From NCBI GenBank assembly GCA_947475995.1, contig CANJNI010000001.1, positions 1-64,000 on the forward strand: DNA of 64,000 nucleotides. The letters run 5' to 3'. Below are positions 1 to 64,000 of this stretch, in pieces. Under the pieces are notes generated by a model. The model did not search any database and was not told the origin of the DNA. It saw only the letters and a program-made list of their open reading frames with translations. The translations under genes and the position numbers were made by a program. Position 1 is the first letter of the stretch; every line of letters begins with the position of its first letter. Origin of the DNA: Beijerinckiaceae bacterium. Lineage in GTDB: Bacteria; Pseudomonadota; Alphaproteobacteria; Rhizobiales; Beijerinckiaceae.

Positions 1-116
1 GGAGAGACCCATCGTTCGATTCACCCGCCGGGTGCGTCATCAGGGAGCCCTCCAAATGCGAAGAAATACCTGCAAAATATAGCTGAATCGTGCGTCCAGC
101 GCATTAAATTATTGCG

Positions 117-839
117 TCATCCGGTGAATGCGGGCTTAACCTTTTCAATTACGACTACCACGTTGGGGTCCATGGTCGAGGACATACCCCAGATACGATT
201 AACGCTGAATTCGATCAGATCGCGAAGTTTGTGTCGCACCACAAGACCAATGCGGCGCTTCAGACTGGAACCCATGGTCGACCGGTAAGGATTTCCCGCG
301 AATTTCAGCCGCCACGGCTGACCGATCAACAATTGCATCAGCAGAGAAGCTGACAGAAACGTCCGGTGCGTATGATCGCCGTACTGGCTCACGCCGCCGA
401 AAGGACTGCCACCATTTGGAAAACGCGCGATCACAACGCCGCCTTCGCGCAGCAAAATCGCTAGTTGCGCAAACGTGCGCTGAATGTCCTCGGGATACAG
501 ATGTTCAAACAGGTCGAAGGCGACGACAATATCGAAAGCGCCGGCGTATTCCGCCACCGCATCTGACAGGTCGGGTGCGAAAATCCGGACGCCCTGCTCT
601 TTGGCGAGTTCTACTGCCTCGGGAATAAGTTCCGTCCCGTAAACCGTGGCGCCCTGCGCGCGCGCAAATGCCAGGAACCTGCCGTTGCCGAAGCCCAGTT
701 CCAAGACCTGCTTTCCCCGCAGATCACGGCCGCGCATTTCGCCAGCGAAATAAGCCGCCGCTTCGGGGTCGCAAATCGCAAACGATTCAGATCCCCATTG
801 CTTCCATTCCGCGTAGCCCTGATAGGATTCTGCGGTCAT
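117..839 (-). CDS. class I SAM-dependent methyltransferase
   Basis: A 240-residue cytosolic protein with a Rossmann-type SAM-binding core. The glycine-rich motif I is VLELGFGNGRFL (about residues 45-56), with an acidic residue in GTELIPEA at the end of strand 2 and a DIVVAFDLFEHL motif around residues 103-114. The conserved FPNGGSPFG and DHTHRTF segments resemble methyltransferases of polysaccharide and O-antigen loci. It is the last complete gene of a minus-strand operon with an O-antigen ligase and a tyrosine autokinase, and its ATG overlaps the stop of the preceding gene by 4 bases. Methylation of a surface sugar is inferred from this context. The acceptor cannot be read from the sequence. 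Confidence 0.8.
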   Translation of the reverse strand: MTAESYQGYAEWKQWGSESFAICDPEAAAYFAGEMRGRDLRGKQVLELGFGNGRFLAFARAQGATVYGTELIPEAVELAKEQGVRIFAPDLSDAVAEYAGAFDIVVAFDLFEHLYPEDIQRTFAQLAILLREGGVVIARFPNGGSPFGGVSQYGDHTHRTFLSASLLMQLLIGQPWRLKFAGNPYRSTMGSSLKRRIGLVVRHKLRDLIEFSVNRIWGMSSTMDPNVVVVIEKVKPAFTG

Positions 840-1471
840 GGGTACAGAAGCCCCGTGTCAATCAAAAGGGGACGTGGGAAATTCGGTATCGCCTCGAATG
901 TCTGGAGCATTTTTGTGCGCTGTTCTTTCGATTTGGCGTTCAGAAGTTTCCCCAAACTGACACGCTCAGCGCTGGTTAATTTGTAACTGCCAAAAATCAT
1001 GTCCGCGATCGCGCTGGAACGACCTTCCTGCGGCAGGTCCTCCCAAAGCATCAACTCGATAGGAATTCGGGACGCCATCAGATTTGCGTCATTGGGGCTC
1101 ATGATGATGGACATCGCTAGGGCGCTGACGATATTTTGGGGGGTGTCGCCGGCAGTCCACCGCATGGACGCAAGCTCCCGCCAATACACTGCAAGAGCCG
1201 GCGCATTGGAGACCACCTGGGCAAGCACAAAGGCCCGGACACTTGCGTCGGCGATCGTCTGCATTGGCGCGGACAGTTCAACGGAGGCAAGACGCGCGGC
1301 CGTCGCGATCGGCGACGAGTCGATATAAGCGTAGATGCGATCCGCCTTCCCGTCTCCGCCGAATGCGTCGGTGAACAGAAATCCCGCCATGGTGAGCGCG
1401 CGCATCATTACGAACACGCAGCAGGCGAGGACTGCCGCATGTGTTCCAAGGCGCAGATACCGAATCTTCAT
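836..1471 (-). CDS. membrane-anchored hypothetical protein of the polysaccharide operon
   Basis: A 211-residue protein I do not recognise. One hydrophobic segment (about residues 12-33) follows a short basic start (MKIRYLRLG), which suggests an N-terminal anchor with the rest in the periplasm. The remainder is helical and alanine- and serine-rich, with no cysteine pairs or catalytic motif that I can see. It lies 5 bases downstream of the tyrosine autokinase and overlaps the methyltransferase start by 4 bases, so it is probably translationally coupled and works with them in exopolysaccharide export or modification. The operon position is the only functional clue. Confidence 0.65.
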   Translation of the reverse strand: MKIRYLRLGTHAAVLACCVFVMMRALTMAGFLFTDAFGGDGKADRIYAYIDSSPIATAARLASVELSAPMQTIADASVRAFVLAQVVSNAPALAVYWRELASMRWTAGDTPQNIVSALAMSIIMSPNDANLMASRIPIELMLWEDLPQEGRSSAIADMIFGSYKLTSAERVSLGKLLNAKSKEQRTKMLQTFEAIPNFPRPLLIDTGLLYP

Positions 1472-1476
1472 CGCTG

Positions 1477-3726
1477 CTATTCGCTGTAATATTGCTTGTA
1501 GTAGCGATTGCCGTAGTAATAGCCGTAAGCGTACTTGCCGTACTTCTGGGCTTCCTTCTCGACGACCTGGTTGAGCACGATGCCTGCGGCTTGCTTGCCG
1601 CCGCTCGACTGGATCTGCTTGAAGGCGCGCCCAACGAGTTCACGTGCGGTCGAAGCCCACTTGACCACGAAAACGACCTTGTCGACAAACTGCGCCACGA
1701 CCATCGCGTCAATGACCGGACCCACCGGCGGCGTGTCGATCACCACGAGATCGAAGGACTTGCTGAGACGCTGCAGCAATGCCTTGAACTTTTCAGACCC
1801 CAGCAAATCGGGCGCGTTCTGGGTCCGACCGCCAGCCGGAAGCACCCAGATGTTTCCACGATCGAAACGCTGAATGACGGTAGTGATTTCGGAATCGCCG
1901 ACGAGAAATTCCACCAGCCCCGTGTCTCGCTCCATTCCTGCGAGGCGCGACGACGAGGGATGGCGAAGGTCGCAATCGATGACAAGAACCTTCTGACCGC
2001 CCTGCGCGGCCGACGTGGCCGTACTCATTGCGATGGTGGTCTTGCCCTCGCCCGGGATGGACGACGTGAACATGATGATCTTCGGCGGATGATCAACGTC
2101 CATCATTTGCACGCCCGAACGCAACGAGCGGACAGCCTCGGAAGCGCGGGAGAATGGACGCAGGACCGGATTGAGGAAAAACGGGACAACTTTCCCGTCC
2201 ACCGTAAGGTCGGAGTTGGACTGAAGGCCAATCGAAACCAAAAGTGGCGCGTGGAGCGCCTGCTCCACCTGCACCGGAGTCGTGAATCCGGCGTTCATGG
2301 CCTCGATGGCGAAAGCGCAGACAAGTCCCAGCACAAGTCCTATAATCAGATATGTGGACATCACGAGCGTCCGGACAGGCGAACTCGGAACGCGGGGCGT
2401 CTGAGCCGGGGCGATCACTCGAACATCGCGCGCCTCGAAGGTCGACTGCTCTTCCGTCACGCGGGCGCGCTGGAGAAAGTCCTCGAACAGGCTCTTGTTC
2501 ACTGTGGCCGTGCGCTCGAGCTCGCGAAGCTGGATCGCCGTATCGCTGTCCATCTGCGACTGGCCAGAACCGCTCTCGAGAGCCTTTTCGACCGCTTCCT
2601 CGCGGGCCTTGGCGAGTTCGTATTCGTTCTTGACGCTCGCCGCCAGACGCTGCAGTTCGCCCCCGATGGAACGTTCGATATCCGCCCGTTCGGCGCGCAC
2701 GTTCACGACGAGCGGATGACCGCTGGAGTACCGGGCCAGCAGATCGGCTTCCTTCTGGGTCACAGCGCTGAGCTGGGCGCGCATAGAGGACAACGACGAC
2801 GTGCTCATGGCGTCCGGCAGGCTCTGCACGCTTACGCGCGCGCCTCTGTTGGCTCCACTGATCAGATCGTAGCGGGATTTCTTTTCGGCCGTCTCGGAAC
2901 GCGCCGTTATCAGGCGCGCGTTCAGATCGGCGAGCTGCTGCTGGTTGAGGGTGAGGCCGCTGTTGGCCTGAATTCCCTTCACAGATCGGTAATCAGCGAC
3001 GGCTTTCTCGGAATCCCGAAGTTGCTTGCGCAAATCATCGAGACGATCTCCGAGCCATGTCGAAGCGCGGCGCGCTGCGTCGAAACGCGCGTCCAGCTTG
3101 TCAACCGCATAAGCGTCCGCAACAGCATTCGCCAGGCGCGCGGCTTTCGCTGGATCAATTGAGGCCACCGAGATTGACAGAACGTAACCCTGCCCGCTTC
3201 GAACGACCGATGTTGCTGTGGCCAGAGCGTTGATCGACGTCTGGACGTCAGCGCCACCGGCCTGCGCCAAACCACTAGGAGAATTGGAATCCTGCTGAGT
3301 GGGCTGCTCGCTCGAAATCAGCGAACGAATTGACCCCATCAGCGACCAGCCGCCGCCATCTCTGCGGGGGCCGAATTCGGCATCGGTCACCAGCCGTTCT
3401 TTCTCCACCACACGACGCAGGAGTGTCGACGACCGAATGATGGCCATCTGACTTTCCAGCATCGGCAGATCCAGCACGGCGTCGGACAGGATTGTGTCGG
3501 CGCCTGCGGCCTTTTCCTTGCGGGGATCAAGCAATATCTGGGTGGTAGCCGTAAAGACCGGGATCTGCCGCGCGAGTTGAATAGCGCCGATAACAAGGCA
3601 CAGCGCGGTAACGACGGCTATAACCTTCCACTGACGCCAACCGAAATGAAGCGTTTCGCGCAGATCGAAGCCTTTGGCGGCCCCAGCTTGCTCGGTCTGT
3701 TCATAGCGATCGACATTTTGCAGCAT
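1477..3726 (-). CDS. Wzc/ExoP-type polysaccharide co-polymerase and tyrosine autokinase
   Basis: An inner-membrane co-polymerase of about 749 residues that controls chain length and export of surface polysaccharide, with a cytosolic BY-kinase domain. A first membrane helix (about 35-50) is followed by a Wzz-type periplasmic domain with coiled coil (about 215-430), a second helix (about 455-475) and the kinase: Walker A SSIPGEGKTT (555-564), Walker A' DCDLRHP (584-590) and Walker B VVIDTPP (661-667). The tail (about 729-747) holds ten tyrosines, the usual autophosphorylation cluster. I chose the ATG at 3726 because GGTCGAGAG precedes it. An ATG at 3780 would add 18 residues but has no clear ribosome site. 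The gene follows the O-antigen ligase gene. Confidence 0.9.
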   Translation of the reverse strand: MLQNVDRYEQTEQAGAAKGFDLRETLHFGWRQWKVIAVVTALCLVIGAIQLARQIPVFTATTQILLDPRKEKAAGADTILSDAVLDLPMLESQMAIIRSSTLLRRVVEKERLVTDAEFGPRRDGGGWSLMGSIRSLISSEQPTQQDSNSPSGLAQAGGADVQTSINALATATSVVRSGQGYVLSISVASIDPAKAARLANAVADAYAVDKLDARFDAARRASTWLGDRLDDLRKQLRDSEKAVADYRSVKGIQANSGLTLNQQQLADLNARLITARSETAEKKSRYDLISGANRGARVSVQSLPDAMSTSSLSSMRAQLSAVTQKEADLLARYSSGHPLVVNVRAERADIERSIGGELQRLAASVKNEYELAKAREEAVEKALESGSGQSQMDSDTAIQLRELERTATVNKSLFEDFLQRARVTEEQSTFEARDVRVIAPAQTPRVPSSPVRTLVMSTYLIIGLVLGLVCAFAIEAMNAGFTTPVQVEQALHAPLLVSIGLQSNSDLTVDGKVVPFFLNPVLRPFSRASEAVRSLRSGVQMMDVDHPPKIIMFTSSIPGEGKTTIAMSTATSAAQGGQKVLVIDCDLRHPSSSRLAGMERDTGLVEFLVGDSEITTVIQRFDRGNIWVLPAGGRTQNAPDLLGSEKFKALLQRLSKSFDLVVIDTPPVGPVIDAMVVAQFVDKVVFVVKWASTARELVGRAFKQIQSSGGKQAAGIVLNQVVEKEAQKYGKYAYGYYYGNRYYKQYYSE

Positions 3727-3940
3727 TATCAAGCTCTCGACCAAAAATATGGCGGTAGTGGGGCCTGTCCGGCGAGGCATAAAGTCATGTTTCGACGAAT
3801 CCTAGCAAAATTACCTGACGCGAGACCGCCTCAAAAACAGCCATGTATGGCCGAAAATCGGCGAACCGAAAATATCGCCGCGAATCAAAGGTATCATAGC
3901 GGATGTTGGGGCTCCAGTCGTGGCCGACACCCGCCTTGAC

Positions 3941-5422
3941 CTAGTCAGACATAGACTGGCGCGAGGTGAGAGACTGCGCCACGCCAGCTCCCAGCAGAGC
4001 CATGAAGGTCAAAGTCACAGACTGAATCTGCAGGCTGAAATCAACGAGCGCATGCACGCCGACCAGAAAAGCCGCTGCCGTTGCCATGATCGGGATTGAG
4101 GCGCTCTGCTCTCGTTTCACAAGACCACGGTAGCAGGCAAAAACCAGAAGCCACACGCAGACCAGCAGGGCGGCCCCAAAAATCAACCCAAGCCCTTGAA
4201 ATATTTCGAGGTAAGTGTTGTGGGCCTTGTCCAGAACGCCTTCGATCGGCATCGTCTTGTCTCGGTAGATGGGGAATACGTCCGCGAAGGTCCCGTACCC
4301 AAAGCCCAGGAAAGGCGCATCGAACACGGATCGCAGGGCGATCACATAAATCGCTAACCGGTTCACATCCCCGAAGCCTTCCTGACCGAATAGACGGGCG
4401 AGGAGCCGATCGCCGAAAGCCAGAAACACCCCGGACAGAAGCACGACCAGGATCAGGACGATATCCCACTGGTTCGCCTGTCGTCTGTTCGGACGATTGA
4501 ACGACAGAACGATCAGCACGAACAGCCCCACGGCCGTCGAGATGATGCCGCCGCGCGACGCAGAAAGCAGCAACGCCGCCGACGTGACGCCGCCCGCGGC
4601 GATCCAAAGCCAGCCGCGCTGACCCGTCACCTCAAGGAACTTGGCGACCCGCAGCGACCTGATGCCCCGGGCGCTCTCGACCTCGTGCTGGTACATGCGC
4701 AACAGCAGGGTGAACTGGCATACGAGCCCCAGCCCGGCGTAGGTGGCGAAGGAATTCCGGTTCACGAATGTGGACGACAGATCGGGCGTCTTTGTCCCAC
4801 CCATCGAGGTGATGACGTTGATGGAAAACACGAACAGGACAATTCCGACCAGCGAATAGGCGGCGACGATCACCGCCACAGCGGCGACAAGCTGGTTGGC
4901 TCTCATCCGATCGCGGCAAAGTTGCAGAGCCAGCCAGAAGACCGCCGCCGACGTCAGCAGGCGCACGAGGGCGAGCCCCGTCAAGTCACGATTGACCGAA
5001 ATGCTGCCTGAAACCGGGAACTCGTCGCCCAGAACTTCTGCGGCCATGGTCCAGACCGGATGCACCCAGCCTTGCGGGATGAACGTCCCCATCTGCACGA
5101 AAATGAACGCCACCACGGCGGCAAACAGGAAGGCCGACGCTCCGACATTTTTGAGGCTGACGCTATGGCCGACGCCAAGGCCCAGCCTGCCGGCCTCGTA
5201 AAGAATAACAAGCCCCGGAAACAGCAGGGCGTTGACCGCCCACGGAAACATGCGATTGCCGCCAAGCCACAGCGGCGCCCAGGCCAGTCCGGCCAACATT
5301 ACAATGAAGAGCCAGCGGTCGATCCGAGCTGCAATCGCCTTGGCCGCCGAATTCTTGGGGGCGGCCGACGAGGCGTTGGGCCGACGCAGCTCCCGATTCT
5401 CATCGGATGAAATTTGAGACAT
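3941..5422 (-). CDS. O-antigen ligase/polymerase family membrane protein (Wzy_C)
   Basis: A polytopic inner-membrane protein of about 493 residues with roughly ten or more hydrophobic segments and the large periplasmic loop typical of WaaL/Wzy_C proteins. The conserved stretch FLGFGYGTFADVFP followed by KAHNTYLEIFQGLGL (about residues 370-405) is the family signature, with the His-Asn before the Tyr-Leu-Glu helix. It either joins O-antigen to lipid A core or polymerises exopolysaccharide. The neighbouring Wzc-type kinase favours an EPS polymerase role. I chose the ATG at 5422; the frame can be extended to a TTG at 5464, but that adds a basic stretch and looks less likely. It is the first gene of the minus-strand operon. 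Confidence 0.85.
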   Translation of the reverse strand: MSQISSDENRELRRPNASSAAPKNSAAKAIAARIDRWLFIVMLAGLAWAPLWLGGNRMFPWAVNALLFPGLVILYEAGRLGLGVGHSVSLKNVGASAFLFAAVVAFIFVQMGTFIPQGWVHPVWTMAAEVLGDEFPVSGSISVNRDLTGLALVRLLTSAAVFWLALQLCRDRMRANQLVAAVAVIVAAYSLVGIVLFVFSINVITSMGGTKTPDLSSTFVNRNSFATYAGLGLVCQFTLLLRMYQHEVESARGIRSLRVAKFLEVTGQRGWLWIAAGGVTSAALLLSASRGGIISTAVGLFVLIVLSFNRPNRRQANQWDIVLILVVLLSGVFLAFGDRLLARLFGQEGFGDVNRLAIYVIALRSVFDAPFLGFGYGTFADVFPIYRDKTMPIEGVLDKAHNTYLEIFQGLGLIFGAALLVCVWLLVFACYRGLVKREQSASIPIMATAAAFLVGVHALVDFSLQIQSVTLTFMALLGAGVAQSLTSRQSMSD

Positions 5423-5626
5423 TCGACAACAGACCTTGATGCGACGGCGCCTCGTAACTGCCAAGTTTCGGGACGCCGCCTTTATTTATTTCGACGCACC
5501 GATGAACCGCGGTGAAGCATAGAGCAGCCGCGTTTTCAAGTCAGCGCCCTCTTCCGGCGTTATCCCGCTTGTGAAAAGACAGGCAAAAGCCTAACTGGCG
5601 ATGCCTTTTCCCGTCGAAAGTCCCAC

Positions 5627-6496
5627 ATGCGCGTCCGGCTGACAGCCTCACAAAAACGCCAGAAGCTCCGTATCGCACTTGCGGGCGCAGCATTTGTGTC
5701 GCCCGCCAGCGTTTATGACGCCATGTCGGCAGGGGTTGCGGAACTGGCGGGCTACGACCTCGCCATGCTGGGCGGCTCCGTCGCATCCGCAGCCGCCTTG
5801 GCCGCGCCGGACCTGACGGTGATTTCCCTGACCGAGCTAGCGGGTCTGGTTCGCTCCATCTGCCGCAACACAAATCTTGCCCTGTTTGTCGATGCCGACC
5901 ATGGCTACGGTAACGCGCTGTCTGTGCGTCGGACGATCGAAGAACTGGAACACGCTGGCGCCTCGGGCTGCAGCATAGAGGATACCCAGCTGCCCGCCCG
6001 GTTCGGCGCGAAGGACGAGGAAATCATTTCCACGGAGGAGATGGTCGGCAAGCTAAAGGCGGCTGTGGCCGCGCGGCAGGACCCGAATTTCATCATTGCG
6101 GGGCGCAGCATCGCGGTGCGGCACGAGGGTCTGGAGAAAACGATCGCGCGGCTCAAGGCCTATGCGGCCACGGGCGTCGATCTGATCTTCCCCATCGGGG
6201 TGGACAGTCTGGACCAGATCGTGGCGATCCGTGATGCTGTCGGGCTGCCGATCATGCTCGGCATGGCGCCGAATTTCGCAACGCGCGAGGAACTGGCGGC
6301 TGCCGGAGTGCGGATCATGCTTCAGGGCCACCTGCCCTATGCGGCGGCGGTTGAGACATTTCGGGGGATCTACGAACATCTGCTGACGGGAGGATCGCCG
6401 GATGCGCTGAAATCCCGATTGCCGAAGTCGGATTTTCTCGACGCCGTGCTGCAGGGTCCGGACTACAAGGCCTGGCGCAAGGACACGATGGAATAG
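5627..6496 (+). CDS. isocitrate lyase/PEP mutase superfamily lyase (oxaloacetate decarboxylase-like)
   Basis: A 289-residue cytosolic TIM-barrel enzyme. DADHGYGNA (about residues 86-94) carries the aspartates that bind Mg2+ in this superfamily, and EDTQLPARFG follows. It lacks the KKCGH motif of true isocitrate lyase and the longer length of that enzyme. Length and motif match the oxaloacetate decarboxylase/carboxyvinyl-carboxyphosphonate phosphorylmutase branch, so cleavage or decarboxylation of a 2- or 3-oxo acid is the best guess. It stands alone on the plus strand between two minus-strand genes, and its stop is 1 base from the convergent next gene. Confidence 0.8.
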   Translation: MRVRLTASQKRQKLRIALAGAAFVSPASVYDAMSAGVAELAGYDLAMLGGSVASAAALAAPDLTVISLTELAGLVRSICRNTNLALFVDADHGYGNALSVRRTIEELEHAGASGCSIEDTQLPARFGAKDEEIISTEEMVGKLKAAVAARQDPNFIIAGRSIAVRHEGLEKTIARLKAYAATGVDLIFPIGVDSLDQIVAIRDAVGLPIMLGMAPNFATREELAAAGVRIMLQGHLPYAAAVETFRGIYEHLLTGGSPDALKSRLPKSDFLDAVLQGPDYKAWRKDTME

Positions 6497-6497
6497 C

Positions 6498-7097
6498 TTA
6501 GCGGGTCGACGCTGGAGGGACGCGCGCCTCTTCGCGGAGCTTTGGCAGCTTTTCGAGATAGGCGTCAGCATCGCCGAAATCGACGAAGCTCAGATAGCGC
6601 GCGTGAGCATCCTGCGTGCGGCGCGCATGCTTGATCGGGCACCAGTATTGTTCCGTCACAGATCCAACTTCGCGCGCATAGGCGATGACCCCATTTCCGT
6701 AGGAGCAATAGGCGCAATTGAGCTTCTCGATCAGATTAAGGTAGGCCAGATAGCGCCGATCGAACTCGAAATAGTCGGAGCGTCTGACGCGCGGGATTCC
6801 GTAAACCCGGAAGCAGACAGCCTGATAGACGAAGAGAAAAAGGTCGAGCAGCGCAAACGGAATGACCAGCATGTAGATGAAGGGCGCTGTCAGGATCACC
6901 AGAATGTTGGATTGTCGGACATAGCGCCACAGGCTGATTTTCAGTTCGCGGTGACGCCGCGCGACCTCTTCCTCGAAGATCGCCCTGCCCTTCTCCACCC
7001 CGAAACGCAGGTCCGCGCTGCGGCGCGCTATTTCTGCATCGAGTTCAGCCTGGAGCTGGCGAATCCGTTCGACGATCGAACCCGTATCAGCGGCCAT
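6498..7097 (-). CDS. hypothetical membrane protein with CxxC and WCPIKH motifs
   Basis: A 199-residue protein. The N-terminal half is a charged, probably coiled helix (about 1-58), followed by one long or two short hydrophobic segments (about 63-95). The C-terminal cytosolic part carries CAYC and, about 28 residues further, WCPIKHARR. The three cysteines plus histidine could form a metal site, but that is an inference. I recall similar uncharacterised proteins in proteobacteria but cannot name a function. It is convergent with the preceding lyase and separated by about 60 bases from the TSUP permease upstream on the same strand. Confidence 0.6.
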   Translation of the reverse strand: MAADTGSIVERIRQLQAELDAEIARRSADLRFGVEKGRAIFEEEVARRHRELKISLWRYVRQSNILVILTAPFIYMLVIPFALLDLFLFVYQAVCFRVYGIPRVRRSDYFEFDRRYLAYLNLIEKLNCAYCSYGNGVIAYAREVGSVTEQYWCPIKHARRTQDAHARYLSFVDFGDADAYLEKLPKLREEARVPPASTR

Positions 7098-7160
7098 AAT
7101 GTGCTCCCCGAGATCAGGGAACTCTTGTCCGCCCTATATGGGGAGATAGCAATGGCGGCT

Positions 7161-7952
7161 TCAGGCGAGTAAACGCACGAGACCGTCCCAGATCAGTCTC
7201 AGCCCGACCAGAAATGTCATGACATTGACGAAGCGATAGAACGGACCGGGCGCGACAGTTTTCACCAGTTGCACGCCGATCAGCACCGACACGATGGCCA
7301 CCGGGAACAGAACGAACGAGACTTTCAGGTTCGGCAGATTGACCTGCCCAAGCCAGATGAAGGCGGCGAATTTCGTGTAGTTGAGAATGCCGAACAGGAT
7401 CGCCATCGTGCCGGCATAGACGCGGGGCGACAGCTTTTGCGGGTTCATGAAAACCTGCACGGGCGGCGCGCCCGCATTGGCGACGAAACTTGTGAAACCG
7501 GCCCATACGCCCCAGAACACGCCCCAGGCGGGCTTTCCGGTCTGGGCGGGCGCATCGAAGCCGCCGTGCTTCAACCATGTGTTCAGCACCGAGCCCGCCG
7601 CGATCAGCCCGACCGCCACCAGCACCTCGGCGTCGGTGACGTATTTCGCCAGCGCCATCGCGGCCAGAATGCCGGTCAGACCGCCGACGACGAGGACGAT
7701 CAGGTTTTCACGGTGGAAGTCCTTGCGTAGCGCCCAGATGCCAAAAATGTCCTGCACCATCAGGATGGGCAGCAGGATCGCCGCCACCTGCAGGGGCGGC
7801 GCGACCAGCGCCATCATGGGCAAAGACACCATGCCGACGCCCGAAAACCCGCCCTTCGACAGACCCATCAGGATCACGGCCGGAACCGCCATGGCGTAGA
7901 AGGTCCAGTCGGTGATCATGGGAGGCACGCGCGGCGAGACAACATGCGGCAT
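7161..7952 (-). CDS. TSUP (TauE/SafE) family permease
   Basis: A 263-residue inner-membrane protein with about seven or eight hydrophobic segments and the two related halves typical of the 4-toluene sulfonate uptake permease family, each starting with a glycine-rich helix such as GLSKGGFSGVGMVSLP (about residues 29-44) and GVWAGFTSFVANAGAPP (about 147-163). The family exports or imports sulfite, sulfoacetate or related organosulfur anions. No sulfur-metabolism gene lies next to it, so the substrate is open. Start uncertain: ATG at 7952, or an internal ATG at 7919 that would begin MITDWTFYA. Neither has a strong ribosome site. Confidence 0.8.
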   Translation of the reverse strand: MPHVVSPRVPPMITDWTFYAMAVPAVILMGLSKGGFSGVGMVSLPMMALVAPPLQVAAILLPILMVQDIFGIWALRKDFHRENLIVLVVGGLTGILAAMALAKYVTDAEVLVAVGLIAAGSVLNTWLKHGGFDAPAQTGKPAWGVFWGVWAGFTSFVANAGAPPVQVFMNPQKLSPRVYAGTMAILFGILNYTKFAAFIWLGQVNLPNLKVSFVLFPVAIVSVLIGVQLVKTVAPGPFYRFVNVMTFLVGLRLIWDGLVRLLA

Positions 7953-7994
7953 CCATAAAGGAAACGGACGAAAAAGGAATTGGGCGCGAAGCGA

Positions 7995-8516
7995 TCAAAT
8001 CGTCTGTTTCAAAGCTTGCGCGACCACCGAGAAAGGCAGCACCAGCGACAGGTCGGCATCGCTAAGGCGCAATGCCCCGTAGCTCTCGTACCATTGCGCA
8101 GCGCGGTCATTTTTTGCGTCGATCACCAGAGCGACGCCGCCAACTTCGGCGGCAACGCGCATACAACGGTCGGCTGCGAGTAACAGGAGTGCGCCCCCAA
8201 GGCCCCTGCGCTGAACTTTGAAATCCGTCGCCAAACGTCCAAGGCGAAAAACCGGAACGTCATATCGCGCCAGTCCACGAGCGACGACAGCGGGAGTTCG
8301 CGCATATTCGAGTGAGGCAGGACTCAAAGTGTAGAAGCCAAGCACACGCGAAGGCTCATCCTCGGGACGTGCAACAAAACATTTGGCGCCGCCGCTTTCA
8401 TGGTTTTGACGGGCGTAGCGTTTGAAATAGGCATTCAGGTCCGCGTCCCCGCAATCGAATGCGAGGCGGTCGTGGTGGCGCGCAAGCGGTTCTTCCCGCC
8501 AGACCAGCGCGGTCAT
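7995..8516 (-). CDS. GNAT acetyltransferase toxin (TacT-like)
   Basis: A 173-residue protein of the GNAT family of the toxin type that acetylates charged tRNA and blocks translation. The acetyl-CoA-binding motif A is in RLATDFKVQRRGLGGALL (RRGLGG being the pyrophosphate loop), and the C-terminal AQWYESYGAL holds the conserved tyrosine region. The N-terminal FDCGDADLNAYFKRYA is characteristic of TacT/AtaT relatives. It overlaps the upstream DUF1778 antitoxin gene by 4 bases, the standard arrangement for these pairs. The toxic activity is inferred from family and pairing. Confidence 0.85.
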   Translation of the reverse strand: MTALVWREEPLARHHDRLAFDCGDADLNAYFKRYARQNHESGGAKCFVARPEDEPSRVLGFYTLSPASLEYARTPAVVARGLARYDVPVFRLGRLATDFKVQRRGLGGALLLLAADRCMRVAAEVGGVALVIDAKNDRAAQWYESYGALRLSDADLSLVLPFSVVAQALKQTI

Positions 8517-8788
8517 TTCAGCGTGAAGCCTGCCTTGGCGGCTCGCATCAAACGTTCGGGGGCGGCGGGCGGATTTTCGAGAAGGTCCAGCACGCGCAAC
8601 GAGTCACGCTCCGAAAGCTTGAGACGTTCTGATTCCGAAATATCCGCCTCCGCCTTCGGCAGAACTTCCCGTAAAATGTATCCTGTGAGGTCCAGCCGAT
8701 TGAGCGCGGCGGCGCGCGTCAGCGTAGCCTTGTCTTCGGGACGAAGACGAAGTTCGATCCGGCCGTTATCGGAAATGGCGCGCGGCAT
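8513..8788 (-). CDS. DUF1778 ribbon-helix-helix antitoxin (TacA-like)
   Basis: A 91-residue antitoxin. The N-terminal RIELRLRPEDKATLTRAAAL is a ribbon-helix-helix DNA-binding segment, followed by LDLTGYILREVLPKAE typical of DUF1778. The C-terminal third (LSERDSLRVLDLLENPP) is the usual toxin-wrapping tail. An AGGAG ribosome site stands before the ATG. A perfect palindrome 28 bases upstream (8816-8832) is the likely operator, so the pair probably represses itself. It is translationally coupled to the GNAT toxin gene. Confidence 0.87.
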   Translation of the reverse strand: MPRAISDNGRIELRLRPEDKATLTRAAALNRLDLTGYILREVLPKAEADISESERLKLSERDSLRVLDLLENPPAAPERLMRAAKAGFTLK

Positions 8789-8815
8789 GGGAATCTCCTG
8801 CTTGCGGACAAAATA

Positions 8816-8832
8816 TACGGATTGAATCCGTA
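8816..8832. promoter_or_regulatory. perfect palindrome, likely TacAT operator
   Basis: TACGGATT and AATCCGTA form a perfect 8-base inverted repeat around a single G. It lies 28 bases upstream of the DUF1778 antitoxin start and 11 bases downstream of the stop of the GT87-GtrA gene (both minus strand). Ribbon-helix-helix antitoxins bind such short palindromes, so autoregulation is the natural reading. Binding is inferred. Confidence 0.65.
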
Positions 8833-8843
8833 CCGCAAGAACT

Positions 8844-10484
8844 TCAGGCCGTGCGCTCCCGCCGGAACGCGAACAGCCGGAACCCCGTAAACGTCAGGCT
8901 CATCGACACCAGCGAGCCGCACATGACGGCGGCGAAGATCGCCATGTTTTGCGTAACGAACCCGAGCCCGATGCGGCCGATCCCGATCAGCACGAGGCTG
9001 TAAACGGTGTAGTTCAGCGTGGTGCCGACCACGCTGACCGATAGGTAGCGGACGAATTCGCGGGCGCGCCGCCCATCCTGCGAGCGGAATGTGTGGCGGC
9101 GGTTGAGCAGCCATGTGGTCGTCGCCGCGCACAGCACCGCCGGAATGCGCGCCGCATAGGGCGACAGGCCGCCGACGCTCGACAAGAGCATGGTCAGGCC
9201 CGCGTCGACCACGAAGCCGACGACGCCCACCACCAGAAAGGCCCGCATCTGGCCCACCAGCGCCGCGTGCTTCTCGGCTAGGCGGAGGATCTGCGCCCAC
9301 AGGCCCATGTCGAGCAGCGCGCGGCGCGCAATGATCGCCGCCAGCGCCAGCATGGTCAGCAAGCCGAGCGGCACATAGGTGGCGGCGGCCATGTTGCGGG
9401 CGATGATCGGCACGATCCAGACCGCCGCCAGCGTGGTTTTCTCCCATGGCAGGAAGCCCCGCTCCATGCCGTAGGACGCCAACATCGCGATGGCCGGGCC
9501 GAGCAGCATCATGTCGTAATCGAGCGCGTAAGGGGTCGCCAGAAGCGCCGCCACCAGAACCGCTGCGCCGCGCAGGCGCCAGTCGGCCTTGCCGCCCCAG
9601 ATGATCGCCAGAGCCAGCGCGCAACCCGCCGTCGAGGCAAATTGCGCCAGATAGGCGATTTCGACCGAAGCGCCAAACATGCGGGCGGCGGCGAAAACCG
9701 TCTGGATTTTTTGCCAGCCGGTCGCGCCCGCCTCGATGTTCACCCGGCGGGAAAATTCCAGGCAATCGACGAACGCCTGCCAGGTGGAGGCTCCGAAGGC
9801 TGCATAGGTGGCCAGCGACATGGCCAGAACCGTCAGGCCGGCGGACACCACAGCCCGCCAGTGCAACCCGACCATCAGGGCGATGGGGATCAGCAGGCCG
9901 AATTGGGGCTTGTAGGCCAGAAGGCCGATCAGCGGGCCCGCGATCCAAGGCCGCCGGTCGATCAGCAGCAACCCGCCGCCCAGCAAAGCTGCGCTCAGGA
10001 ACCCGTTATGGCCGTGGCCGATGTTGATGAAGACCGCCGGATAGGCGCTCGCGATCAGCAGCGCGTCCTTTCCGGGCAAGATCGCCCGGATGGCCCGCAG
10101 ATAGAGCGCGAATGTCGTCGCAAGCCATAAGATCAGCGCCAGCGCATAGGGAAACAGCGCCAGCACGCCTGCGACGGCCAGAAAATAGGGCGGATAGCTC
10201 CACGGGAAAAAGCCGTCCGGGTCGCCAAAAAGGCTGAGTTGTTTCGCCGCATGGGCCTGCGGGTCGAAGGGCTTCTCGGGCTGGCCTTCCAGCACAAAGA
10301 CGCCCGCAGCCCACACGCCCGAGAAATCCGTGCCGAGCGGACGGTCGAAACGGTCGATCTTTCCGTCGGAGGTGGCGAACAGGAAGCCGGTCGAAAGCGC
10401 GTAAAAGACGAGCAAAACAGCGCTGACGAGGCGCATGCGCTCGCGCGTCAGCCAAAGGCCGTTCCGAAGGGACTCCAACATCAC
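8844..10484 (-). CDS. GT87 (DUF2029) glycosyltransferase fused to a GtrA-like flippase domain
   Basis: A 546-residue integral membrane protein. Residues about 1-400 are a GT-C type GT87/DUF2029 mannosyltransferase-like domain with many membrane helices, an early acidic site in RPLGTDFSGVWAAG, and WSYPPYFLAVAG. Residues about 415-540 are a GtrA-like domain of four helices (FLVVGVVGFVVDAGLT, WLLNRRHTFRS, FVRYLSVSVVGTTLNY, LTFTGFRLFAFRRE). GtrA proteins are thought to flip polyprenyl-phosphate-linked sugars, while GT87 enzymes use lipid-linked sugars as donors, so one polypeptide may supply and use the donor. The two domains are usually separate genes. No partner glycosylation genes are adjacent. 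Confidence 0.85.
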   Translation of the reverse strand: MMLESLRNGLWLTRERMRLVSAVLLVFYALSTGFLFATSDGKIDRFDRPLGTDFSGVWAAGVFVLEGQPEKPFDPQAHAAKQLSLFGDPDGFFPWSYPPYFLAVAGVLALFPYALALILWLATTFALYLRAIRAILPGKDALLIASAYPAVFINIGHGHNGFLSAALLGGGLLLIDRRPWIAGPLIGLLAYKPQFGLLIPIALMVGLHWRAVVSAGLTVLAMSLATYAAFGASTWQAFVDCLEFSRRVNIEAGATGWQKIQTVFAAARMFGASVEIAYLAQFASTAGCALALAIIWGGKADWRLRGAAVLVAALLATPYALDYDMMLLGPAIAMLASYGMERGFLPWEKTTLAAVWIVPIIARNMAAATYVPLGLLTMLALAAIIARRALLDMGLWAQILRLAEKHAALVGQMRAFLVVGVVGFVVDAGLTMLLSSVGGLSPYAARIPAVLCAATTTWLLNRRHTFRSQDGRRAREFVRYLSVSVVGTTLNYTVYSLVLIGIGRIGLGFVTQNMAIFAAVMCGSLVSMSLTFTGFRLFAFRRERTA

Positions 10485-10639
10485 GCTTTACGCACTCGTC
10501 AAAACTGATGGCGACCATGGGCGCAAGCTTTTAAGATTTGGTGGAGCGGGTCCGGGGGGCCGATTGAACTAAGTCGAAAAGCCAATTTCGCCCTTAAAAA
10601 TCTTGCCCCAATGAGGCCCCGGGAAAGCTGGAGGAAACC

Positions 10640-12541
10640 ATGTCGAGCCGCTACTCCGAGGTCTATCAGTCGTGGCAGTCGAACCCGGAGGGTTTCTGGG
10701 GCGAGGCCGCGAAGGAGATCGACTGGATCCGCAAGCCGACCAAAATCTTCGACGCCAAGGCCGGCGTCTATGGCCGCTGGTTCCCGGACGCGACCTGCAA
10801 CACCTGCTGGAACGCGGTGGACCGCCATGTGGAGGGCGGGCGCGCCGACCAGACGGCCATCATCTACGACAGCCCCGTCACCCAGCAGAAGCGCAGGATT
10901 TCCTACGGCGAATTGCGCGATGAAGTCGCCACGCTGGCCGCCGTTCTGGGCGATCTCGGCGTCGCCAAGGGCGACCGCGTCATTTGCTACATGCCGATGA
11001 TTCCCGAAGCCGTGATCGGCATGCTGGCCTGTGCGCGCATCGGGGCGATTCACTCCGTGGTCTTCGGCGGGTTCGCGGCGAAAGAGCTGGCGACGCGCAT
11101 CGACGACGCCAAGCCGAAACTCGTTCTCACCGCCTCCTGCGGCATCGAGCCGGGCCGCGTCGTGCATTACAAGCCGCTGCTCGATCAGGCGATTGAACTC
11201 TCGGCCTCCAAGCCCACCGGCGTGCTGCTTCTCCAGCGCCCTCAATCGCAGGCGAGCATGATCGCCGGCCGCGATCACGACTGGGCGCAGACGATGGCAG
11301 CCGCGAAGGCTGCGGGCAAGAAGGCTGACTGTGTCGAACTCGCCGCGACTGATCCGCTCTACATTCTCTACACGTCCGGCACGACCGGCATTCCCAAGGG
11401 CGTCGTGCGCGACAATGGCGGCCACATGGTCGCGCTGAAATGGACGATGAAAAATCTCTACGGCATCGAGCCGGGCGAGGTTTACTGGGCTGCTTCGGAT
11501 GTCGGTTGGGTCGTCGGCCATTCCTACATCGTCTATGCGCCGCTGCTGCACGGGGCGACGACCGTCGTTTACGAGGGCAAGCCCATCGGGACGCCGGACG
11601 CGGGCGCGTTCTGGCGCATGATCGAGGAATACAAGATCTCGGCCTTGTTCACCGCCCCGACCGCGTTCCGGGCGATCAAGAAGGAAGACCCGAACGCCGA
11701 ACATCTGAAGCGCTACAACACCACGTCGCTGCGCACCCTGTTCCTCGCGGGCGAGCGCGCCGATCCCGATACGGTGGCGTGGGCCGAGCGCATTCTGGGC
11801 GTGCCGATTGTCGATCACTGGTGGCAGACCGAAACCGGCTGGGGGATCGTCGGCAATCCGGTAGGCCTCGGCATCCTGCCGATCAAGCACGGCTCGCCGA
11901 CTGTGCCGATGCCGGGCTATGACGTGCAGATTGTCGATGAAGCCGCCAGGCCGGTCGAGAATGGCCGCATGGGCTCCATCGTGGTGAAGCTGCCGCTGCC
12001 TCCGGGCTGCCTGCCGACGCTGTGGCAGAACGATGAGCGCATGGCCGACAGCTATCTCGCGGAGTTCCCCGGCTATTACAAAACTGCCGACGCCGGCTAC
12101 AAGGATCAGGACGGCTATCTCTACATCATGGGCCGCACCGACGACATCATCAACGTCGCCGGCCATCGCCTCTCGACCGGCGGAATGGAAGAAGTTCTGT
12201 CGTCCCATCCGGACGTGGCCGAATGCGCTGTCATCGGCATCAAGGATGATCTCAAGGGCGAGCAGCCCTGCGGGTTCATCGTGCTGAAATCAGGCGTCAC
12301 CAAGCCGCACGACCAGATCGAGAAAGAGATCGTGGCGCTGGTGCGCGAGAAGATCGGCCCCGTGGCGGCGTTCAAACTGGCGATCACGATTGACCGTCTG
12401 CCGAAGACGCGATCAGGAAAAATCCTGCGCGGCACGATGAAGAAGATCGCCGATCACGATGAATGGTCGATGCCCGCGACGATTGATGATCCGGCGATAC
12501 TGGACGAGATCGCGGGGGCTTTGGGGCGGAAGGGGGTTTAG
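10640..12541 (+). CDS. prpE: propionyl-CoA synthetase
   Basis: A 633-residue acyl-adenylate-forming enzyme that makes propionyl-CoA from propionate, ATP and CoA. It starts with the ACS-type SEVYQSWQSNPEGFWGEAAK and has the P-loop YTSGTTGIPKGVV (about 247-259), DHWWQTETGWGI (about 393-404), the hinge YIMGRTDDIINVAGHRLSTG and a C-terminal lysine in KTRSGKILRG that is acetylated in this family. Length and PrpE-like N-terminus favour propionyl- over acetyl-CoA synthetase. A GGAGG site precedes the ATG. The gene is monocistronic, and no methylcitrate or propionyl-CoA carboxylase genes are close. The downstream region is filled with palindromic repeats rather than a clear terminator. Confidence 0.88.
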   Translation: MSSRYSEVYQSWQSNPEGFWGEAAKEIDWIRKPTKIFDAKAGVYGRWFPDATCNTCWNAVDRHVEGGRADQTAIIYDSPVTQQKRRISYGELRDEVATLAAVLGDLGVAKGDRVICYMPMIPEAVIGMLACARIGAIHSVVFGGFAAKELATRIDDAKPKLVLTASCGIEPGRVVHYKPLLDQAIELSASKPTGVLLLQRPQSQASMIAGRDHDWAQTMAAAKAAGKKADCVELAATDPLYILYTSGTTGIPKGVVRDNGGHMVALKWTMKNLYGIEPGEVYWAASDVGWVVGHSYIVYAPLLHGATTVVYEGKPIGTPDAGAFWRMIEEYKISALFTAPTAFRAIKKEDPNAEHLKRYNTTSLRTLFLAGERADPDTVAWAERILGVPIVDHWWQTETGWGIVGNPVGLGILPIKHGSPTVPMPGYDVQIVDEAARPVENGRMGSIVVKLPLPPGCLPTLWQNDERMADSYLAEFPGYYKTADAGYKDQDGYLYIMGRTDDIINVAGHRLSTGGMEEVLSSHPDVAECAVIGIKDDLKGEQPCGFIVLKSGVTKPHDQIEKEIVALVREKIGPVAAFKLAITIDRLPKTRSGKILRGTMKKIADHDEWSMPATIDDPAILDEIAGALGRKGV

Positions 12542-12546
12542 CGCGC

Positions 12547-12630
12547 CGTCATTGCGAGCGCAGCGAAGCAATCCAGAGTCGCGCGCGCACCACGATGGAT
12601 CGCATCGTCGCTACGCTCCTCGCGATGACG
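12547..12630. repeat. palindromic intergenic repeat, family A (CGTCATTGCGAGCG...)
   Basis: CGTCATTGCGAGCGCAGCGA at 12547 is mirrored by CGCTCCTCGCGATGACG-like sequence ending at 12630, an imperfect inverted repeat with a loop of about 25 bases. The same family recurs at 28561-28623. It lies directly after the prpE stop and may form a transcript-end hairpin. This type of repeat is common between genes in Bradyrhizobium-like genomes. Confidence 0.7.
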
Positions 12631-12654
12631 GTCGGCAGCCCTCATGGAGAGTAG

Positions 12655-12700
12655 CCCTCATGCTGAGGAGGCGCGCAGCGCCGTCTCGAAGCACGAGGGC
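12655..12700. repeat. palindromic repeat, family B (CCTCATGCTGAGGAG...)
   Basis: The element runs from CCCTCATGCTGAGGAG through a GCGCGCAGCGC stem to GTCTCGAAGCACGAGGGC. Its ends pair with each other and with internal arms. Close relatives occur at 12738-12784, 35564-35610, 35639-35687, 41778-41828, 41875-41920 and 42243-42293. Confidence 0.75.
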
Positions 12701-12737
12701 GCGCCACGCTGCTTCATGCGCCGCGCGCTCGTTGCTC

Positions 12738-12784
12738 CTACATCCTTCGAGACGCTTGCTGCGCAAGCTCCTCAGGACGAGGGC
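12738..12784. repeat. palindromic repeat, family B, opposite orientation
   Basis: CATCCTTCGAGACGCTTGCT ... GCTCCTCAGGACGAGGGC, an inverted, diverged copy of the family B element at 12655-12700. The two together form a REP-like pair filling the gap after prpE. The remaining bases to 12861 hold no gene that I can support. Confidence 0.7.
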
Positions 12785-12861
12785 GAGAGTCGCTCGCGTC
12801 TCGCGGATCAATCAGGCATGCCATCGGTCGATACACCCGCATAGCCGTAGATTATGCGCCG

Positions 12862-13152
12862 TCACACCAGTTCGAGGCGCAATTCACGGCCTACGATTTT
12901 CGCTGCGCGCTGCAACGTCTCAAGAGTGACGCCGCCATTGTCGGGATCAAGCAAGCGGTCGAGCTGGGCGCGGCTGGTGTGCATCTGCTCCGCCATGGCG
13001 GTCTTGCTGATGCCGCGTTGCTTCATGGCCTCCGCAAGCTGAAGCGAAATCACGGCCTTGATCGCCGCGCCTGTGACTTCCTGCCTGATCCCCTGTTCAT
13101 CAAGCCAGCTCTCGAACGTCGAACCGATGTGAGGATTTTTCTTCTTCGTCAT
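12862..13152 (-). CDS. XRE/HigA-type helix-turn-helix antitoxin
   Basis: A 96-residue protein starting MTKKKNPHIGSTFESWLDEQ. The helix-turn-helix is AEAMKQRGISKTAMAEQMHT followed by the recognition-helix residues SRAQLDRLLDP, and VTLETLQRAAKIVGRELRLEL is the usual end of this fold. The ATG at 13152 overlaps the end of the toxin gene by 4 bases. The frame stays open upstream to 13359, but that part duplicates the toxin region in another frame and is not credible. It should neutralise the RelE-like toxin and repress the operon at the palindrome 13506-13531. The toxin-first order matches the HigBA type. Confidence 0.85.
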   Translation of the reverse strand: MTKKKNPHIGSTFESWLDEQGIRQEVTGAAIKAVISLQLAEAMKQRGISKTAMAEQMHTSRAQLDRLLDPDNGGVTLETLQRAAKIVGRELRLELV

Positions 13153-13499
13153 GGCGTGGCCTCCTGAAAGCGCTGTCGTGCAAGCGAAAGATCGTCCGTC
13201 GAGGTCTTCTGAGTTTTCTTGATGAAGGCATGAACGGCAATCAGCTCGCCCTCGTGAAACCCGAAAAGAACGCGCGCTTCCCGCTTGCTGGGAAGCGATG
13301 ACCGGACCTCCCAAAGTCCGCCGCTCAACGGGCGGCATACAGGCAACCCGATCGGCCAACCGAACTGAACCTTCGCAATGTCGCGGCCAATGATCCGGCG
13401 ATCATCGAGGGGCAATTCGGTCAACCACTCCCGCACCGGCTCGCGTCCAGTGGTCGAGCGCCAAAAGCGGAACGGGATGGGTTTGAGGTCTGCAGTCAT
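13149..13499 (-). CDS. RelE/HigB-type toxin (phage-derived Gp49-like, DUF891)
   Basis: A 116-residue toxin. KPIPFRFWRSTTGREPVREW begins the fold, LWEVRSSLPSKREARVLFG contains the basic residues expected for mRNA cleavage on the ribosome, and ELIAVHAFIKKTQKTS is the family's C-terminal signature (AFxKKTQKT). It is encoded before its antitoxin, as in higBA, with a 4-base overlap. The ATG at 13499 lies only 6 bases downstream of a perfect palindrome and has no Shine-Dalgarno sequence, so the transcript may be leaderless or nearly so. Confidence 0.87.
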   Translation of the reverse strand: MTADLKPIPFRFWRSTTGREPVREWLTELPLDDRRIIGRDIAKVQFGWPIGLPVCRPLSGGLWEVRSSLPSKREARVLFGFHEGELIAVHAFIKKTQKTSTDDLSLARQRFQEATP

Positions 13500-13505
13500 T
13501 CAAAA

Positions 13506-13531
13506 GAAACGTATCAAAAAAGATACGTTTC
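13506..13531. promoter_or_regulatory. perfect inverted repeat, likely operator of the HigBA-like pair
   Basis: GAAACGTATC (13506-13515) and GATACGTTTC (13522-13531) are perfectly complementary arms separated by six adenines. The repeat ends 6 bases before the toxin ATG on the minus strand and covers the place where a ribosome site would be. The likely binder is the helix-turn-helix antitoxin. An AT-rich intrinsic hairpin is a less likely reading because the loop, not the tail, holds the A/T run. Confidence 0.7.
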
Positions 13532-13571
13532 CGCAAGCCGTCATTGGCAAGTTTTGGCGAGAACTTACAGC

Positions 13572-15260
13572 CTACCGGCTCACCTCGTCCCGCAACGCCC
13601 GCCGCAAGATCTTCCCCACATTCGTCTTCGGCAGCATCGCCCGGAACTCGATGGTCTTCGGAACTTTATAGGGCGTGAGGTTCTGCTTGCACCACGCTCG
13701 CAGATCTTCCGCGCTCACCTCCTCGGAGCGGCGCACCACATAGGCGGTGACGGCCTCGCCCGACTTGTCGTCCGGCAGGCCGATGACGGCGGCTTCCAGC
13801 ACGGCGGGATGCGAGACCAGCACGTCCTCGACCTCGTTCGGAAACACTTTCATGCCCGACACGACCACCATGTCTTTCAGGCGGTCGACGATCTTGAATG
13901 TTCCGTCGTCATTCTCGACGCCGACGTCGCCGGAGCGGAAAAATCCGTCGTGCGTCATCACGTTTTTCGTCTCGTCCGGACGGTTCCAGTAACCGGCCAT
14001 GACCTGCGGGCCTCGAATGCAGATTTCGCCCGGCTCGCCCTGCGGGGCGATGCTGCCGTCGGGCAGCCGGATCGAAATGTCGGTCGAGGGAACCGGATAG
14101 CCGATGCCGCCGGTGAAATCCTGAATGTCGAGACGATTGACGGTCGCGATGGGCGACGTTTCGGAAAGCCCGTAGCCCTCGATGATCGCCTTGCCGGTGA
14201 GCTTCTTCCAGCGCGCGGCGACAGCGGCTTGCGTGGCCATGCCGCCCGACACGCAGGTGGCGACCTGCGAGAAATCAACCTCCTTGATGTCGGGCTGATC
14301 GCACAGGACGTTGTAGAGCGTGTTGACCATGACCAGCATGGTGAACTTGTGCTCCTTCATGGTCTTCATCAGCGCCGGAATGTCGCGCGGATTGACGACC
14401 AGCACCTGCATGGCCCCGATGCGGGCCATGAAGAGGCAGCAGGCCGTAAGCGCCAGCACATGATAGAGCGGCAGCGCCGTCAGCATGATGTGATCGGGCC
14501 GGTCGCCGATGAAGACTTTCATCCAGGCTTCCGCCTGCGCCACATTGGCGGCGATGTTGCGATGAAGCAGCGTCGCGCCTTTCGAGACGCCGGTCGTGCC
14601 ACCCGTATATTGCAGGAAGGCCACGTCGTGCGGGGATATTTCGACGGGCTTCAGCGAATCCTTCGCGGCCCAGGAATAGAAATCCACGAAACTGATGCAG
14701 GCCGGCAGGCTGTAGGGCTTGATGGCGCGCTTGACGAATTTCGAAACGAAATTGATGACCTTGCCCTTGAGGCCCATCAGGTCGCCGGGCTTGACGATGA
14801 TGGCGCGCTCGACCGTATGCAGCTCCAGCAGGCCGTCCATCACCGTATGGGCGAAGTTCTCCAGCACGAACAGGACGCGCGCGCCGCTGTCGTTCAACTG
14901 GTGGGTCAGTTCGCGCGCCGTATATTGCGGATTGACGTTCACCACCACATAGCCGCCGAGCAGCACGCCGAACATGATGGCCGGATAGGTCATCACATTG
15001 GGCATCATGATGGCGACGCGGTCGCCCTTTTTCAGTCCGAGCTGCTGGAGGCCCACGGCCACGCGCCGCGCGGCGACGTCGAGCTGGCCATAGGTCATCT
15101 GGACGCCGAAGCTCGACACGGCGGGACGCGCCGCGAAGCGCGTCACGCTCTCCTCGAAGATTCGATTGATCGTGTTCGGGGCCGCGGGGTCGATTTCCGC
15201 AGGCACGCCCGAGGGGTAATGCGCAAGCCAGGGCCGCGCGACTGTGGCCGCAATATTCAT
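13572..15260 (-). CDS. fadD: long-chain fatty acid-CoA ligase
   Basis: A cytosolic AMP-forming ligase of about 562 residues that activates fatty acids for beta-oxidation. The adenylate-forming P-loop is YTGGTTGVSKGA (about 205-216), followed by EGYGLSETSP, GEICIRGPQVMAGYW, SGDVGVENDDG and VSGMKVFPNEVEDVL, and the C-terminal lysine lies in TNVGKILRRALRDE. I chose the ATG at 15260 because GAAGGAG stands 8 bases before it; that purine run is itself read as codons if the start at 15278 or 15320 is used. It appears monocistronic, between the HigBA-like module and trcR. Confidence 0.88.
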   Translation of the reverse strand: MNIAATVARPWLAHYPSGVPAEIDPAAPNTINRIFEESVTRFAARPAVSSFGVQMTYGQLDVAARRVAVGLQQLGLKKGDRVAIMMPNVMTYPAIMFGVLLGGYVVVNVNPQYTARELTHQLNDSGARVLFVLENFAHTVMDGLLELHTVERAIIVKPGDLMGLKGKVINFVSKFVKRAIKPYSLPACISFVDFYSWAAKDSLKPVEISPHDVAFLQYTGGTTGVSKGATLLHRNIAANVAQAEAWMKVFIGDRPDHIMLTALPLYHVLALTACCLFMARIGAMQVLVVNPRDIPALMKTMKEHKFTMLVMVNTLYNVLCDQPDIKEVDFSQVATCVSGGMATQAAVAARWKKLTGKAIIEGYGLSETSPIATVNRLDIQDFTGGIGYPVPSTDISIRLPDGSIAPQGEPGEICIRGPQVMAGYWNRPDETKNVMTHDGFFRSGDVGVENDDGTFKIVDRLKDMVVVSGMKVFPNEVEDVLVSHPAVLEAAVIGLPDDKSGEAVTAYVVRRSEEVSAEDLRAWCKQNLTPYKVPKTIEFRAMLPKTNVGKILRRALRDEVSR

Positions 15261-15382
15261 GGCGGCGTCTCCTTCCATCCGATTGACGCCGACCATGACA
15301 TTTCGTCGCGGCAGCGGCAATCATCGAAAGAAATACGCACAGCCATACGATCGGATGACGACCGCGTTGTGATCGGTGCCGA

Positions 15383-16096
15383 TTACTCGTCCGTCTTGAG
15401 CGTCTTCAGCTTGGCGAAGACCGAATCCACGTCGATGGATTCTTCGGCCCGCTTGGGCGCCGGGGCCGGGCTCGAGCCGAACACGTCGAGCGGCGTGGAA
15501 GGTTCGCGCGGCGCGGTGGTGATCTCGGCGGACACCAGCGTCTGGCCCGGATCGGGCGCAGTCTGCGGACGATCCTTGTTGGCGCGGTTGACCTCCATGT
15601 CGAGGTCGATCTGCGAGCACAGGCCCAGAGTCACCGGGTCGAGCGGCGACAACTGGCTGGAATTCCAGTGCGTCCGGTCTCGGATCGCCTGCAGGGTCGT
15701 CTTGGTCGTGCCGACCAGACGCATGATCTGCGCATCCTTGAGTTCGGGATGGTTGCGGACGAGCCAGAGGATCGCGTTCGGACGGTCCTGACGGCGCGAC
15801 AGCGGCGTGTAGCGCGGGCCGCCCTGCTTCTTGATCTCCGGCAGGCGCACCTTCGAGACGGCCAGCGTCAGCCGGTAGTTCTGGTTGCCTTCGGCCCGGG
15901 CGATTTCCTCGCGGGTGAGCTGGCCCGAGCTGATCGGGTCGTGCCCCTTGATGCCTGCGGCGACTTCGCCATCCGCAATGCCTTTGACTTCAAGGGGATG
16001 CAGCTTGCAGAAGTCGGCGATCTGATCGAAGGTGAGCGAGGTGTTCTCCACGAGCCACACGGCGGTCGCCTTTGGCATCAGCGGGGCGTTGCTCAT
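15383..16096 (-). CDS. trcR: cell cycle transcriptional regulator TrcR (DUF1013)
   Basis: A 237-residue DUF1013 protein, a family restricted to alphaproteobacteria and annotated as a cell-cycle transcriptional regulator. The N-terminal ATAVWLVENTSLTFDQIADF and the later NAILWLVRNHPELKDAQIMR look like two related helix-turn-helix-like repeats. LVGTTKTTLQAIRDRTHWNS is highly typical. The C-terminal tail (about 180-237) is proline- and acid-rich and variable. I chose the ATG at 16096 because AGGAG stands before it, giving MSNAPLMPKATAVWL. The longer frame to 16159 adds sequence unlike the family. It is well conserved and a good taxonomic marker. Confidence 0.9.
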   Translation of the reverse strand: MSNAPLMPKATAVWLVENTSLTFDQIADFCKLHPLEVKGIADGEVAAGIKGHDPISSGQLTREEIARAEGNQNYRLTLAVSKVRLPEIKKQGGPRYTPLSRRQDRPNAILWLVRNHPELKDAQIMRLVGTTKTTLQAIRDRTHWNSSQLSPLDPVTLGLCSQIDLDMEVNRANKDRPQTAPDPGQTLVSAEITTAPREPSTPLDVFGSSPAPAPKRAEESIDVDSVFAKLKTLKTDE

Positions 16097-16181
16097 CTTT
16101 ATCTCCTGTTGGCAGGCCGTCCAGACGCGTTCCGCCGCGCTCCGGCCCGGCCGAGGCAAAGCCTCATAAAACTCACGAATG

Positions 16182-16195
16182 ACGGTAATAACCGT
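16182..16195. promoter_or_regulatory. short inverted repeat upstream of trcR
   Basis: ACGGT-AATA-ACCGT, a 5-base inverted repeat in an AT-rich pocket, lies about 86 bases upstream of the trcR ATG and between divergent trcR and copper genes. It could be an operator or sit within the promoter. Nothing else supports it. Confidence 0.25.
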
Positions 16196-16308
16196 AATAT
16201 AGGCTGTTCGGAGTCGCGGCGCAATCGTCGCAGCTTCAAATCGGGCATTTTGTCACCGCTCCGCCGGGGAGCTTGACGTCCCGCGAACTCGCCGAAATAT
16301 TGCGCCCC

Positions 16309-16704
16309 ATGACGAGGCACCCCCCGCGCGCATTCTACGCCCGCACGATCCTGGCGATCGCGCTGGTCTATGTGCTCGTGGCGAAGGCCCTGTTCGCCCC
16401 GCTCGCGGCCCATCAGGGCAGTTTCGGCATGCCGGGGATGGATCTCGTCATCTGCTCCGCGCACCCTGACGGCTCGACGCCGGCCTCGCCCGACCCGTCT
16501 CACCAGAAAACCTGTTGCGACGAAGGCTGCCTGCTGCGTCTGCTGACGCTGGCTGCGCCGCTTCTGGCGGTCGCGGCGGTCCTGTTCGCCATCCTCGACA
16601 CTGCCGTCCAGCCCGCCCGGCGCATCATCCGCCGCGCCGCCGGCCCGCCGTGGCGCATTGCGTCATCGCCCGGCGCGCAACGAGCGCCGCCCGCCTTCGC
16701 CTGA
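16309..16704 (+). CDS. small membrane protein of the copper operon (DUF2946-like)
   Basis: A 131-residue protein with a first hydrophobic segment (about 11-30), a cysteine-containing periplasmic stretch (VICSAHPDG, then HQKTCCDEGCLLR) and a second hydrophobic segment (about 80-97). The Cys/His-rich loop and its position before a PCu(A)C chaperone, YcnI and CopCD suggest a copper-linked protein of DUF2946 type. The ATG at 16309 gives a sensible membrane start; a TTG at 16273 would add 12 residues. The ribosome site is weak. Metal binding is inferred. Confidence 0.6.
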   Translation: MTRHPPRAFYARTILAIALVYVLVAKALFAPLAAHQGSFGMPGMDLVICSAHPDGSTPASPDPSHQKTCCDEGCLLRLLTLAAPLLAVAAVLFAILDTAVQPARRIIRRAAGPPWRIASSPGAQRAPPAFA

Positions 16705-16816
16705 TTCCCGAAGCTCGTTGCTTCGCGTAACGACGCGCCCCCGCGCGTCTGACAAGAGCCGTGCGCCAGGCGCGCGGTCCGGACTTCCAGTTTTCATCAA
16801 ACCGAAAGGAGCGGCC

Positions 16817-17308
16817 ATGCGCCGTAATCTTCCGACTCTCGCCGAATGCCTGCTGGCCGGCGGGCTAACACTCTTGGGCTTCGGGGCACTTGCCGCCGAC
16901 GCCGCAACCCCGACCTTGACTATCGCAAAGCCTTGGACGCGAGCGACCCCGGCCAATGCGCCGGTCGCAGGCGGCTACATGACGATCACCAATACCGGCG
17001 GCGAACCGGAACGCCTTACAGGCGGCGACTTCGGCATCGCCGGAAAGATCGAAGTCCACGAGATGGCGATGAACAACGGGATTATGACCATGCGGCCGTT
17101 GCAAAATGGCCTCGAAATCAAGCCCGGCGCCTCCATCGAACTGAAGCCCGGCTCCTATCACCTCATGTTGATGGGGCTGAAGGGGCAACTGAAGCAGGGC
17201 GAGACCCTGAAGGGAACGCTCACATTTGAAAAGGCCGGCAAGGTGCCGGTCGAACTTTCCGTCGAAAGCATGGGGGCGACGACCGCGCCCATGCAGATGA
17301 ATCACTGA
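16817..17308 (+). CDS. periplasmic copper chaperone PCu(A)C
   Basis: A 163-residue secreted protein that carries Cu(I) in the periplasm, classically for cytochrome oxidase CuA assembly. A signal peptide (about 1-30, ending FGALAADA) is followed by the cupredoxin-like domain with IEVHEMAMNNGIMTMRPL and, 30 residues later, YHLMLMGLKGQL. The His-Met...Met...His-x-Met ligand pattern of the family is intact. AAAGGAG precedes the ATG at 16817. It is the second gene of the operon and followed by YcnI and CopCD, so copper handling is well supported. Confidence 0.9.
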   Translation: MRRNLPTLAECLLAGGLTLLGFGALAADAATPTLTIAKPWTRATPANAPVAGGYMTITNTGGEPERLTGGDFGIAGKIEVHEMAMNNGIMTMRPLQNGLEIKPGASIELKPGSYHLMLMGLKGQLKQGETLKGTLTFEKAGKVPVELSVESMGATTAPMQMNH

Positions 17309-17351
17309 AAACCTCATCGACCTCAATTTTCAATTCCAGAGGAACATTGCT

Positions 17352-17879
17352 ATGAAAATATCCAGCATCGTCGGCGCTGCTCTCTCCGCTGCTGTACTCG
17401 TTTCGACGTCCAGCGTAGCATTTGCCCACGCGACGCTCGAAGTGAAACAGGCTGCTCCGAAGTCGAGCTACAAGGCCATTATGCGCATCGGCCACGGCTG
17501 CGAAGGTTCACCGACGCTCAAGGTGCGTATTCAGGTGCCTGAAGGCTACGTCAACGTGAAGCCCATGCCGAAAGCAGGATGGACCATGGAAACCGTCGTC
17601 GGCAAATACGGCAAGGAATATGACACCGGGCACGCCAGGATCACCGAAGGCGTCAAGGAAGTCATCTGGACCGGCAAGTTGCTTGACGCGCATTACGATG
17701 AATTCGTGCTCACCGGCACGATCGATGGCAGTGTATCGCCGAACACCACGATGTGGCTCCCGACCGTGCAGGAATGCGAGAAAGGCTTTAATCGCTGGAT
17801 CGAGATTCCGGCCGCCGGAAAGTCATCGGGCGACTACAAGGAGCCCGCGCCGGGCCTGCGCATCGTCGCCCCGAACTGA
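17352..17879 (+). CDS. YcnI family copper-binding protein (DUF1775)
   Basis: A 175-residue secreted protein. The signal peptide ends VAFA/HATLEV, so the mature N-terminus is histidine, the copper ligand of this family. RIGHGCEGSPTLKVRIQVPEG, the conserved tryptophan in KEVIWTGKLLDAHYDEF and LPTVQECEKGFNRW are all typical DUF1775 motifs. No C-terminal membrane anchor is visible, unlike Bacillus YcnI. It lies 43 bases after the PCu(A)C gene and 2 bases before CopCD, which fits a copper-acquisition operon. Confidence 0.88.
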   Translation: MKISSIVGAALSAAVLVSTSSVAFAHATLEVKQAAPKSSYKAIMRIGHGCEGSPTLKVRIQVPEGYVNVKPMPKAGWTMETVVGKYGKEYDTGHARITEGVKEVIWTGKLLDAHYDEFVLTGTIDGSVSPNTTMWLPTVQECEKGFNRWIEIPAAGKSSGDYKEPAPGLRIVAPN

Positions 17880-17881
17880 GC

Positions 17882-19552
17882 TTGCCCCTGCCCAGCAACC
17901 CAACTCGCGCCGCAAGACGGCGCGAGCACTCCGATGCGACGGCGACAGCGCCGTCGCATTTGGCGTTGCGCGCATTCATGCCGTTTTTGGCCATCTTGCT
18001 TGTGATGCTTTGGGGCGCTTCGCAAAGCGCCCTGGCACACGCCGTTCTGCTGAATTCGCAGCCAGCAGACGGGATGGTTGTTGCGGAAACTCCTCGCGCA
18101 CTCGCTCTGACCTTTAACGAGCCCGTCACGCCGTTTTCGATCCTCATCATTGATCCATCGGGCGAAACCCTTAAGCCTACTTCAATCGTCTCGAGCGACC
18201 GCTCGGTCGCAATTAATATCGACGTCGGCCTGCCGGTCGGGACCAGTCTGCTGAGCTATCGGGTGATTTCGGCGGACGGGCATCCGGTTGCAGGCTCCAT
18301 CGCCTTCTCCGTGGGAGCGCCATCGGCAGGAGTTGATATTTCCGATACGACGCCGCGCTGGCTGAAGGCCGCCGTCTGGCTGGCCCGCGTTGGTTTTTAT
18401 GCCGGACTTTTCATCGGCGTCGGCGGCGTTTTTTTCCGAAACTGGATCGAACTCAATTCTCCCGGCTCGCGCCCCCTCGGCTATTTTGTAACGACGTCGC
18501 TCTCTACGGGCCTTGTGAGCGCCGCCGCAGGCTGGGCCTTTCAGGGACTCGACGCAACGGGGCTGCCGCCCGAAGCACTCATGTCACCCGCAGCCTGGTC
18601 GGCCACGATGGCCACCAGCTATGCGTGGACCCTCGCAACCGGCACGCTCGCCCTATCGGCCGCGCGCCTGGCGGTTCATGCAACCAGCGCCGCTGCCCGC
18701 ACGCTTTCGGCATTCGCGCTTGCGGGTGTTGGAACGGCCCTGTCGTTGAGCGGCCACGCAAGTTCCGCCGAACCGCGCGTCATCATGAGCACTTTGGTCG
18801 CCCTGCACGGATTGTGTATTGCGTTCTGGGCGGGGGCGTTGCCGGCGCTGCTCGACGCCAGCCGCAGGATCGATTTTACGAATGCCCTGTTGCGATTCTC
18901 GACCGTAGCGGTTCCGGTCGTCGCCGTACTGGCCCTTACGGGAGCGACGATCGCGTGGGTGCAGGTCGGCGATCCATCCCAGCTGCTTGCCATTCCTTAT
19001 GGACAGGTGCTGGTGGTCAAACTGGCGCTGGTGACAGGGCTGACAGGGCTGGCGCTCTGGAACCGGGTGAAGCTGACGCCCGCGCTCGCTGCAGGGTCCC
19101 GGGTCGCGACGTCAAAACTGCGGAAGAGCATCCGGGCCGAAATGGTTTTGATCGGCCTGATCCTCTGCACGGCAGCCGTCTGGCGATTCACACCACCGCC
19201 GCGCGCGCTGGCGGAGGCCGCTTCACAGCCGGCGCACCTGCACATACACACGGAACAGGCGATGGTGGACGTAACCCTGAAACCCGGAAGGGCCGGACCT
19301 TCCGAAGTCGAACTGTATTTCCAGAGCGGTGATTTCAGCCCGCTGACACCAAAGGAAGTCACAATCCAGTTCAGCCTGCCGAGCGCCGGTATTGAACCTA
19401 TCGAACGGAAGGCCAAAGCCGGGGCGGACGGCATCTGGCGCGCGGGGCCGCTGAACCTGCAGCCTGCCGGGACCTGGGAGGTGCGGGTTGACGCTCTGAT
19501 CACCGATTTTTCCAAAGCAATCCTCGAAGACCGGCTCGAACTCCGACGCTGA
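17882..19552 (+). CDS. CopC-CopD fusion copper transport protein (YcnJ-like)
   Basis: A 556-residue inner-membrane protein. After a hydrophobic signal ending ALA/HAVLLNSQPADG, residues about 53-150 form a CopC domain with the N-terminal copper histidine and SADGHPVAGSIAFSVG. Residues about 160-440 form a CopD domain with eight or so membrane helices. The last 110 residues (from HLHIHTEQ) form a periplasmic beta domain like the C-terminal module of some YcnJ proteins. The likely role is periplasmic copper binding and import. The 17882 start is TTG, 2 bases after the YcnI stop; an in-frame ATG at 17978 is the alternative. Confidence 0.87.
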   Translation: MPLPSNPTRAARRREHSDATATAPSHLALRAFMPFLAILLVMLWGASQSALAHAVLLNSQPADGMVVAETPRALALTFNEPVTPFSILIIDPSGETLKPTSIVSSDRSVAINIDVGLPVGTSLLSYRVISADGHPVAGSIAFSVGAPSAGVDISDTTPRWLKAAVWLARVGFYAGLFIGVGGVFFRNWIELNSPGSRPLGYFVTTSLSTGLVSAAAGWAFQGLDATGLPPEALMSPAAWSATMATSYAWTLATGTLALSAARLAVHATSAAARTLSAFALAGVGTALSLSGHASSAEPRVIMSTLVALHGLCIAFWAGALPALLDASRRIDFTNALLRFSTVAVPVVAVLALTGATIAWVQVGDPSQLLAIPYGQVLVVKLALVTGLTGLALWNRVKLTPALAAGSRVATSKLRKSIRAEMVLIGLILCTAAVWRFTPPPRALAEAASQPAHLHIHTEQAMVDVTLKPGRAGPSEVELYFQSGDFSPLTPKEVTIQFSLPSAGIEPIERKAKAGADGIWRAGPLNLQPAGTWEVRVDALITDFSKAILEDRLELRR

Positions 19553-19663
19553 GGCGACGCGCTTGCCGCGCCGCACGATTGACCCGCCCGGCCCCTGCCT
19601 CTAATCGAAAAGGCGTGGCTGGGGGCAGACATCCGGCCGGGACGAACGACAAGGAACGGGTAC

Positions 19664-20656
19664 ATGAGCAGCCGTCTCAAGCTGAGTATCGCCACCACGG
19701 ATTACGACCATTTCCGTGATTTCCGTTTCGGCCTTGTGCAGGCCGAAGGCATCGACCACATCTGGTGCACCCACGGCCATCACGAAATCTTCGCGCGCCA
19801 GACCTTCAACCGCGAGTGGGACGTGAGCGAACTGTCGCTCGCCAAGTTCACTGCGCAGGTGACGCGCGACAATCCCGACATCATCGGCCTGCCGATCGTC
19901 TGCTCGCGCCTGTTCCGGTTCTCGTCCTTCTATGTGAACAAGAATTCCGGCATCAAGACCGTGCAGGACCTGAAGGGCAAGCGCATCGGCTCACCCGAAT
20001 GGGCGCATTCCGCCGCCGTCTACATGCGCGGCTGGATGCACAACGAGATGGGCGTCAAGCTGCAGGACGTGCACTGGTATCAGGCGGGCGCGAATGATGC
20101 GGGCCGCATCGAAAAGGTCGAACTCGACCTGCCGCCGGGCGTGAAGCTGACGCGCGTCGCCGACAAGTCGCTGTCGGAAATGCTGGCGTCCGGCGAAATC
20201 GATTGCGCGATCATCGCGCGTCCGCCGACCTGCTTCCTCAAGGGCGATCCGAATGTGGTGCGCCTCTATCCGGACTATCTGGGCATGGAAGAAGAGTATT
20301 ATCAGCGCACGAAAGTGTGGCCGATCATGCACATCATCGCCATGAAGAAGGCGATCCTCGACGAGCATCCGTGGGTGGCCCGCAGCCTCGTCAACGCCTT
20401 CCAGGAATCCAAGCGCCGCAGCCTTGAGCGCCTGCTCGACCCGGCCGTGTCGCGCTATCCGCTCGCGTGGCTGCCGACTTACGCACGCAAGATGCGCGAC
20501 ATGTTTGACGGCGACCCCTTCCCGTACGGCATCGAGGAAAACCGCCCGACCTGGGAACAGATGCTGCTCTACACGCACCAGCAGGGCATCGCCCACCGTC
20601 TCGCCAAGCCGGAAGAATGCTTCCCGCAGGGCGTGATGACGGAGATCATCGTCTGA
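19664..20656 (+). CDS. 4,5-dihydroxyphthalate decarboxylase-like / ABC substrate-binding-like protein
   Basis: A 330-residue protein of the periplasmic-binding-protein fold related to NMT1/ThiY-like binding proteins and to 4,5-dihydroxyphthalate decarboxylase. It has no signal peptide (MSSRLKLSIATTDYDHFRDF), so it probably stays in the cytosol, and GIKTVQDLKGKRIGSPEWA is the family motif. Genes of this family are often named 4,5-dihydroxyphthalate decarboxylase, but no phthalate genes are adjacent. Either a decarboxylase or a substrate-binding role is possible. It is monocistronic and ends at a strong terminator. Confidence 0.7.
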   Translation: MSSRLKLSIATTDYDHFRDFRFGLVQAEGIDHIWCTHGHHEIFARQTFNREWDVSELSLAKFTAQVTRDNPDIIGLPIVCSRLFRFSSFYVNKNSGIKTVQDLKGKRIGSPEWAHSAAVYMRGWMHNEMGVKLQDVHWYQAGANDAGRIEKVELDLPPGVKLTRVADKSLSEMLASGEIDCAIIARPPTCFLKGDPNVVRLYPDYLGMEEEYYQRTKVWPIMHIIAMKKAILDEHPWVARSLVNAFQESKRRSLERLLDPAVSRYPLAWLPTYARKMRDMFDGDPFPYGIEENRPTWEQMLLYTHQQGIAHRLAKPEECFPQGVMTEIIV

Positions 20657-20685
20657 GGGCGACGGGGTTGGATGTAAGTATTTTG

Positions 20686-20721
20686 CAGCCGGGCGAGAAA
20701 TTGCCCGGCTGTTTTACTTTT
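20686..20721 (+). terminator. intrinsic terminator after the 19664-20656 gene
   Basis: CAGCCGGGC (20686-20694) pairs perfectly with GCCCGGCTG (20703-20711) across an 8-base loop and is followed by TTTTACTTTT. It starts 30 bases after the stop codon. A clear Rho-independent terminator. Confidence 0.88.
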
Positions 20722-20746
20722 ACGACCTGCCAAGTGGCGCGTCCGC

Positions 20747-21772
20747 TCACCCGTAAACCCACCGCGCCATCAGCCCGTAGAGCGGCAGGCCCAGCGCGAT
20801 GTTGAACGGGAAGGTGATGGCCAGCGAGCAGGTGAGGTAGTAGCCCGGATTGGCCTCAGGCAGCGCGAGCCGCACCGCTGCGGGCGCGGCGATGTAGGAG
20901 GAGCTGGCGGCCAGCGTCGCAAGCACCACCGCGCCGCCTTCGCTCAACCCCGCCGCCTGCGCCACCAGCACGCCCAGCATGGCGTGGGCGACCGGCATTG
21001 CGACCGCGAAACCGGCGAGCCGCCAGCCCACCTGACCAAAATCCGCAATGCGGCTTGCGGCGACCCGGCCGAGATCGAGCAGGAACAGACACAGCAAGCC
21101 CTGGAACAGATCGACGAACAGCGGCTTCACCTTCGCGACGCCGGATGGGCCCGCCAGCATGCCGATCACCAGCCCGCCCATGAGCAGCACGATGCTTTTC
21201 GACGAAACGACCTCGGCCCAGACGCCGCCCATCGGGGGCAGAGCCGGCGGCGTGGGGCCGCCTGCAATGGCCACCCCCGAAGCGTGCACCCGGATTTCGG
21301 CTGCGGCTGTGGCGATCCGCGCCAGCCCTATGGCGATCACGATGGCGGGGACTTCCATGACGGCGAGGAGGGCTGGCATATAGCCCTCATAGGCAGCGCC
21401 CTGCCGGTCCAGAAGGGTCGTGACCGCCGCAAACGTGACCGCCGAGACCGATCCGTAATGCGCCGCCAGAGCTGCCGCATCGGGAACCGAGAGATTGCCG
21501 AAGCGCCGCAGCAGCGCGTAACACCAGAGCGGTATGGCGCAGCCCAGAGCAAAGGCGCCGGCCAGCGGCGCCGCCACTTCGCTCATCGGACGCCCGGCCA
21601 GTTCGACGCCGCCTTTGATTCCGATGGCGAGCATCAGGTAGATCGACAGGGCGGAAAACACCTGATCGGGCAGTTTCAGATCGGATCGCAGGAAAGTCGC
21701 GAGCGCCCCGAGGGCGAAGCACAGAATGGCGGGCGAGAGGAGATTGTCGGCAACAAGCTGGGAGACGTTCAT
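20747..21772 (-). CDS. SbtA-type sodium-dependent bicarbonate permease (DUF897)
   Basis: A 341-residue inner-membrane protein with about ten hydrophobic segments and inverted-repeat architecture. ALAAHYGSVSAVTFAA (first half) and LATLAASSSYIAAPAAVRLALP (second half) match the SbtA family, whose cyanobacterial members import bicarbonate with sodium. Many proteobacterial homologues have unproven substrates. No small SbtB-like PII protein is encoded next to it. A LysR gene is divergent 101 bases away and probably controls it. Confidence 0.85.
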   Translation of the reverse strand: MNVSQLVADNLLSPAILCFALGALATFLRSDLKLPDQVFSALSIYLMLAIGIKGGVELAGRPMSEVAAPLAGAFALGCAIPLWCYALLRRFGNLSVPDAAALAAHYGSVSAVTFAAVTTLLDRQGAAYEGYMPALLAVMEVPAIVIAIGLARIATAAAEIRVHASGVAIAGGPTPPALPPMGGVWAEVVSSKSIVLLMGGLVIGMLAGPSGVAKVKPLFVDLFQGLLCLFLLDLGRVAASRIADFGQVGWRLAGFAVAMPVAHAMLGVLVAQAAGLSEGGAVVLATLAASSSYIAAPAAVRLALPEANPGYYLTCSLAITFPFNIALGLPLYGLMARWVYG

Positions 21773-21848
21773 GCAGCACCCCGTTTTTTTTGTCGCGCCT
21801 CAATGCCTCATTCTCCAGCCCTGCGAAATTAAATAGTTCTGGCCTTTG

Positions 21849-21867
21849 TCATTGTCTTTCGCAATGA
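21849..21867. promoter_or_regulatory. candidate LysR operator
   Basis: TCATTG (21849-21854) and CAATGA (21862-21867) form an inverted repeat with a 7-base spacer, containing the T-N11-A core typical of LysR sites. It ends 6 bases before the LysR ATG, in the 101-base gap between the lysR-type gene and the SbtA-type permease gene. Regulation of both genes is an inference from layout. Confidence 0.45.
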
Positions 21868-21873
21868 TGCCCC

Positions 21874-22767
21874 ATGCCCTACCGCCTCGACCAGACCTTG
21901 CTGCGCACCTTCGTCACCGCCGCCGAATCCGGGAACCTGACCCGGGCCGCCGAGAGGCTGCACCTGAGCCAGCCGACCATCAGCCTGCAGATCAAGCGGC
22001 TGGAGGACGGACTCGGCCGCCGACTCATCGAGCGCACCCCGCGCAGTTTCCGACTCACCGATGCGGGCGAGACCCTGCTGGGCTACGGGCGGCGCATTCT
22101 TTCGCTTTCCGAGGAGGTGGTGAGCCAGATCATGGAGCCGACCGAACCGGGCCTCGTGCGTCTGGGGACTCCGGAGGATTTCGCCACGATCCATCTGTCG
22201 AAAGTGCTCGCGGCCTTCTCGCGGGCGCATCCCAACGTGGCGCTGGAGATCACCACCGACCTGACGCTCAATCTCATGGAGCGTTTCCGCAGCGGCGAAT
22301 TCGATCTGGTGCTGGTCAAGCGCGAACCGCGCGGCCCGAGCGAGGGCGTCAGGGTCTGGCGCGAAGCGCTGGTCTGGGCGTGCGAGGCCGAACATGCGGA
22401 GGTCTTTGCGGGACGCACGGAAGCGCTGCCGCTCGTGGTTTCGCCCGACCCCTGCGTCTATCGCAAGCGCGCCATCACATCGCTCGACGAAGCCGCGATT
22501 CCATGGCGCATCGCCTACACATCGACATCGCTTGCAGGCGCGCAGGCCGCCGTGCGGGCGGGCCTCGGACTCATGGTTCTGCCGATCGGCATGATGCCCG
22601 CTGACTTCCGGCGGCTTGGACGCAAGGCTGGCCTGCCGCCTCTTCCGGAAACCGAAATTGCCCTTCTGACGGCGGGCGCATTGTCACAACCTGCGGACCG
22701 GCTGGCGCACCACATCATTCGTTCGCTGGAAGCCTCCGCGAACGACGCCAAGCCAAAAGCCGGCTGA
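21874..22767 (+). CDS. LysR family transcriptional regulator
   Basis: A 297-residue regulator. The winged helix-turn-helix occupies about residues 6-65 (LLRTFVTAAESGNLTRAAER, then LHLSQPTISLQIKRLEDGLG), and the substrate-binding domain follows from about 90 (VRLGTPEDFATIHLSKVLAA). It is divergent from the SbtA-type permease, the standard arrangement for a LysR protein and its target. The effector is unknown, though a dicarboxylate or bicarbonate-like anion would fit the permease. Confidence 0.9.
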   Translation: MPYRLDQTLLRTFVTAAESGNLTRAAERLHLSQPTISLQIKRLEDGLGRRLIERTPRSFRLTDAGETLLGYGRRILSLSEEVVSQIMEPTEPGLVRLGTPEDFATIHLSKVLAAFSRAHPNVALEITTDLTLNLMERFRSGEFDLVLVKREPRGPSEGVRVWREALVWACEAEHAEVFAGRTEALPLVVSPDPCVYRKRAITSLDEAAIPWRIAYTSTSLAGAQAAVRAGLGLMVLPIGMMPADFRRLGRKAGLPPLPETEIALLTAGALSQPADRLAHHIIRSLEASANDAKPKAG

Positions 22768-23064
22768 GTTTCCGCGGATCAAAATTTCGAAACTGCAGAG
22801 CAAATTCAGGGCGGATCTTTCGTCGCATCCCAATGGCCGCGCTGCAGATGAAACCGGCATGCTTCAAATTAGATCGCGTATTTCCTTGCTATTTTCAAAA
22901 GGAGCGCCCATATTGTGATTGTCGATAGACGGTTAGATGACTTCTCTTCGCGTAATACGCTCTGTTTCACGCCAGGTTCGTAGTCGAAATTCTTCCCCGA
23001 AAAATGCAAATTCGACTGGCGGCCCGAGGGCCGACTGCTACTCCTGGAATGTGAAAGGTGTCCC
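22768..23064 (+). promoter_or_regulatory. 297-base non-coding leader region of cspA
   Basis: No credible gene is present. The region is noticeably more AT-rich than its surroundings. Near its end AGTCGAA (about 22982-22988) can pair with TTCGACT (about 23011-23017), and CGGCCC/GGGCCG (23020-23033) form a tight second hairpin about 30 bases before the cspA start. A long structured 5' leader is usual for cspA-type genes and controls translation with temperature. That function is inferred here. Confidence 0.4.
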
Positions 23065-23277
23065 ATGGCTACGGGAACCGTAAAGTGGTTTGACGCTCAA
23101 AAGGGTTTTGGATTCATTCAGCCGGATGACGGCGGCAAGGATGCGTTCGTGCACATCAGCGCTGTCGAGCGTTCGGGCATGAGCAATCTGCATGAAGGCC
23201 AGAAGCTCGAGTTCGAGCTCGTGACCGACCGCAAGAGCGGCAAGATGTCTGCGGATCATCTCAAGACCCGCGATTAA
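23065..23277 (+). CDS. cspA: cold-shock domain protein (CspA family)
   Basis: A 70-residue single cold-shock domain that binds single-stranded RNA/DNA. RNP1 is KGFGFIQP and RNP2 is VHIS, both intact, within the start [18 protein letters not shown]. Its length is typical for the family. AAAGGTGTCCC stands before the ATG. It is preceded by a long non-coding leader and followed by four very small genes on the same strand. Confidence 0.95.
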
Positions 23278-23465
23278 TTCGACCGCCTGTCCGGGCGACC
23301 TTATGGTGGCCCGGGCCGGCATCTCCCTTCGGGGCGGCTCGCGTTGATGGCGCGCTGGGAACGACAGAATGCGATCGCGTTGCGATGCATACGGGGCGAG
23401 CGAGCATTGCGGCCGCCCGAAACACCAAACAGCTTCGCATCGACGCCTTCACGTCAGGACGTGCC

Positions 23466-23645
23466 ATGAGCAATGCATATCGCTTCGGCCGCCGCATATC
23501 GCTTCCCTCGACCCGACAAATCACACACGAGTTGCGCCAGATGATCGCCGCCGGGCGCATCAAGGCGCTGGAACTCGAACTGGCCGGACTGAAAGACGCC
23601 GCGAGCGCGAAGCTGACTGCGGCGAACGTGCCCGTCAGGTCCTGA
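23466..23645 (+). CDS. hypothetical small basic protein downstream of cspA
   Basis: A 59-residue protein starting MSNAYRFGRRISLPSTRQIT and ending in a predicted alpha helix (about 24-55) rich in alanine and lysine. I do not recognise it. The ATG at 23466 was chosen because it starts the ordered part; the frame is open back to 23385. It is 17 bases upstream of the DUF1488 gene on the same strand. The coding call rests on this position and on the protein-like composition. Confidence 0.45.
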   Translation: MSNAYRFGRRISLPSTRQITHELRQMIAAGRIKALELELAGLKDAASAKLTAANVPVRS

Positions 23646-23662
23646 CAGAAAGGGCGAAACTC

Positions 23663-23926
23663 ATGCCCTTGAATTTTCCCAATACCAGCCGGTCCTATGA
23701 GCCGCGCAAGCAATGCGTGAGCTTCTGGGGCTACGACTCGACGATGGAAATCTCCTTCGAGGTGGAAGACGAAGCGCTGCATGCGCTCTGCCCCACAGCC
23801 GAGCGAAACGAGAGTTCGCTGCTCGGAGCGTTCGACCTCAATCGCGACCGCATCGAAAAGGCAGCTGTCAAGGTCTATGGCAAACGCCGCCAGTTCTATA
23901 TCCGTCTGTCCAGCAAGGATTTCTGA
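23663..23926 (+). CDS. DUF1488 family protein
   Basis: An 87-residue protein. CVSFWGYDSTMEISFEVEDE is the beta-rich start of DUF1488, and FDLNRDRIEKAAVKVYGKRR gives the helix found near its end. The family is common in alpha- and gammaproteobacteria and has no established function. The ATG at 23663 is preceded by AGAAAGGG about 10 bases upstream. It sits in a row of four tiny genes after cspA. Confidence 0.75.
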   Translation: MPLNFPNTSRSYEPRKQCVSFWGYDSTMEISFEVEDEALHALCPTAERNESSLLGAFDLNRDRIEKAAVKVYGKRRQFYIRLSSKDF

Positions 23927-23977
23927 CCGGCTGGACCGGCGCGACTGCGATCTTCCCCGCGAAAGGAACGCGAATTG

Positions 23978-24199
23978 ATGACGAGCCTCTCAAAGCTGCT
24001 GGTAGAAGTCGCCCGCGAGGATCCGCTCCAGCTCGAAGCAGATGAGACGCCCGAGGAATGGGCCGCCTCCATGATGCTCAACAAGAATCCCGCCGGCCGC
24101 ATGAAAAAGTCCATTCTGACCTTTCTGGACACGATCCAGAGCGCAGAAGGCGCGGCTGCCGAAACCATTCGGGTGCAGTTGCGCGCCCTGATCGAATAA
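23978..24199 (+). CDS. hypothetical small acidic protein
   Basis: A 73-residue acidic, largely helical protein, MTSLSKLLVEVAREDPLQLE to its end RVQLRALIE. No known domain is visible. GAAAGGA stands before the ATG. It lies 51 bases after the DUF1488 gene and 23 bases before the next small gene, which suggests one transcript. No function can be given. Confidence 0.55.
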   Translation: MTSLSKLLVEVAREDPLQLEADETPEEWAASMMLNKNPAGRMKKSILTFLDTIQSAEGAAAETIRVQLRALIE

Positions 24200-24222
24200 T
24201 TCTCGTCCACGGAAAAACCTTC

Positions 24223-24483
24223 ATGCTCAAGCCCCAGAAACAACTCGCCCGCTTTCAGGAAACCAAGCGTTTCGTGGTCTCGGTCGATCACCAGCCCAAG
24301 CGAAGCTACGACACGCGCGAGGACGCGGACGCCGAAGCCAAGCTGATCTCGACGGCCTTTCCGGTCGTGTCCGTCTCCGTGACCGATACCGAACAGGAAA
24401 ATCTCAATATGGCCAAACTGGCCCGGACGCCGGAAGAAAAGCGTCTGGCCGAAGAAGCCGCAGCGGCCAGCGCCGAGTCGTAA
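24223..24483 (+). CDS. hypothetical small charged protein
   Basis: An 86-residue charged protein. The first half (FVVSVDHQPKRSYDTREDAD) reads as a small beta-alpha unit, and the C-terminal end is a charged Ala/Glu-rich helix (TPEEKRLAEEAAAASAES). No recognised family. It is the last of the four small genes after cspA and about 100 bases upstream of a molybdopterin dehydrogenase subunit gene, from which it seems functionally separate. Confidence 0.55.
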   Translation: MLKPQKQLARFQETKRFVVSVDHQPKRSYDTREDADAEAKLISTAFPVVSVSVTDTEQENLNMAKLARTPEEKRLAEEAAAASAES

Positions 24484-24581
24484 CGGCCAGGCAGCGGTGA
24501 GGGAAAACCCGCACCGCCGCTCATAGCCCCCCTGCCCTGCCGCGCAGAAATGTTCTATCAGCCTGTCTGATGGAGGAGCGC

Positions 24582-26942
24582 ATGGGCGGGATGATCGGCC
24601 GCGAGGTTCGGCGCAAGGAAGACGAGCGTCTCGTCACGGGCGCGGGATGTTTTGCGGACGATCTTGCAATTGCAGGCGCGGCCCATGCGGTCTTCGTGCG
24701 CTCGCCGCACGCGCATGCGATTCTGCGATCCATTTACGCTGCGGCGGCTCGCTCCGCCCCCGGCGTGCTGGGCGTTTTCACCGGCGCCGATCTGGCCGCC
24801 GACGGCCTGAAGCCGATTCCCCACGCCACCGGCGGCTCGAAAGTCGGCTCCGACATGCCCCTCGCCTTTGCGGACGGGTCCGAGCGCCTCACCACGAAGC
24901 ACATGCCCCTGCCGACCGACAAGGTGCGCTTTCCGGGCGAGGCCGTCTGCATCGTGGTGGCCGAATCACGCTCCGAAGCCGAGGCGGCTGCCGAACTCGT
25001 CGAGATCGACTACGATTCTCTGCCGGCCTGTCCCCGCGCCATCGACTCGCTGAAAGACGGCGCGCCATCCATCTGGGACCATGTGCCGGGCAATCTGCTG
25101 CTCGACGCTACGCTGGGCGACAAGGCCGCGACCGATGCGGCCTTCGGGCAAGCCGCGCATCGGGTGAAACTTGCCACGCAGGTTCAGCGCGTCACCGGCG
25201 TCCATATGGAGCCGCGCGCCTCCGCCGCCGTGTGGGATTCGCAGGCGCAGCATCTCACCCTGCACGCTTCGCACGGAATCGGCGTGGTGCAGATGCGCAG
25301 CGAAATCGCCGCCGTGATGGGGCTCGACATTGCGCAGGTGCGCATCGCCGCGCCGCCCGATGTGGGCGGCAATTTCGGCACCCGTAACGCCACCTATCCG
25401 GAATTCTGCTGCATCGCCTATGCGGCCCGCAAGCTCAATCGCCCAGTGCGGCAGGCGACGCTCCGCAGCGAGGCTTTTTTGAGCGACTATCAGGCGCGCG
25501 ATCTCCATGTGGAGATTGAACTCGCGCTGGATGAGAGCGGAAAATTTCTGGCGGTCCGTTCCTCGAACGTCAGCAATGTGGGGGCGCATACGGCGTCTTT
25601 CGTAGCGCTCAACAAGGGCCTGCAGTTGATGACGAGCGTCTATGACGTGCCGGTCGCGCATCTGCGCGGGCGCGCGGCGCTCAGCAATACGCCTTCGACG
25701 ATTCCCTATCGCAGCGCGGGCCGCCCGGAAGCCATGTTCGTCATCGAACGGCTGGTGGATGTGGCGGCGCGCCAGTGCGGCTTCGATCGTGTGGAGCTGC
25801 GGCGGCGCAACCTCATCCGCGCCGACGCGATGCCGTATCGCAATCCGGCGGGCGTGACCTATGACAATGGCGATTATCGCGCCACGATGGAGCGTGTGCT
25901 GGACGTCGGCGACTGGAAAAGTTTTCCGGCGCGACGTGCCGACGCGAAGGCCCGAGGCAAGCTGCGCGGCATCGGGGTCGCCAATTATGTCGAGACAACC
26001 AGCGGCGCGCCGCGCGAGCGCGCCGAAATCACCATCGGGCCAGATGGATCGGTCGATTGCATCATCGGCACGCAGGCGTCCGGCCAAGGCCACGAGACGA
26101 GCTTTTCGATGTTGATCGCCGAATGGCTCGGCGTGCCGTTCGACTCCATCGACGTACGCTATGGCGACACGGCATTCGTGCAGGCTGGCGGCGGATCGCA
26201 TTCGGGGCGCTCCATGCGTTTCGCCAGTCTCGTCATCCGCAATGCGTCGCTGGAGATCATCGAGAAGGGCAAAAAAATAGCCGGGGCGGTGCTGGAAGCC
26301 GCCGTGGGCGACATAAGCTTCGAGGACGGCGTGTTTCGCGTGACTGGCACCGACCGCACCATCGGGATTTTCGAGATTGCGGCTGCTGCGCAGAATGATC
26401 CGCGCGTGCCGGAAGATCTGCGCGGGCCGCTCGGGGCGATTTCCGACAAGATCACCACCGGCCTTGCCTATCCGTTCGGCGCGCAGGTGGTGGAAATCGA
26501 GATCGATCCTGACTCCGGCGCGTGGGAGATCGTACGCTACACGGCCCTCGACGATGTAGGCCGGGCCATCAATCCGCTCATCCTGCACGGGCAGACTCAT
26601 GGCGGCATCGCGCAGGGCGCAGGGCAGGCCTTGATGGAGCAATGTTTCTACGAGCCCGAAAGCGGCCAGATGCTCACCGCCTCGTTCATGGATTACGCCA
26701 TGCCGCGCGCGTCCGACTTTCCGTTCTTCGCAACGGAACTCAGCGAGACGCCGGCGACCAGCCATCCACTTGGTCTCAGGCCCGGCGGCGAAGGCGGCAC
26801 CACGCCGGCCCTTGCGGCCTGCACCAACGCCATCGTGGATGCGCTCTCCGATTACGGCGTGACCCATATGGACATGCCGGCGACGCCGCTCAAAATCTGG
26901 AAGGCCATACAAGGCACAGATGGGCGAAATCCCAACGGTTGA
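24582..26942 (+). CDS. xanthine dehydrogenase family protein, molybdopterin-binding subunit
   Basis: A 786-residue large (Mo) subunit of a hydroxylase of the xanthine dehydrogenase/aldehyde oxidase/CO dehydrogenase family. The hammerhead domain (about 1-120) begins IGREVRRKEDERLVTGAG. Molybdopterin-binding segments include TIPYRSAGRPEAMFVIERL, QASGQGHETSFSMLIAEW and PGGEGGTTPA, whose glutamate is the expected catalytic residue. It lacks the CSFR active-site loop of form I CO dehydrogenase, so it is not CoxL. GGAGG precedes the ATG at 24582; an ATG at 24570 is possible. No FeS or FAD subunit gene is adjacent. The downstream UbiD gene follows closely. Confidence 0.85.
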   Translation: MGGMIGREVRRKEDERLVTGAGCFADDLAIAGAAHAVFVRSPHAHAILRSIYAAAARSAPGVLGVFTGADLAADGLKPIPHATGGSKVGSDMPLAFADGSERLTTKHMPLPTDKVRFPGEAVCIVVAESRSEAEAAAELVEIDYDSLPACPRAIDSLKDGAPSIWDHVPGNLLLDATLGDKAATDAAFGQAAHRVKLATQVQRVTGVHMEPRASAAVWDSQAQHLTLHASHGIGVVQMRSEIAAVMGLDIAQVRIAAPPDVGGNFGTRNATYPEFCCIAYAARKLNRPVRQATLRSEAFLSDYQARDLHVEIELALDESGKFLAVRSSNVSNVGAHTASFVALNKGLQLMTSVYDVPVAHLRGRAALSNTPSTIPYRSAGRPEAMFVIERLVDVAARQCGFDRVELRRRNLIRADAMPYRNPAGVTYDNGDYRATMERVLDVGDWKSFPARRADAKARGKLRGIGVANYVETTSGAPRERAEITIGPDGSVDCIIGTQASGQGHETSFSMLIAEWLGVPFDSIDVRYGDTAFVQAGGGSHSGRSMRFASLVIRNASLEIIEKGKKIAGAVLEAAVGDISFEDGVFRVTGTDRTIGIFEIAAAAQNDPRVPEDLRGPLGAISDKITTGLAYPFGAQVVEIEIDPDSGAWEIVRYTALDDVGRAINPLILHGQTHGGIAQGAGQALMEQCFYEPESGQMLTASFMDYAMPRASDFPFFATELSETPATSHPLGLRPGGEGGTTPALAACTNAIVDALSDYGVTHMDMPATPLKIWKAIQGTDGRNPNG

Positions 26943-27012
26943 CTTCACCAGCAGCGGCGTCGAAGGTCGCCGCAAAGCGCCTGCGGGCGCATTCATTTCA
27001 GCGGAGCGAAAC

Positions 27013-28551
27013 GTGGACGCCAAGAACCCTGATACCGCCAAGCGCAACGATCTGGACCGCTTTCGCCTGCGCAATTTCATCGAAGACCTGATCGACAGCG
27101 GCGAGCTTGAAATTCGCGACGACCGGGTCGATCTGGCGGACCTGGCGGCCATCATGCAGGGCAACGCCAAGGCCGTCTGGTTCCGCAATGTGGGCCAGGA
27201 GCAGATGGAGCTTGTCGGCAACGTGCTGGCGGGCCGCAACCGTCTGGCCCGCGCCTTCGAATGCGAACCCCGCAAGGTCGCCGTCGAAATGCAGAAGCGC
27301 CTGCGCAACAAGCCGGAATTCATCGAATGCACGCAGGCCACCGCGCCCGTGCAGGAAGTCGTGCTGCAAGGCACGGATGCGGACCTGACGAAACTGCCGG
27401 TTCACCTGCAACATGCGGCGGACGGTGCGCCTTATCTGGCTGCGCTGGATTACGTCATCGATCCCGCGACCGGCATGACGAATTCGGGTTTCCGCCGTCT
27501 GATGCTGCGCAGCGCACATGAGGCGGGCGTCGACCTCAATGCCCCGTCCGATCTGCGCGCCATCTATATGGCGGCCAGTGCGCGCGGCGAGAAATTGCCG
27601 GTTGCTTTCGTCATCGGTTCACACCCCATCGACCATGTATCGGCCACGATGCGCATCCCGGTGGATGAACTTGGCCTCGTGTCGTCGCTGCGCGGCGCGC
27701 CGCTGCCAGTCGTCAAATGCGTGACGCAGGACATTCGGGTTCCGGCCGACGCCGAAATGGTGATCGAGGGCTATCTGGACGAGCGCGGCTATTCCGAAAA
27801 GGAAGGCCCTTACGGCGAGTACCTGGGCTATTACGGCGGCGTGAAGATGAACCCCGTCTTCCACGTCACCGCCATCACGCATCGGCGCAATCCGCTGTTC
27901 ATGACGACCACGATCAGCGGCAACCGGATGGACCTGACCGACACGTCCAATCTCGAAGCTTTGCGCTGCGAACTGAATGTGTGGGAAGCCCTGAAGCCTG
28001 TCGTGCGCGAGCCGCAGGCGGTTTACGCGCCAGTTGCGTCGGGCGGCTCGATGAGCGTTCGCGTGTCGCTGAAGCAGCGCTATCCGGGCGAGGCGCGGAC
28101 GGCGCTTTACACGATCCTCGGCAGCGTCGGGGTGAAGAACGCCTTTGTGGTCGATCCCGACATCGACATCTTTTCCAACGAGCAGATGGAATGGGCGCTC
28201 GGCACCCGCTTCCAGCCCGACAAGGATCTCATCATCGTGTCGGGCGTCCGCCTGAGCCCGCTCGATCCTTCGCTGCACGGTTCGCCCGTGGGGGCGAAGG
28301 CCGGTTACGACCTCACCTGGCCGATGCAATATGCGAACAAGTGGGAACTCGTCACGCCGACGCCACCCACCTACGAGGGCGCGAAGTTTCCTTCGCTGCG
28401 CGCAGCGCTGGAAGACGGACCGAAGCGTTTCGAATCCCTGATGGCGGCGCTCGGCAGCCGCGATGGCCGCGAGATCGTGCGCGAACTGCACACTTTGCGC
28501 GACAAGGGTCTGGAGCGTGACGACGAGGGCCGGTATTTCCTGAAGAAGTAA
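27013..28551 (+). CDS. UbiD family decarboxylase
   Basis: A protein of about 512 residues of the UbiD family, enzymes that (de)carboxylate aromatic or alpha,beta-unsaturated acids with prenylated FMN. FRLRNFIEDLIDSGELEI begins the fold. The central part has PVAFVIGSHP, SLRGAPLPVVKC, ADAEMVIEGYLDE and KEGPYGEYLGYYGG, the last two carrying the acidic residues near the active site. The start is uncertain: GTG at 27013 (MDAKNPDTAKRN) fits the family best, while an ATG at 26920 would overlap the dehydrogenase gene by 23 bases. No ubiX gene for the cofactor is in the window. Coupling with the molybdenum enzyme suggests an aromatic or enoic acid pathway. Confidence 0.85.
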   Translation: MDAKNPDTAKRNDLDRFRLRNFIEDLIDSGELEIRDDRVDLADLAAIMQGNAKAVWFRNVGQEQMELVGNVLAGRNRLARAFECEPRKVAVEMQKRLRNKPEFIECTQATAPVQEVVLQGTDADLTKLPVHLQHAADGAPYLAALDYVIDPATGMTNSGFRRLMLRSAHEAGVDLNAPSDLRAIYMAASARGEKLPVAFVIGSHPIDHVSATMRIPVDELGLVSSLRGAPLPVVKCVTQDIRVPADAEMVIEGYLDERGYSEKEGPYGEYLGYYGGVKMNPVFHVTAITHRRNPLFMTTTISGNRMDLTDTSNLEALRCELNVWEALKPVVREPQAVYAPVASGGSMSVRVSLKQRYPGEARTALYTILGSVGVKNAFVVDPDIDIFSNEQMEWALGTRFQPDKDLIIVSGVRLSPLDPSLHGSPVGAKAGYDLTWPMQYANKWELVTPTPPTYEGAKFPSLRAALEDGPKRFESLMAALGSRDGREIVRELHTLRDKGLERDDEGRYFLKK

Positions 28552-28560
28552 GTCGAGCGG

Positions 28561-28623
28561 AACGACGAAGCAATCCGACCGCAGTTGCTGCTGAGGATTG
28601 CTTCGCTACGCTCGCAATGACGG
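28561..28623. repeat. palindromic intergenic repeat, family A
   Basis: CGACGAAGCAATCCG near 28563 is mirrored by GGATTGCTTCGCTACGCTCG and CAATGACGG ending at 28623. It is the same family as 12547-12630 and lies between the convergent UbiD and dienelactone hydrolase genes. Confidence 0.7.
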
Positions 28624-28644
28624 CGCGGGGTCTCGCGCGTTCGT

Positions 28645-29316
28645 TCAGAGATGGCGCTTCCAGAAGTCCAGCGAGCGCTCCCATGCCTGTTCGGCGCAGA
28701 TGCGATTGTGGGCCTCGGGACGCTGCTCGTTCACGAAGCCGTGGTCCGCATCGTAGCGGAAGAATTCGTGGGTCTTGTTCGCGGCCTTGAGGCCGGCCTG
28801 AAACGCATCCACCACCTGCGGCGTGCACCAGCCGTCATTGTTCGAGAAATGGCCCTGCAGGGGGACCTGCACGTCCGACGGCTTTGCGACGGCTTCGGGC
28901 GGGATGCCGTAAAAACACACGGCAGCCGCGATTTCAGGGATTCGGCACGCGCCGATGATCGTCACTGCGCCGCCCATGCAGAAACCGGTGAGGCCGACTT
29001 TCACGCCGGTCTTGCGCAGGTACAGCACCGCGCCCCGCACGGTCTGCTCGGTCGCGTCGATGAAGTTCAGCGAACCCATCTCTTTTCCGGCCGCAGCCGC
29101 ATCGTGGTAGGGCACGACCGTTCCGGCATAGAGATCAGGCGCCAGCGCCTCGAATCCCGCCGCCGCATAGCGATCGCAGATTCCCCGGATCTGGTCCTGA
29201 AGGCCCCACCATTCCTGAATGACGACGATTCCCGGCGCATTGGGCTGGGCGGGCTTGGCCAGATAGCCCTGCGCGTCCTTGCCATCGGGGCGTTTAAATG
29301 TAATGCGGGTTCCCAT
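28645..29316 (-). CDS. dienelactone hydrolase family protein
   Basis: A cytosolic alpha/beta hydrolase of about 223 residues. The triad is visible: Cys113 in GFCMGG, Asp161 in SNNDGW and His192 in ADHGFVNE, with Glu35 in IQEWWGL as in carboxymethylenebutenolidase. The family hydrolyses dienelactone to maleylacetate in halo-aromatic degradation, although many members have other ester substrates. GGAGG lies 5 bases before the ATG at 29316; an adjacent ATG at 29319 is possible. It is convergent with UbiD and divergent from tctBAC. Confidence 0.87.
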   Translation of the reverse strand: MGTRITFKRPDGKDAQGYLAKPAQPNAPGIVVIQEWWGLQDQIRGICDRYAAAGFEALAPDLYAGTVVPYHDAAAAGKEMGSLNFIDATEQTVRGAVLYLRKTGVKVGLTGFCMGGAVTIIGACRIPEIAAAVCFYGIPPEAVAKPSDVQVPLQGHFSNNDGWCTPQVVDAFQAGLKAANKTHEFFRYDADHGFVNEQRPEAHNRICAEQAWERSLDFWKRHL

Positions 29317-29543
29317 CATTCCCTCCAGAAATCGACGCCGGATTAGAAGCCACTTTCGCGGCTCGCGTAAAGCCTTGCGCCCGGCGCATGGCGCGGATCG
29401 GATGCGCCGCACAATGAACAGCCAACCTGACGGTTTTGTGGTTTACGAGGGGGGGCCAAAAATGCCAAATGGTCGCCGAATGTAACGGGAGCCTGGGCGG
29501 GCCAGAGAGCTTGCCACGGCGAGGAAAGCCCCGAGGGATTGGC

Positions 29544-29996
29544 ATGATAAAGATCAAGAGCCCGCGCGATCTGGGCGCAGGATTGCTGTTCATCGTCATC
29601 GGACTCGGCGGATTCTATTTCGGCCGCAAGCTGAATGTCGGCATCTCGTCCCGGATGGGGCCGGGCTATTTCCCCATGATGTTGAGCGGGCTCATCTGCT
29701 TTTTCGGCATCATCGTGGGCGCAAGGGCTTTCCTGCTTCAGGGGCCGCCGATCGACAAGCCGCAGTTCCGGCCGTTGTTTTTTATCATCGCCGGCATGCT
29801 GGCCTTCGGGTGGCTGATCGAGCGAACCGGACTGGCGATTTCGGTTGCGGCGCTGGTGATCATCGCGACCCTGGCGCGACGCGCCAAACCGAACTACGTC
29901 GAGATGATCGCACTCGCCATTGGGCTGGCGATCTTCTCGGTCGTCGCCTTCATCTACGGCCTCGGCCAGACCATGCCCGCCTGGTGGGGTAAGTAA
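29544..29996 (+). CDS. tctB: tripartite tricarboxylate transporter small membrane subunit TctB
   Basis: A 150-residue membrane protein with four hydrophobic segments. LGAGLLFIVIGLGGFYFGRK and MGPGYFPMML are the characteristic start of TctB proteins. With TctA it forms the membrane part of a secondary transporter driven by a periplasmic binding protein. GAGGGATTGG precedes the ATG at 29544. The stop is one base from the tctA start, so the two are almost certainly co-translated. Confidence 0.88.
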   Translation: MIKIKSPRDLGAGLLFIVIGLGGFYFGRKLNVGISSRMGPGYFPMMLSGLICFFGIIVGARAFLLQGPPIDKPQFRPLFFIIAGMLAFGWLIERTGLAISVAALVIIATLARRAKPNYVEMIALAIGLAIFSVVAFIYGLGQTMPAWWGK

Positions 29997-29997
29997 G

Positions 29998-31509
29998 ATG
30001 GATCTCGGCTTCCTCAATAATCTGGTCGACGGCTTTGTCGCGGCCGCTTCGCTGAACAATCTGATGTTCTGCCTGATGGGCTGCATGCTCGGCACGCTGA
30101 TCGGCGTTCTGCCCGGCATCGGGCCGATCCCGACCATCGCGATGCTGCTCCCGGTGACCTACGGGCTGAGTCCGCTGACGTCGCTGATCATGCTCGCCGG
30201 CATCTATTACGGCGCGCAATATGGCGGCTCGACCACGTCCATTCTGGTCAACATGCCGGGCGAAGCATCATCCGTCGTGACCTGCATTGACGGCCACCAG
30301 ATGGCCAAGCAGGGACGTGCGGGATCGGCGCTGGGCGTCGCGGCGCTTGGCTCCTTCTTCGCCGGCTGCGTCGGGACGATCTTCATCGCCGCTTTCGGGC
30401 CGCCGCTGGCGGCCTTCGCGCAGAAATTCTCGTCGCCCGAATATTTCGCCCTCATGGTGCTCGGTCTCGTGACCGCAGTCGTGATGGCGCACGGTTCGGT
30501 GCTCAAGGCCGTCGCGATGATCCTGATCGGCCTCTTGTTCGGCCTCATCGGCACCGACGTAAACACGGGCGTGCAGCGCTATACATTCGGCGTCGAGGAA
30601 TTGTGGGACGGCATGGACTTCCTGCCGCTCGTCATCGGCATGTTCGGCATTGTCGAGATCATCCGCAATCTCGAAGGCAAGGAAGTGAAACGCGAAGCCA
30701 TGTCGACGCGCATTCGCGACCTGTGGCCCAGCCTGAAGGACTTCAAGGATTCATGGAAGGCCGTCATTCGCGGCACCGCAATCGGGTCGATCCTCGGCGT
30801 CGTGCCGGGCGGCGGCGCGGTGCTGGCCGCTTTCGCGGCCTATACGATCGAGAAGAAGGTCGCCAAGGACCCAAGCCGCTTCGGCAAGGGCGCGATCGAG
30901 GGCGTGGCTGCGCCGGAAGCGGCCAACAACGCCGCCGCCCAGACCTCGTTCATTCCGCTGCTCACCCTCGGGCTGCCATCCAACGCCATCATGGCGCTGA
31001 TGATGGGGGCGATGATGATCCAGGGCATCGCGCCGGGCTCCGCCGTGATGCAGACCCGGCCCGACCTGTTCTGGGGCATGGTGGCGAGCATGTGGATCGG
31101 CAATCTGATGCTGGTCATCATCAACCTGCCGATGATCGGCATGTGGGTGAAGCTGCTGTCGGTGCCGTACCGGATGCTCTATCCGGCGATCCTCGTGTTC
31201 TGCATGATCGGCATCTACGGCACGAGTTCGAGCTATGTGCAGATCATCCTGACGGCGGTCTTCACGCTGTTCGGCTATGTGCTGGTTCGGCTCGACTGCG
31301 AACCCGCCCCGATGATCCTCGGATTCATTCTCGGCCCGCTGATGGAAGAGAACCTGCGCCGCTCGATGGTGCTGTCGCGCGGCGATCCGATGATCTTCCT
31401 CAACCGGCCGATCTCGTTGACGCTGCTCATCATGGCAGGCATCGTCGTTCTGCTGATCGTGTTGCCGCAGTTCCGCAAGACTCGAGAAGAAGCTTTCGTG
31501 GAGGACTGA
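29998..31509 (+). CDS. tctA: tripartite tricarboxylate transporter large membrane subunit TctA
   Basis: A 503-residue inner-membrane protein with about ten to twelve hydrophobic segments. The family motifs GTLIGVLPGIGPIPTIAML and YYGAQYGGSTTSILVNMPGE are intact near the N-terminus, and a repeat of the fold follows (GSILGVVPGGGAVLAAFAAY, then the PEAANNAAAQTSFIPLLTLG region). It imports a carboxylate using an ion gradient. The substrate cannot be read. Start at ATG 29998, directly after tctB and 40 bases before the binding-protein gene. Confidence 0.92.
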   Translation: MDLGFLNNLVDGFVAAASLNNLMFCLMGCMLGTLIGVLPGIGPIPTIAMLLPVTYGLSPLTSLIMLAGIYYGAQYGGSTTSILVNMPGEASSVVTCIDGHQMAKQGRAGSALGVAALGSFFAGCVGTIFIAAFGPPLAAFAQKFSSPEYFALMVLGLVTAVVMAHGSVLKAVAMILIGLLFGLIGTDVNTGVQRYTFGVEELWDGMDFLPLVIGMFGIVEIIRNLEGKEVKREAMSTRIRDLWPSLKDFKDSWKAVIRGTAIGSILGVVPGGGAVLAAFAAYTIEKKVAKDPSRFGKGAIEGVAAPEAANNAAAQTSFIPLLTLGLPSNAIMALMMGAMMIQGIAPGSAVMQTRPDLFWGMVASMWIGNLMLVIINLPMIGMWVKLLSVPYRMLYPAILVFCMIGIYGTSSSYVQIILTAVFTLFGYVLVRLDCEPAPMILGFILGPLMEENLRRSMVLSRGDPMIFLNRPISLTLLIMAGIVVLLIVLPQFRKTREEAFVED

Positions 31510-31549
31510 CGGCCTTCGCCGCAGTCTGCAAAAACCGGGGAGAAGCGTC

Positions 31550-32536
31550 ATGTTGGAGATTTCGAAGGCAGTTCTGCGCGCCGCACGTCCGCTTGCGCTG
31601 GCGGCGGCGCTCGCCGTTCCGGGCGCGGCCTCGGCGCAGCAATATCCCTCGCAGGACCTGCATTTCATCTGCGCGTTCCCGGCCGGCAGCGGCGCCGATA
31701 TCGTAGTTCGCTGGTTCGCCGAAAAGGTGCGCGTCGCGTCCAACCGCACCGTGCTGGTTGAAAACAAGGCCGGCGCTGGCGGCAACATCGCCACCGAATA
31801 TACGGCGCGCGCCAAGCCGGACGGCTACACGATTTATGTGCACGCCGGCAGCGGCATTGCGGCCAACATGCACCTGTTCAAGAACCCGACCATCGACGCC
31901 GGCAAGGCGCTGCAAGTCGCGGCGACGATCAACAAGCAGCCTTTCATGCTGGTGGTCGATCCTTCCAAGCCGTGGAAGACCACGCAGGAGCTCACCGCCT
32001 ATCTCAAGGAGAAGGGCGACAAGGCGACCTACGCGATTTCCAATCCGCCCGGTCAGGTGATGGGCGCGCTCTACAAGACCATTCTGGGCCTCAAGGCCGT
32101 CGAGGTGCCCTACCGCACCGCGCAGGACGTGCTGCCCGACTTTGCTTCGGGGGCGATCGACTTCGGTACGCTCGACCCGCAATTCTCGACCACGCAGGCG
32201 AAGACCGGCAAGCTGCGCATTCTGGCGGTCAGCTCCGCGCAGCGCATGACGTCCGCGCCGGAAATCCCGACCATGATCGAAGGCGGCGTTCCGGGCCTCG
32301 ACATGATGGGCTGGTTCTCGGTGCAGGTGCCCTCCGCAACCCCGAAGCCCATCGTCACGCAGATCAACACCTGGTTCAACGACATCCTGCGTACGCCGGA
32401 AGCCGCGACCTTCCTCGCGCAATTCGGCAGCGACGTGTTCATCAGCACGCCCGAGCAGGGACAGGAACTGCTGCTGAAGGAAATCAAGGCCTGGGGCGAC
32501 TATGTGAAGGTCGCCAAGATCGAGCCGCAGGGCTGA
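31550..32536 (+). CDS. tctC: Bug family periplasmic binding protein of the tripartite transporter (TctC)
   Basis: A 328-residue binding protein with a signal peptide (about 1-27, ending GAASA). HFICAFPAGSGADIVVRWFA, VLVENKAGAGGNIATEY and ARAKPDGYTI are the hallmark Bug/TctC motifs. It delivers a carboxylic acid or similar anion to TctAB. A GGGGAG site stands before the ATG. It is the last gene of the operon, which ends at a strong terminator. Confidence 0.92.
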   Translation: MLEISKAVLRAARPLALAAALAVPGAASAQQYPSQDLHFICAFPAGSGADIVVRWFAEKVRVASNRTVLVENKAGAGGNIATEYTARAKPDGYTIYVHAGSGIAANMHLFKNPTIDAGKALQVAATINKQPFMLVVDPSKPWKTTQELTAYLKEKGDKATYAISNPPGQVMGALYKTILGLKAVEVPYRTAQDVLPDFASGAIDFGTLDPQFSTTQAKTGKLRILAVSSAQRMTSAPEIPTMIEGGVPGLDMMGWFSVQVPSATPKPIVTQINTWFNDILRTPEAATFLAQFGSDVFISTPEQGQELLLKEIKAWGDYVKVAKIEPQG

Positions 32537-32558
32537 GGCTTTCCATCCAGAATTGCGA

Positions 32559-32584
32559 AAAGGCCGGCCTCGCGCCGGCCTTTT
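32559..32584 (+). terminator. intrinsic terminator after tctC
   Basis: AAGGCCGGC (32559-32567) and GCCGGCCTT (32573-32581) pair across a 5-base loop and are followed by further T residues. The reverse strand also ends in a T run, so it can work for the convergent aminotransferase gene whose stop is next to it. Confidence 0.88.
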
Positions 32585-33751
32585 TCATGCGCGCAATGTT
32601 GACTGAACGGCGCGCAATGACGCCGCGACCTCTGCGTAATCCCCCGGTTCATTGTACGCGAAGGCCGAGAGCCGCAGCCAGAGCGCGTTCTGAAAAGCCA
32701 CCGCAGGCGCTTCGATCGCAAAATCCTGCAGAAGCCCGTCGTGGATACGCAAGGCGCTTTCAAACGTCGCAGGCGCGCCCGTGGGCAGGCGCAGGGTCGC
32801 CATTGAGCCGAACATCTCCGGGGGACCGCTGAGCGCCGAGCCGAGTTCATCGGCTATGGATTGCGCGGCTTGGACTACGAGCGCGTGATTGCGGGCTCGC
32901 ATGGAAGCGCCGCCAATCTTCTCGTGGAATGCAAGAGCATCCGGAACCGTCAGCCATGCGGAAGGATCGCGCGTGCCGATCCAGTCGAATTCCGCCGTCA
33001 GGCCCTGTCCGTAGAAGTGCGAAATGACCGGCGGATGCACCGGCGGCAATTCACGTTGCGCGACTGCGAGAAAGCCGGCGCCTTTCGGGGCGCACATCCA
33101 TTTGTGGAAATTGCCCACGTACCAGTCGGCGTCGATTGCATCGACGTCGAGATCGACCTGGCCGGGCGCATGTGCGCCATCGACCAGAACGAGGATATTG
33201 CGGCGGCGGCAGACGTCCACGATCTCCTCGACAGGGAAAATCAACGCCGATGGCGAGGCGATGTGATCGACGACAACAAGGCGCGTGCGCGCGTTCAGAT
33301 GCGTCTCGATGGCGCGCGCCACCTCGCCCGGCCCGCGCACCCGCAAAGGCAGGGGCGCTTCGACGATGCGTGCGCCTGTCGTGGCGCCGACGTGCCGCAA
33401 GGTCTGGCGCACCGCGCCGTACACATGATCGGTGGTAAGGATTTCATCGCCCGGCCCGAATGACAGGGAGCGCAGCACGGAATTGATGGCGGCGGTGGCG
33501 TTTTCGACGAACACGAAACGCTCCGGTGAGGTTCCGACAAACCGCGCCGCCGCCGCAGCGGCTTCGCGCAGTTTGGGCATGAGATCCGCCATGAACCGCA
33601 CCGGCTGATCTTCCATCCGGTCGCGCCAGATCTGCTGGGCTTGGAGAAGCTCGCGCGGCGTCGCCCCGTATGAGCCGTGGTTGAGAAAGCGCACGGCCGG
33701 ATCAAGCCGCCAAAGGGGCCGCAGCGCCGTGCCGTATTCCATGCGACTCAC
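32585..33751 (-). CDS. class V aminotransferase-fold PLP enzyme (isopenicillin N epimerase-like)
   Basis: A 388-residue cytosolic PLP enzyme. FLNHGSYGATPRELLQAQ near the N-terminus is typical of isopenicillin N epimerase-like and related cysteine-desulfurase-fold proteins. The cofactor lysine is Lys217 in YVGNFHKWMCAPKGAGF, and VDGAHAPGQVDLDV holds the PLP aspartate and histidine. The actual reaction (epimerase, desulfurase or lyase) is not decided by sequence. The start overlaps the stop of the small membrane protein upstream by 4 bases, so the two genes are coupled. Confidence 0.82.
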   Translation of the reverse strand: MSRMEYGTALRPLWRLDPAVRFLNHGSYGATPRELLQAQQIWRDRMEDQPVRFMADLMPKLREAAAAAARFVGTSPERFVFVENATAAINSVLRSLSFGPGDEILTTDHVYGAVRQTLRHVGATTGARIVEAPLPLRVRGPGEVARAIETHLNARTRLVVVDHIASPSALIFPVEEIVDVCRRRNILVLVDGAHAPGQVDLDVDAIDADWYVGNFHKWMCAPKGAGFLAVAQRELPPVHPPVISHFYGQGLTAEFDWIGTRDPSAWLTVPDALAFHEKIGGASMRARNHALVVQAAQSIADELGSALSGPPEMFGSMATLRLPTGAPATFESALRIHDGLLQDFAIEAPAVAFQNALWLRLSAFAYNEPGDYAEVAASLRAVQSTLRA

Positions 33752-34161
33752 TCCATGGCGGGAGCCGTCATGTTAGTGCGCGAAACCGCGAGCGGCATCA
33801 GGCCGAAAGCCAGAAAGAGCGCCAGCGACAGCAGCCCCGGCGGGGTGGCGAGATGCGCCAGATATTGCGCAATCGTGAGGCCACGCAGCGTGAGCGACCC
33901 GGCGACCTCCGCCGTCAGCAGAAGCCCCAGCGCAAAAACTCCCAGCCGCAACGGGTCCGACCGCCAGCGCCGCATGGTCCATCGCGCCGCGAGCCAGCAT
34001 GCAGCCAGCATGACCGGCGCCTCGACCAGCACCGCCGGCATTGCTCCCAATGCTGGCGCAAGCGCGAACTCGCGGATCGGCCCCAGCAGCGCACCGGCCC
34101 AGAACACGATTGCGAAATAGGCGAGCGCCGCCCGGTGCGTCTGATCCGCAGATGTGGACAT
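33748..34161 (-). CDS. hypothetical four-helix membrane protein
   Basis: A 137-residue protein with about four hydrophobic segments (AALAYFAIVFWAGALLGPIR, VLVEAPVMLAACWLAARW, LGVFALGLLLTAEVAGS and GLLSLALFLAFGLMPL). No family I can name. It is the first gene of a two-gene minus-strand unit with the PLP enzyme and divergent from the Rieske oxygenase gene. Confidence 0.65.
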   Translation of the reverse strand: MSTSADQTHRAALAYFAIVFWAGALLGPIREFALAPALGAMPAVLVEAPVMLAACWLAARWTMRRWRSDPLRLGVFALGLLLTAEVAGSLTLRGLTIAQYLAHLATPPGLLSLALFLAFGLMPLAVSRTNMTAPAME

Positions 34162-34271
34162 GCGGCAATAGCGCGCTTGCGCCGGGTTGCTCCACCTTGA
34201 TCTGAATCAAACTGGTCCGCCGCCGAACCCAACATAGTGTCGTCAGGAAATCATAATTCACCGGAGACGCC

Positions 34272-35543
34272 ATGCTGTCGCGCGAGGACAATGAGAAGAT
34301 CACCCGTGTCGGCCCCGGCACGCCGGGCGGGGAGCTGTTTCGCCGCTACTGGATTCCAGCCTGCCTGACCTCGGAGCTTGGCCAACCGGACGATCCGCCG
34401 GTGCGGGTGCGCCTGCTGGGCGAAGACCTCATTGCCTACCGCGACACCAAGGGCCGCCCCGCCCTGCTGGACGCCTATTGCCCGCATCGTCGCGCGCCGA
34501 TGTTTTTCGGCCGCAACGAGGATTGCGGATTGCGCTGCGTCTATCACGGCTGGAAGTTCGACCTGAACGGCGATTGCACCGACATGCCGTCAGAGCCTGC
34601 CGGGACGCCGCTTCAGGCGAAGGTGAAGATCAAGTCCTATCCGGTCGTCGATCTCGGCGGCATCATCTGGACCTATATGGGTCCGAAGGACAAGATGCCC
34701 GCGCCCCCGGACCACGAATGGACCAGAGCGCCCGCGACCCACAGGCATGTGACGAAAACATTCGAGGACTGCAATTATCTGCAGGCGCTGGAAGGCGGCC
34801 TCGATACGGCGCATTCGTCCTTCGCACATAACAACAGCATTCGCGACAAGGGCGAATTGCGCAACGCCGACACCGCGCCGCAGATCGAACTGGAACGCAC
34901 CGACTACGGCTACTGGTACGCTTCAACCCGTAAGGTCAGCGGCGGCCGCAAGTGGATCAAATATTACAATTACATCATGCCGACCATGCAGGCGCGCGGC
35001 GGCATCACGGCGATTTCCGGCGGCAAGAATCCGGTGCCGAAGATCGACGGACATATCTGGGTCCCGATCGACGACGAGACGTGCCACGTCTACAACTGGG
35101 CGATCGGGTACGATCAAAGCGTGCCGCTGACGCCGGAATATATGGAAGAATTCTCGGCCTTCACCGGGCGCGGCAAGGACGATCACATTCCCGGAACCTT
35201 CAAGCTCATCCGCAACAAGTCGAACGACTACATGATCGACCGCAAGTTGCAGAAGGAGAAGACGTTTACGGGCATCACGGGCCTCAACACGCAGGACTAT
35301 GCGTTGCAGGAAGGCATGGGGCAGATCGTCGACCGGTCGAAGGAATTCCTCGGCACGTCCGACAAGGCCATCGTGGCCATGCGGCGTCTGATGCTGGAAG
35401 CCATCGACGAGGTCGCCCGGGGCAACATGCCGCGCGGGTCAGACCCCACGACCTATCGCAACGTGCGCGCTCACGACGAAATCATCCCGGCGGATGCGGA
35501 CTGGCGCACCGTGCTGGCGAAGGAGATCGTGGCGAAGTTCTGA
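34272..35543 (+). CDS. Rieske non-heme iron oxygenase, alpha subunit (phthalate dioxygenase-like)
   Basis: A 423-residue terminal oxygenase of the aromatic-ring hydroxylating family. The Rieske cluster ligands are C70-x-H72 and C89-x2-H92 in YCPHRRAP and CVYHGW. The mononuclear iron site is in LEGGLDTAHSSFAHN, where the aspartate and two histidines follow the family spacing. Length and layout match the single-component-oxygenase class that pairs with a separate reductase, such as phthalate 4,5-dioxygenase. No reductase gene is nearby. It is monocistronic and followed by two palindromic repeats. Confidence 0.9.
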   Translation: MLSREDNEKITRVGPGTPGGELFRRYWIPACLTSELGQPDDPPVRVRLLGEDLIAYRDTKGRPALLDAYCPHRRAPMFFGRNEDCGLRCVYHGWKFDLNGDCTDMPSEPAGTPLQAKVKIKSYPVVDLGGIIWTYMGPKDKMPAPPDHEWTRAPATHRHVTKTFEDCNYLQALEGGLDTAHSSFAHNNSIRDKGELRNADTAPQIELERTDYGYWYASTRKVSGGRKWIKYYNYIMPTMQARGGITAISGGKNPVPKIDGHIWVPIDDETCHVYNWAIGYDQSVPLTPEYMEEFSAFTGRGKDDHIPGTFKLIRNKSNDYMIDRKLQKEKTFTGITGLNTQDYALQEGMGQIVDRSKEFLGTSDKAIVAMRRLMLEAIDEVARGNMPRGSDPTTYRNVRAHDEIIPADADWRTVLAKEIVAKF

Positions 35544-35563
35544 AGCGGCTTTTCGAGCGTGAA

Positions 35564-35610
35564 ACCTCGCGCTTCGAGACGCGCCTGCGGCGCTCCTCAG
35601 CATGAGGTTT
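35564..35610. repeat. palindromic repeat, family B
   Basis: ACCTCGCGCTTCGAGACGCG ... CTCCTCAGCATGAGGT, a family B copy 21 bases after the oxygenase stop. It is inverted relative to the next copy at 35639-35687, with which it forms a pair. Confidence 0.72.
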
Positions 35611-35638
35611 CAGTCATGAGAGCAGCGGGCGTTCCGTA

Positions 35639-35687
35639 GCCCTCATGCTGAAAAAGCCGCGCAGCGGCGGTCTCGAAGCGCGAGGGC
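35639..35687. repeat. palindromic repeat, family B
   Basis: GCCCTCATGCTGAAAAAGCC then GCGCAGCGGCGGTCTCGAAG and CGCGAGGGC. It differs from other copies by AAAAAG in place of the usual GGAGG. It lies between convergent genes. Confidence 0.72.
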
Positions 35688-35699
35688 GAATACGCCCGT

Positions 35700-36545
35700 T
35701 CACCCCAGCGGCCCGAGTCCCTGCACCATCAGTCGGTGCATGATGCGCCGCGTTCCGGTGTAGTCGTTCACCGCATAGTGCAGCGTCTGGCGATCGTCCC
35801 AGAATGCGATAGAGCCGGGCTGCCAGCGGAAGCGGCAAGCAAATTCGGGGCGCTTCACATGGTCGAACAGGAATTGCAGCAGCGGGCGGCTTTCCTCCTC
35901 GGTCCAGCCCTCGAAACGCGGCGTGTAGGAGGGGCTGACGAACAGCACCTTGCGACCGCTTTCGGGATGCGTCACCACCACCGGATGCGTCACTTCCTGC
36001 GCCGCCTGATCGAGATTGATCATGGAAGGGTTGCCGCGCTTGTCGGCCCTGGCGAGCTTGCCATAGACCTGCGCGTTGGAATGGACGCCGCGCAACTGGC
36101 CGAGCGTCTTCTTCAACCCGTCTGACAGCGCATCATAGGCCGCGCCCATGTTGATGAAACAGGTGTCGCCGCCGTGGTCGGGAATCTCCTGCGCATACAG
36201 GATCGTCCCCATCGGGGGAATTTCGCGATAGGGATTGTCGGTGTGCCACGCGCCGCCGACATTGCGGTCCTGGTCGGCTTCCTTGCGGATTTCGGCGACC
36301 AGCGGATAGTCCGGCAGGGTCGGAATGAATTTGCTGGCGATGAGCGTTCCGAACTTCTGGCCGAACTCGACATATTTGTCGGTCGGCAGGGTCTGATCGC
36401 GGAAGAAGATGACGCCATGTTCGTTCAGGGCGTTACGAATTTCCGCATAGACCGAATCGGGATGGTCCGCGCCCAGATCGATGCCGAGAATTTCCGCGCC
36501 GATCATGCCGGTGACGGGATGAATGTCGAGATTGGAATTGCGCAT
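35700..36545 (-). CDS. TauD/TfdA family Fe(II)/2-oxoglutarate dioxygenase
   Basis: A 281-residue cytosolic oxygenase. Iron ligands are His101 and Asp103 in AWHTDNPY and His256 in TLHYAVNDY, and Arg266/267 in GTRRIMHR binds 2-oxoglutarate. GVIFFRDQTL near residue 45 is a family motif. Members hydroxylate taurine, 2,4-D, alkyl sulfates and other small molecules, and the substrate here is not defined by sequence. It is convergent with the Rieske oxygenase and stands among other oxidative enzymes, so a catabolic role is likely. Confidence 0.88.
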   Translation of the reverse strand: MRNSNLDIHPVTGMIGAEILGIDLGADHPDSVYAEIRNALNEHGVIFFRDQTLPTDKYVEFGQKFGTLIASKFIPTLPDYPLVAEIRKEADQDRNVGGAWHTDNPYREIPPMGTILYAQEIPDHGGDTCFINMGAAYDALSDGLKKTLGQLRGVHSNAQVYGKLARADKRGNPSMINLDQAAQEVTHPVVVTHPESGRKVLFVSPSYTPRFEGWTEEESRPLLQFLFDHVKRPEFACRFRWQPGSIAFWDDRQTLHYAVNDYTGTRRIMHRLMVQGLGPLG

Positions 36546-36648
36546 TTCCTGCCCGCAAGCTGATTGGCCGGAAACCGGCGCTGTTGTTGCGCAAATTATG
36601 GGCGAGGCTCAACGGAGGGTCAAGGATGGACCCCTGCGCCGCTGCGTC

Positions 36649-37200
36649 TCAGGGCGCGGCATCCGGGGCGGCGTTCGCAATGCCCTCGTAGCGCCGCACA
36701 AGCTCGGCGGCGCGGGCGCGGTTTCGGCTGATGAGACAGAGGCTGCGGGCTTCCAGCAGGTCGCGGGGAGCGGAAGGTTCCGCCAGGGCGAGTTGCCCGC
36801 ATTCGAAATCGCGCAGGGCGCGCCAGCGGGTCAGGGCTTCATCCAGTCCCCTGCCCCAGGCCGAGCGCAGCACGGGAGCGACTTCGCTGCGCTGCTCGAA
36901 GGATGACTTGATGCTTTCAACTGTGGACGCGAGCGCATCGTCCGTCGCGCTGGCCGTCTCGCGCAGGCAACGAGTCCACATGGCGGGGTTCATGTCGCGC
37001 GTGCAGACGCCGAGGGGCCGCGCATCGGTCGGCAGTTCAATTCGGGGCGCGGCAGGCTGCGGTTCCGCGCGAATGCCGTAATCCGGAAACCGGTCGGGGT
37101 CGATGCGTCTCGGGGTCTGCGCCTGTGCGTTCCATGCTGCGGCGGCAACGAAAAGCATCGCCAGTCCAAAACCATGCAGTCGCGACCACGAAACCACCAC
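36649..37200 (-). CDS. hypothetical secreted protein, possibly LprI-like (DUF1311)
   Basis: A protein of about 184 residues with an N-terminal hydrophobic signal (ending AAAAWNAQA) and a cysteine-containing helical domain. RCLRETASATDDAL, WRALRDFECGQLALAE and LEARSLCLISRNRARAAEL resemble the cysteine-bearing helices of lysozyme-inhibitor LprI/DUF1311 proteins. I am not certain of the family. I chose GTG at 37200, since it gives a signal peptide of usual length. The frame is open to an ATG at 37269, but that overlaps the divergent dehydrogenase promoter. Confidence 0.6.
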   Translation of the reverse strand: MVVSWSRLHGFGLAMLFVAAAAWNAQAQTPRRIDPDRFPDYGIRAEPQPAAPRIELPTDARPLGVCTRDMNPAMWTRCLRETASATDDALASTVESIKSSFEQRSEVAPVLRSAWGRGLDEALTRWRALRDFECGQLALAEPSAPRDLLEARSLCLISRNRARAAELVRRYEGIANAAPDAAP

Positions 37201-37277
37201 GAAAACAGCCCAGCATACTTGTTGATTGCACCCGACTGGGCGAATATCCGCCCGAACAGCATACATCACAAGCCGGG

Positions 37278-39584
37278 ATGCAGATGACCAAACATTTCAA
37301 GGGACGGCGCGAGGATTTCCGTCTTGTGACGGGCCAGGGGAAATACACGTCGGACTGGGACTTTCCGAACCAGACCCATGCGCATTTCCTGCGCGCCGAC
37401 CGCGCCCATGCGCGCGTTGTGAGCGTTGACGCCTCTGCGGCGCTCGCCATGCCGGGCGTGCTGGCTGTGCTGACCGGCGAGGACACCAAGGCCGCAGGCT
37501 TCAAGACCGCACCGCAACTCGTCCATTATCCCGGCAAGGGCGGGTCGAAGATCCGTGTGCCGCATCGCGAGGTGCTGGCCGAGACGCGCGTGCGCTTCAT
37601 CGGACAGGAAGTGGCTCTGGTGGTGGCCGAGACTGCGGCGATTGCGCAGGAAGCCGCCGAGGCCATCGTGGTGGAATATGAAGACCTTCCGGCGCTGGTC
37701 GAAGCCGAAGACGCGCTCGCGCCCGGCGCGATCCTTCTCTACGACGACGTGCCGGGCAATCTGGCTTTCGAATACGAATATGGCGACGAGCAGAAGACCA
37801 ACGAGGCTTTTGCCAGCGCCGCCCATGTGGTGAGCGTCACCGTCGATATGCCCCGCATTGCGGGCGCGCCGATGGAGCCGAAAGCCTGCTCGGCGACATA
37901 TGACGCTGCGACGGAAACGTATGACGTCTATGCGCCGACGCAAGGCATGTCGATGATGGTGCACAGCCTTAGCGGCGGCGCTTCCGTACCGCCCGAAAAG
38001 GTTCGCGTGCATGCGCTGGATGTCGGCGGCGGGTTCGGGGTGCGCAGCGAGGGCTATACGGAATATTGCTCGATCATGCTGGCGGCGAAGAAGGTCGGCC
38101 GCCCGGTGAAGTGGGTCGGCTCGCGCGCCGAAACGCTCGTGAGCGATCATCACGGACGCGGCGCGAAGATGACGGGCGAACTGGCACTCGACAAGGATGG
38201 AAATTTTCTGGGCATCCGCCACCGCTGGACGGTGAACATGGGCGCTTATCTGTCCAGCGCAGGCGCGTTGATCAACACGATTGCGCCCGCGATCCATTCC
38301 GTGAACATCTACACGATCCCGACGGTTCACGGTCTGCATCGTCTCGCCTTGGGAAACGTGACGCCCGCAACTGCCTATCGCGGCGCGGCGCGGCCGAATG
38401 TGTCCTATCTGGTCGAGCGTCTTGTGGACGTAGCCGCCGACAAGCTCGGCATGGACCGCGTGGACATTCGTCGACGCAATCTCATCACGAAGGAAGCCTT
38501 CCCGTACAAGAACCCGTTCGGAGCCGTTTACGACAGCGGCGATCCGGTGGGGCTGATCGACGAGGTTGCGCAATTTGCCGACTGGAAGGGCTTCGAGGCC
38601 CGCCGCAAGGAAGCCGCTTCGCGTGGCAAGCTGCGCGGCATTTCATGCTGCGTGTTCGTCGAGCCTGCGGGCGGCGGCGGCGCGCCGAAGGAAGAAGTCG
38701 TCATCAAGTTCGGCGCGACGGGCGAAGCGACGCTTTACACGGTGGCCGGACCATCCGGCCAGGGCCACGAAACCGCCTTCCCGGAAGTGGTGGCGGAAGT
38801 GCTGGGCGTTGAAGCCGAAACGCTGACGCTGAGGGCCGGCGATCCGGATGGACCGCATCTGATCGGCGACGGCACCATCGGGTCCCGCTCGCTCATGTCA
38901 CATGGCAGCGCGCTTTATTTTACCGCGCAGGAAATCGTCCGCAAGGGCAAGGAGCTTGCGTCGAAGGCGCTCGAAGCCGCCGAGCAGGACATCGAATTCG
39001 AGAAGGGCCGCTACCGTGTGCGCGGCACGGACCTCTCCATCACCATCGCCGAGATCGCCCGGCGCTATCAGACGCCCGAAGGCAATGCGCTCGACACGAA
39101 GGGAGAGGCCCCGCAGGGCCGCGCTTTCCCGTCAGGCGCTCATGTGTGTGAAGTCGAAATCGATCCCGAGACAGGCGTCATCGAGATTCCGGTTTATGTG
39201 GCGGTGGACGATTGCGGGCGCGTGATCAATCACACGCTCGTGGAAGGCCAGATGCACGGCGGCATCATGCAGGGCCTCGGCGAAGTGATCTCCGAGGAAT
39301 GCGTCTACGACCGCGATGGCCAGCTTCTGACCGGCAGCTTCATGGATTATGCGATGCCGCGCGCCGATGCGATCGGCGATATCAGGCTCTACGATCATCC
39401 GGTGCCGACGCCGAACAACCCGCTGGGGGCCAAGGGCGCGGGCGAAGCCGGAACCACCGGCTCAGTGCCTACCATCGCCAATGCGGTGATGGACGCGCTG
39501 CGACCGCGCGGCATCAAGCGACTGGACATGCCCTATACGCCTGTGAAAATCTGGCGGGCAATTGAGGCGGCAGGGGCAAAATAG
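37278..39584 (+). CDS. xanthine dehydrogenase family protein, molybdopterin-binding subunit
   Basis: A 768-residue Mo-subunit, a second member of the same family as the gene at 24582. KHFKGRREDFRLVTGQGKYT opens the hammerhead domain. Cofactor-binding segments are TAYRGAARPNVSYLVERLVD, VAGPSGQGHETAFPEVVAE and GAKGAGEAGTTGS with the catalytic glutamate. The AYRGAARP loop is that of aldehyde oxidase/xanthine dehydrogenase relatives rather than CoxL. ATG at 37278 was chosen because upstream residues are not family-like; 37284 is also possible. No FeS or FAD subunit genes are adjacent. A binding-protein gene and a capA-like gene follow on the same strand. Confidence 0.85.
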   Translation: MQMTKHFKGRREDFRLVTGQGKYTSDWDFPNQTHAHFLRADRAHARVVSVDASAALAMPGVLAVLTGEDTKAAGFKTAPQLVHYPGKGGSKIRVPHREVLAETRVRFIGQEVALVVAETAAIAQEAAEAIVVEYEDLPALVEAEDALAPGAILLYDDVPGNLAFEYEYGDEQKTNEAFASAAHVVSVTVDMPRIAGAPMEPKACSATYDAATETYDVYAPTQGMSMMVHSLSGGASVPPEKVRVHALDVGGGFGVRSEGYTEYCSIMLAAKKVGRPVKWVGSRAETLVSDHHGRGAKMTGELALDKDGNFLGIRHRWTVNMGAYLSSAGALINTIAPAIHSVNIYTIPTVHGLHRLALGNVTPATAYRGAARPNVSYLVERLVDVAADKLGMDRVDIRRRNLITKEAFPYKNPFGAVYDSGDPVGLIDEVAQFADWKGFEARRKEAASRGKLRGISCCVFVEPAGGGGAPKEEVVIKFGATGEATLYTVAGPSGQGHETAFPEVVAEVLGVEAETLTLRAGDPDGPHLIGDGTIGSRSLMSHGSALYFTAQEIVRKGKELASKALEAAEQDIEFEKGRYRVRGTDLSITIAEIARRYQTPEGNALDTKGEAPQGRAFPSGAHVCEVEIDPETGVIEIPVYVAVDDCGRVINHTLVEGQMHGGIMQGLGEVISEECVYDRDGQLLTGSFMDYAMPRADAIGDIRLYDHPVPTPNNPLGAKGAGEAGTTGSVPTIANAVMDALRPRGIKRLDMPYTPVKIWRAIEAAGAK

Positions 39585-39613
39585 CCCCGCCCAAGCAACA
39601 TCGGGAGGGAAGC

Positions 39614-40684
39614 ATGGCGGCAAGAAGCGCAGCGTCGCGCCGGACGGCGTTTGGATTGATCGGAGCTTTTTTTGCCGCAGGCCTTGCGGGCGCATCTCCC
39701 GCGCTCGCCGCTCCGCAGACGGTCGCCGAAATCGCGCTCTACAAGGGCGCGGATCGTCAGGCCGTTCTGGAAGCCGGCGCGAAGAAGGAAGGCCGTCTGC
39801 TGCTCTACACCACGGGCACGCAGATCAAGCCGATCCTCGACAAGTTCACGCAGAAATATCCGTTCATCCGTCTCGATCTGCAGCGCGGCGACAATGCCGA
39901 TACGGCGCGGCGCATCATGGAAGAATATAACGCCGGGCTTTATCAGGCCGACGGCTTCGAGCTTGCGTCAGAAGGTCTGGTGCTGCCGCGCGAGCAAGGA
40001 ATCCTGCAACCGTTCTGGTCGCCGGAGGAGGAGAATTACGATCCGGCTTCCATCGACAAGGAGAAGCGCTGGATTTCGGTGCGCGAGTCCTACGGCGGCA
40101 TCGGCTACAACACCGATATCATTCCGCCTGCCCAGGCCCCGAAGACATGGGCCGATCTGGCCGACCCGAAATTCAAGGGCAAGCTCGGCATCTCGGGCTC
40201 GCCGTCCGTCACCGCTCACTGGACCGCCATCATGGTCCAGGAATACGGCATGGACATTCTGAAGAAGATGCAGGCGCAGGACATGCGCGTCTACAACATC
40301 ACCAGCCGCGCGCTGGCGAACCTCACCGTCTCGGGAGAAGTGCCGATTTCGGCGCGCGCCTCCAACGCTCATTTCATCGAGAGCAAGAAGAACGGCGCGA
40401 AGGTCGGCTGGGTTGCGCCCGGCCCGGTCGCGGTGACAGATGCGGTGGCGGCGATCACCGTGAAGGCCCCGCATCCCCATGCGATGATGCTGCTGATCGA
40501 CTTCCTGCTGACCAAGGAAGCGCAGGCCATGTATCAGGAACTCGGTTACGATTCCGCGCGCCGCGACATGAAATCGCCAGACGCGCCCTCGCAAAAGATC
40601 TACTTCGCCCAGAAGCCGAACTTCTTTGAAGAATACGAAAAGTGGACGCAGCTTTTCGACGCAACATTCACCCGCAAACGCTGA
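39614..40684 (+). CDS. extracellular substrate-binding protein of an ABC transporter (family 1, AfuA/FbpA-like)
   Basis: A 356-residue periplasmic binding protein. The leader has an SRRTAF motif before a hydrophobic stretch ending SPALA, so it may use the Tat or the Sec path. EAGAKKEGRLLLYTTGTQIK is the typical first strand of iron and polyamine-type binding proteins, and the last part carries the lobe-2 pattern (HPHAMMLLIDFLLTKEAQAM). Substrate unknown; the fold also binds organic anions. A GGGAGGG site precedes the ATG. No permease or ATPase gene is near; it lies 29 bases after a molybdenum-enzyme gene and 7 bases before a capA-like gene. Confidence 0.8.
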   Translation: MAARSAASRRTAFGLIGAFFAAGLAGASPALAAPQTVAEIALYKGADRQAVLEAGAKKEGRLLLYTTGTQIKPILDKFTQKYPFIRLDLQRGDNADTARRIMEEYNAGLYQADGFELASEGLVLPREQGILQPFWSPEEENYDPASIDKEKRWISVRESYGGIGYNTDIIPPAQAPKTWADLADPKFKGKLGISGSPSVTAHWTAIMVQEYGMDILKKMQAQDMRVYNITSRALANLTVSGEVPISARASNAHFIESKKNGAKVGWVAPGPVAVTDAVAAITVKAPHPHAMMLLIDFLLTKEAQAMYQELGYDSARRDMKSPDAPSQKIYFAQKPNFFEEYEKWTQLFDATFTRKR

Positions 40685-40691
40685 GGACCAG

Positions 40692-41771
40692 ATGGTGCAA
40701 GCACGCGAGAACGCAAAGCCGCGCATGATCCTCGTCGGCGATGTGGCGACCGAAACGGGCGATCCGGCGAAGATCTTCGATCTGCTCGCGCCCTATGTGC
40801 GGGATTCCGCCATTGCGTTCGCCAATTGCGAATGGCCGCTGTCGGACAGGGGCGAAGCGTGGCCCGGCAAGGCAGGGCGCGTGGTGAAATCGACGCCCGA
40901 ACTCGTCACGACCTACACGATCCCGGGCTTCAACGTCGTGTGCCTCGCCAACAATCATCTGATGAACTTCGGCAATGAAGGGATGATGCAGACCATCGAG
41001 GTGCTCGACAAGGCCGGCATCGCGCATTGCGGCGGCGGCGGCAATATGGAGGAAGCGCATCGCCCCGCAATCGTGACGTGGAAGAATCTGAAGTTCGCGT
41101 TCCTGTCCTACACGTCCGTCTTCACTCCCGGCATGGAGGCGACTCCGTCCCGCACCGGCATGGCGGCGATCAAGATCGAGTCGAACTACCGCATTCCCAA
41201 CCGGCTTCATGAAGTGCCGGGCTCGCCGCTTGTCTGCGAAACGAAGGCGCGGCCCGCCCATCTGGAGCGCATGAAGGCCGACATTGCGGATGCGAAAGCC
41301 TCAGCCGATGTGGTGGTTGTGTCGATGCACTGGGGCGTCAGCATGGGGCACCAGCACCTGATCCCCTACCAGACCGAACTCGGCCACGCGGCCATCGACG
41401 CGGGCGCGGATCTGGTGGTCGGGCATCATCCGCATACGGTGCAGCCCATCGAGTTCTACAAGGGCAAAACCATCGCGTATTCGGTCGGCCATTGCGGGTT
41501 CGACATGAAGTCGCACACATTTGCGGACGAAAGTATCGTGCTGGAAATGGAACTTACCGAAACCGGGCTGGGGCGCACGCTGGTGCGTCCCGTGGCGGAC
41601 GCCATCTGGCATCCGCGCATCATCGGCCTGCAGGAAGGTTTCTCGACCGTCGAATGGCTGCGCCGCATGTGCCGCCCGCACGGCACGCGCTTCATCGAGG
41701 AAGGCGACGCGCTGGTCGCCACGTTCGACCCAATGCTCATCCCGAAGAAGACGCATTATTCGGATGCGTGA
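40692..41771 (+). CDS. CapA family protein (PGA_cap metallophosphoesterase-like)
   Basis: A 359-residue protein with the CapA fold. RMILVGDVATETGDPAKIFD, CLANNHLMNFGNEGM, VVVSMHWGVSMGHQH and VVGHHPHTVQPIEFYKG line up the Asp/Asn/His residues that bind metal in calcineurin-like phosphoesterases. CapA is known from polyglutamate capsule synthesis, but many homologues stand outside capsule operons and act on unknown substrates. No signal peptide or membrane anchor is visible. GAGGACC stands before the ATG at 40692, 7 bases after the binding-protein stop, so the two are co-transcribed. Confidence 0.82.
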   Translation: MVQARENAKPRMILVGDVATETGDPAKIFDLLAPYVRDSAIAFANCEWPLSDRGEAWPGKAGRVVKSTPELVTTYTIPGFNVVCLANNHLMNFGNEGMMQTIEVLDKAGIAHCGGGGNMEEAHRPAIVTWKNLKFAFLSYTSVFTPGMEATPSRTGMAAIKIESNYRIPNRLHEVPGSPLVCETKARPAHLERMKADIADAKASADVVVVSMHWGVSMGHQHLIPYQTELGHAAIDAGADLVVGHHPHTVQPIEFYKGKTIAYSVGHCGFDMKSHTFADESIVLEMELTETGLGRTLVRPVADAIWHPRIIGLQEGFSTVEWLRRMCRPHGTRFIEEGDALVATFDPMLIPKKTHYSDA

Positions 41772-41777
41772 GTGCGG

Positions 41778-41828
41778 CGCCCTCGTGCTTCGAGACAGCC
41801 GCTGCGCGGCTTCCTCAGCATGAGGGCT
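41778..41828. repeat. palindromic repeat, family B; identical to 42243-42293
   Basis: The sequence from CGCCCTCGTGCTTCGAGACA to TCAGCATGAGGGCT is, base by base, the same as 42243-42293. The two copies are in direct orientation and flank the GIY-YIG gene. The element itself is a long imperfect palindrome (GAGGGC/GCCCTC outer arms, CAGCCGCTGCGCGGCTT inner part). Confidence 0.85.
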
Positions 41829-41874
41829 TGGGGTTTGTAACGGCAGGTGTCACCTTCCGAATGCGCCGCCCAAT

Positions 41875-41920
41875 CCCTCATGCTGAGGAGCGAGCGCAGC
41901 TCGCGTCTCGAAGCATCGGC
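41875..41920. repeat. palindromic repeat, family B, inverted and diverged copy
   Basis: CCCTCATGCTGAGGAGCGAG, GCGCAGCTCGCGTCTCGAAG then CATCGG. It is opposite in orientation to 41778-41828 and has a different central stem. It ends 15 bases before the 3' end of the GIY-YIG gene. Confidence 0.75.
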
Positions 41921-41934
41921 AGCAGGCACAAAAC

Positions 41935-42237
41935 TCATCGCTGCCTTTCCGCTCGCGACGCGAGTTGCTTCAAGGCTTCAAAATCCTCGCGCATCAGCGC
42001 CATCTTCTTGGCGCGCGACCAGCCCTTGATGCGACGCTCCGTGGCGATGGCGTCCGTGATGCGCTGGAAATGTGCGGCATAGACCAGTTTTACAGGCAGG
42101 CGGCGGCGCGTGTAGTCGCCGCCATTCCCGGCGAGATGTTCGCCAACGCGCTCGTCAATCGTGCGATGGGTCAGGCCAGAGTAAAAACTGCCGTCGGCGC
42201 ATTGCAGGATGTAGACGGTTGCGCCGTCGGAGGTCAC
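41935..42237 (-). CDS. GIY-YIG nuclease family protein (UPF0213-like)
   Basis: A 100-residue single-domain GIY-YIG protein. VYILQCADGSFYSGLTHRTI is the GIY-YIG strand pair (here VYI...YSG), with the catalytic arginine expected in the helix DERVGEHLAG, and the glutamate in TERRIKGWSRAKK. Such one-domain proteins resemble the nuclease part of UvrC and SLX1. It is tightly surrounded by family B repeats, two of them identical direct copies, and has no other gene neighbours within 160 bases on the left or 285 on the right. Confidence 0.85.
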   Translation of the reverse strand: MTSDGATVYILQCADGSFYSGLTHRTIDERVGEHLAGNGGDYTRRRLPVKLVYAAHFQRITDAIATERRIKGWSRAKKMALMREDFEALKQLASRAERQR

Positions 42238-42242
42238 CGGAT

Positions 42243-42293
42243 CGCCCTCGTGCTTCGAGACAGCCGCTGCGCGGCTTCCTCAGCATGAGGGCT
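42243..42293. repeat. palindromic repeat, family B; identical to 41778-41828
   Basis: A direct 51-base duplicate of 41778-41828, beginning 5 bases upstream of the GIY-YIG start codon. It therefore covers the promoter region of that gene. Confidence 0.85.
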
Positions 42294-42332
42294 CGGGGTA
42301 ACAGCGACAAGTGCATTTTGAAATTTGTCCGC

Positions 42333-42400
42333 CCCCTCATGCTGAGGAGGCCTGCGGGCTCCCTCTCCCCGTTTACGGGGAGAGGGCTGGGGTGAGGGGC
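42333..42400. repeat. half of a family B repeat joined to a family C repeat
   Basis: CCCCCTCATGCTGAGGAGGC (from 42333) is the left half of a family B element. It then changes abruptly into CCCTCTCCCCGTTTACGGGG and AGAGGGCTGGGGTGAGGGGC, a different widespread palindrome of Hyphomicrobiales-type genomes. The join suggests insertion of one repeat into another or loss of a segment. Confidence 0.65.
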
Positions 42401-42429
42401 TGGTCGCGCTGTCTCTCCACGTCCGACAG

Positions 42430-42498
42430 GCCCCTCATCCGGCCTTCGGCCACCTTCTTGCCGGGCAAAGCCCGGTCCCGGGAACCGGGGAGAAGGGC
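42430..42498. repeat. GC-rich palindromic repeat next to uvrB
   Basis: CCCCTCATCCGGCCTTCGGC, CACCTTCTTGCCGGGCAAAG and CCCGGTCCCGGGAACCGGGG, followed by AGAAGGGC. It contains nested hairpins (GGCCTTCGGCC, CCGGGCAAAGCCCGG, CCCGGGAACCGGG). It ends 26 bases before the uvrB stop and may serve as its terminator. Together with 42333-42400 it accounts for most of the 42,294-42,523 gap. Confidence 0.6.
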
Positions 42499-42523
42499 TT
42501 CGCGCCTGCGTCTGGGCGCTGCC

Positions 42524-45109
<2,586 letters not shown>

Positions 45110-45251
45110 GTATCCAATATGGGGTGATGTGCGCCGCACGAAAGATCGCGAAGCGATTCCGTTTACATCTCGGGACGACTATAGTCTCCGCCGCGACCTT
45201 GTCAGAATCTGGCAGCAGGTCAGCTCGAACGGCGCGAATCGGAGATTTTGG

Positions 45252-47162
45252 ATGCTCAAGTGGTCGATCGCGACAGTCAGCATGGGCGGGACGCTGGAGG
45301 CCAAGCTGGCTGCGGCGGCGCGCGCCGGCTTCCGGTCGGTTGAAATCTTCGAGAACGACCTGACGTTTTTTTCCGGAAGCCCGCGCGACGTGCGAAGCAT
45401 GGCGGGCAATCTGGGCCTGGAAATTATCGCGTTTCAGCCTATGCGGGACTTCGAAGGCATGCCGGAGCCGCAGAGGACTCGCAACCTCGAACGGGCCAAG
45501 CGCAAATTCGACCTCATGGCGGAACTCGGGACATCCCTCCTCTGCGTCTGCTCGAATGTGGCCGACAATGCGATCGGCGACCCCGCACGCGCAGCTGAGG
45601 ATCTTGGCGCGCTGGCGGACCTCGCGCTGCAGCGGGGTTTCCGCGTGGGTTACGAAGCCCTCGCGTGGGGCAAATATGTGCATGACTGGATGCAGGCCTA
45701 TGACGTCGTCCAGCGCGCAAACCGGCCTAACCTCGGCATTGTCCTGGACTCGTTCCATATCTGCGCCCGCAAGAATCCGATCGCCCCCCTGGCGGAGATC
45801 AAGCCGGAGCATATCGCCCTGGTCCAACTCGCCGACGCGCCCGGTATAGTCATGGACCCGATGTCGCTGAGCCGTCATCATCGCTGCTTCCCGGCGCAAG
45901 GCGATTTTCCGTTGACGGAATATCTCGAAGCCATCCTGCGCACCGGATATCGCGGCCCTATTTCGCTGGAGATCTTCAACGACCAGTTTCGCGGCGCACC
46001 CGCAACGGTGATTGCACGCGACGGAATGCGTTCGCTGCAGATCACCGCCGAAAAGCTGGAAGACAACCGAAAGGTTGTCGGGCAACCGCCGATTACGGCG
46101 TCGGCCGCTCTTCCCCCACCCGCGAAAATCGGCGGCATCGAGTTCATCGAGTTTGCGACCAGCTCACACGAATCCGAAGCCCTCACGGCCCTGCTCGAAG
46201 GGCTCGGCTTCACGCTCGTGGCGCGTCATCGGTCCAAGGACGTCGATCTCTACCGGCAGAACGACATCAACATCGTCGTGAACCGGGAGCAGGACGGTTT
46301 TGCGCATTCCTTCTATCTTGTGCACGGCACATCTGTCTGTGCGCTGACGTTGCGCTTCGACGATGCAAGGCGCGCCCTGGAACGCGCCAACGCCCTCGCG
46401 GCGACCACCTATTTCGGCCGCGTCGGACCCGGAGAAGCCGTGATCCCGGCGGTCGGGGGCGTCGAAAACAGCCTGATCTATTTCGTCGACGATACGCCAA
46501 AGGCGAAAAGCAACTGGGATCAGGATTTCATCTTCGAAGGCGATGCGACGCCGAAAGGTCAACTGGAGCGCTTTGACCATCTGTCGAACGTGGTGCGTCG
46601 CTCCGAGTTCCTTTCGTGGATTCTCTTCTACAAGGCGATCCTCGGCTTTCGCGATGAGCCGCAGGTGGAACTCGCCGACCCGTACGGAGCCTTCTTCAGC
46701 CGCGTGATCAGCTCGCCCGACGGATCGGTCCGTATTCCGCTCAATATCGCCGAAGGCGGCTCGACCGGCGTTTCCCGCTTTATCGACTCGTCCGGCGGCG
46801 GAGGAATTCAGCAGATCGCGCTTTCAACGCATGATCTTTTTGCCTTCGTCGAAGCGGCGCGTGAACGCGGCGTCCGGTTTCTCGACATTCCCGACAATTA
46901 TTACGACGACATTGAAGCCCGCTACGATCTTCCTGCCGACACGCTCGACCGGATGCGCGAGCTCAAGATTCTCTATGACCGGACCGCAACCGGCGAGTTC
47001 TTCCACATCTATACGACGATGTTTGAAGATCGCTTCTTCTTCGAGGTTCTCGAGCGCCGGAATTACGACCTGTTCGGCGCTGCAAATACGCCAATTCGAC
47101 TGGCGGCGCAGACCCGGGAACAGGATCTGGCGCAGCAACAGAAAGCTATGTTCGAATATTGA
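45252..47162 (+). CDS. bifunctional 3-dehydroshikimate dehydratase / HPPD-fold protein (QuiC-like)
   Basis: A 636-residue two-domain cytosolic enzyme. Residues about 1-275 are a xylose-isomerase-like TIM barrel (MLKWSIATVSMGGTLEAKLA, LGIVLDSFHI, HIALVQLADA, GPISLEIFNDQFR), with metal-binding Glu, Asp, His and Glu at the barrel mouth. Residues about 295-630 are a 4-hydroxyphenylpyruvate dioxygenase-like vicinal-oxygen-chelate domain (FIEFATSSHESEALTALLEG; HLSNVVRRSEFLSWILFYKA; IQQIALSTHDLFAFVEAARE; EFFHIYTTMFEDRFFFEV). This is the fusion of QuiC/QsuB-type dehydratases that convert 3-dehydroshikimate to protocatechuate, feeding quinate/shikimate catabolism. CGGAGATTTTGG precedes the ATG. No other quinate genes are near. 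Confidence 0.88.
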   Translation: MLKWSIATVSMGGTLEAKLAAAARAGFRSVEIFENDLTFFSGSPRDVRSMAGNLGLEIIAFQPMRDFEGMPEPQRTRNLERAKRKFDLMAELGTSLLCVCSNVADNAIGDPARAAEDLGALADLALQRGFRVGYEALAWGKYVHDWMQAYDVVQRANRPNLGIVLDSFHICARKNPIAPLAEIKPEHIALVQLADAPGIVMDPMSLSRHHRCFPAQGDFPLTEYLEAILRTGYRGPISLEIFNDQFRGAPATVIARDGMRSLQITAEKLEDNRKVVGQPPITASAALPPPAKIGGIEFIEFATSSHESEALTALLEGLGFTLVARHRSKDVDLYRQNDINIVVNREQDGFAHSFYLVHGTSVCALTLRFDDARRALERANALAATTYFGRVGPGEAVIPAVGGVENSLIYFVDDTPKAKSNWDQDFIFEGDATPKGQLERFDHLSNVVRRSEFLSWILFYKAILGFRDEPQVELADPYGAFFSRVISSPDGSVRIPLNIAEGGSTGVSRFIDSSGGGGIQQIALSTHDLFAFVEAARERGVRFLDIPDNYYDDIEARYDLPADTLDRMRELKILYDRTATGEFFHIYTTMFEDRFFFEVLERRNYDLFGAANTPIRLAAQTREQDLAQQQKAMFEY

Positions 47163-47171
47163 CGACGCCAC

Positions 47172-47813
47172 TCATGTCGGGCCGCAGAGCTTCCGCGCCG
47201 ACGGGGTCCAATCCCCGGTGCGGCTGGCGACCATGCTCCGAATGACAGCGCATACATAATTGCGTTGCGCCGGCTGGTTTCCAGGACCTGCGTTGTAGCG
47301 CGCAGCCGCAGACGTCCAGTTTCCTTCTCGGGCGCGTAGATCGCGCAGAAAGCGCGCTGCATAGTCGACGTTCTTGCGTGGATCGAACACATCCTCAATC
47401 CGGGCAAAGTTGCGACCGTGAAACCGTTCGTTGATCTGCATGCATCCGATATCGATGAAGCGTGCGCCGGCGCGCTTCGCGCGTCGGAATGCCTCGACGC
47501 CCTGCTGTAGCGTGGGCGATGCATGAGAAACGCCGTCGATGTTCATTGCCCAGGGAGACATCCTGCCCTTCCTGCCAGATTCCGTCATGCCAACAGCGTA
47601 CAGAACAGACAGCGGAACATTGTAACGACGGGCCGCTTCAAACATAAAGGTCTCGCAGCTTTCCGCGAAGGCTGCCGCTGCGCTGATATTAGTCAGAATC
47701 AAAACCGCCGCGATGCGCGCCCCGACGCCGCCGAGACTCGTCCCCGGGCTTCTCTCGACCGCGCCGCTCGTTGACGAAGCCGGACTCTTCGCGGTCGGCA
47801 AAACGGCCCTCAT
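47172..47813 (-). CDS. lytic transglycosylase (SLT domain) of the flagellar block
   Basis: A protein of about 213 residues with an N-terminal hydrophobic segment ending AAAAFA (about 37-50) and a C-terminal SLT lysozyme-like domain. The catalytic glutamate is in YAVGMTESGRKG, followed by FIDIGCMQINERFHGRNF, VDYAARFLRDL and AARYNAGPG. It would cut peptidoglycan so that the flagellar rod can pass. The domain starts near 47,660, but the signal needs an upstream start; the nearest usable ATG is 47813, which overlaps fliK by 125 bases in another frame. A shorter start is not available. Confidence 0.8.
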   Translation of the reverse strand: MRAVLPTAKSPASSTSGAVERSPGTSLGGVGARIAAVLILTNISAAAAFAESCETFMFEAARRYNVPLSVLYAVGMTESGRKGRMSPWAMNIDGVSHASPTLQQGVEAFRRAKRAGARFIDIGCMQINERFHGRNFARIEDVFDPRKNVDYAARFLRDLRAREGNWTSAAARYNAGPGNQPAQRNYVCAVIRSMVASRTGDWTPSARKLCGPT

Positions 47814-48525
47814 CGACTCTCTGATCCACGCCATGCGGTGAAAGGCTGACCGAAAGGCCGTCGCCTCTTCCATATCCAACGACGAGCGAATCAACTTTCA
47901 AACCTCTTTTTTCGAGTTCCCCAACCAGAAATTCCTTCTCGCGCAAGAGATGCTCCGCAGCCGCCTTCGTCTGCGCCTGAACCTGAAAGCTCACGCCATC
48001 GCCCTTGAGGGACATCCTGACTTCCACTGAACCAAGGCTCTCGGGCTGGAGATGAATGCGAATGATCGACGCATCCTGCCCGGGCGCCTCGGGCCTACTC
48101 TCCATCGCAGCAGCTTTGCCCGACCGCCCCGCCGCTTCCAGTACGGGCCCCATAATCTGGGACGCTACGGTTCCTTCCAAGACACTCGTCTGTGGATTAA
48201 CTTCGGACAGAACCGCCACGAACAAGGGCGGCTGCAAGGCTGCGAAGCTTCGAAGCGACTCCATCGGCCCTTCATCTGGCCCGCTAGTGGACTCGCCGAA
48301 ACCGCCGGGATCGCGTTGCCGATCGAGGGACTCATCCGGAATAACACGCGCGCCTGAGGCCAGAAGACGTTCCTGAAACATCGCTGTGAAGTCAGGCGCA
48401 ACAGACTCGACATTTCCGCCCGGAATACGCGGTTGAAGTCCGCGAGAATGATCAACGCGCGTTTCCGGCCTCGTCATTGGAGGTGCGAAGGGCACGCTTT
48501 CCGACGTGGGGAGATCAATTTTCAT
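47689..48525 (-). CDS. fliK: flagellar hook-length control protein FliK
   Basis: A 278-residue secreted ruler protein. The N-terminal half is low-complexity and Pro/Glu/Ser-rich as usual. The C-terminal Flg_hook domain has IHLQPESLGSVEVRMSLKGD, the LxPxxLGxVxVxL signature, followed by AAAEHLLREKEFLVGELEKR. It is shorter than many FliK/MotD proteins. The ATG overlaps the motC stop by 4 bases, fitting the rhizobial order motB-motC-fliK. Its 3' end overlaps the transglycosylase gene. Confidence 0.85.
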   Translation of the reverse strand: MKIDLPTSESVPFAPPMTRPETRVDHSRGLQPRIPGGNVESVAPDFTAMFQERLLASGARVIPDESLDRQRDPGGFGESTSGPDEGPMESLRSFAALQPPLFVAVLSEVNPQTSVLEGTVASQIMGPVLEAAGRSGKAAAMESRPEAPGQDASIIRIHLQPESLGSVEVRMSLKGDGVSFQVQAQTKAAAEHLLREKEFLVGELEKRGLKVDSLVVGYGRGDGLSVSLSPHGVDQRVDEGRFADREESGFVNERRGREKPGDESRRRRGAHRGGFDSD

Positions 48526-49598
48526 TTGCCCTTGGCCAACAGGCGTTCAGCCTCTTCAATCTTTCCTTCGATGTGCGGCAATCTTCTGACGTCGGGCGAG
48601 ACAGCGCTGGTTGCCGTTGATAAACTGGCGTTCGCAAAGTTGTCGCTCGCCAGAGCAGCCTCCCGGCTCGACATCTGGAGAAAGTTCGCCAAATCCCGGT
48701 CCCAGTCGTTTAGCCTCGGATCAGGTGAAGCCGCGCGAGCCGCCGCCGGGTCAAAGGCCGCAGCATCGCGATAGAGGTCGGCACGAACGAATTCGATTGA
48801 GCCGCGGTCCGCCGCTTGCCTTGCGGCTTCTGCAAATTTTTTGGCGTCGCCAAAATTTCCAGCCAGCAGATGAAATCGCGCCAGTGCAAGTGCGGAACGG
48901 ACCCAGCGGTCCGATCCAACCGAAAGCCCGATCCGCTGAAGCCGCTCGAAACTCCCGGACTTCCGCCCGGCCTGAACCAGAAATTCCTCGATCTCCCGAA
49001 TCAATTCCCCAGCGAAAGGACTGCGCGAGTAGCGCGCCAAATATCGGCTTATCAAAAGTGGTGATTCAACCATGCGTTCGGTACGCAAATAAATCCGGAT
49101 AGCGCGTCGGAATGCGGCTTCCTCAACTGCAGAGTTCGGCGACAACCGTGCGGCCTTCAGAAAGGCTGACGCATCATCAGCGTCTGAAATATCAGCTTTT
49201 GCAAAGGCAAGATAAGGCGCCAGAACGCCATCGACCGTATCGACATCTATTCGTCCCAGGCTGTCACGCGCCCGCTCGTCAGTACCGGCGACGTAGGCTA
49301 CGACTGCCTGCACGACTTCATGGCTCTTCAAACGGTCATGACTGGCAACACGATCCGCCTTCAACAATCCCGCCAGAATTCCTCCCACAACCTGCATCGG
49401 ACCTATCCCCGCCACCGGCGCCGAACGGAACTCTTCATCAATCCTTTGCCGGACAGCGCTCAGTTCGGACATGTCCCTCGCGCCGATGGCGATCTTGTTC
49501 TGCAGATCAATTCCGGCGCGCAACAATGACTTGAACTCCTCAGCCGCGGCCGAACAACAGAAGAGCGCCAAACCGAGGATCGCCAGAGCGCTTCTCAC
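48522..49598 (-). CDS. motC: periplasmic motility protein MotC
   Basis: A 358-residue periplasmic protein of the rhizobial MotC family, which binds MotB and supports stator function. A signal peptide (SALAILGLALFCCSAAA) is followed by an all-helical TPR-like domain (about 20-300). A GTG at 49598 was chosen: it overlaps the motB stop as GTGA, has GAAGGGG before it and starts the signal directly. The frame remains open to 49766, but those residues read through motB in another frame. It is followed by fliK with a 4-base overlap. Confidence 0.85.
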   Translation of the reverse strand: MRSALAILGLALFCCSAAAEEFKSLLRAGIDLQNKIAIGARDMSELSAVRQRIDEEFRSAPVAGIGPMQVVGGILAGLLKADRVASHDRLKSHEVVQAVVAYVAGTDERARDSLGRIDVDTVDGVLAPYLAFAKADISDADDASAFLKAARLSPNSAVEEAAFRRAIRIYLRTERMVESPLLISRYLARYSRSPFAGELIREIEEFLVQAGRKSGSFERLQRIGLSVGSDRWVRSALALARFHLLAGNFGDAKKFAEAARQAADRGSIEFVRADLYRDAAAFDPAAARAASPDPRLNDWDRDLANFLQMSSREAALASDNFANASLSTATSAVSPDVRRLPHIEGKIEEAERLLAKGK

Positions 49599-50599
49599 TG
49601 CCCCTTCAACCAAATCTCGATGCGCCGGTTTTCTGCCGCCAGCGGATCGGCCAGTTTCGGTTGACTGTCGCCGAATGCCTCCAGCTTTTCGATGCGCTTC
49701 GTGGAAACACCATGCCGCACTAACGACTGCGCAGAGGCGGACGCCCTCTCCGCCGACAATTGCCAATTGTTCCCCTTCCCCCGCTGGAAGTTTCGCCCAT
49801 CCGTATGTCCGCCGATGACGATGGGGCCCGGTCGGGTGGCCAACATAGCCGCAATTCGCTTCATCAACGCCTGGGCTCGTGCATTCAAAGTGGACGATCC
49901 GACCGCGAACATTGAAAATTTCTCGTTGTCGGTCAGAATAATGCGCAAGCCCTCACCGGTTCTGGCGAGCGTAACTGTCGGCATCAGCTCCTTAGGCCTT
50001 TCTAACGCGCCCGACTGAACATATTCGGAAACCTCCCGCTCCAATTCAGCAAGTCCCCGCGAAATGAATGATTGCGATGAAAGTCCGTCATGCTTCTCGA
50101 TTTGATCGCGAGCCTGCGACCGCTCAGCAGTCTGCTTCTTGGAAGCTACTGAGGCACTGACGTTTCTGCCAAACAACTCTTTTCCGATCGCCACCTCGTC
50201 TTCAACCACGTCGGTGAACGGGTGCTCTCCCGGGACGTTCCCCTCTCCGGAGCCAATTCCTGCGGCCTTTGCCAGACTCACTGCGCTTGCGTCCTTATTC
50301 TCCCGAACATCTCCGGGATACTCCAGCGGGCGCGCCTGAGACGGCTCCTCGACGCCACGCTTCTGGGCGGATTTCTCTGCCATCTGGATCGGATTGAAAT
50401 AGCGCGCCAGGGAAATCCGTGTTTCCTTCGTGGTGGAATTCACGATCCACAAGACAAGGAAAAACGCCATCATTGCTGTCATGAAATCAGCGAAAGCAAT
50501 TTTCCAGACCCCGCCATGGTGCCCGCCATCGTGAGCAGCCCGGCTCCGGCGCACAATGATGATCGGCGGCTCAGTACTCCCGATCTGCTCACTCGGCAT
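49595..50599 (-). CDS. motB: flagellar stator protein MotB
   Basis: A 334-residue stator subunit. The single membrane helix WKIAFADFMTAMMAFFLVLW includes Asp38, the proton-binding residue. A long Ser/Glu/Lys-rich linker (about 75-190) follows, and the C-terminal OmpA-like peptidoglycan-binding domain has IVIGGHTDGRNFQ and NNWQLSAERASASAQSLVRH. All key parts are present, so the protein looks functional. I chose the ATG at 50599, which overlaps the previous gene by 11 bases. Its normal partner MotA is present in this window only as part of a fusion with FliF. Confidence 0.9.
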   Translation of the reverse strand: MPSEQIGSTEPPIIIVRRSRAAHDGGHHGGVWKIAFADFMTAMMAFFLVLWIVNSTTKETRISLARYFNPIQMAEKSAQKRGVEEPSQARPLEYPGDVRENKDASAVSLAKAAGIGSGEGNVPGEHPFTDVVEDEVAIGKELFGRNVSASVASKKQTAERSQARDQIEKHDGLSSQSFISRGLAELEREVSEYVQSGALERPKELMPTVTLARTGEGLRIILTDNEKFSMFAVGSSTLNARAQALMKRIAAMLATRPGPIVIGGHTDGRNFQRGKGNNWQLSAERASASAQSLVRHGVSTKRIEKLEAFGDSQPKLADPLAAENRRIEIWLKGQ

Positions 50600-51149
50600 G
50601 GGACTCGAGCTCCCCGAACAAACACTCAAGTTTCAGCATCAACTTAGCACCGTCCAACTGAAGCAGAATGACGTCCTGCTGTACGTACTCGCCGGAAATA
50701 ATCGCCTCAACAGCGGCCATGACCGGCGCGACACTCACTCCTCGTGCGGCTTCGTCCGATATATCCTCCAACCTTTTCTTCAGCTCTGTCGCAATTCCGC
50801 CAATTGCCCTTTCACGAACGAACGGACTCAGGGCGCGAAAAAGTACATCGCAAAATTGCTGTGACAAGCCTTCGATGTTCCGGTTCATGACACCCATCAA
50901 TTCATCGCGAACAATAGAATAATGCTCCGTCGTCGCTCCAACGCGGGTCCTGTGTCTGGAAAGAACGCTGTCAATTTCCCGCGTCAGGAATTCCGTCATC
51001 AGCTGAACAGCTAAACCGTCGTCCCCATGCACTCCCCAGTCAGACGATTGCTGATCGACAGACTTCGGTAAGTCATGTGAAGATGGCCGAGGCCCGGTCG
51101 CAAATGCTCTCCAGCCAAACGGTGGAATGCAATTCATCCCTTTAGCCAT
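50589..51149 (-). CDS. flagellar-cluster protein in the FliH position
   Basis: A 186-residue, mainly helical protein I cannot assign with certainty. It has no signal or membrane segment. The region about 50-165 (MTEFLTREIDSVLSRHRTRV to VQQDVILLQLDGAKLMLKLE) has the length and helical character of FliH, the regulator of the FliI export ATPase, and in related clusters a FliH-like protein lies between fliF and motB. It overlaps the motA-fliF end by 16 bases if it starts at 51149; an ATG at 51137 would give the ATGA overlap typical of coupled genes. Confidence 0.6.
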   Translation of the reverse strand: MAKGMNCIPPFGWRAFATGPRPSSHDLPKSVDQQSSDWGVHGDDGLAVQLMTEFLTREIDSVLSRHRTRVGATTEHYSIVRDELMGVMNRNIEGLSQQFCDVLFRALSPFVRERAIGGIATELKKRLEDISDEAARGVSVAPVMAAVEAIISGEYVQQDVILLQLDGAKLMLKLECLFGELESHAE

Positions 51150-53413
51150 AACCTGAGGACCCGGACAGAGCGATCTTCATCCTTGATAACGAGCTGTTCC
51201 AGTTCATCCGCAAAGCGCTTCTGGAACGATTCTACTTGCGAGACGCGATCGTTCTCCGGCGAAGATTCATGCGTTAAAGCGGAAGGAGGAGGAGGCACGT
51301 TTTGAACGTCGCCATTTAACAATGTCAAACCAGGCGCGCTGCTTGCAGGGTCAACCGGCTTGAAAAGCGACAACGCAACCGGCCTCACCACAACCTTGGC
51401 CACGAAGCCAACCGCAATCAGCCAGAGAAGCCCACGCACTGTGTCACCGCCGTGGCACACTAGCAATTCTTCTATCAAGCTAACGCGTTCCAACGCGCCG
51501 TTGCGTTCTTCATCGAATTTGACGAAGCTTACCTTCAGATCATGCTCCTTGCTTCGCTTCAGGCCCGCGGCCGATGTGATGAGATCCTCCAGTTCCTGCT
51601 TGTCAGGAACACGCACTCCGCCGACCTCGGTCTTCGCAATCCCACGGTCGCCGATATCGTTGATGGCGACCGACAAGGTCGCGTATGTAATTTCATACCC
51701 ATCCGATTGCGTTGCGATGGATTTGGACGAAATCTCATAATTTGTAATTTCATCTCGTTTCGCATTGTCTTCGTTCGACTGCCGCGGCGATGACGAGGCA
51801 GAACGAGAATCCGGCTGATTGCGGTCAACGCTGGCGGAGGCCTGTGACGATGAATTCTGCGACGTCTGGTTCTCGCGGATCGCTCGGACGGACCGATCAA
51901 CTCTCGAATCCGGATTGAACGTCGTCTCCGAAATCTGGCGCTTGTCTGCATTCAACCGCACAGTTGCATTGACAAGAATATTGCCCGCGCCGAATATCGG
52001 ACCCAAGGTTCGGACCACATTGTCCCGCATGTCCTGCGCGGCGGCTCGCTCAAGCGTCAGCAAACGCATACTGCCAGCATCATCATTGTCGCCGCCGCCA
52101 ATCAGCATGCCGGTATTGGAAACAATCGTCACTCGTTCGGGAAGTAGCCCGGGCACTGCACCTGCAACAAGGCGACGAATCGCAAGCGCGGGGATCTGCT
52201 TGCCGTCGCTTTCTGCATTGATGATCACTGAAGCCGACGCTTCCTGCTTTGCTTTGCGAAAGCTCCCGTCCATCCCGAAAACAAGATGGACGCGCGCGCT
52301 GTTCACTCCCCGGATCTGCCGAATAGTTCTGGCGAGTTCGCCCTCGACGATTCTTACCTTCGTCATATCCTGGACGAAAGTGGTCAATCCTGTCGCGCCG
52401 AGGCGATCCATGATTTCATAACCGTACGTTGGTTCGGACGGGAAGCCGCGTTCCGCAAGCAGTCCCTTGGCGCGAGCCGATTCCGCACTGCCAACCTGTA
52501 TGCTGGTCCCATCAGCAGACAATTCGTAGGCGAGTCCTGAATCCCGCAACGCCTGTGTAATCTTTGCTGATTCCGCTCTATCCAGGTTTGAATAAAGAAC
52601 TGACTTGGACGGCGTTGCCTGCGGCATAGACCAAAGAACGAGAAGTACCGCCGCAATGGCTAGCAAAATGCCCGCCAGCACCGCGAGCCGCCTGTCGGAG
52701 CGTAGCCGCAACTGCTTTTCACGGGTTATCTTGATCTTTGCCGAGAGCGGCGAGATGATTCCATAAGAGACAAAAATGCCCACAAAGGTTCCTACCAGCG
52801 CTGCGCCTATCAATCCGCCGAGAATTTCCGGCGATTGGTCGAGCGCTCCCATTGCCTTGATCACTCCCAGAACAGCAGCGACAATTCCGAGCGCCGGCAT
52901 GGCGTCAGCAACCGATGTCAGCGCATGGTATGGCTTCATGAAATCATGTGCGAGAGTCTGAAGTTCTTCGTCCATCAGCGCCTCGATCTCGTATGATTTC
53001 GCTTTCCCCATGATCAGGAGGCGGATGTAGTCGCAGATGAAGGTGGCGAGAGTTGGCCTGCCGAGAACCGTGGGACTCGACAGAAAGATTGCCGACTCGC
53101 CCGGGCGTTCTATATGCGCCTCCACTTCGGCCTTGGTTTTCTGGCGGAGTTCCTTCATCAAAGCGTGCAACAGCGCCAGCAGTTCAAGATGTTCCTTCTC
53201 GTGCGGCGCGCGGCCCAGCAGAGCCTCTACGATGGCCGCGCCAGTGTCCTTGATGGTTGCAGGACTGTTTGCGATCACGAATGTGCCGAGCGCTGCGCCG
53301 CCGATGATGACGAATTCCCACGGTTGCCAGATGACGACCAGATGCCCGCCCATCGCGGCGAATCCGCCGAGCATGCAGCCCAGAGCGATGATCAGACCTA
53401 TTGCGAAACTCAT
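51134..53413 (-). CDS. MotA-FliF fusion: stator subunit joined in frame to the MS-ring protein
   Basis: One frame of 759 residues. Residues 1-234 are MotA: four helices (from SFAIGLIIALGCMLGG), the charged loop VEAHIERPGESAIF, Pro173 in ADAMPALGIVAAV and Pro222 in YGIISPLSAKIKI, all conserved for stator function. MotA stops just after KITREKQ, losing about 45-50 C-terminal residues. From LRLRSDRRLAVLAG (about 235) the protein is FliF: first helix (about 241-261), ring-building YSNLDRAESAKITQALRDSG, GYEIMDRLGATGLTTFVQDM, VEGELARTIRQIRGVNSARV, second helix near the end and the FliG-binding tail SVRVLRLWLKG. FliF lacks about 20 N-terminal residues. Both ends at the junction (near 52,711) are cytosolic, so topology is consistent. 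GGAAGGACG precedes the ATG. Confidence 0.85.
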   Translation of the reverse strand: MSFAIGLIIALGCMLGGFAAMGGHLVVIWQPWEFVIIGGAALGTFVIANSPATIKDTGAAIVEALLGRAPHEKEHLELLALLHALMKELRQKTKAEVEAHIERPGESAIFLSSPTVLGRPTLATFICDYIRLLIMGKAKSYEIEALMDEELQTLAHDFMKPYHALTSVADAMPALGIVAAVLGVIKAMGALDQSPEILGGLIGAALVGTFVGIFVSYGIISPLSAKIKITREKQLRLRSDRRLAVLAGILLAIAAVLLVLWSMPQATPSKSVLYSNLDRAESAKITQALRDSGLAYELSADGTSIQVGSAESARAKGLLAERGFPSEPTYGYEIMDRLGATGLTTFVQDMTKVRIVEGELARTIRQIRGVNSARVHLVFGMDGSFRKAKQEASASVIINAESDGKQIPALAIRRLVAGAVPGLLPERVTIVSNTGMLIGGGDNDDAGSMRLLTLERAAAQDMRDNVVRTLGPIFGAGNILVNATVRLNADKRQISETTFNPDSRVDRSVRAIRENQTSQNSSSQASASVDRNQPDSRSASSSPRQSNEDNAKRDEITNYEISSKSIATQSDGYEITYATLSVAINDIGDRGIAKTEVGGVRVPDKQELEDLITSAAGLKRSKEHDLKVSFVKFDEERNGALERVSLIEELLVCHGGDTVRGLLWLIAVGFVAKVVVRPVALSLFKPVDPASSAPGLTLLNGDVQNVPPPPSALTHESSPENDRVSQVESFQKRFADELEQLVIKDEDRSVRVLRLWLKG

Positions 53414-53531
53414 GCTTCGTCCTTCCGGCGTGGACATTCCCGTCAGGCGCTGGCGCGAGGCTTGCCGCGCCTTTCCAGTTTCGAGCAATCGTTGGGCTCG
53501 ATCTTGCCTCTTTCCATTCGAGGACTGCGGC

Positions 53532-54254
53532 ATGGATGCTTTGGCTATCGGGCTATCCACACAACGCGCGCTTGCGCAATCTGTGGATACGATTGCTTAT
53601 AACCTGGCGAACGCCAGCACGACCGGCTTTCGGGCGACTGCTGAACGTTTTGAACGCAAGAGCCGGATGGCTGACGGCGTCCCGGTCGACATGGTGCAAA
53701 GCCAGGCTGGCGCGCTGGAGCGCGCTTCCGGTTCGCTGACCAAGACCGACAACCCGTTGGACGTCGCGGTTTCTCAGGACCGCTGGCTCGGTGTGCAGAC
53801 GCAGGCAGGCGTTGGCTACACAAAGGACGGACGGCTGAAGATCGCGGAAAGCGGAATGCTGATGACGTCGATGGATTTGCCCGTCGTGGATGAATCCGGC
53901 GCCCCCATCATGGTGAACCCTGCGGGTGGCCCGTTGCTCATCCGTCAGAACGGGGTCGTATTGCAGGACGGTGCGGAAGCTGGACGCATCGGGCTGTTCA
54001 GTCTTCCGCCCGAAGCGAATCTGCAGCGGCTGTCGCCTCTTGTGGTCTGGACCGAGTCGCCAGCCGATGCGGGTGGCGAAGGGCGTGAAGCGTCCCTCCA
54101 GCAAGGGTTTCTCGAAACCTCCAACGTAAACCCGATGGCCGAGTTGACGAAGCTCATCACTGCGCAACGCTTCTTCAGCGGCACAACGACGCTGATCGAA
54201 GCGTGCGAAGCGTCGTTCAATGACGCCATCAAGACGCTATCCGCAACAGGTTAG
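53532..54254 (+). CDS. flgF: flagellar basal-body rod protein FlgF
   Basis: A 240-residue proximal rod protein exported by the flagellar type III system. The N-terminal MDALAIGLSTQRALAQSVDT and IAYNLANASTTGFRA are the rod/hook motif, and the C-terminal GFLETSNVNPMAELTKLITA with the final QRFFSG segment is the matching coiled-coil end. It starts at ATG 53532 (GAGGACTGCGGC before it), divergent from motA-fliF with only 118 bases between, so they share a promoter region. It overlaps or directly precedes fliI. Confidence 0.9.
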   Translation: MDALAIGLSTQRALAQSVDTIAYNLANASTTGFRATAERFERKSRMADGVPVDMVQSQAGALERASGSLTKTDNPLDVAVSQDRWLGVQTQAGVGYTKDGRLKIAESGMLMTSMDLPVVDESGAPIMVNPAGGPLLIRQNGVVLQDGAEAGRIGLFSLPPEANLQRLSPLVVWTESPADAGGEGREASLQQGFLETSNVNPMAELTKLITAQRFFSGTTTLIEACEASFNDAIKTLSATG

Positions 54255-55635
54255 CCGGGTGCTTTCTCTTGCGGAGGATCCGCGACTTGCACGATTGTTA
54301 CGGATTGCAGAGTTCAGCGCTTGCATTTCGGATCACATCCTGTGCGGCGGCATGGTGGCGAGCGTCGATGAAGAGCTGGTCGATTTAACCGGTGTATCTC
54401 GGGTCGCGGCAATCGGCGATCTTGTCAGCGTGGAAACCAGTTCGTCTTCAACGATCGTTGGCTCGGTTGTGCGGATTTCGCCGGAACGGACAACTGTCCT
54501 GGCCCACGATTCCAGAGGACTTAGACTCGGGCAGTATCTCTATCTGCGGGGACCGGCGACCATAAGGCCCGATGCATCATGGCTTGGATCGACAGTCGAC
54601 GCATTGGGACGCAAGATTTCCGGCCCCGGCAACTGGCGATTGGGCGCTGACCGGGTGGTGGTCGAGCATCAAGGCTCTCGCCCCGAGATCAAGGGCGCGG
54701 AAAGCTGGAGTGCGGTGGGGACGGGTGTAAAGGCGCTCGATCTCTTCACTCCGATTTGCAGAGGGCAACGCATCGGCATCTTCGCCGGGTCAGGCGTCGG
54801 AAAATCGACCTTGCTCAACATGATTGTCGAGCGCGCTTCGTGCGATGTCGCGGTCGTGGCGCTGGTGGGAGAACGACGGCGCGAAGTTGCGGATTTTCTT
54901 GCCCTGACTTCTCCGACCATTTTGCAGAAATCCATCTGCGTGGTGGCGACGAGCGATGAGCCGGCCTTGATGCGAAGTATTTCGCCTCTTACTGCTATTA
55001 CTGTCGCGGAGCATTTCCGCCGTCAGGGCCTGAATGTGCTGCTGGTGATCGATTCGCTGACGCGGTTCGCCCATGCGGTGCGGGAAATCCTGCTGGCGGG
55101 CGGCGCTGCGCCTGTCGCGCGAGGCTATCCGGCGGGGGTGGCGGGGCATATGGCGCGGCTGGTCGAGCGGGCCGGGCCGGACCCCGCGAGCGGCGGCGCC
55201 ATTACGGGCGTGTTTTCTGTGCTGGTCGACGGCGATGATCATAACGACCCCGTCGCGGATGCGGCGCGCGGCTTTCTCGATGGACATATCGTGCTCGATC
55301 GCGCAATCGCGGAACGCACGCAATATCCGCCGGTCGACATCCTCAAATCGATTTCGCGCCTTGCAGACCGGGCGCTGTCGGCGCATCAGCGCACGCTCGC
55401 GACCCATGCGCGCAAGCTTATCGCCTCTTATGAGGGCACGCGCGATCTGCGCGCCATCGGAGCTTACCAGCGCGGCTTCGATCCATTCGCGGATTCGGCA
55501 GTCGAGATTGTTCCGCGCATCTACGATTTTCTCAACGAAGCTCCGGGCAGTCCGCGCGACACCGATCCTTTCGCGGGTCTTGCGCGCATTCTGGGCGCGC
55601 CGTTCGCGATGCCGCCCGGCAAAGGCCCTGCGTAA
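54220..55635 (+). CDS. fliI: flagellar export ATPase FliI
   Basis: A 471-residue ATPase of the flagellar type III export apparatus, related to the F1 beta subunit. Walker A is GIFAGSGVGKSTLL, VALVGERRREVADFL holds the catalytic glutamate loop, and Walker B is LLVIDSLTRFAHAVRE. The YPPVDILKSISRLA motif is typical of FliI. Two starts compete: ATG 54220, overlapping flgF by 35 bases, or GTG 54259, with AGG 8 bases ahead of it; the latter sits 5 bases after the flgF stop. Codon use changes within the gene near 55,000 from mixed to strongly GC-ending. Confidence 0.92.
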   Translation: MTPSRRYPQQVSRVLSLAEDPRLARLLRIAEFSACISDHILCGGMVASVDEELVDLTGVSRVAAIGDLVSVETSSSSTIVGSVVRISPERTTVLAHDSRGLRLGQYLYLRGPATIRPDASWLGSTVDALGRKISGPGNWRLGADRVVVEHQGSRPEIKGAESWSAVGTGVKALDLFTPICRGQRIGIFAGSGVGKSTLLNMIVERASCDVAVVALVGERRREVADFLALTSPTILQKSICVVATSDEPALMRSISPLTAITVAEHFRRQGLNVLLVIDSLTRFAHAVREILLAGGAAPVARGYPAGVAGHMARLVERAGPDPASGGAITGVFSVLVDGDDHNDPVADAARGFLDGHIVLDRAIAERTQYPPVDILKSISRLADRALSAHQRTLATHARKLIASYEGTRDLRAIGAYQRGFDPFADSAVEIVPRIYDFLNEAPGSPRDTDPFAGLARILGAPFAMPPGKGPA

Positions 55636-55680
55636 GGTCGCCACTGCAGCATGGGCGCGTCGTGATTTTCGGAGAGATGA

Positions 55681-55938
55681 ATGGACCGAGACGCCGCGCC
55701 CTCCAATGGCGCCACCCTGCGCGAGCTTCGCCGCTCGCCGAGCCTCCTGCGCTTGCGGATGATCGAACTTTCGAACAGCCTGCGGACGCAACACCTGCCG
55801 AAAGAGCTGGCAGACGAGATCCGCGCCAGCATCGCTTCGCTTCGGCGGGCGATTCTCGAATATCCCTCCCTTTCGCTGGCCGATCTCGACGCCAAGACCC
55901 GGACCGCACGCGGCTTGCGCTACGGGAGTGCGGCCTGA
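55681..55938 (+). CDS. hypothetical small helical protein after fliI
   Basis: An 85-residue, basic, alpha-helical protein: LRELRRSPSLLRLRMIELSN and ADEIRASIASLRRAILEYPS form two likely helices. The position after fliI resembles that of small export chaperones such as FliJ, but the length and sequence do not match FliJ. GGAGAGATGA precedes the ATG. The stop shares a base with the next start (TGATG). Confidence 0.6.
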   Translation: MDRDAAPSNGATLRELRRSPSLLRLRMIELSNSLRTQHLPKELADEIRASIASLRRAILEYPSLSLADLDAKTRTARGLRYGSAA

Positions 55939-56480
55939 TGGGAGTCCTGCTCGCCAAGGCGGCGGCCCTTTTCCAGCACGGCGCGCTGTCTTTTGTCGGA
56001 AGTACGCTGGCGGTCGGCTCTGCGGCTTTCGCAGGCTATATGATGATCAACACGCCGGAGACGCCCTATTTCGGCGGGCTTCAGCATCTCGCGATCTTTG
56101 CGCAGCCTTCCGGCGCGCAGACGGCTTCGCCCGGCGAAATGGCGTCCGCCAGGGAACGGCTCGCGCGCGATCTCGCGCAGATGAAGAATCTGGACATGAC
56201 TCCCATCGGGACCATTCCGAAAGCGCCCGCAAAGCCTGCTGCGCCTTCCTCCCTGCCTGTCTCGCCCGATTACGCGCTGATCAGCCTTGTCGGCAGGAAG
56301 GCGCTGGTGCGTTCGGCTGACGGCGTCCGGCTTTACGACCGGGGCGATGCGATCGGATCAATCGGAAAGTTCACCGCTGTCGAGCGCTTCGGCCAGGGGT
56401 GGAGCCTTGTGACCGAGAAGGCCCGGATTCTCGAACCTCCTGCGCCCGCGTCTGCGTCAAGCTCCACGAAAGCCCCATAG
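55938..56480 (+). CDS. hypothetical membrane-anchored protein with GspC/PilP-like C-terminus
   Basis: A 180-residue protein. One N-terminal helix (about 16-37, ALSFVGSTLAVGSAAFAGYM) anchors it in the inner membrane, followed by a flexible Ala/Pro linker (about 80-110) and a C-terminal beta domain: YALISLVGRKALVRSADGVR and RLYDRGDAIGSIGKFTAVER recall the homology region of GspC/PilP secretion proteins. The resemblance is by eye. It is coupled to the previous gene and precedes the flagellin gene by 53 bases. Confidence 0.6.
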   Translation: MGVLLAKAAALFQHGALSFVGSTLAVGSAAFAGYMMINTPETPYFGGLQHLAIFAQPSGAQTASPGEMASARERLARDLAQMKNLDMTPIGTIPKAPAKPAAPSSLPVSPDYALISLVGRKALVRSADGVRLYDRGDAIGSIGKFTAVERFGQGWSLVTEKARILEPPAPASASSSTKAP

Positions 56481-56533
56481 CATGACCTTGAGCTTATCGA
56501 GTCGCGCAGGGCTCGGACAACAGGGGCGATCAA

Positions 56534-57454
56534 ATGACGAGTCTTCTGACCAACGGCACGGCGCTGGCGGTTCTGCAGAACATCAATCAGGTGCAACGCG
56601 ATCTCGAGACCACGCAGGAACGAATCTCGTCCGGCATGCGGGTGAAGTCGGCCGCCGACAATGCGGCCTACTGGTCCATCGCGACCACCATGCGCTCGGA
56701 CAATGCGTCGCTGTCCGCCGTCAAGGACGCGCTCGGCGTCGGCTCCGCGACGCTCGATGTTGCATCGGGCGCGCTCAACAGCACGGTCGATCTCGTCGGC
56801 CAGATCAAGACAAAACTTGTGGCGGCGCGCGAACCGGGGCTTGATCGCGCGAAGGTTCAGGCCGAAATCGCCCAGTTGCAGGCGACCCTGAAGGATATTG
56901 CGGGCTCGGCCTCCTTCATCGGCGAGAACTGGCTGTCGCAGGATTCCGCCGCGCCCGCCTACAATGCCACCAAAACTATCGTGGCCTCGTTCAATCGCAC
57001 CACAACATCAGTCTCTGTCGGCACGATCGACATCGACAGTTCGAACATGAAGCTGTTCGATGCGAACGACCAGAGCGGCATTGTGGACCGGGACCGCACC
57101 ATCAATGCAACCACGGTCGCGCTGGCCACGATGGACATTTCCGGCCTGAGCGATTCATCGGCCGATCTGCAGACTCTGGATGACTACATTTCGATTGCTG
57201 ACGCCGCTCTGGGCGATGTGGCGTCGGCTGCCAGCAGCATCGGTTCGGCGCGGCGCCGCGTTTCGATGCAGCAGGATTTCGTCAACACGCTGATGGATTC
57301 CATCACCACCGGCATCGGCCAACTGGTCGATGCCGACATGACGCGCGAATCCACGCGGTTGCAGGCGCTGCAGGCGCAGCAGCAACTGGCAATCCAGTCA
57401 CTCAGCATCGCTAATTCAAGCAGCCAGCAAATCCTGAAGCTGTTCGGCGGCTAG
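56534..57454 (+). CDS. fliC: flagellin
   Basis: A 306-residue flagellin. The N-terminal D0/D1 region (ALAVLQNINQVQRDLETTQE, ISSGMRVKSAADNAAYWSIA) and the C-terminal end (FVNTLMDSITTGIGQLVDAD, QQLAIQSLSIANSSSQQILK) are intact, while the variable outer domain is small (about 140-220). The size is typical of short alphaproteobacterial flagellins. GGGGCGATC stands before the ATG. It is the last flagellar gene of the block; after it the strand and function change to an unrelated binding protein. Confidence 0.93.
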   Translation: MTSLLTNGTALAVLQNINQVQRDLETTQERISSGMRVKSAADNAAYWSIATTMRSDNASLSAVKDALGVGSATLDVASGALNSTVDLVGQIKTKLVAAREPGLDRAKVQAEIAQLQATLKDIAGSASFIGENWLSQDSAAPAYNATKTIVASFNRTTTSVSVGTIDIDSSNMKLFDANDQSGIVDRDRTINATTVALATMDISGLSDSSADLQTLDDYISIADAALGDVASAASSIGSARRRVSMQQDFVNTLMDSITTGIGQLVDADMTRESTRLQALQAQQQLAIQSLSIANSSSQQILKLFGG

Positions 57455-57462
57455 TGGCCGCC
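57446..57462. terminator. weak hairpin at the flagellin stop
   Basis: GGCGGC (57446-57451) and GCCGCC (57457-57462) pair across TAGTG, overlapping the flagellin stop codon and lying just before the convergent gene end. No T run follows on either strand, so it is at best a partial terminator. Confidence 0.3.
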
Positions 57463-57468
57463 GCAAGC

Positions 57469-58494
57469 TCAGCGGAAAACGTCTGCCCAGATCTTGTTCC
57501 AGACCGGCAGCTTCTGATCGACTTCTTCGGGCGAAAAGAATTTCGCCCGGAACTTCTGACCATCCGGACGCAGCGCCGGATCGTTGGGCAGGATGTTCGG
57601 GTCGACCGGCATGTAGTCGGCGGCCTTGAAGAGCTGCTGACCTTCCTCGGACACCAGATAGTCGATCAGCAATTTGCCGGCGTTCTTGCTCGGTCCATTC
57701 TTGGTCAGCGAAAACACGCTCAGCACGCCCAGGGCCGGATTCATCGGAATCCATTCGGACGGCGCGCCCTGCTGCTTGCTGATGACCGCGTGGTTGTTGA
57801 AAATCTGCAGCGCAATCGCATATTCGCCCGCGATGACCTGATCGAGCACCTGACGCGCCGCGAGCGGCACGGGCGCGATGCGCTGCTCCGCCAGCTTGCG
57901 CAGATAGGCCATGCCCTTGTCCTCGCCCATCTCGGCCAGCACGACGCCCACGAAGCCTGCCGCAGAGGAGGGAGAGCCGTTCGAGCCCCAGGCCATCTTG
58001 CCCTTCCATTTCGGATCGAGCAGGTCTTCAAAGGTCTTCGGAACCTGCGCGGCCGGTACAAGCGTCGAATTATAGCCCGGCGTCAGGATGTAGAGATTGG
58101 TGGCGACCCAGAAGCCGTTCGGGTCGTAGAATTCCTTCGACAGCCGCTTGGCGGAATCCGGAATATAGGATTCGAGAATTCCGTCCTTCGCGAGCCCGGC
58201 AGCGCCGAAACTGTCGAACACGTCGGCCTGCACCTTTCCGGCCTTGGCTTCATTGGAGATGCGCAGGATGCTTTCGGCCGCATTGGCGCGCACGTAATCG
58301 ACCTTGATGCCGTATTTCTTCTGGAAGGCTTCGGCGACAGGCGCGGCGAACTGGTTGACGATCAACGCCGTGTACCAGGTGACCTTGCCCTCCTTCTTGG
58401 CGGCGTCGATCAGCGCCTGATCGGCCGCCGCAACAGGGGAGGCAAATCCCGCCAGCGCGATGGCGGCGATGAATGTCTTGCGCAAGGTCTTCAT
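57469..58494 (-). CDS. extracellular substrate-binding protein (iron/organic anion ABC type)
   Basis: A 341-residue periplasmic protein with a Sec signal (MKTLRKTFIAAIALAGFASP, cut after AAA). LIDAAKKEGKVTWYTALIVN, QADVFDSFGAAGLAKDG and GKLLIDYLVSEEGQQLFKAA are the pattern of family 1 binding proteins close to iron and phosphonate or aminoethyl-type systems. Substrate unknown. A GGAGGGA site precedes the ATG. No permease or ATPase gene is adjacent, so it is an orphan here. Confidence 0.83.
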   Translation of the reverse strand: MKTLRKTFIAAIALAGFASPVAAADQALIDAAKKEGKVTWYTALIVNQFAAPVAEAFQKKYGIKVDYVRANAAESILRISNEAKAGKVQADVFDSFGAAGLAKDGILESYIPDSAKRLSKEFYDPNGFWVATNLYILTPGYNSTLVPAAQVPKTFEDLLDPKWKGKMAWGSNGSPSSAAGFVGVVLAEMGEDKGMAYLRKLAEQRIAPVPLAARQVLDQVIAGEYAIALQIFNNHAVISKQQGAPSEWIPMNPALGVLSVFSLTKNGPSKNAGKLLIDYLVSEEGQQLFKAADYMPVDPNILPNDPALRPDGQKFRAKFFSPEEVDQKLPVWNKIWADVFR

Positions 58495-58639
58495 GGTCGT
58501 TCCCTCCGGCGGATTGCGCGCATCGCGACGCTTTCATCCATGATCGCAGGGAACGGGATGGCGGGCAACTCTCGGAGATTGCGATGGCAAGGAGTCCCTC
58601 CCTGCCCGCACCGATGGCCGGGAGCGTGGGCCGGGAAGA

Positions 58640-59632
58640 TCAGTCCCCGACTTCGCCGGGATCGAACACGCCGTCATCGCCCATCGTGGCTATGCTGGTG
58701 ACGCTGCGAGGCAAGAGCTGCAGGGGCTTCTCACCCGACGTCGCGAGCGGCGGCGCGCGCTGGATGCGCGACATGTTGGGAACCGGGGTCGCCTGCGGGG
58801 GCGTTGCGGCATCGAGACGACCGAGCGCCATGGCGGTGCGCGCCTGCGGCATGTTGCGCTGCATGCGCGCGACGTCGAGTTCTTCCTCAAGGTCCGGGGC
58901 ATCCGGCAGGCCGTCGTCGAAACGCGGGACCGGCACCCGAGTCGGCGCAGGAGCAGGCTTGCAGTACCGGCGCGGGCCGGACTTCGTGTTGCCGTGCGCC
59001 GCAAGGTCCACATGGATATGATTGTAGTGGAACATGTCGGAGCCCGGGCCCAGCACGGTCGTGAAGAAATTGCATGCGCCCGAATGAACCTCGCGCAGGA
59101 AGGCCTTTTCCTGTTCGTCGCCGCGCGTCCAGCCTTTCACCACCATGATCTGGCGGCCGTTGGCGAGTACGAAGCCGCCGATGTCGATGGCATTGCCGAA
59201 CGCATGTTCGGACAGTTTCGCGCCGCGAATATTGTCGATGGGCCGGCATGAGAACGAACCCATGGACGACACTTTCACGACCGGAACGCCGAAACGCGCG
59301 CGTGCGACCGGTTGCACGACTTCCTGCAGCCATTGTTCGAGCGCAGCCGTGAGCGGACAACCAATGGTCTGGGTGGAATTCAGTTCGACCGAACCGCCAA
59401 GCAGCTTCGTGACTTTCAGCGGCGCCGTGAGTCCGCAAATGCCGGGGCCGTCGATCTCACGCGCAGGCTGCACATAAGCCGAGAAGGCGACGCGCTTTTC
59501 GGCGAGGCAGACTTTCTCCGCCGCCTCGCGCCAGGCCGGGCGCTGGGGGCGCTGGAATTGTCCGCAGCCCGATACGCTGAGCAAGAGTCCGGCGAGGGAC
59601 AGAAAGGCAATTACGCGACGCGCCATTTGCAA
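58640..59632 (-). CDS. extensin-like (LAS-type peptidase) lipoprotein
   Basis: A 330-residue predicted lipoprotein. The leader ends LSVSGC, a lipobox with Cys23. The extensin-like domain (about 30-225) has the LAS-peptidase metal motif split into GAKLSEHAFGNAIDIGGF (His and Asp) and FHYNHIHVDL (second His), with conserved cysteines nearby. By analogy it may trim peptidoglycan peptides. The final 100 residues are proline-rich and probably disordered. No partner gene is evident. Confidence 0.82.
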   Translation of the reverse strand: MQMARRVIAFLSLAGLLLSVSGCGQFQRPQRPAWREAAEKVCLAEKRVAFSAYVQPAREIDGPGICGLTAPLKVTKLLGGSVELNSTQTIGCPLTAALEQWLQEVVQPVARARFGVPVVKVSSMGSFSCRPIDNIRGAKLSEHAFGNAIDIGGFVLANGRQIMVVKGWTRGDEQEKAFLREVHSGACNFFTTVLGPGSDMFHYNHIHVDLAAHGNTKSGPRRYCKPAPAPTRVPVPRFDDGLPDAPDLEEELDVARMQRNMPQARTAMALGRLDAATPPQATPVPNMSRIQRAPPLATSGEKPLQLLPRSVTSIATMGDDGVFDPGEVGD

Positions 59633-59650
59633 AGAAATGCGCGCGATTCA

Positions 59651-59678
59651 TTAACCGCCTCCCAAGAAAGACGGTTAA
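59651..59678. promoter_or_regulatory. TTAACCG inverted repeat upstream of the extensin-like gene
   Basis: TTAACCG (59651-59657) and CGGTTAA (59672-59678) are complementary arms separated by 14 bases, 19 bases before the extensin-like start. TTAACC is also the half-site of the alphaproteobacterial regulator CtrA, but the spacing differs from the CtrA consensus. It could be an operator or a hairpin. Confidence 0.35.
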
Positions 59679-59712
59679 TAAAACATGGATGCGCTAGAAT
59701 AACCGATGAAAA

Positions 59713-60105
59713 TCAAGGGCCGAAAAGCATTCGGCCGATCGCCCGCCCCGGCAACATGGTGAACAGGCCTGCGCCCAGAAGCCCCATGAATGCGCCCAGC
59801 ATGGCGCGCGCGTGGCCCTTGATGTCGCCCTTGCGACGCCGCCAGACGGCCAGCGCCAGGGACACGAGCGTCACGATCGACAGGATGTGGATCGGCGAGA
59901 ACGATCCGGGTCTGACTTCGAGAATCCAGAAGGACGACACGGCGGTCGCGGCCATCAGGACGATCCAGATCCAGCCGGCCGTCTTGTGGAGGGGCGTGCC
60001 CTTGCGGGCGGACAAGACTGCGCCGCCGACGCCCAGCGACAGCAGGGCGGCGACGGCGTGGGTCTGGACGACGGGGCCCGCCGTCCAGAAGGGCTCGAAT
60101 GTCAT
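59713..60105 (-). CDS. DUF2306 family membrane protein
   Basis: A 130-residue protein with four hydrophobic segments. GPVVQTHAVAALLSLGVGGA, the conserved histidine in TPLHKTAGWIWI, FSPIHILSIVTLVSLALAV and KGHARAMLGAFMGLLGAGLF match DUF2306, a small family with conserved histidines that may bind heme or metal. Function unknown. It is 3 bases downstream of the DUF2852 gene and so co-transcribed with it. Confidence 0.78.
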   Translation of the reverse strand: MTFEPFWTAGPVVQTHAVAALLSLGVGGAVLSARKGTPLHKTAGWIWIVLMAATAVSSFWILEVRPGSFSPIHILSIVTLVSLALAVWRRRKGDIKGHARAMLGAFMGLLGAGLFTMLPGRAIGRMLFGP

Positions 60106-60108
60106 GGT

Positions 60109-60612
60109 TCAGTTCGCCGCGGGGTCAACCGGAGTCTGCGCGGCCTTGCGCTGGTTCATGAACCGGTCGAATTCCTCGCGGTCCTTCGCACGGCGCAGGC
60201 TTTCGATGTAGTCGGCGAATTCGCGCTCGGCGGCTTCCAGCTTGCGGCGCTCCTCTTCGAGGCGCGCAAGTTCAGCCGAACGCCAGTCGTCGAAAGCCGT
60301 GTTGCCGGTCGAGCGCATTCCGAAGCCCGAGAAGCCGCGCGTGCGTTCGGCGCGATTATGTCCGCAGTTCCACATTTTCCCCTCGCTCTTGAGATCGTCC
60401 CACTTCGCCCGGAATTTGGTCTGGGCGAAATCAACCAGATGGCCCGTGTCGCCGCTGCGGCGCTGCCAGATCTTCAGGCCGAGAATGGCGAGACCGACAG
60501 GCCAGAAAACGATGAAACCGAGGATCATGGCGACCAGTTCGCTGGCGCGCCAGCGCGTGTGCCGGTAGCGGCGACCGGCGTCCTGATCGGCGGCTTGTGC
60601 ATATGCTTGCAT
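60109..60612 (-). CDS. DUF2852 family membrane protein
   Basis: A 167-residue protein. A membrane segment (VAMILGFIVFWPVGLAILGL, about 26-46) is followed by a charged, coiled C-terminal region ending in LARLEEERRKLEAAEREFAD and LRRAKDREEFDRFMNQRKAA. This matches DUF2852, an alphaproteobacterial family of unknown role. AAGGAG stands before the ATG at 60612, giving MQAYAQAADQDAG. The longer frame to 60696 is less likely. It is followed by the DUF2306 gene. Confidence 0.82.
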   Translation of the reverse strand: MQAYAQAADQDAGRRYRHTRWRASELVAMILGFIVFWPVGLAILGLKIWQRRSGDTGHLVDFAQTKFRAKWDDLKSEGKMWNCGHNRAERTRGFSGFGMRSTGNTAFDDWRSAELARLEEERRKLEAAEREFADYIESLRRAKDREEFDRFMNQRKAAQTPVDPAAN

Positions 60613-60847
60613 GAAGGCGCTCCTTGTCGGGACTTGCGTCCCCCACCACATGCTTCGGGCGCGACAGGCTCCCTCGCATGTGAATGTTATATACATTTAC
60701 ATTCCCGGATGTCCAGAGGCGGTCGGGGAAAAATTCCGCAGTTGAAACTCCGCCATCCGGGTTGGGGATTTTCGCGGCGGACCAGCCGCCGGGCGAGCGC
60801 GAGACGGCCGACCGGCGCCGGCGTCTCGCCTGTTAATGCGACAACAG

Positions 60848-61861
60848 TCAGTTCACGAGCGACTTGTACCGGGCGATGACGTTCGGCTTTACGGACATGA
60901 TCTCGCGGATGTCCTTCAGAAGCAGTTCGCCGGAGCGCGGCGAATATTCAAGCCCGGCCTTGCCGAGTTCCGCCTTGTACTGCGGGTCCTGCAGCATCGC
61001 CGCAAAGGCCTCCCGGAGGACTTTCACATTCTCCGCCGGAACGCCCGGAGGGGCCGCGAGCGGAAAGCCCAGCGTGAGAGGCAGTTCGGTCAGCTTGATC
61101 AGATCGAGATCGTCTGGGGTCTGCGCCAGTTCCCGCGCGGTGGGCACGTCGGGAAGTTCGGGCAGGCGCTTCTCGTGTCCATATTGCACGATGATGCGCA
61201 CCACGTCGTTCTTGACCCAGTCGGGGAAGCGGCGCGAGAGATTCACATAGCTCGTCCCGATGCCATCCACTTCATTGCGCTGAAACGCCACCACAGCTTC
61301 ATTGCTGCCGCGATAGCCGGTGATGATTTTGGCGCTTGCGCCCAAACCCTCTTTCACCAGTGGAATAAGCGGGGTCCCGTGGTGCGCGATATTCAGCGGT
61401 GGGGACGCCTTGCGAACATCCTCCATCGTCTTGTAGCCGAGGCTCGACCTCACAAGAATCAAATAGGCGTCGTCCGCATAGCTTGCGGGCGTTCCGATCC
61501 AGTTGAACTTGTCGATTTCAAAGCGTGCCGCAGTCTGGCCGAACAGGGGCTGCAACAGTACGTCGCGATTGAACAGTCCGACGTCAGTGCCATCCTTGTT
61601 GGCGACATTGTAGACGTAGTTCACTGCCGCAAGCCCGCCCGCGCCCGGCAGATTTTGCACCACAATTGCGGGTTGCCCGGGCACGAAGCGCGGCAGATTA
61701 TTTGCAATGATGCGCGAATGCAGATCGTGGCCGCCGCCCGGGTCGTTTCCGGTGGTGATCCGGATCGTCTTGCCCGCGTAGAAGTCTGCGGCGAAGGCGC
61801 ATTGCGCAACGGCCGCCAGACCAACTGCCAGCAAACAGCTGACGATATTCGTCCTGCTCAT
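60848..61861 (-). CDS. Bug/TctC family periplasmic binding protein (orphan)
   Basis: A 337-residue binding protein with a Sec signal ending AQCAFA. FYAGKTIRITTGNDPGGGHD, AIVVQNLPGAGGLAAVNYVY and LGFPLAAPPGVPAENVKVLR are family motifs. It is more divergent from the usual PGGxxD/ENRPGAGG pattern than the protein at 31550. GGGAGGATCGC precedes the ATG at 61861. No tctA or tctB is near, which is typical for the many orphan Bug proteins of beta- and alphaproteobacteria. Confidence 0.87.
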   Translation of the reverse strand: MSRTNIVSCLLAVGLAAVAQCAFAADFYAGKTIRITTGNDPGGGHDLHSRIIANNLPRFVPGQPAIVVQNLPGAGGLAAVNYVYNVANKDGTDVGLFNRDVLLQPLFGQTAARFEIDKFNWIGTPASYADDAYLILVRSSLGYKTMEDVRKASPPLNIAHHGTPLIPLVKEGLGASAKIITGYRGSNEAVVAFQRNEVDGIGTSYVNLSRRFPDWVKNDVVRIIVQYGHEKRLPELPDVPTARELAQTPDDLDLIKLTELPLTLGFPLAAPPGVPAENVKVLREAFAAMLQDPQYKAELGKAGLEYSPRSGELLLKDIREIMSVKPNVIARYKSLVN

Positions 61862-62009
61862 GAGCGATCCTCCCGGTACGAAGCGATCTTTTTTTGCCGC
61901 TTCTGACCATCGAGCTTCGGCCTGCCACTTTGAAGTGTCAAGCGAACGCCGGTTTGCAGGATTCAAAAGGAGATCAGGCCCAGTCTGCCTTCAGACGCAA
62001 TGTCGGCCT

Positions 62010-62837
62010 TCATGAATCGGATCCGGGCCGAAACGCATAGGCTGCGCCCTGTCTGACGATCAACCCGATGCCCGGTGAAGGAAGATGCGCGCCCGCGACA
62101 ACAATGCCGTCATCGGCGACACGGTCGAGGATACGCCGGCGGCTTGCAAGGGCTTCCGCCGGATCGAGATCATATTCGAAAGCAATATGAGGCGCCGGAA
62201 GATGAATGTGCGAGATGTGAATGAGGTCGCCCCACGCCAGAAGGCTTCGATCGCCGGTCTCGAGCTGCCAGCAACAATGACCCGGCGAGTGTCCCTGGGC
62301 GGGCACCGCCCGCAGCTGCCGGACCACCTCCCCCGCTTCGGCAATCCGGATACGGCCTTGATACAGGCTCATGCATTCCCGCACGGCGTCGACGCTGCGG
62401 CGCGCACGCTGGGGCAAATCGGCCACCGGCGTATCCAGCCAGAACTGCGCTTCTTCCCGAAAAACAACGATCTCGGCGTTTGGAAAAACCGTTCCATCGC
62501 GATCAAACAATCCGCCGAAATGGTCGACATGCAAATGGGTCATGAATATCGCGTCGATCTCGACGCAGGATATGCCCAGAGCCGAAAGCTGCTGAGGGAC
62601 CTGACCCAGTTGGCCGCCCTTCAGTTTTCCGCCGCCTGCATCGATCAACAGTTTCCCTGAAGGCCCGCAAATCAGAAATGCAAAGACATTCATGGTCAGC
62701 GCATCGGAGCCGACCTGCTCGATGAGTTCCTGCGCCAGCGCACGATGTTCCGGATCAGGGATCTTGTCCAAAGCTGTGGGCAAGGGACCATCCAGAAGCG
62801 GGAACACGCTGAATTCGCCGAACTCAAATCGTTCCAT
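62010..62837 (-). CDS. MBL-fold metallo-hydrolase
   Basis: A 275-residue hydrolase of the metallo-beta-lactamase fold. The zinc motif is FMTHLHVDHFGGLFD (HxHxDH), with further metal ligands in GHSPGHCCWQL and LLAWGDLIH (aspartate) and a last histidine in VAGAHLPSPG. It resembles the quorum-quenching lactonase/PNKD-like branch, but the substrate is not set by sequence. ATG at 62837 was chosen because AAAAGGCG lies before it; earlier ATGs at 62873 and 62852 lack a good site. Confidence 0.83.
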   Translation of the reverse strand: MERFEFGEFSVFPLLDGPLPTALDKIPDPEHRALAQELIEQVGSDALTMNVFAFLICGPSGKLLIDAGGGKLKGGQLGQVPQQLSALGISCVEIDAIFMTHLHVDHFGGLFDRDGTVFPNAEIVVFREEAQFWLDTPVADLPQRARRSVDAVRECMSLYQGRIRIAEAGEVVRQLRAVPAQGHSPGHCCWQLETGDRSLLAWGDLIHISHIHLPAPHIAFEYDLDPAEALASRRRILDRVADDGIVVAGAHLPSPGIGLIVRQGAAYAFRPGSDS

Positions 62838-63004
62838 GTCGCGCCTTTTCATGCTGAACACCGAAATCCGCATGTCCTCGCGGGCAACCGGACCGGGCTT
62901 CGCATAAAGCAACAGCTGCCTGTCGGGGTCAAATGCTGTTGACCCGCCATGAACGGCGCGCCAACTGTGCATTGATAAATCTGTATCGAACGGGATAATG
63001 CGGG

Positions 63005-63217
63005 ATGGTCAGCTCAGACGAGACGGCGCGGATCGATGCGCTGGAGATGCGGTTCGCCGATCAGGACCGGATGCTGGGCGAACTGAACGAGGTCATCACA
63101 TCCCAATGGCGCAAGATCGACGCGCTGGAGCGTGAACTGGCGCGTTTGAAGGACGAGTTCCAGAACATCGCCATGAAGCTGCCGGAAGGCCCGGAGCCTC
63201 CGCCGCCGCATTATTGA
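63005..63217 (+). CDS. slyX: SlyX family protein
   Basis: A 70-residue coiled-coil protein. RIDALEMRFADQDRMLGELN and VITSQWRKIDALERELARLK form the helical heptads, and the tail ends EGPEPPPPHY, the proline-rich C-terminus that marks SlyX proteins. Function unknown. Its last 7 bases overlap the convergent TetR gene. Confidence 0.88.
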   Translation: MVSSDETARIDALEMRFADQDRMLGELNEVITSQWRKIDALERELARLKDEFQNIAMKLPEGPEPPPPHY

Positions 63218-63882
63218 GGGCGGCGGTCCGGCGTCCGGCCGCCGCCTGCCCGCACTGCGCCCTCCACCATCGCGCTGACGCCGCGCATCAGCGCGGAATG
63301 GGGATCGCAATCGGGATTGGAGCCGTCGAGGTGTCCACCGAGCATCAGCATCGCGGCGCCGTGCGACAGGGTCCAGATGTCCATCGCGAGGGTGCGGGCG
63401 CCGCTCATGGGCGCCCCGAAGCTTTGCAGCACGACCGCCGATGCGCCGATCAGAATGTCGAGCGATTTCTGCGATTCGACGCCCGGGTCGCAATTAAGAT
63501 TTTTCGCATTGCTGAACATGGCTGAGTAAAGCCCCGGCTCCTCTTTCGCAAAGCCCAGATAGGCTGTGCCCATCCGGCGCAAGGCCGTCAGCGGGTCCGG
63601 CCGGCCGGCGTCCCAGGCGGCCGAAAGGCGAATGCTGAACTGTTCGAAGCCGCGCTTCGCCAGTTCGCCCATGAGGGCGTCCCGGTCGGAGAAATGGCGG
63701 TACGGGGCTGCGGGCGTGACGCCGACGAGCTTGGCGGCTTCCGCCAGCGTGAAGCCGGACGGGCCGTGCTGGGCGATCAGCGAACGAGCGGCCTCGATCA
63801 GGGCGTCCTTGAGACGGCCATGATGATAGCCCCGGCGCTCGCCGCCGAGGAAAGATTGCTTGATGAAGTCCTTCTTGCTCAT
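63211..63882 (-). CDS. TetR/AcrR family transcriptional regulator with WHG domain
   Basis: A 223-residue regulator. The N-terminal YHHGRLKDALIEAARSLIAQ, LAEAAKLVGVTPAAPYRHFS and DRDALMGELAKRGFEQFSIR form the DNA-binding domain. The C-terminal part has the WHG domain around WTLSHGAAMLMLGG, a ligand-binding dimer module. ATG at 63882 (MSKKDFIKQ) was preferred to 63897. Target genes are not evident; it lies at the right edge and is convergent with slyX. Confidence 0.88.
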   Translation of the reverse strand: MSKKDFIKQSFLGGERRGYHHGRLKDALIEAARSLIAQHGPSGFTLAEAAKLVGVTPAAPYRHFSDRDALMGELAKRGFEQFSIRLSAAWDAGRPDPLTALRRMGTAYLGFAKEEPGLYSAMFSNAKNLNCDPGVESQKSLDILIGASAVVLQSFGAPMSGARTLAMDIWTLSHGAAMLMLGGHLDGSNPDCDPHSALMRGVSAMVEGAVRAGGGRTPDRRPQ

Positions 63883-64000
63883 CAATCCCGATTCCAAAGT
63901 TCAACATAGGCCCCCCGGCGGCTCTTTGCGAGTTTTCCGGCCTGTGCGCCCCGGCACGTCCGCCGCAAGGCGGATCAGCGAGATGTGAGGACGCAAGGGA

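Follow-up and report, generated by a model that had tools for sequence, protein, structure and literature searches.

The closest described counterparts of the locus reported here are the lateral flagellar clusters of Rhizobiales and, as far as joined flagellar proteins are concerned, the FliF-FliG fusions of Salmonella. Those portions of PMC6406911 that deal with the lateral cluster of Bradyrhizobium diazoefficiens USDA 110 give in print the same gene order as the one we discuss, with motA beside flgF and fliI and with fliF near the genes running from motB to fliK. The window, that is, the whole stretch of 64,000 nucleotides from a Beijerinckiaceae genome that was analysed, agrees with this cluster in the content and order of both flanks. 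It differs from the arrangement set out there in that it lacks the whole stretch running from the 3' end of motA to the 5' end of fliF, and in that the far half of the cluster lies on another contig.

In Salmonella, the sections of PMC7355467 and PMC8270960 concerned with FliF-FliG fusions describe in-frame joins of ring proteins in which FliF is one partner, one type having part of FliG deleted. Both partners are rotor proteins, adjacent to each other, and some of the fusions are reported in those sections to be functional in motility. By contrast with what these sections describe, the partners in the window are a stator and a rotor protein, and FliG is undetected in the genome. Our literature search found neither "MotA-FliF" nor "FliF-MotA", nor flagellar gene loss and Beijerinckiaceae together.

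Results

We found that a single frame reads from MotA into FliF with no internal stop (Table 1), and that it stays open upstream of its ATG as far as a GTG at 53560. Four Pfam domains occur in the expected order, all above their cut-offs: MotA_N (residues 5-92), MotA_ExbB (135-235), YscJ_FliF (267-438) and YscJ_FliF_C (470-633). Residues 1-237 align to positions 1-237 of the 282 in the NCBIfam MotA1 profile (TIGR03818), as in a known stator subunit. The last part of the profile is missing, and the score of 290 bits lies below the curated cut-off of 303.8, so the protein does not qualify as a full-length MotA, although it has both MotA domains and a motB gene nearby. The NCBIfam fliF profile (TIGR00206) matches residues 245-638 with 154 bits, above its cut-off of 129.75. 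The ring-building region and the tail are kept, and the N-terminal end is replaced by MotA.

Against relatives (G021, G023, G115 and G127 for MotA), the MotA part lacks ~53-56 C-terminal residues, including a segment that is well conserved in five aligned relatives, and the FliF part lacks ~19-24 N-terminal residues. The two conserved prolines and the charged loop of MotA, as well as the C-terminal tail of FliF, are visible in the alignment with five relatives; their roles are presumably the familiar ones. Invariant columns are kept at 94 of 102 positions in MotA (0.82-0.97 in the other rows) and at 90 of 121 in FliF.

The preliminary description of this DNA, which had reported one frame running from MotA into FliF with these prolines, loop and tail in place, is thus borne out. 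Its junction near 52,711 falls within ~20 bases of the ends that we place, and its figure of about 20 lost FliF residues was right. Calling the MotA part "near-complete" was somewhat generous, and the proposed loss of 45-50 MotA residues was slightly low.

Table 1. Flagellar features of the window around the fused frame, in order of position
Feature	Position	Strand	Basis
Lytic transglycosylase (SLT domain), the outermost flagellar gene of the window on that side	47172..47894	(-)	relatives, Pfam
fliK, Flg_hook domain	47689..48525	(-)	Pfam
motC-like gene	48522..49766	(-)	relatives, NCBIfam
motB	49595..50629	(-)	relatives, NCBIfam, Pfam
Short gene lying between motB and fliF, without a family	50589..51149	(-)	matched to relatives by position only
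motA::fliF fused open frame	51134..53413	(-)	759 aa, ATG to stop
FliF part, residues ~241 to 759	51134..52693	(-)	relatives' alignment, NCBIfam, Pfam
Join, putative scar of a ~12 kb deletion	52693..52706	(-)	alignment ends, synteny
MotA part, residues 1 to ~236	52706..53413	(-)	relatives' alignment, NCBIfam, Pfam
flgF, divergent from motA	53532..54254	(+)	relatives, NCBIfam, Pfam
fliI	54220..55635	(+)	relatives, NCBIfam, Pfam
Open region, weak likeness to a short protein beside fliI in G023 and G372	55920..56429	(+)	no Pfam family
Flagellin, here on the fliI side	56534..57454	(+)	relatives, NCBIfam, Pfam

The most informative relative is G372, a genome of the same GTDB genus in which motA and fliF are unfused and their frames are separated by 11,853 bases. 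Its flanks match those of the window, with fliI, flgF and motA on one side and fliF, motB, motC, fliK and the transglycosylase on the other; the short genes lying between fliF and motB in the two genomes are not detectably similar. Within the interval, Pfam identifies FliM, FliG, FlhB, FlgC, FlgG, FlgA, FlgI, FlgH, FliL, FliP and flagellin. Inspection of a third frame by eye revealed a fliN; flgB and fliE were placed by position only, and two further frames have no clear family. The window therefore carries the flanks of an unfused relative and lacks the block between them, five families of which are absent genome-wide.

These five are FliG_C, FliMN_C, FlhB, FliP and FlgI, for which genome-wide family searches returned no match on any of the 73 contigs of the draft (95.87% complete). 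Each search included 14 control genomes, and the families match in 3 or 4 of them. In G372 the hits to FliG, FlhB, FliP and FlgI reach 98-441 bits and FliM only 34.7 bits on FliMN_C; since the FliM/FliN models are weak even there, strongly diverged versions of FliM or FliN could escape detection. The Flg_bb_rod family matches only FlgF and the hook gene FlgE. Consequently, no component of the switch complex FliG/FliM/FliN was found, the export gate is represented by FlhA, FliQ and FliR and lacks FlhB and FliP, and neither a Flg_bb_rod protein beyond FlgF and FlgE nor FlgI of the P ring was recovered. The preliminary description had suggested looking elsewhere in the genome for these genes and for a second motA or fliF. 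FliF is present in one copy, the fused protein matches its own genome once, and there is no other flagellar MotA. PF01618 has four matches besides the fused gene. One of them (L001) lies beside an apparent ruvB end and reads by eye as TolQ; the other three (L003, L004 and L005) were judged, also by eye, to be other MotA/TolQ/ExbB-like proteins.

Outside the block, a second flagellar group is kept on contig C20 (L052 and L053, ~25,400-35,900, mid-contig). It comprises a response regulator, flgE, flgK, flgL, flaF, flbT, flgD, fliQ, flhA, fliR and a rod-binding protein, flgK being called by similarity to relatives and the flgL match being weak. In G372 this group follows directly after the transglycosylase, and its position on C20 implies at least one more rearrangement. 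The flagellin gene, which lies beyond fliI in the window, sits in G372 beside fliF inside the absent block, and in a seven-genome tree the nearest relative of the window flagellin is that of G372. Because of this placement, one deletion alone is insufficient; there must also have been a second flagellin copy, or the gene must have moved.

Third-position GC is ~0.58-0.70 in most flagellar frames (47172-55635 and L052/L053) and mostly 0.70-0.90 in flanking genes. Elsewhere in the window, two large subunits of molybdenum hydroxylases of the CO dehydrogenase/aldehyde dehydrogenase type (24570-26942 and 37125-39584) score below the curated cut-off. A gene beside uvrB (45012-47162), also below its curated cut-off, combines a strong likeness to the 3-dehydroshikimate dehydratase QuiC with a 4HPPD-like part.

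Our survey covered 397 genomes, 314 of which gave a match, and we parsed 149 matches from 96 genomes among the matches listed. Within that set, 53 genomes of the family have both motA and fliF. The order is motA then fliF on one strand in 19, with 10.6-15.2 kb between the matches in 17 of these; it is fliF then motA in 14, while the two lie on opposite strands in 13 and on different contigs in 7. In the same-genus genomes G021 and G023, fliF precedes motA by ~21 kb, and G025, which belongs to a different family within the order, shows the motA to fliF direction with ~13 kb between. Given this variability, the ancestral order that we use is the one inferred from G372. Some same-genus genomes, e.g. 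G017, carry a second, distant type of MotA and FliF. Neither half is matched in ten of the 24 same-genus genomes; five of these ten have a completeness of 90% or more and a contamination of 5% or less.

The preliminary description had also proposed a search for the same architecture in relatives. An uninterrupted MotA-FliF span occurs in the window's own genome alone among the 41 genomes compared, no other span over both halves was seen among the matches listed of the 314 matching genomes, and none was found in 80 of 88 named loci, a set which may omit the window genome's own or very near records. The fusion is accordingly unique only among the matches covered. Two candidates were rejected: in G008, residues 2-325 are matched with one internal TGA, and motA is followed by an independent frame where fliM would stand; in G291, a 667-codon open stretch at motA exists, yet motA and its neighbour are each encoded in a frame of their own.

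FliF, FliI, FlhA and FlgF of the window genome sit on long branches, whereas the UvrB control is short (0.078); the effect is weaker in MotA, flagellin and FlgE than in those four. In a larger FliF tree the end branch measures 1.75 against a median of 0.46 and falls inside the lateral-type clade (13 rows, support 98/95). A distant transfer source for FliF is not favoured, as the protein groups with the lateral-type FliF of the family, although its placement is unsure. None of the 19 retained flagellar frames that we checked is interrupted; the motC, transglycosylase and fliI segments were cut inside their frames, and their starts lie outside the stop test. Over the 18,000 nt of these frames, 2.75% of random substitutions would create a stop. 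Provided that selection ceased at the deletion, zero stops are expected only below ~0.6% neutral change at the 5% level for the 19 frames, and below 4.8% for the fusion alone. So much change combined with 19 open frames implies that most of it accumulated under coding constraint, before the deletion.

Discussion

We consider it probable (roughly 0.83), on comparative sequence evidence, that motA::fliF arose when a single deletion removed ~12 kb from a rhizobial flagellar cluster of the lateral type and left the two genes joined in frame. The cluster would previously have had the order found in G372, with fliI/flgF divergent from motA-fliM-fliN-fliG-flhB-(short gene)-flgB-flgC-fliE-flgG-flgA-flgI-(motE-like)-flgH-fliL-fliP-flagellin-fliF-(short gene)-motB-motC-fliK-transglycosylase. 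One breakpoint would lie at codon ~237 of motA, ~53-56 codons short of its end, and the other ~19-24 codons downstream of the fliF start; the frame would have been kept by chance, an outcome expected 1 time in 3. Loss of the genes that separate motA from fliF in relatives, with the frame preserved, was among the options raised in the preliminary description, and it is the one that the synteny with G372 and the absent families favour.

Cells without a C-ring, FliP/FlhB, FlgI and most rod genes should be without flagella. Lacking the C-ring, a complete export gate and most of the rod, the organism should not form a normal flagellum, whatever the chimera does. With no motor left, the chimera, if it is made, would have none to act in, and the paradox of a stator-rotor fusion jamming its own motor, which had been raised beforehand, does not arise. 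What we see looks like a flagellum under dismantling rather than a new type of motor.

The main competitor of the deletion reading is an artefact of assembly or of strain mixture, in which the block is still present in the organism but was left out of the contig. The draft state of the genome is compatible with this, and open frames throughout are what one would expect if the cell swims. They are unexpected for an old loss, which means that the loss is either recent or that the block was dropped by the assembly. This is why the artefact, unlikely as we hold it to be, is still left a real share. Against it, such a skip usually needs repeats at both edges, and motA and fliF are unrelated. Moreover, within the 153 kb of the genome's own sequence that we scanned, a minority of the whole, none of the 16-base words from 52,600-52,830 occurs a second time, so that neither a repeat-mediated loss nor a repeat-driven misjoin is indicated there. 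Nor does any of the 73 contigs hold the missing families as a separate piece, and a random misjoin would preserve the frame in only 1 case out of 3.

Two further explanations accept the fusion as real, and we hold both to be very improbable. The block may have moved into the few percent of the genome that escaped assembly, leaving the chimera as a by-product while the flagellum works from the moved genes. The completeness of 95.87% gives room for this, and flagellar genes are already divided between contigs C1 and C20; on the other hand, the whole ~12 kb must fall in the gap, and the motor would need an intact motA and an intact fliF, neither of which was found. With an equally slim chance, the fused product is expressed and retained as a membrane protein that has taken on a new task outside the flagellum, in a cell unable to build one; none of our results points to such a task.

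Least credible of all is a new design, as in the stator-MS-ring fusion put forward at the outset, with MotA and FliF working as a single polypeptide, either in a flagellum of reduced form or in some other machine: the open frame, join sides that should both be cytosolic to judge from known topology, and long branches in FliF, FliI, FlhA and FlgF beside a short one in UvrB, a sign of an unusual path with frames still open, would suit it, but FliG, FliM/FliN, FlhB, FliP and FlgI are without a match, the conserved C-terminal segment of MotA is gone, and no second genome has the architecture among the matches listed.

On the deletion reading, the locus illustrates that gene loss can incidentally create an unusual two-domain architecture, a single frame-keeping deletion yielding a protein that resembles an impossible machine. 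Since pipelines would annotate the frame as a stator-rotor fusion, it also serves as a warning for annotation. The absence of both halves from 10 of the 24 same-genus genomes fits repeated flagellar loss in the genus, short of proof. If reads confirm the deletion, this genome would offer a snapshot of early flagellar loss, with the export, hook and filament genes still open.
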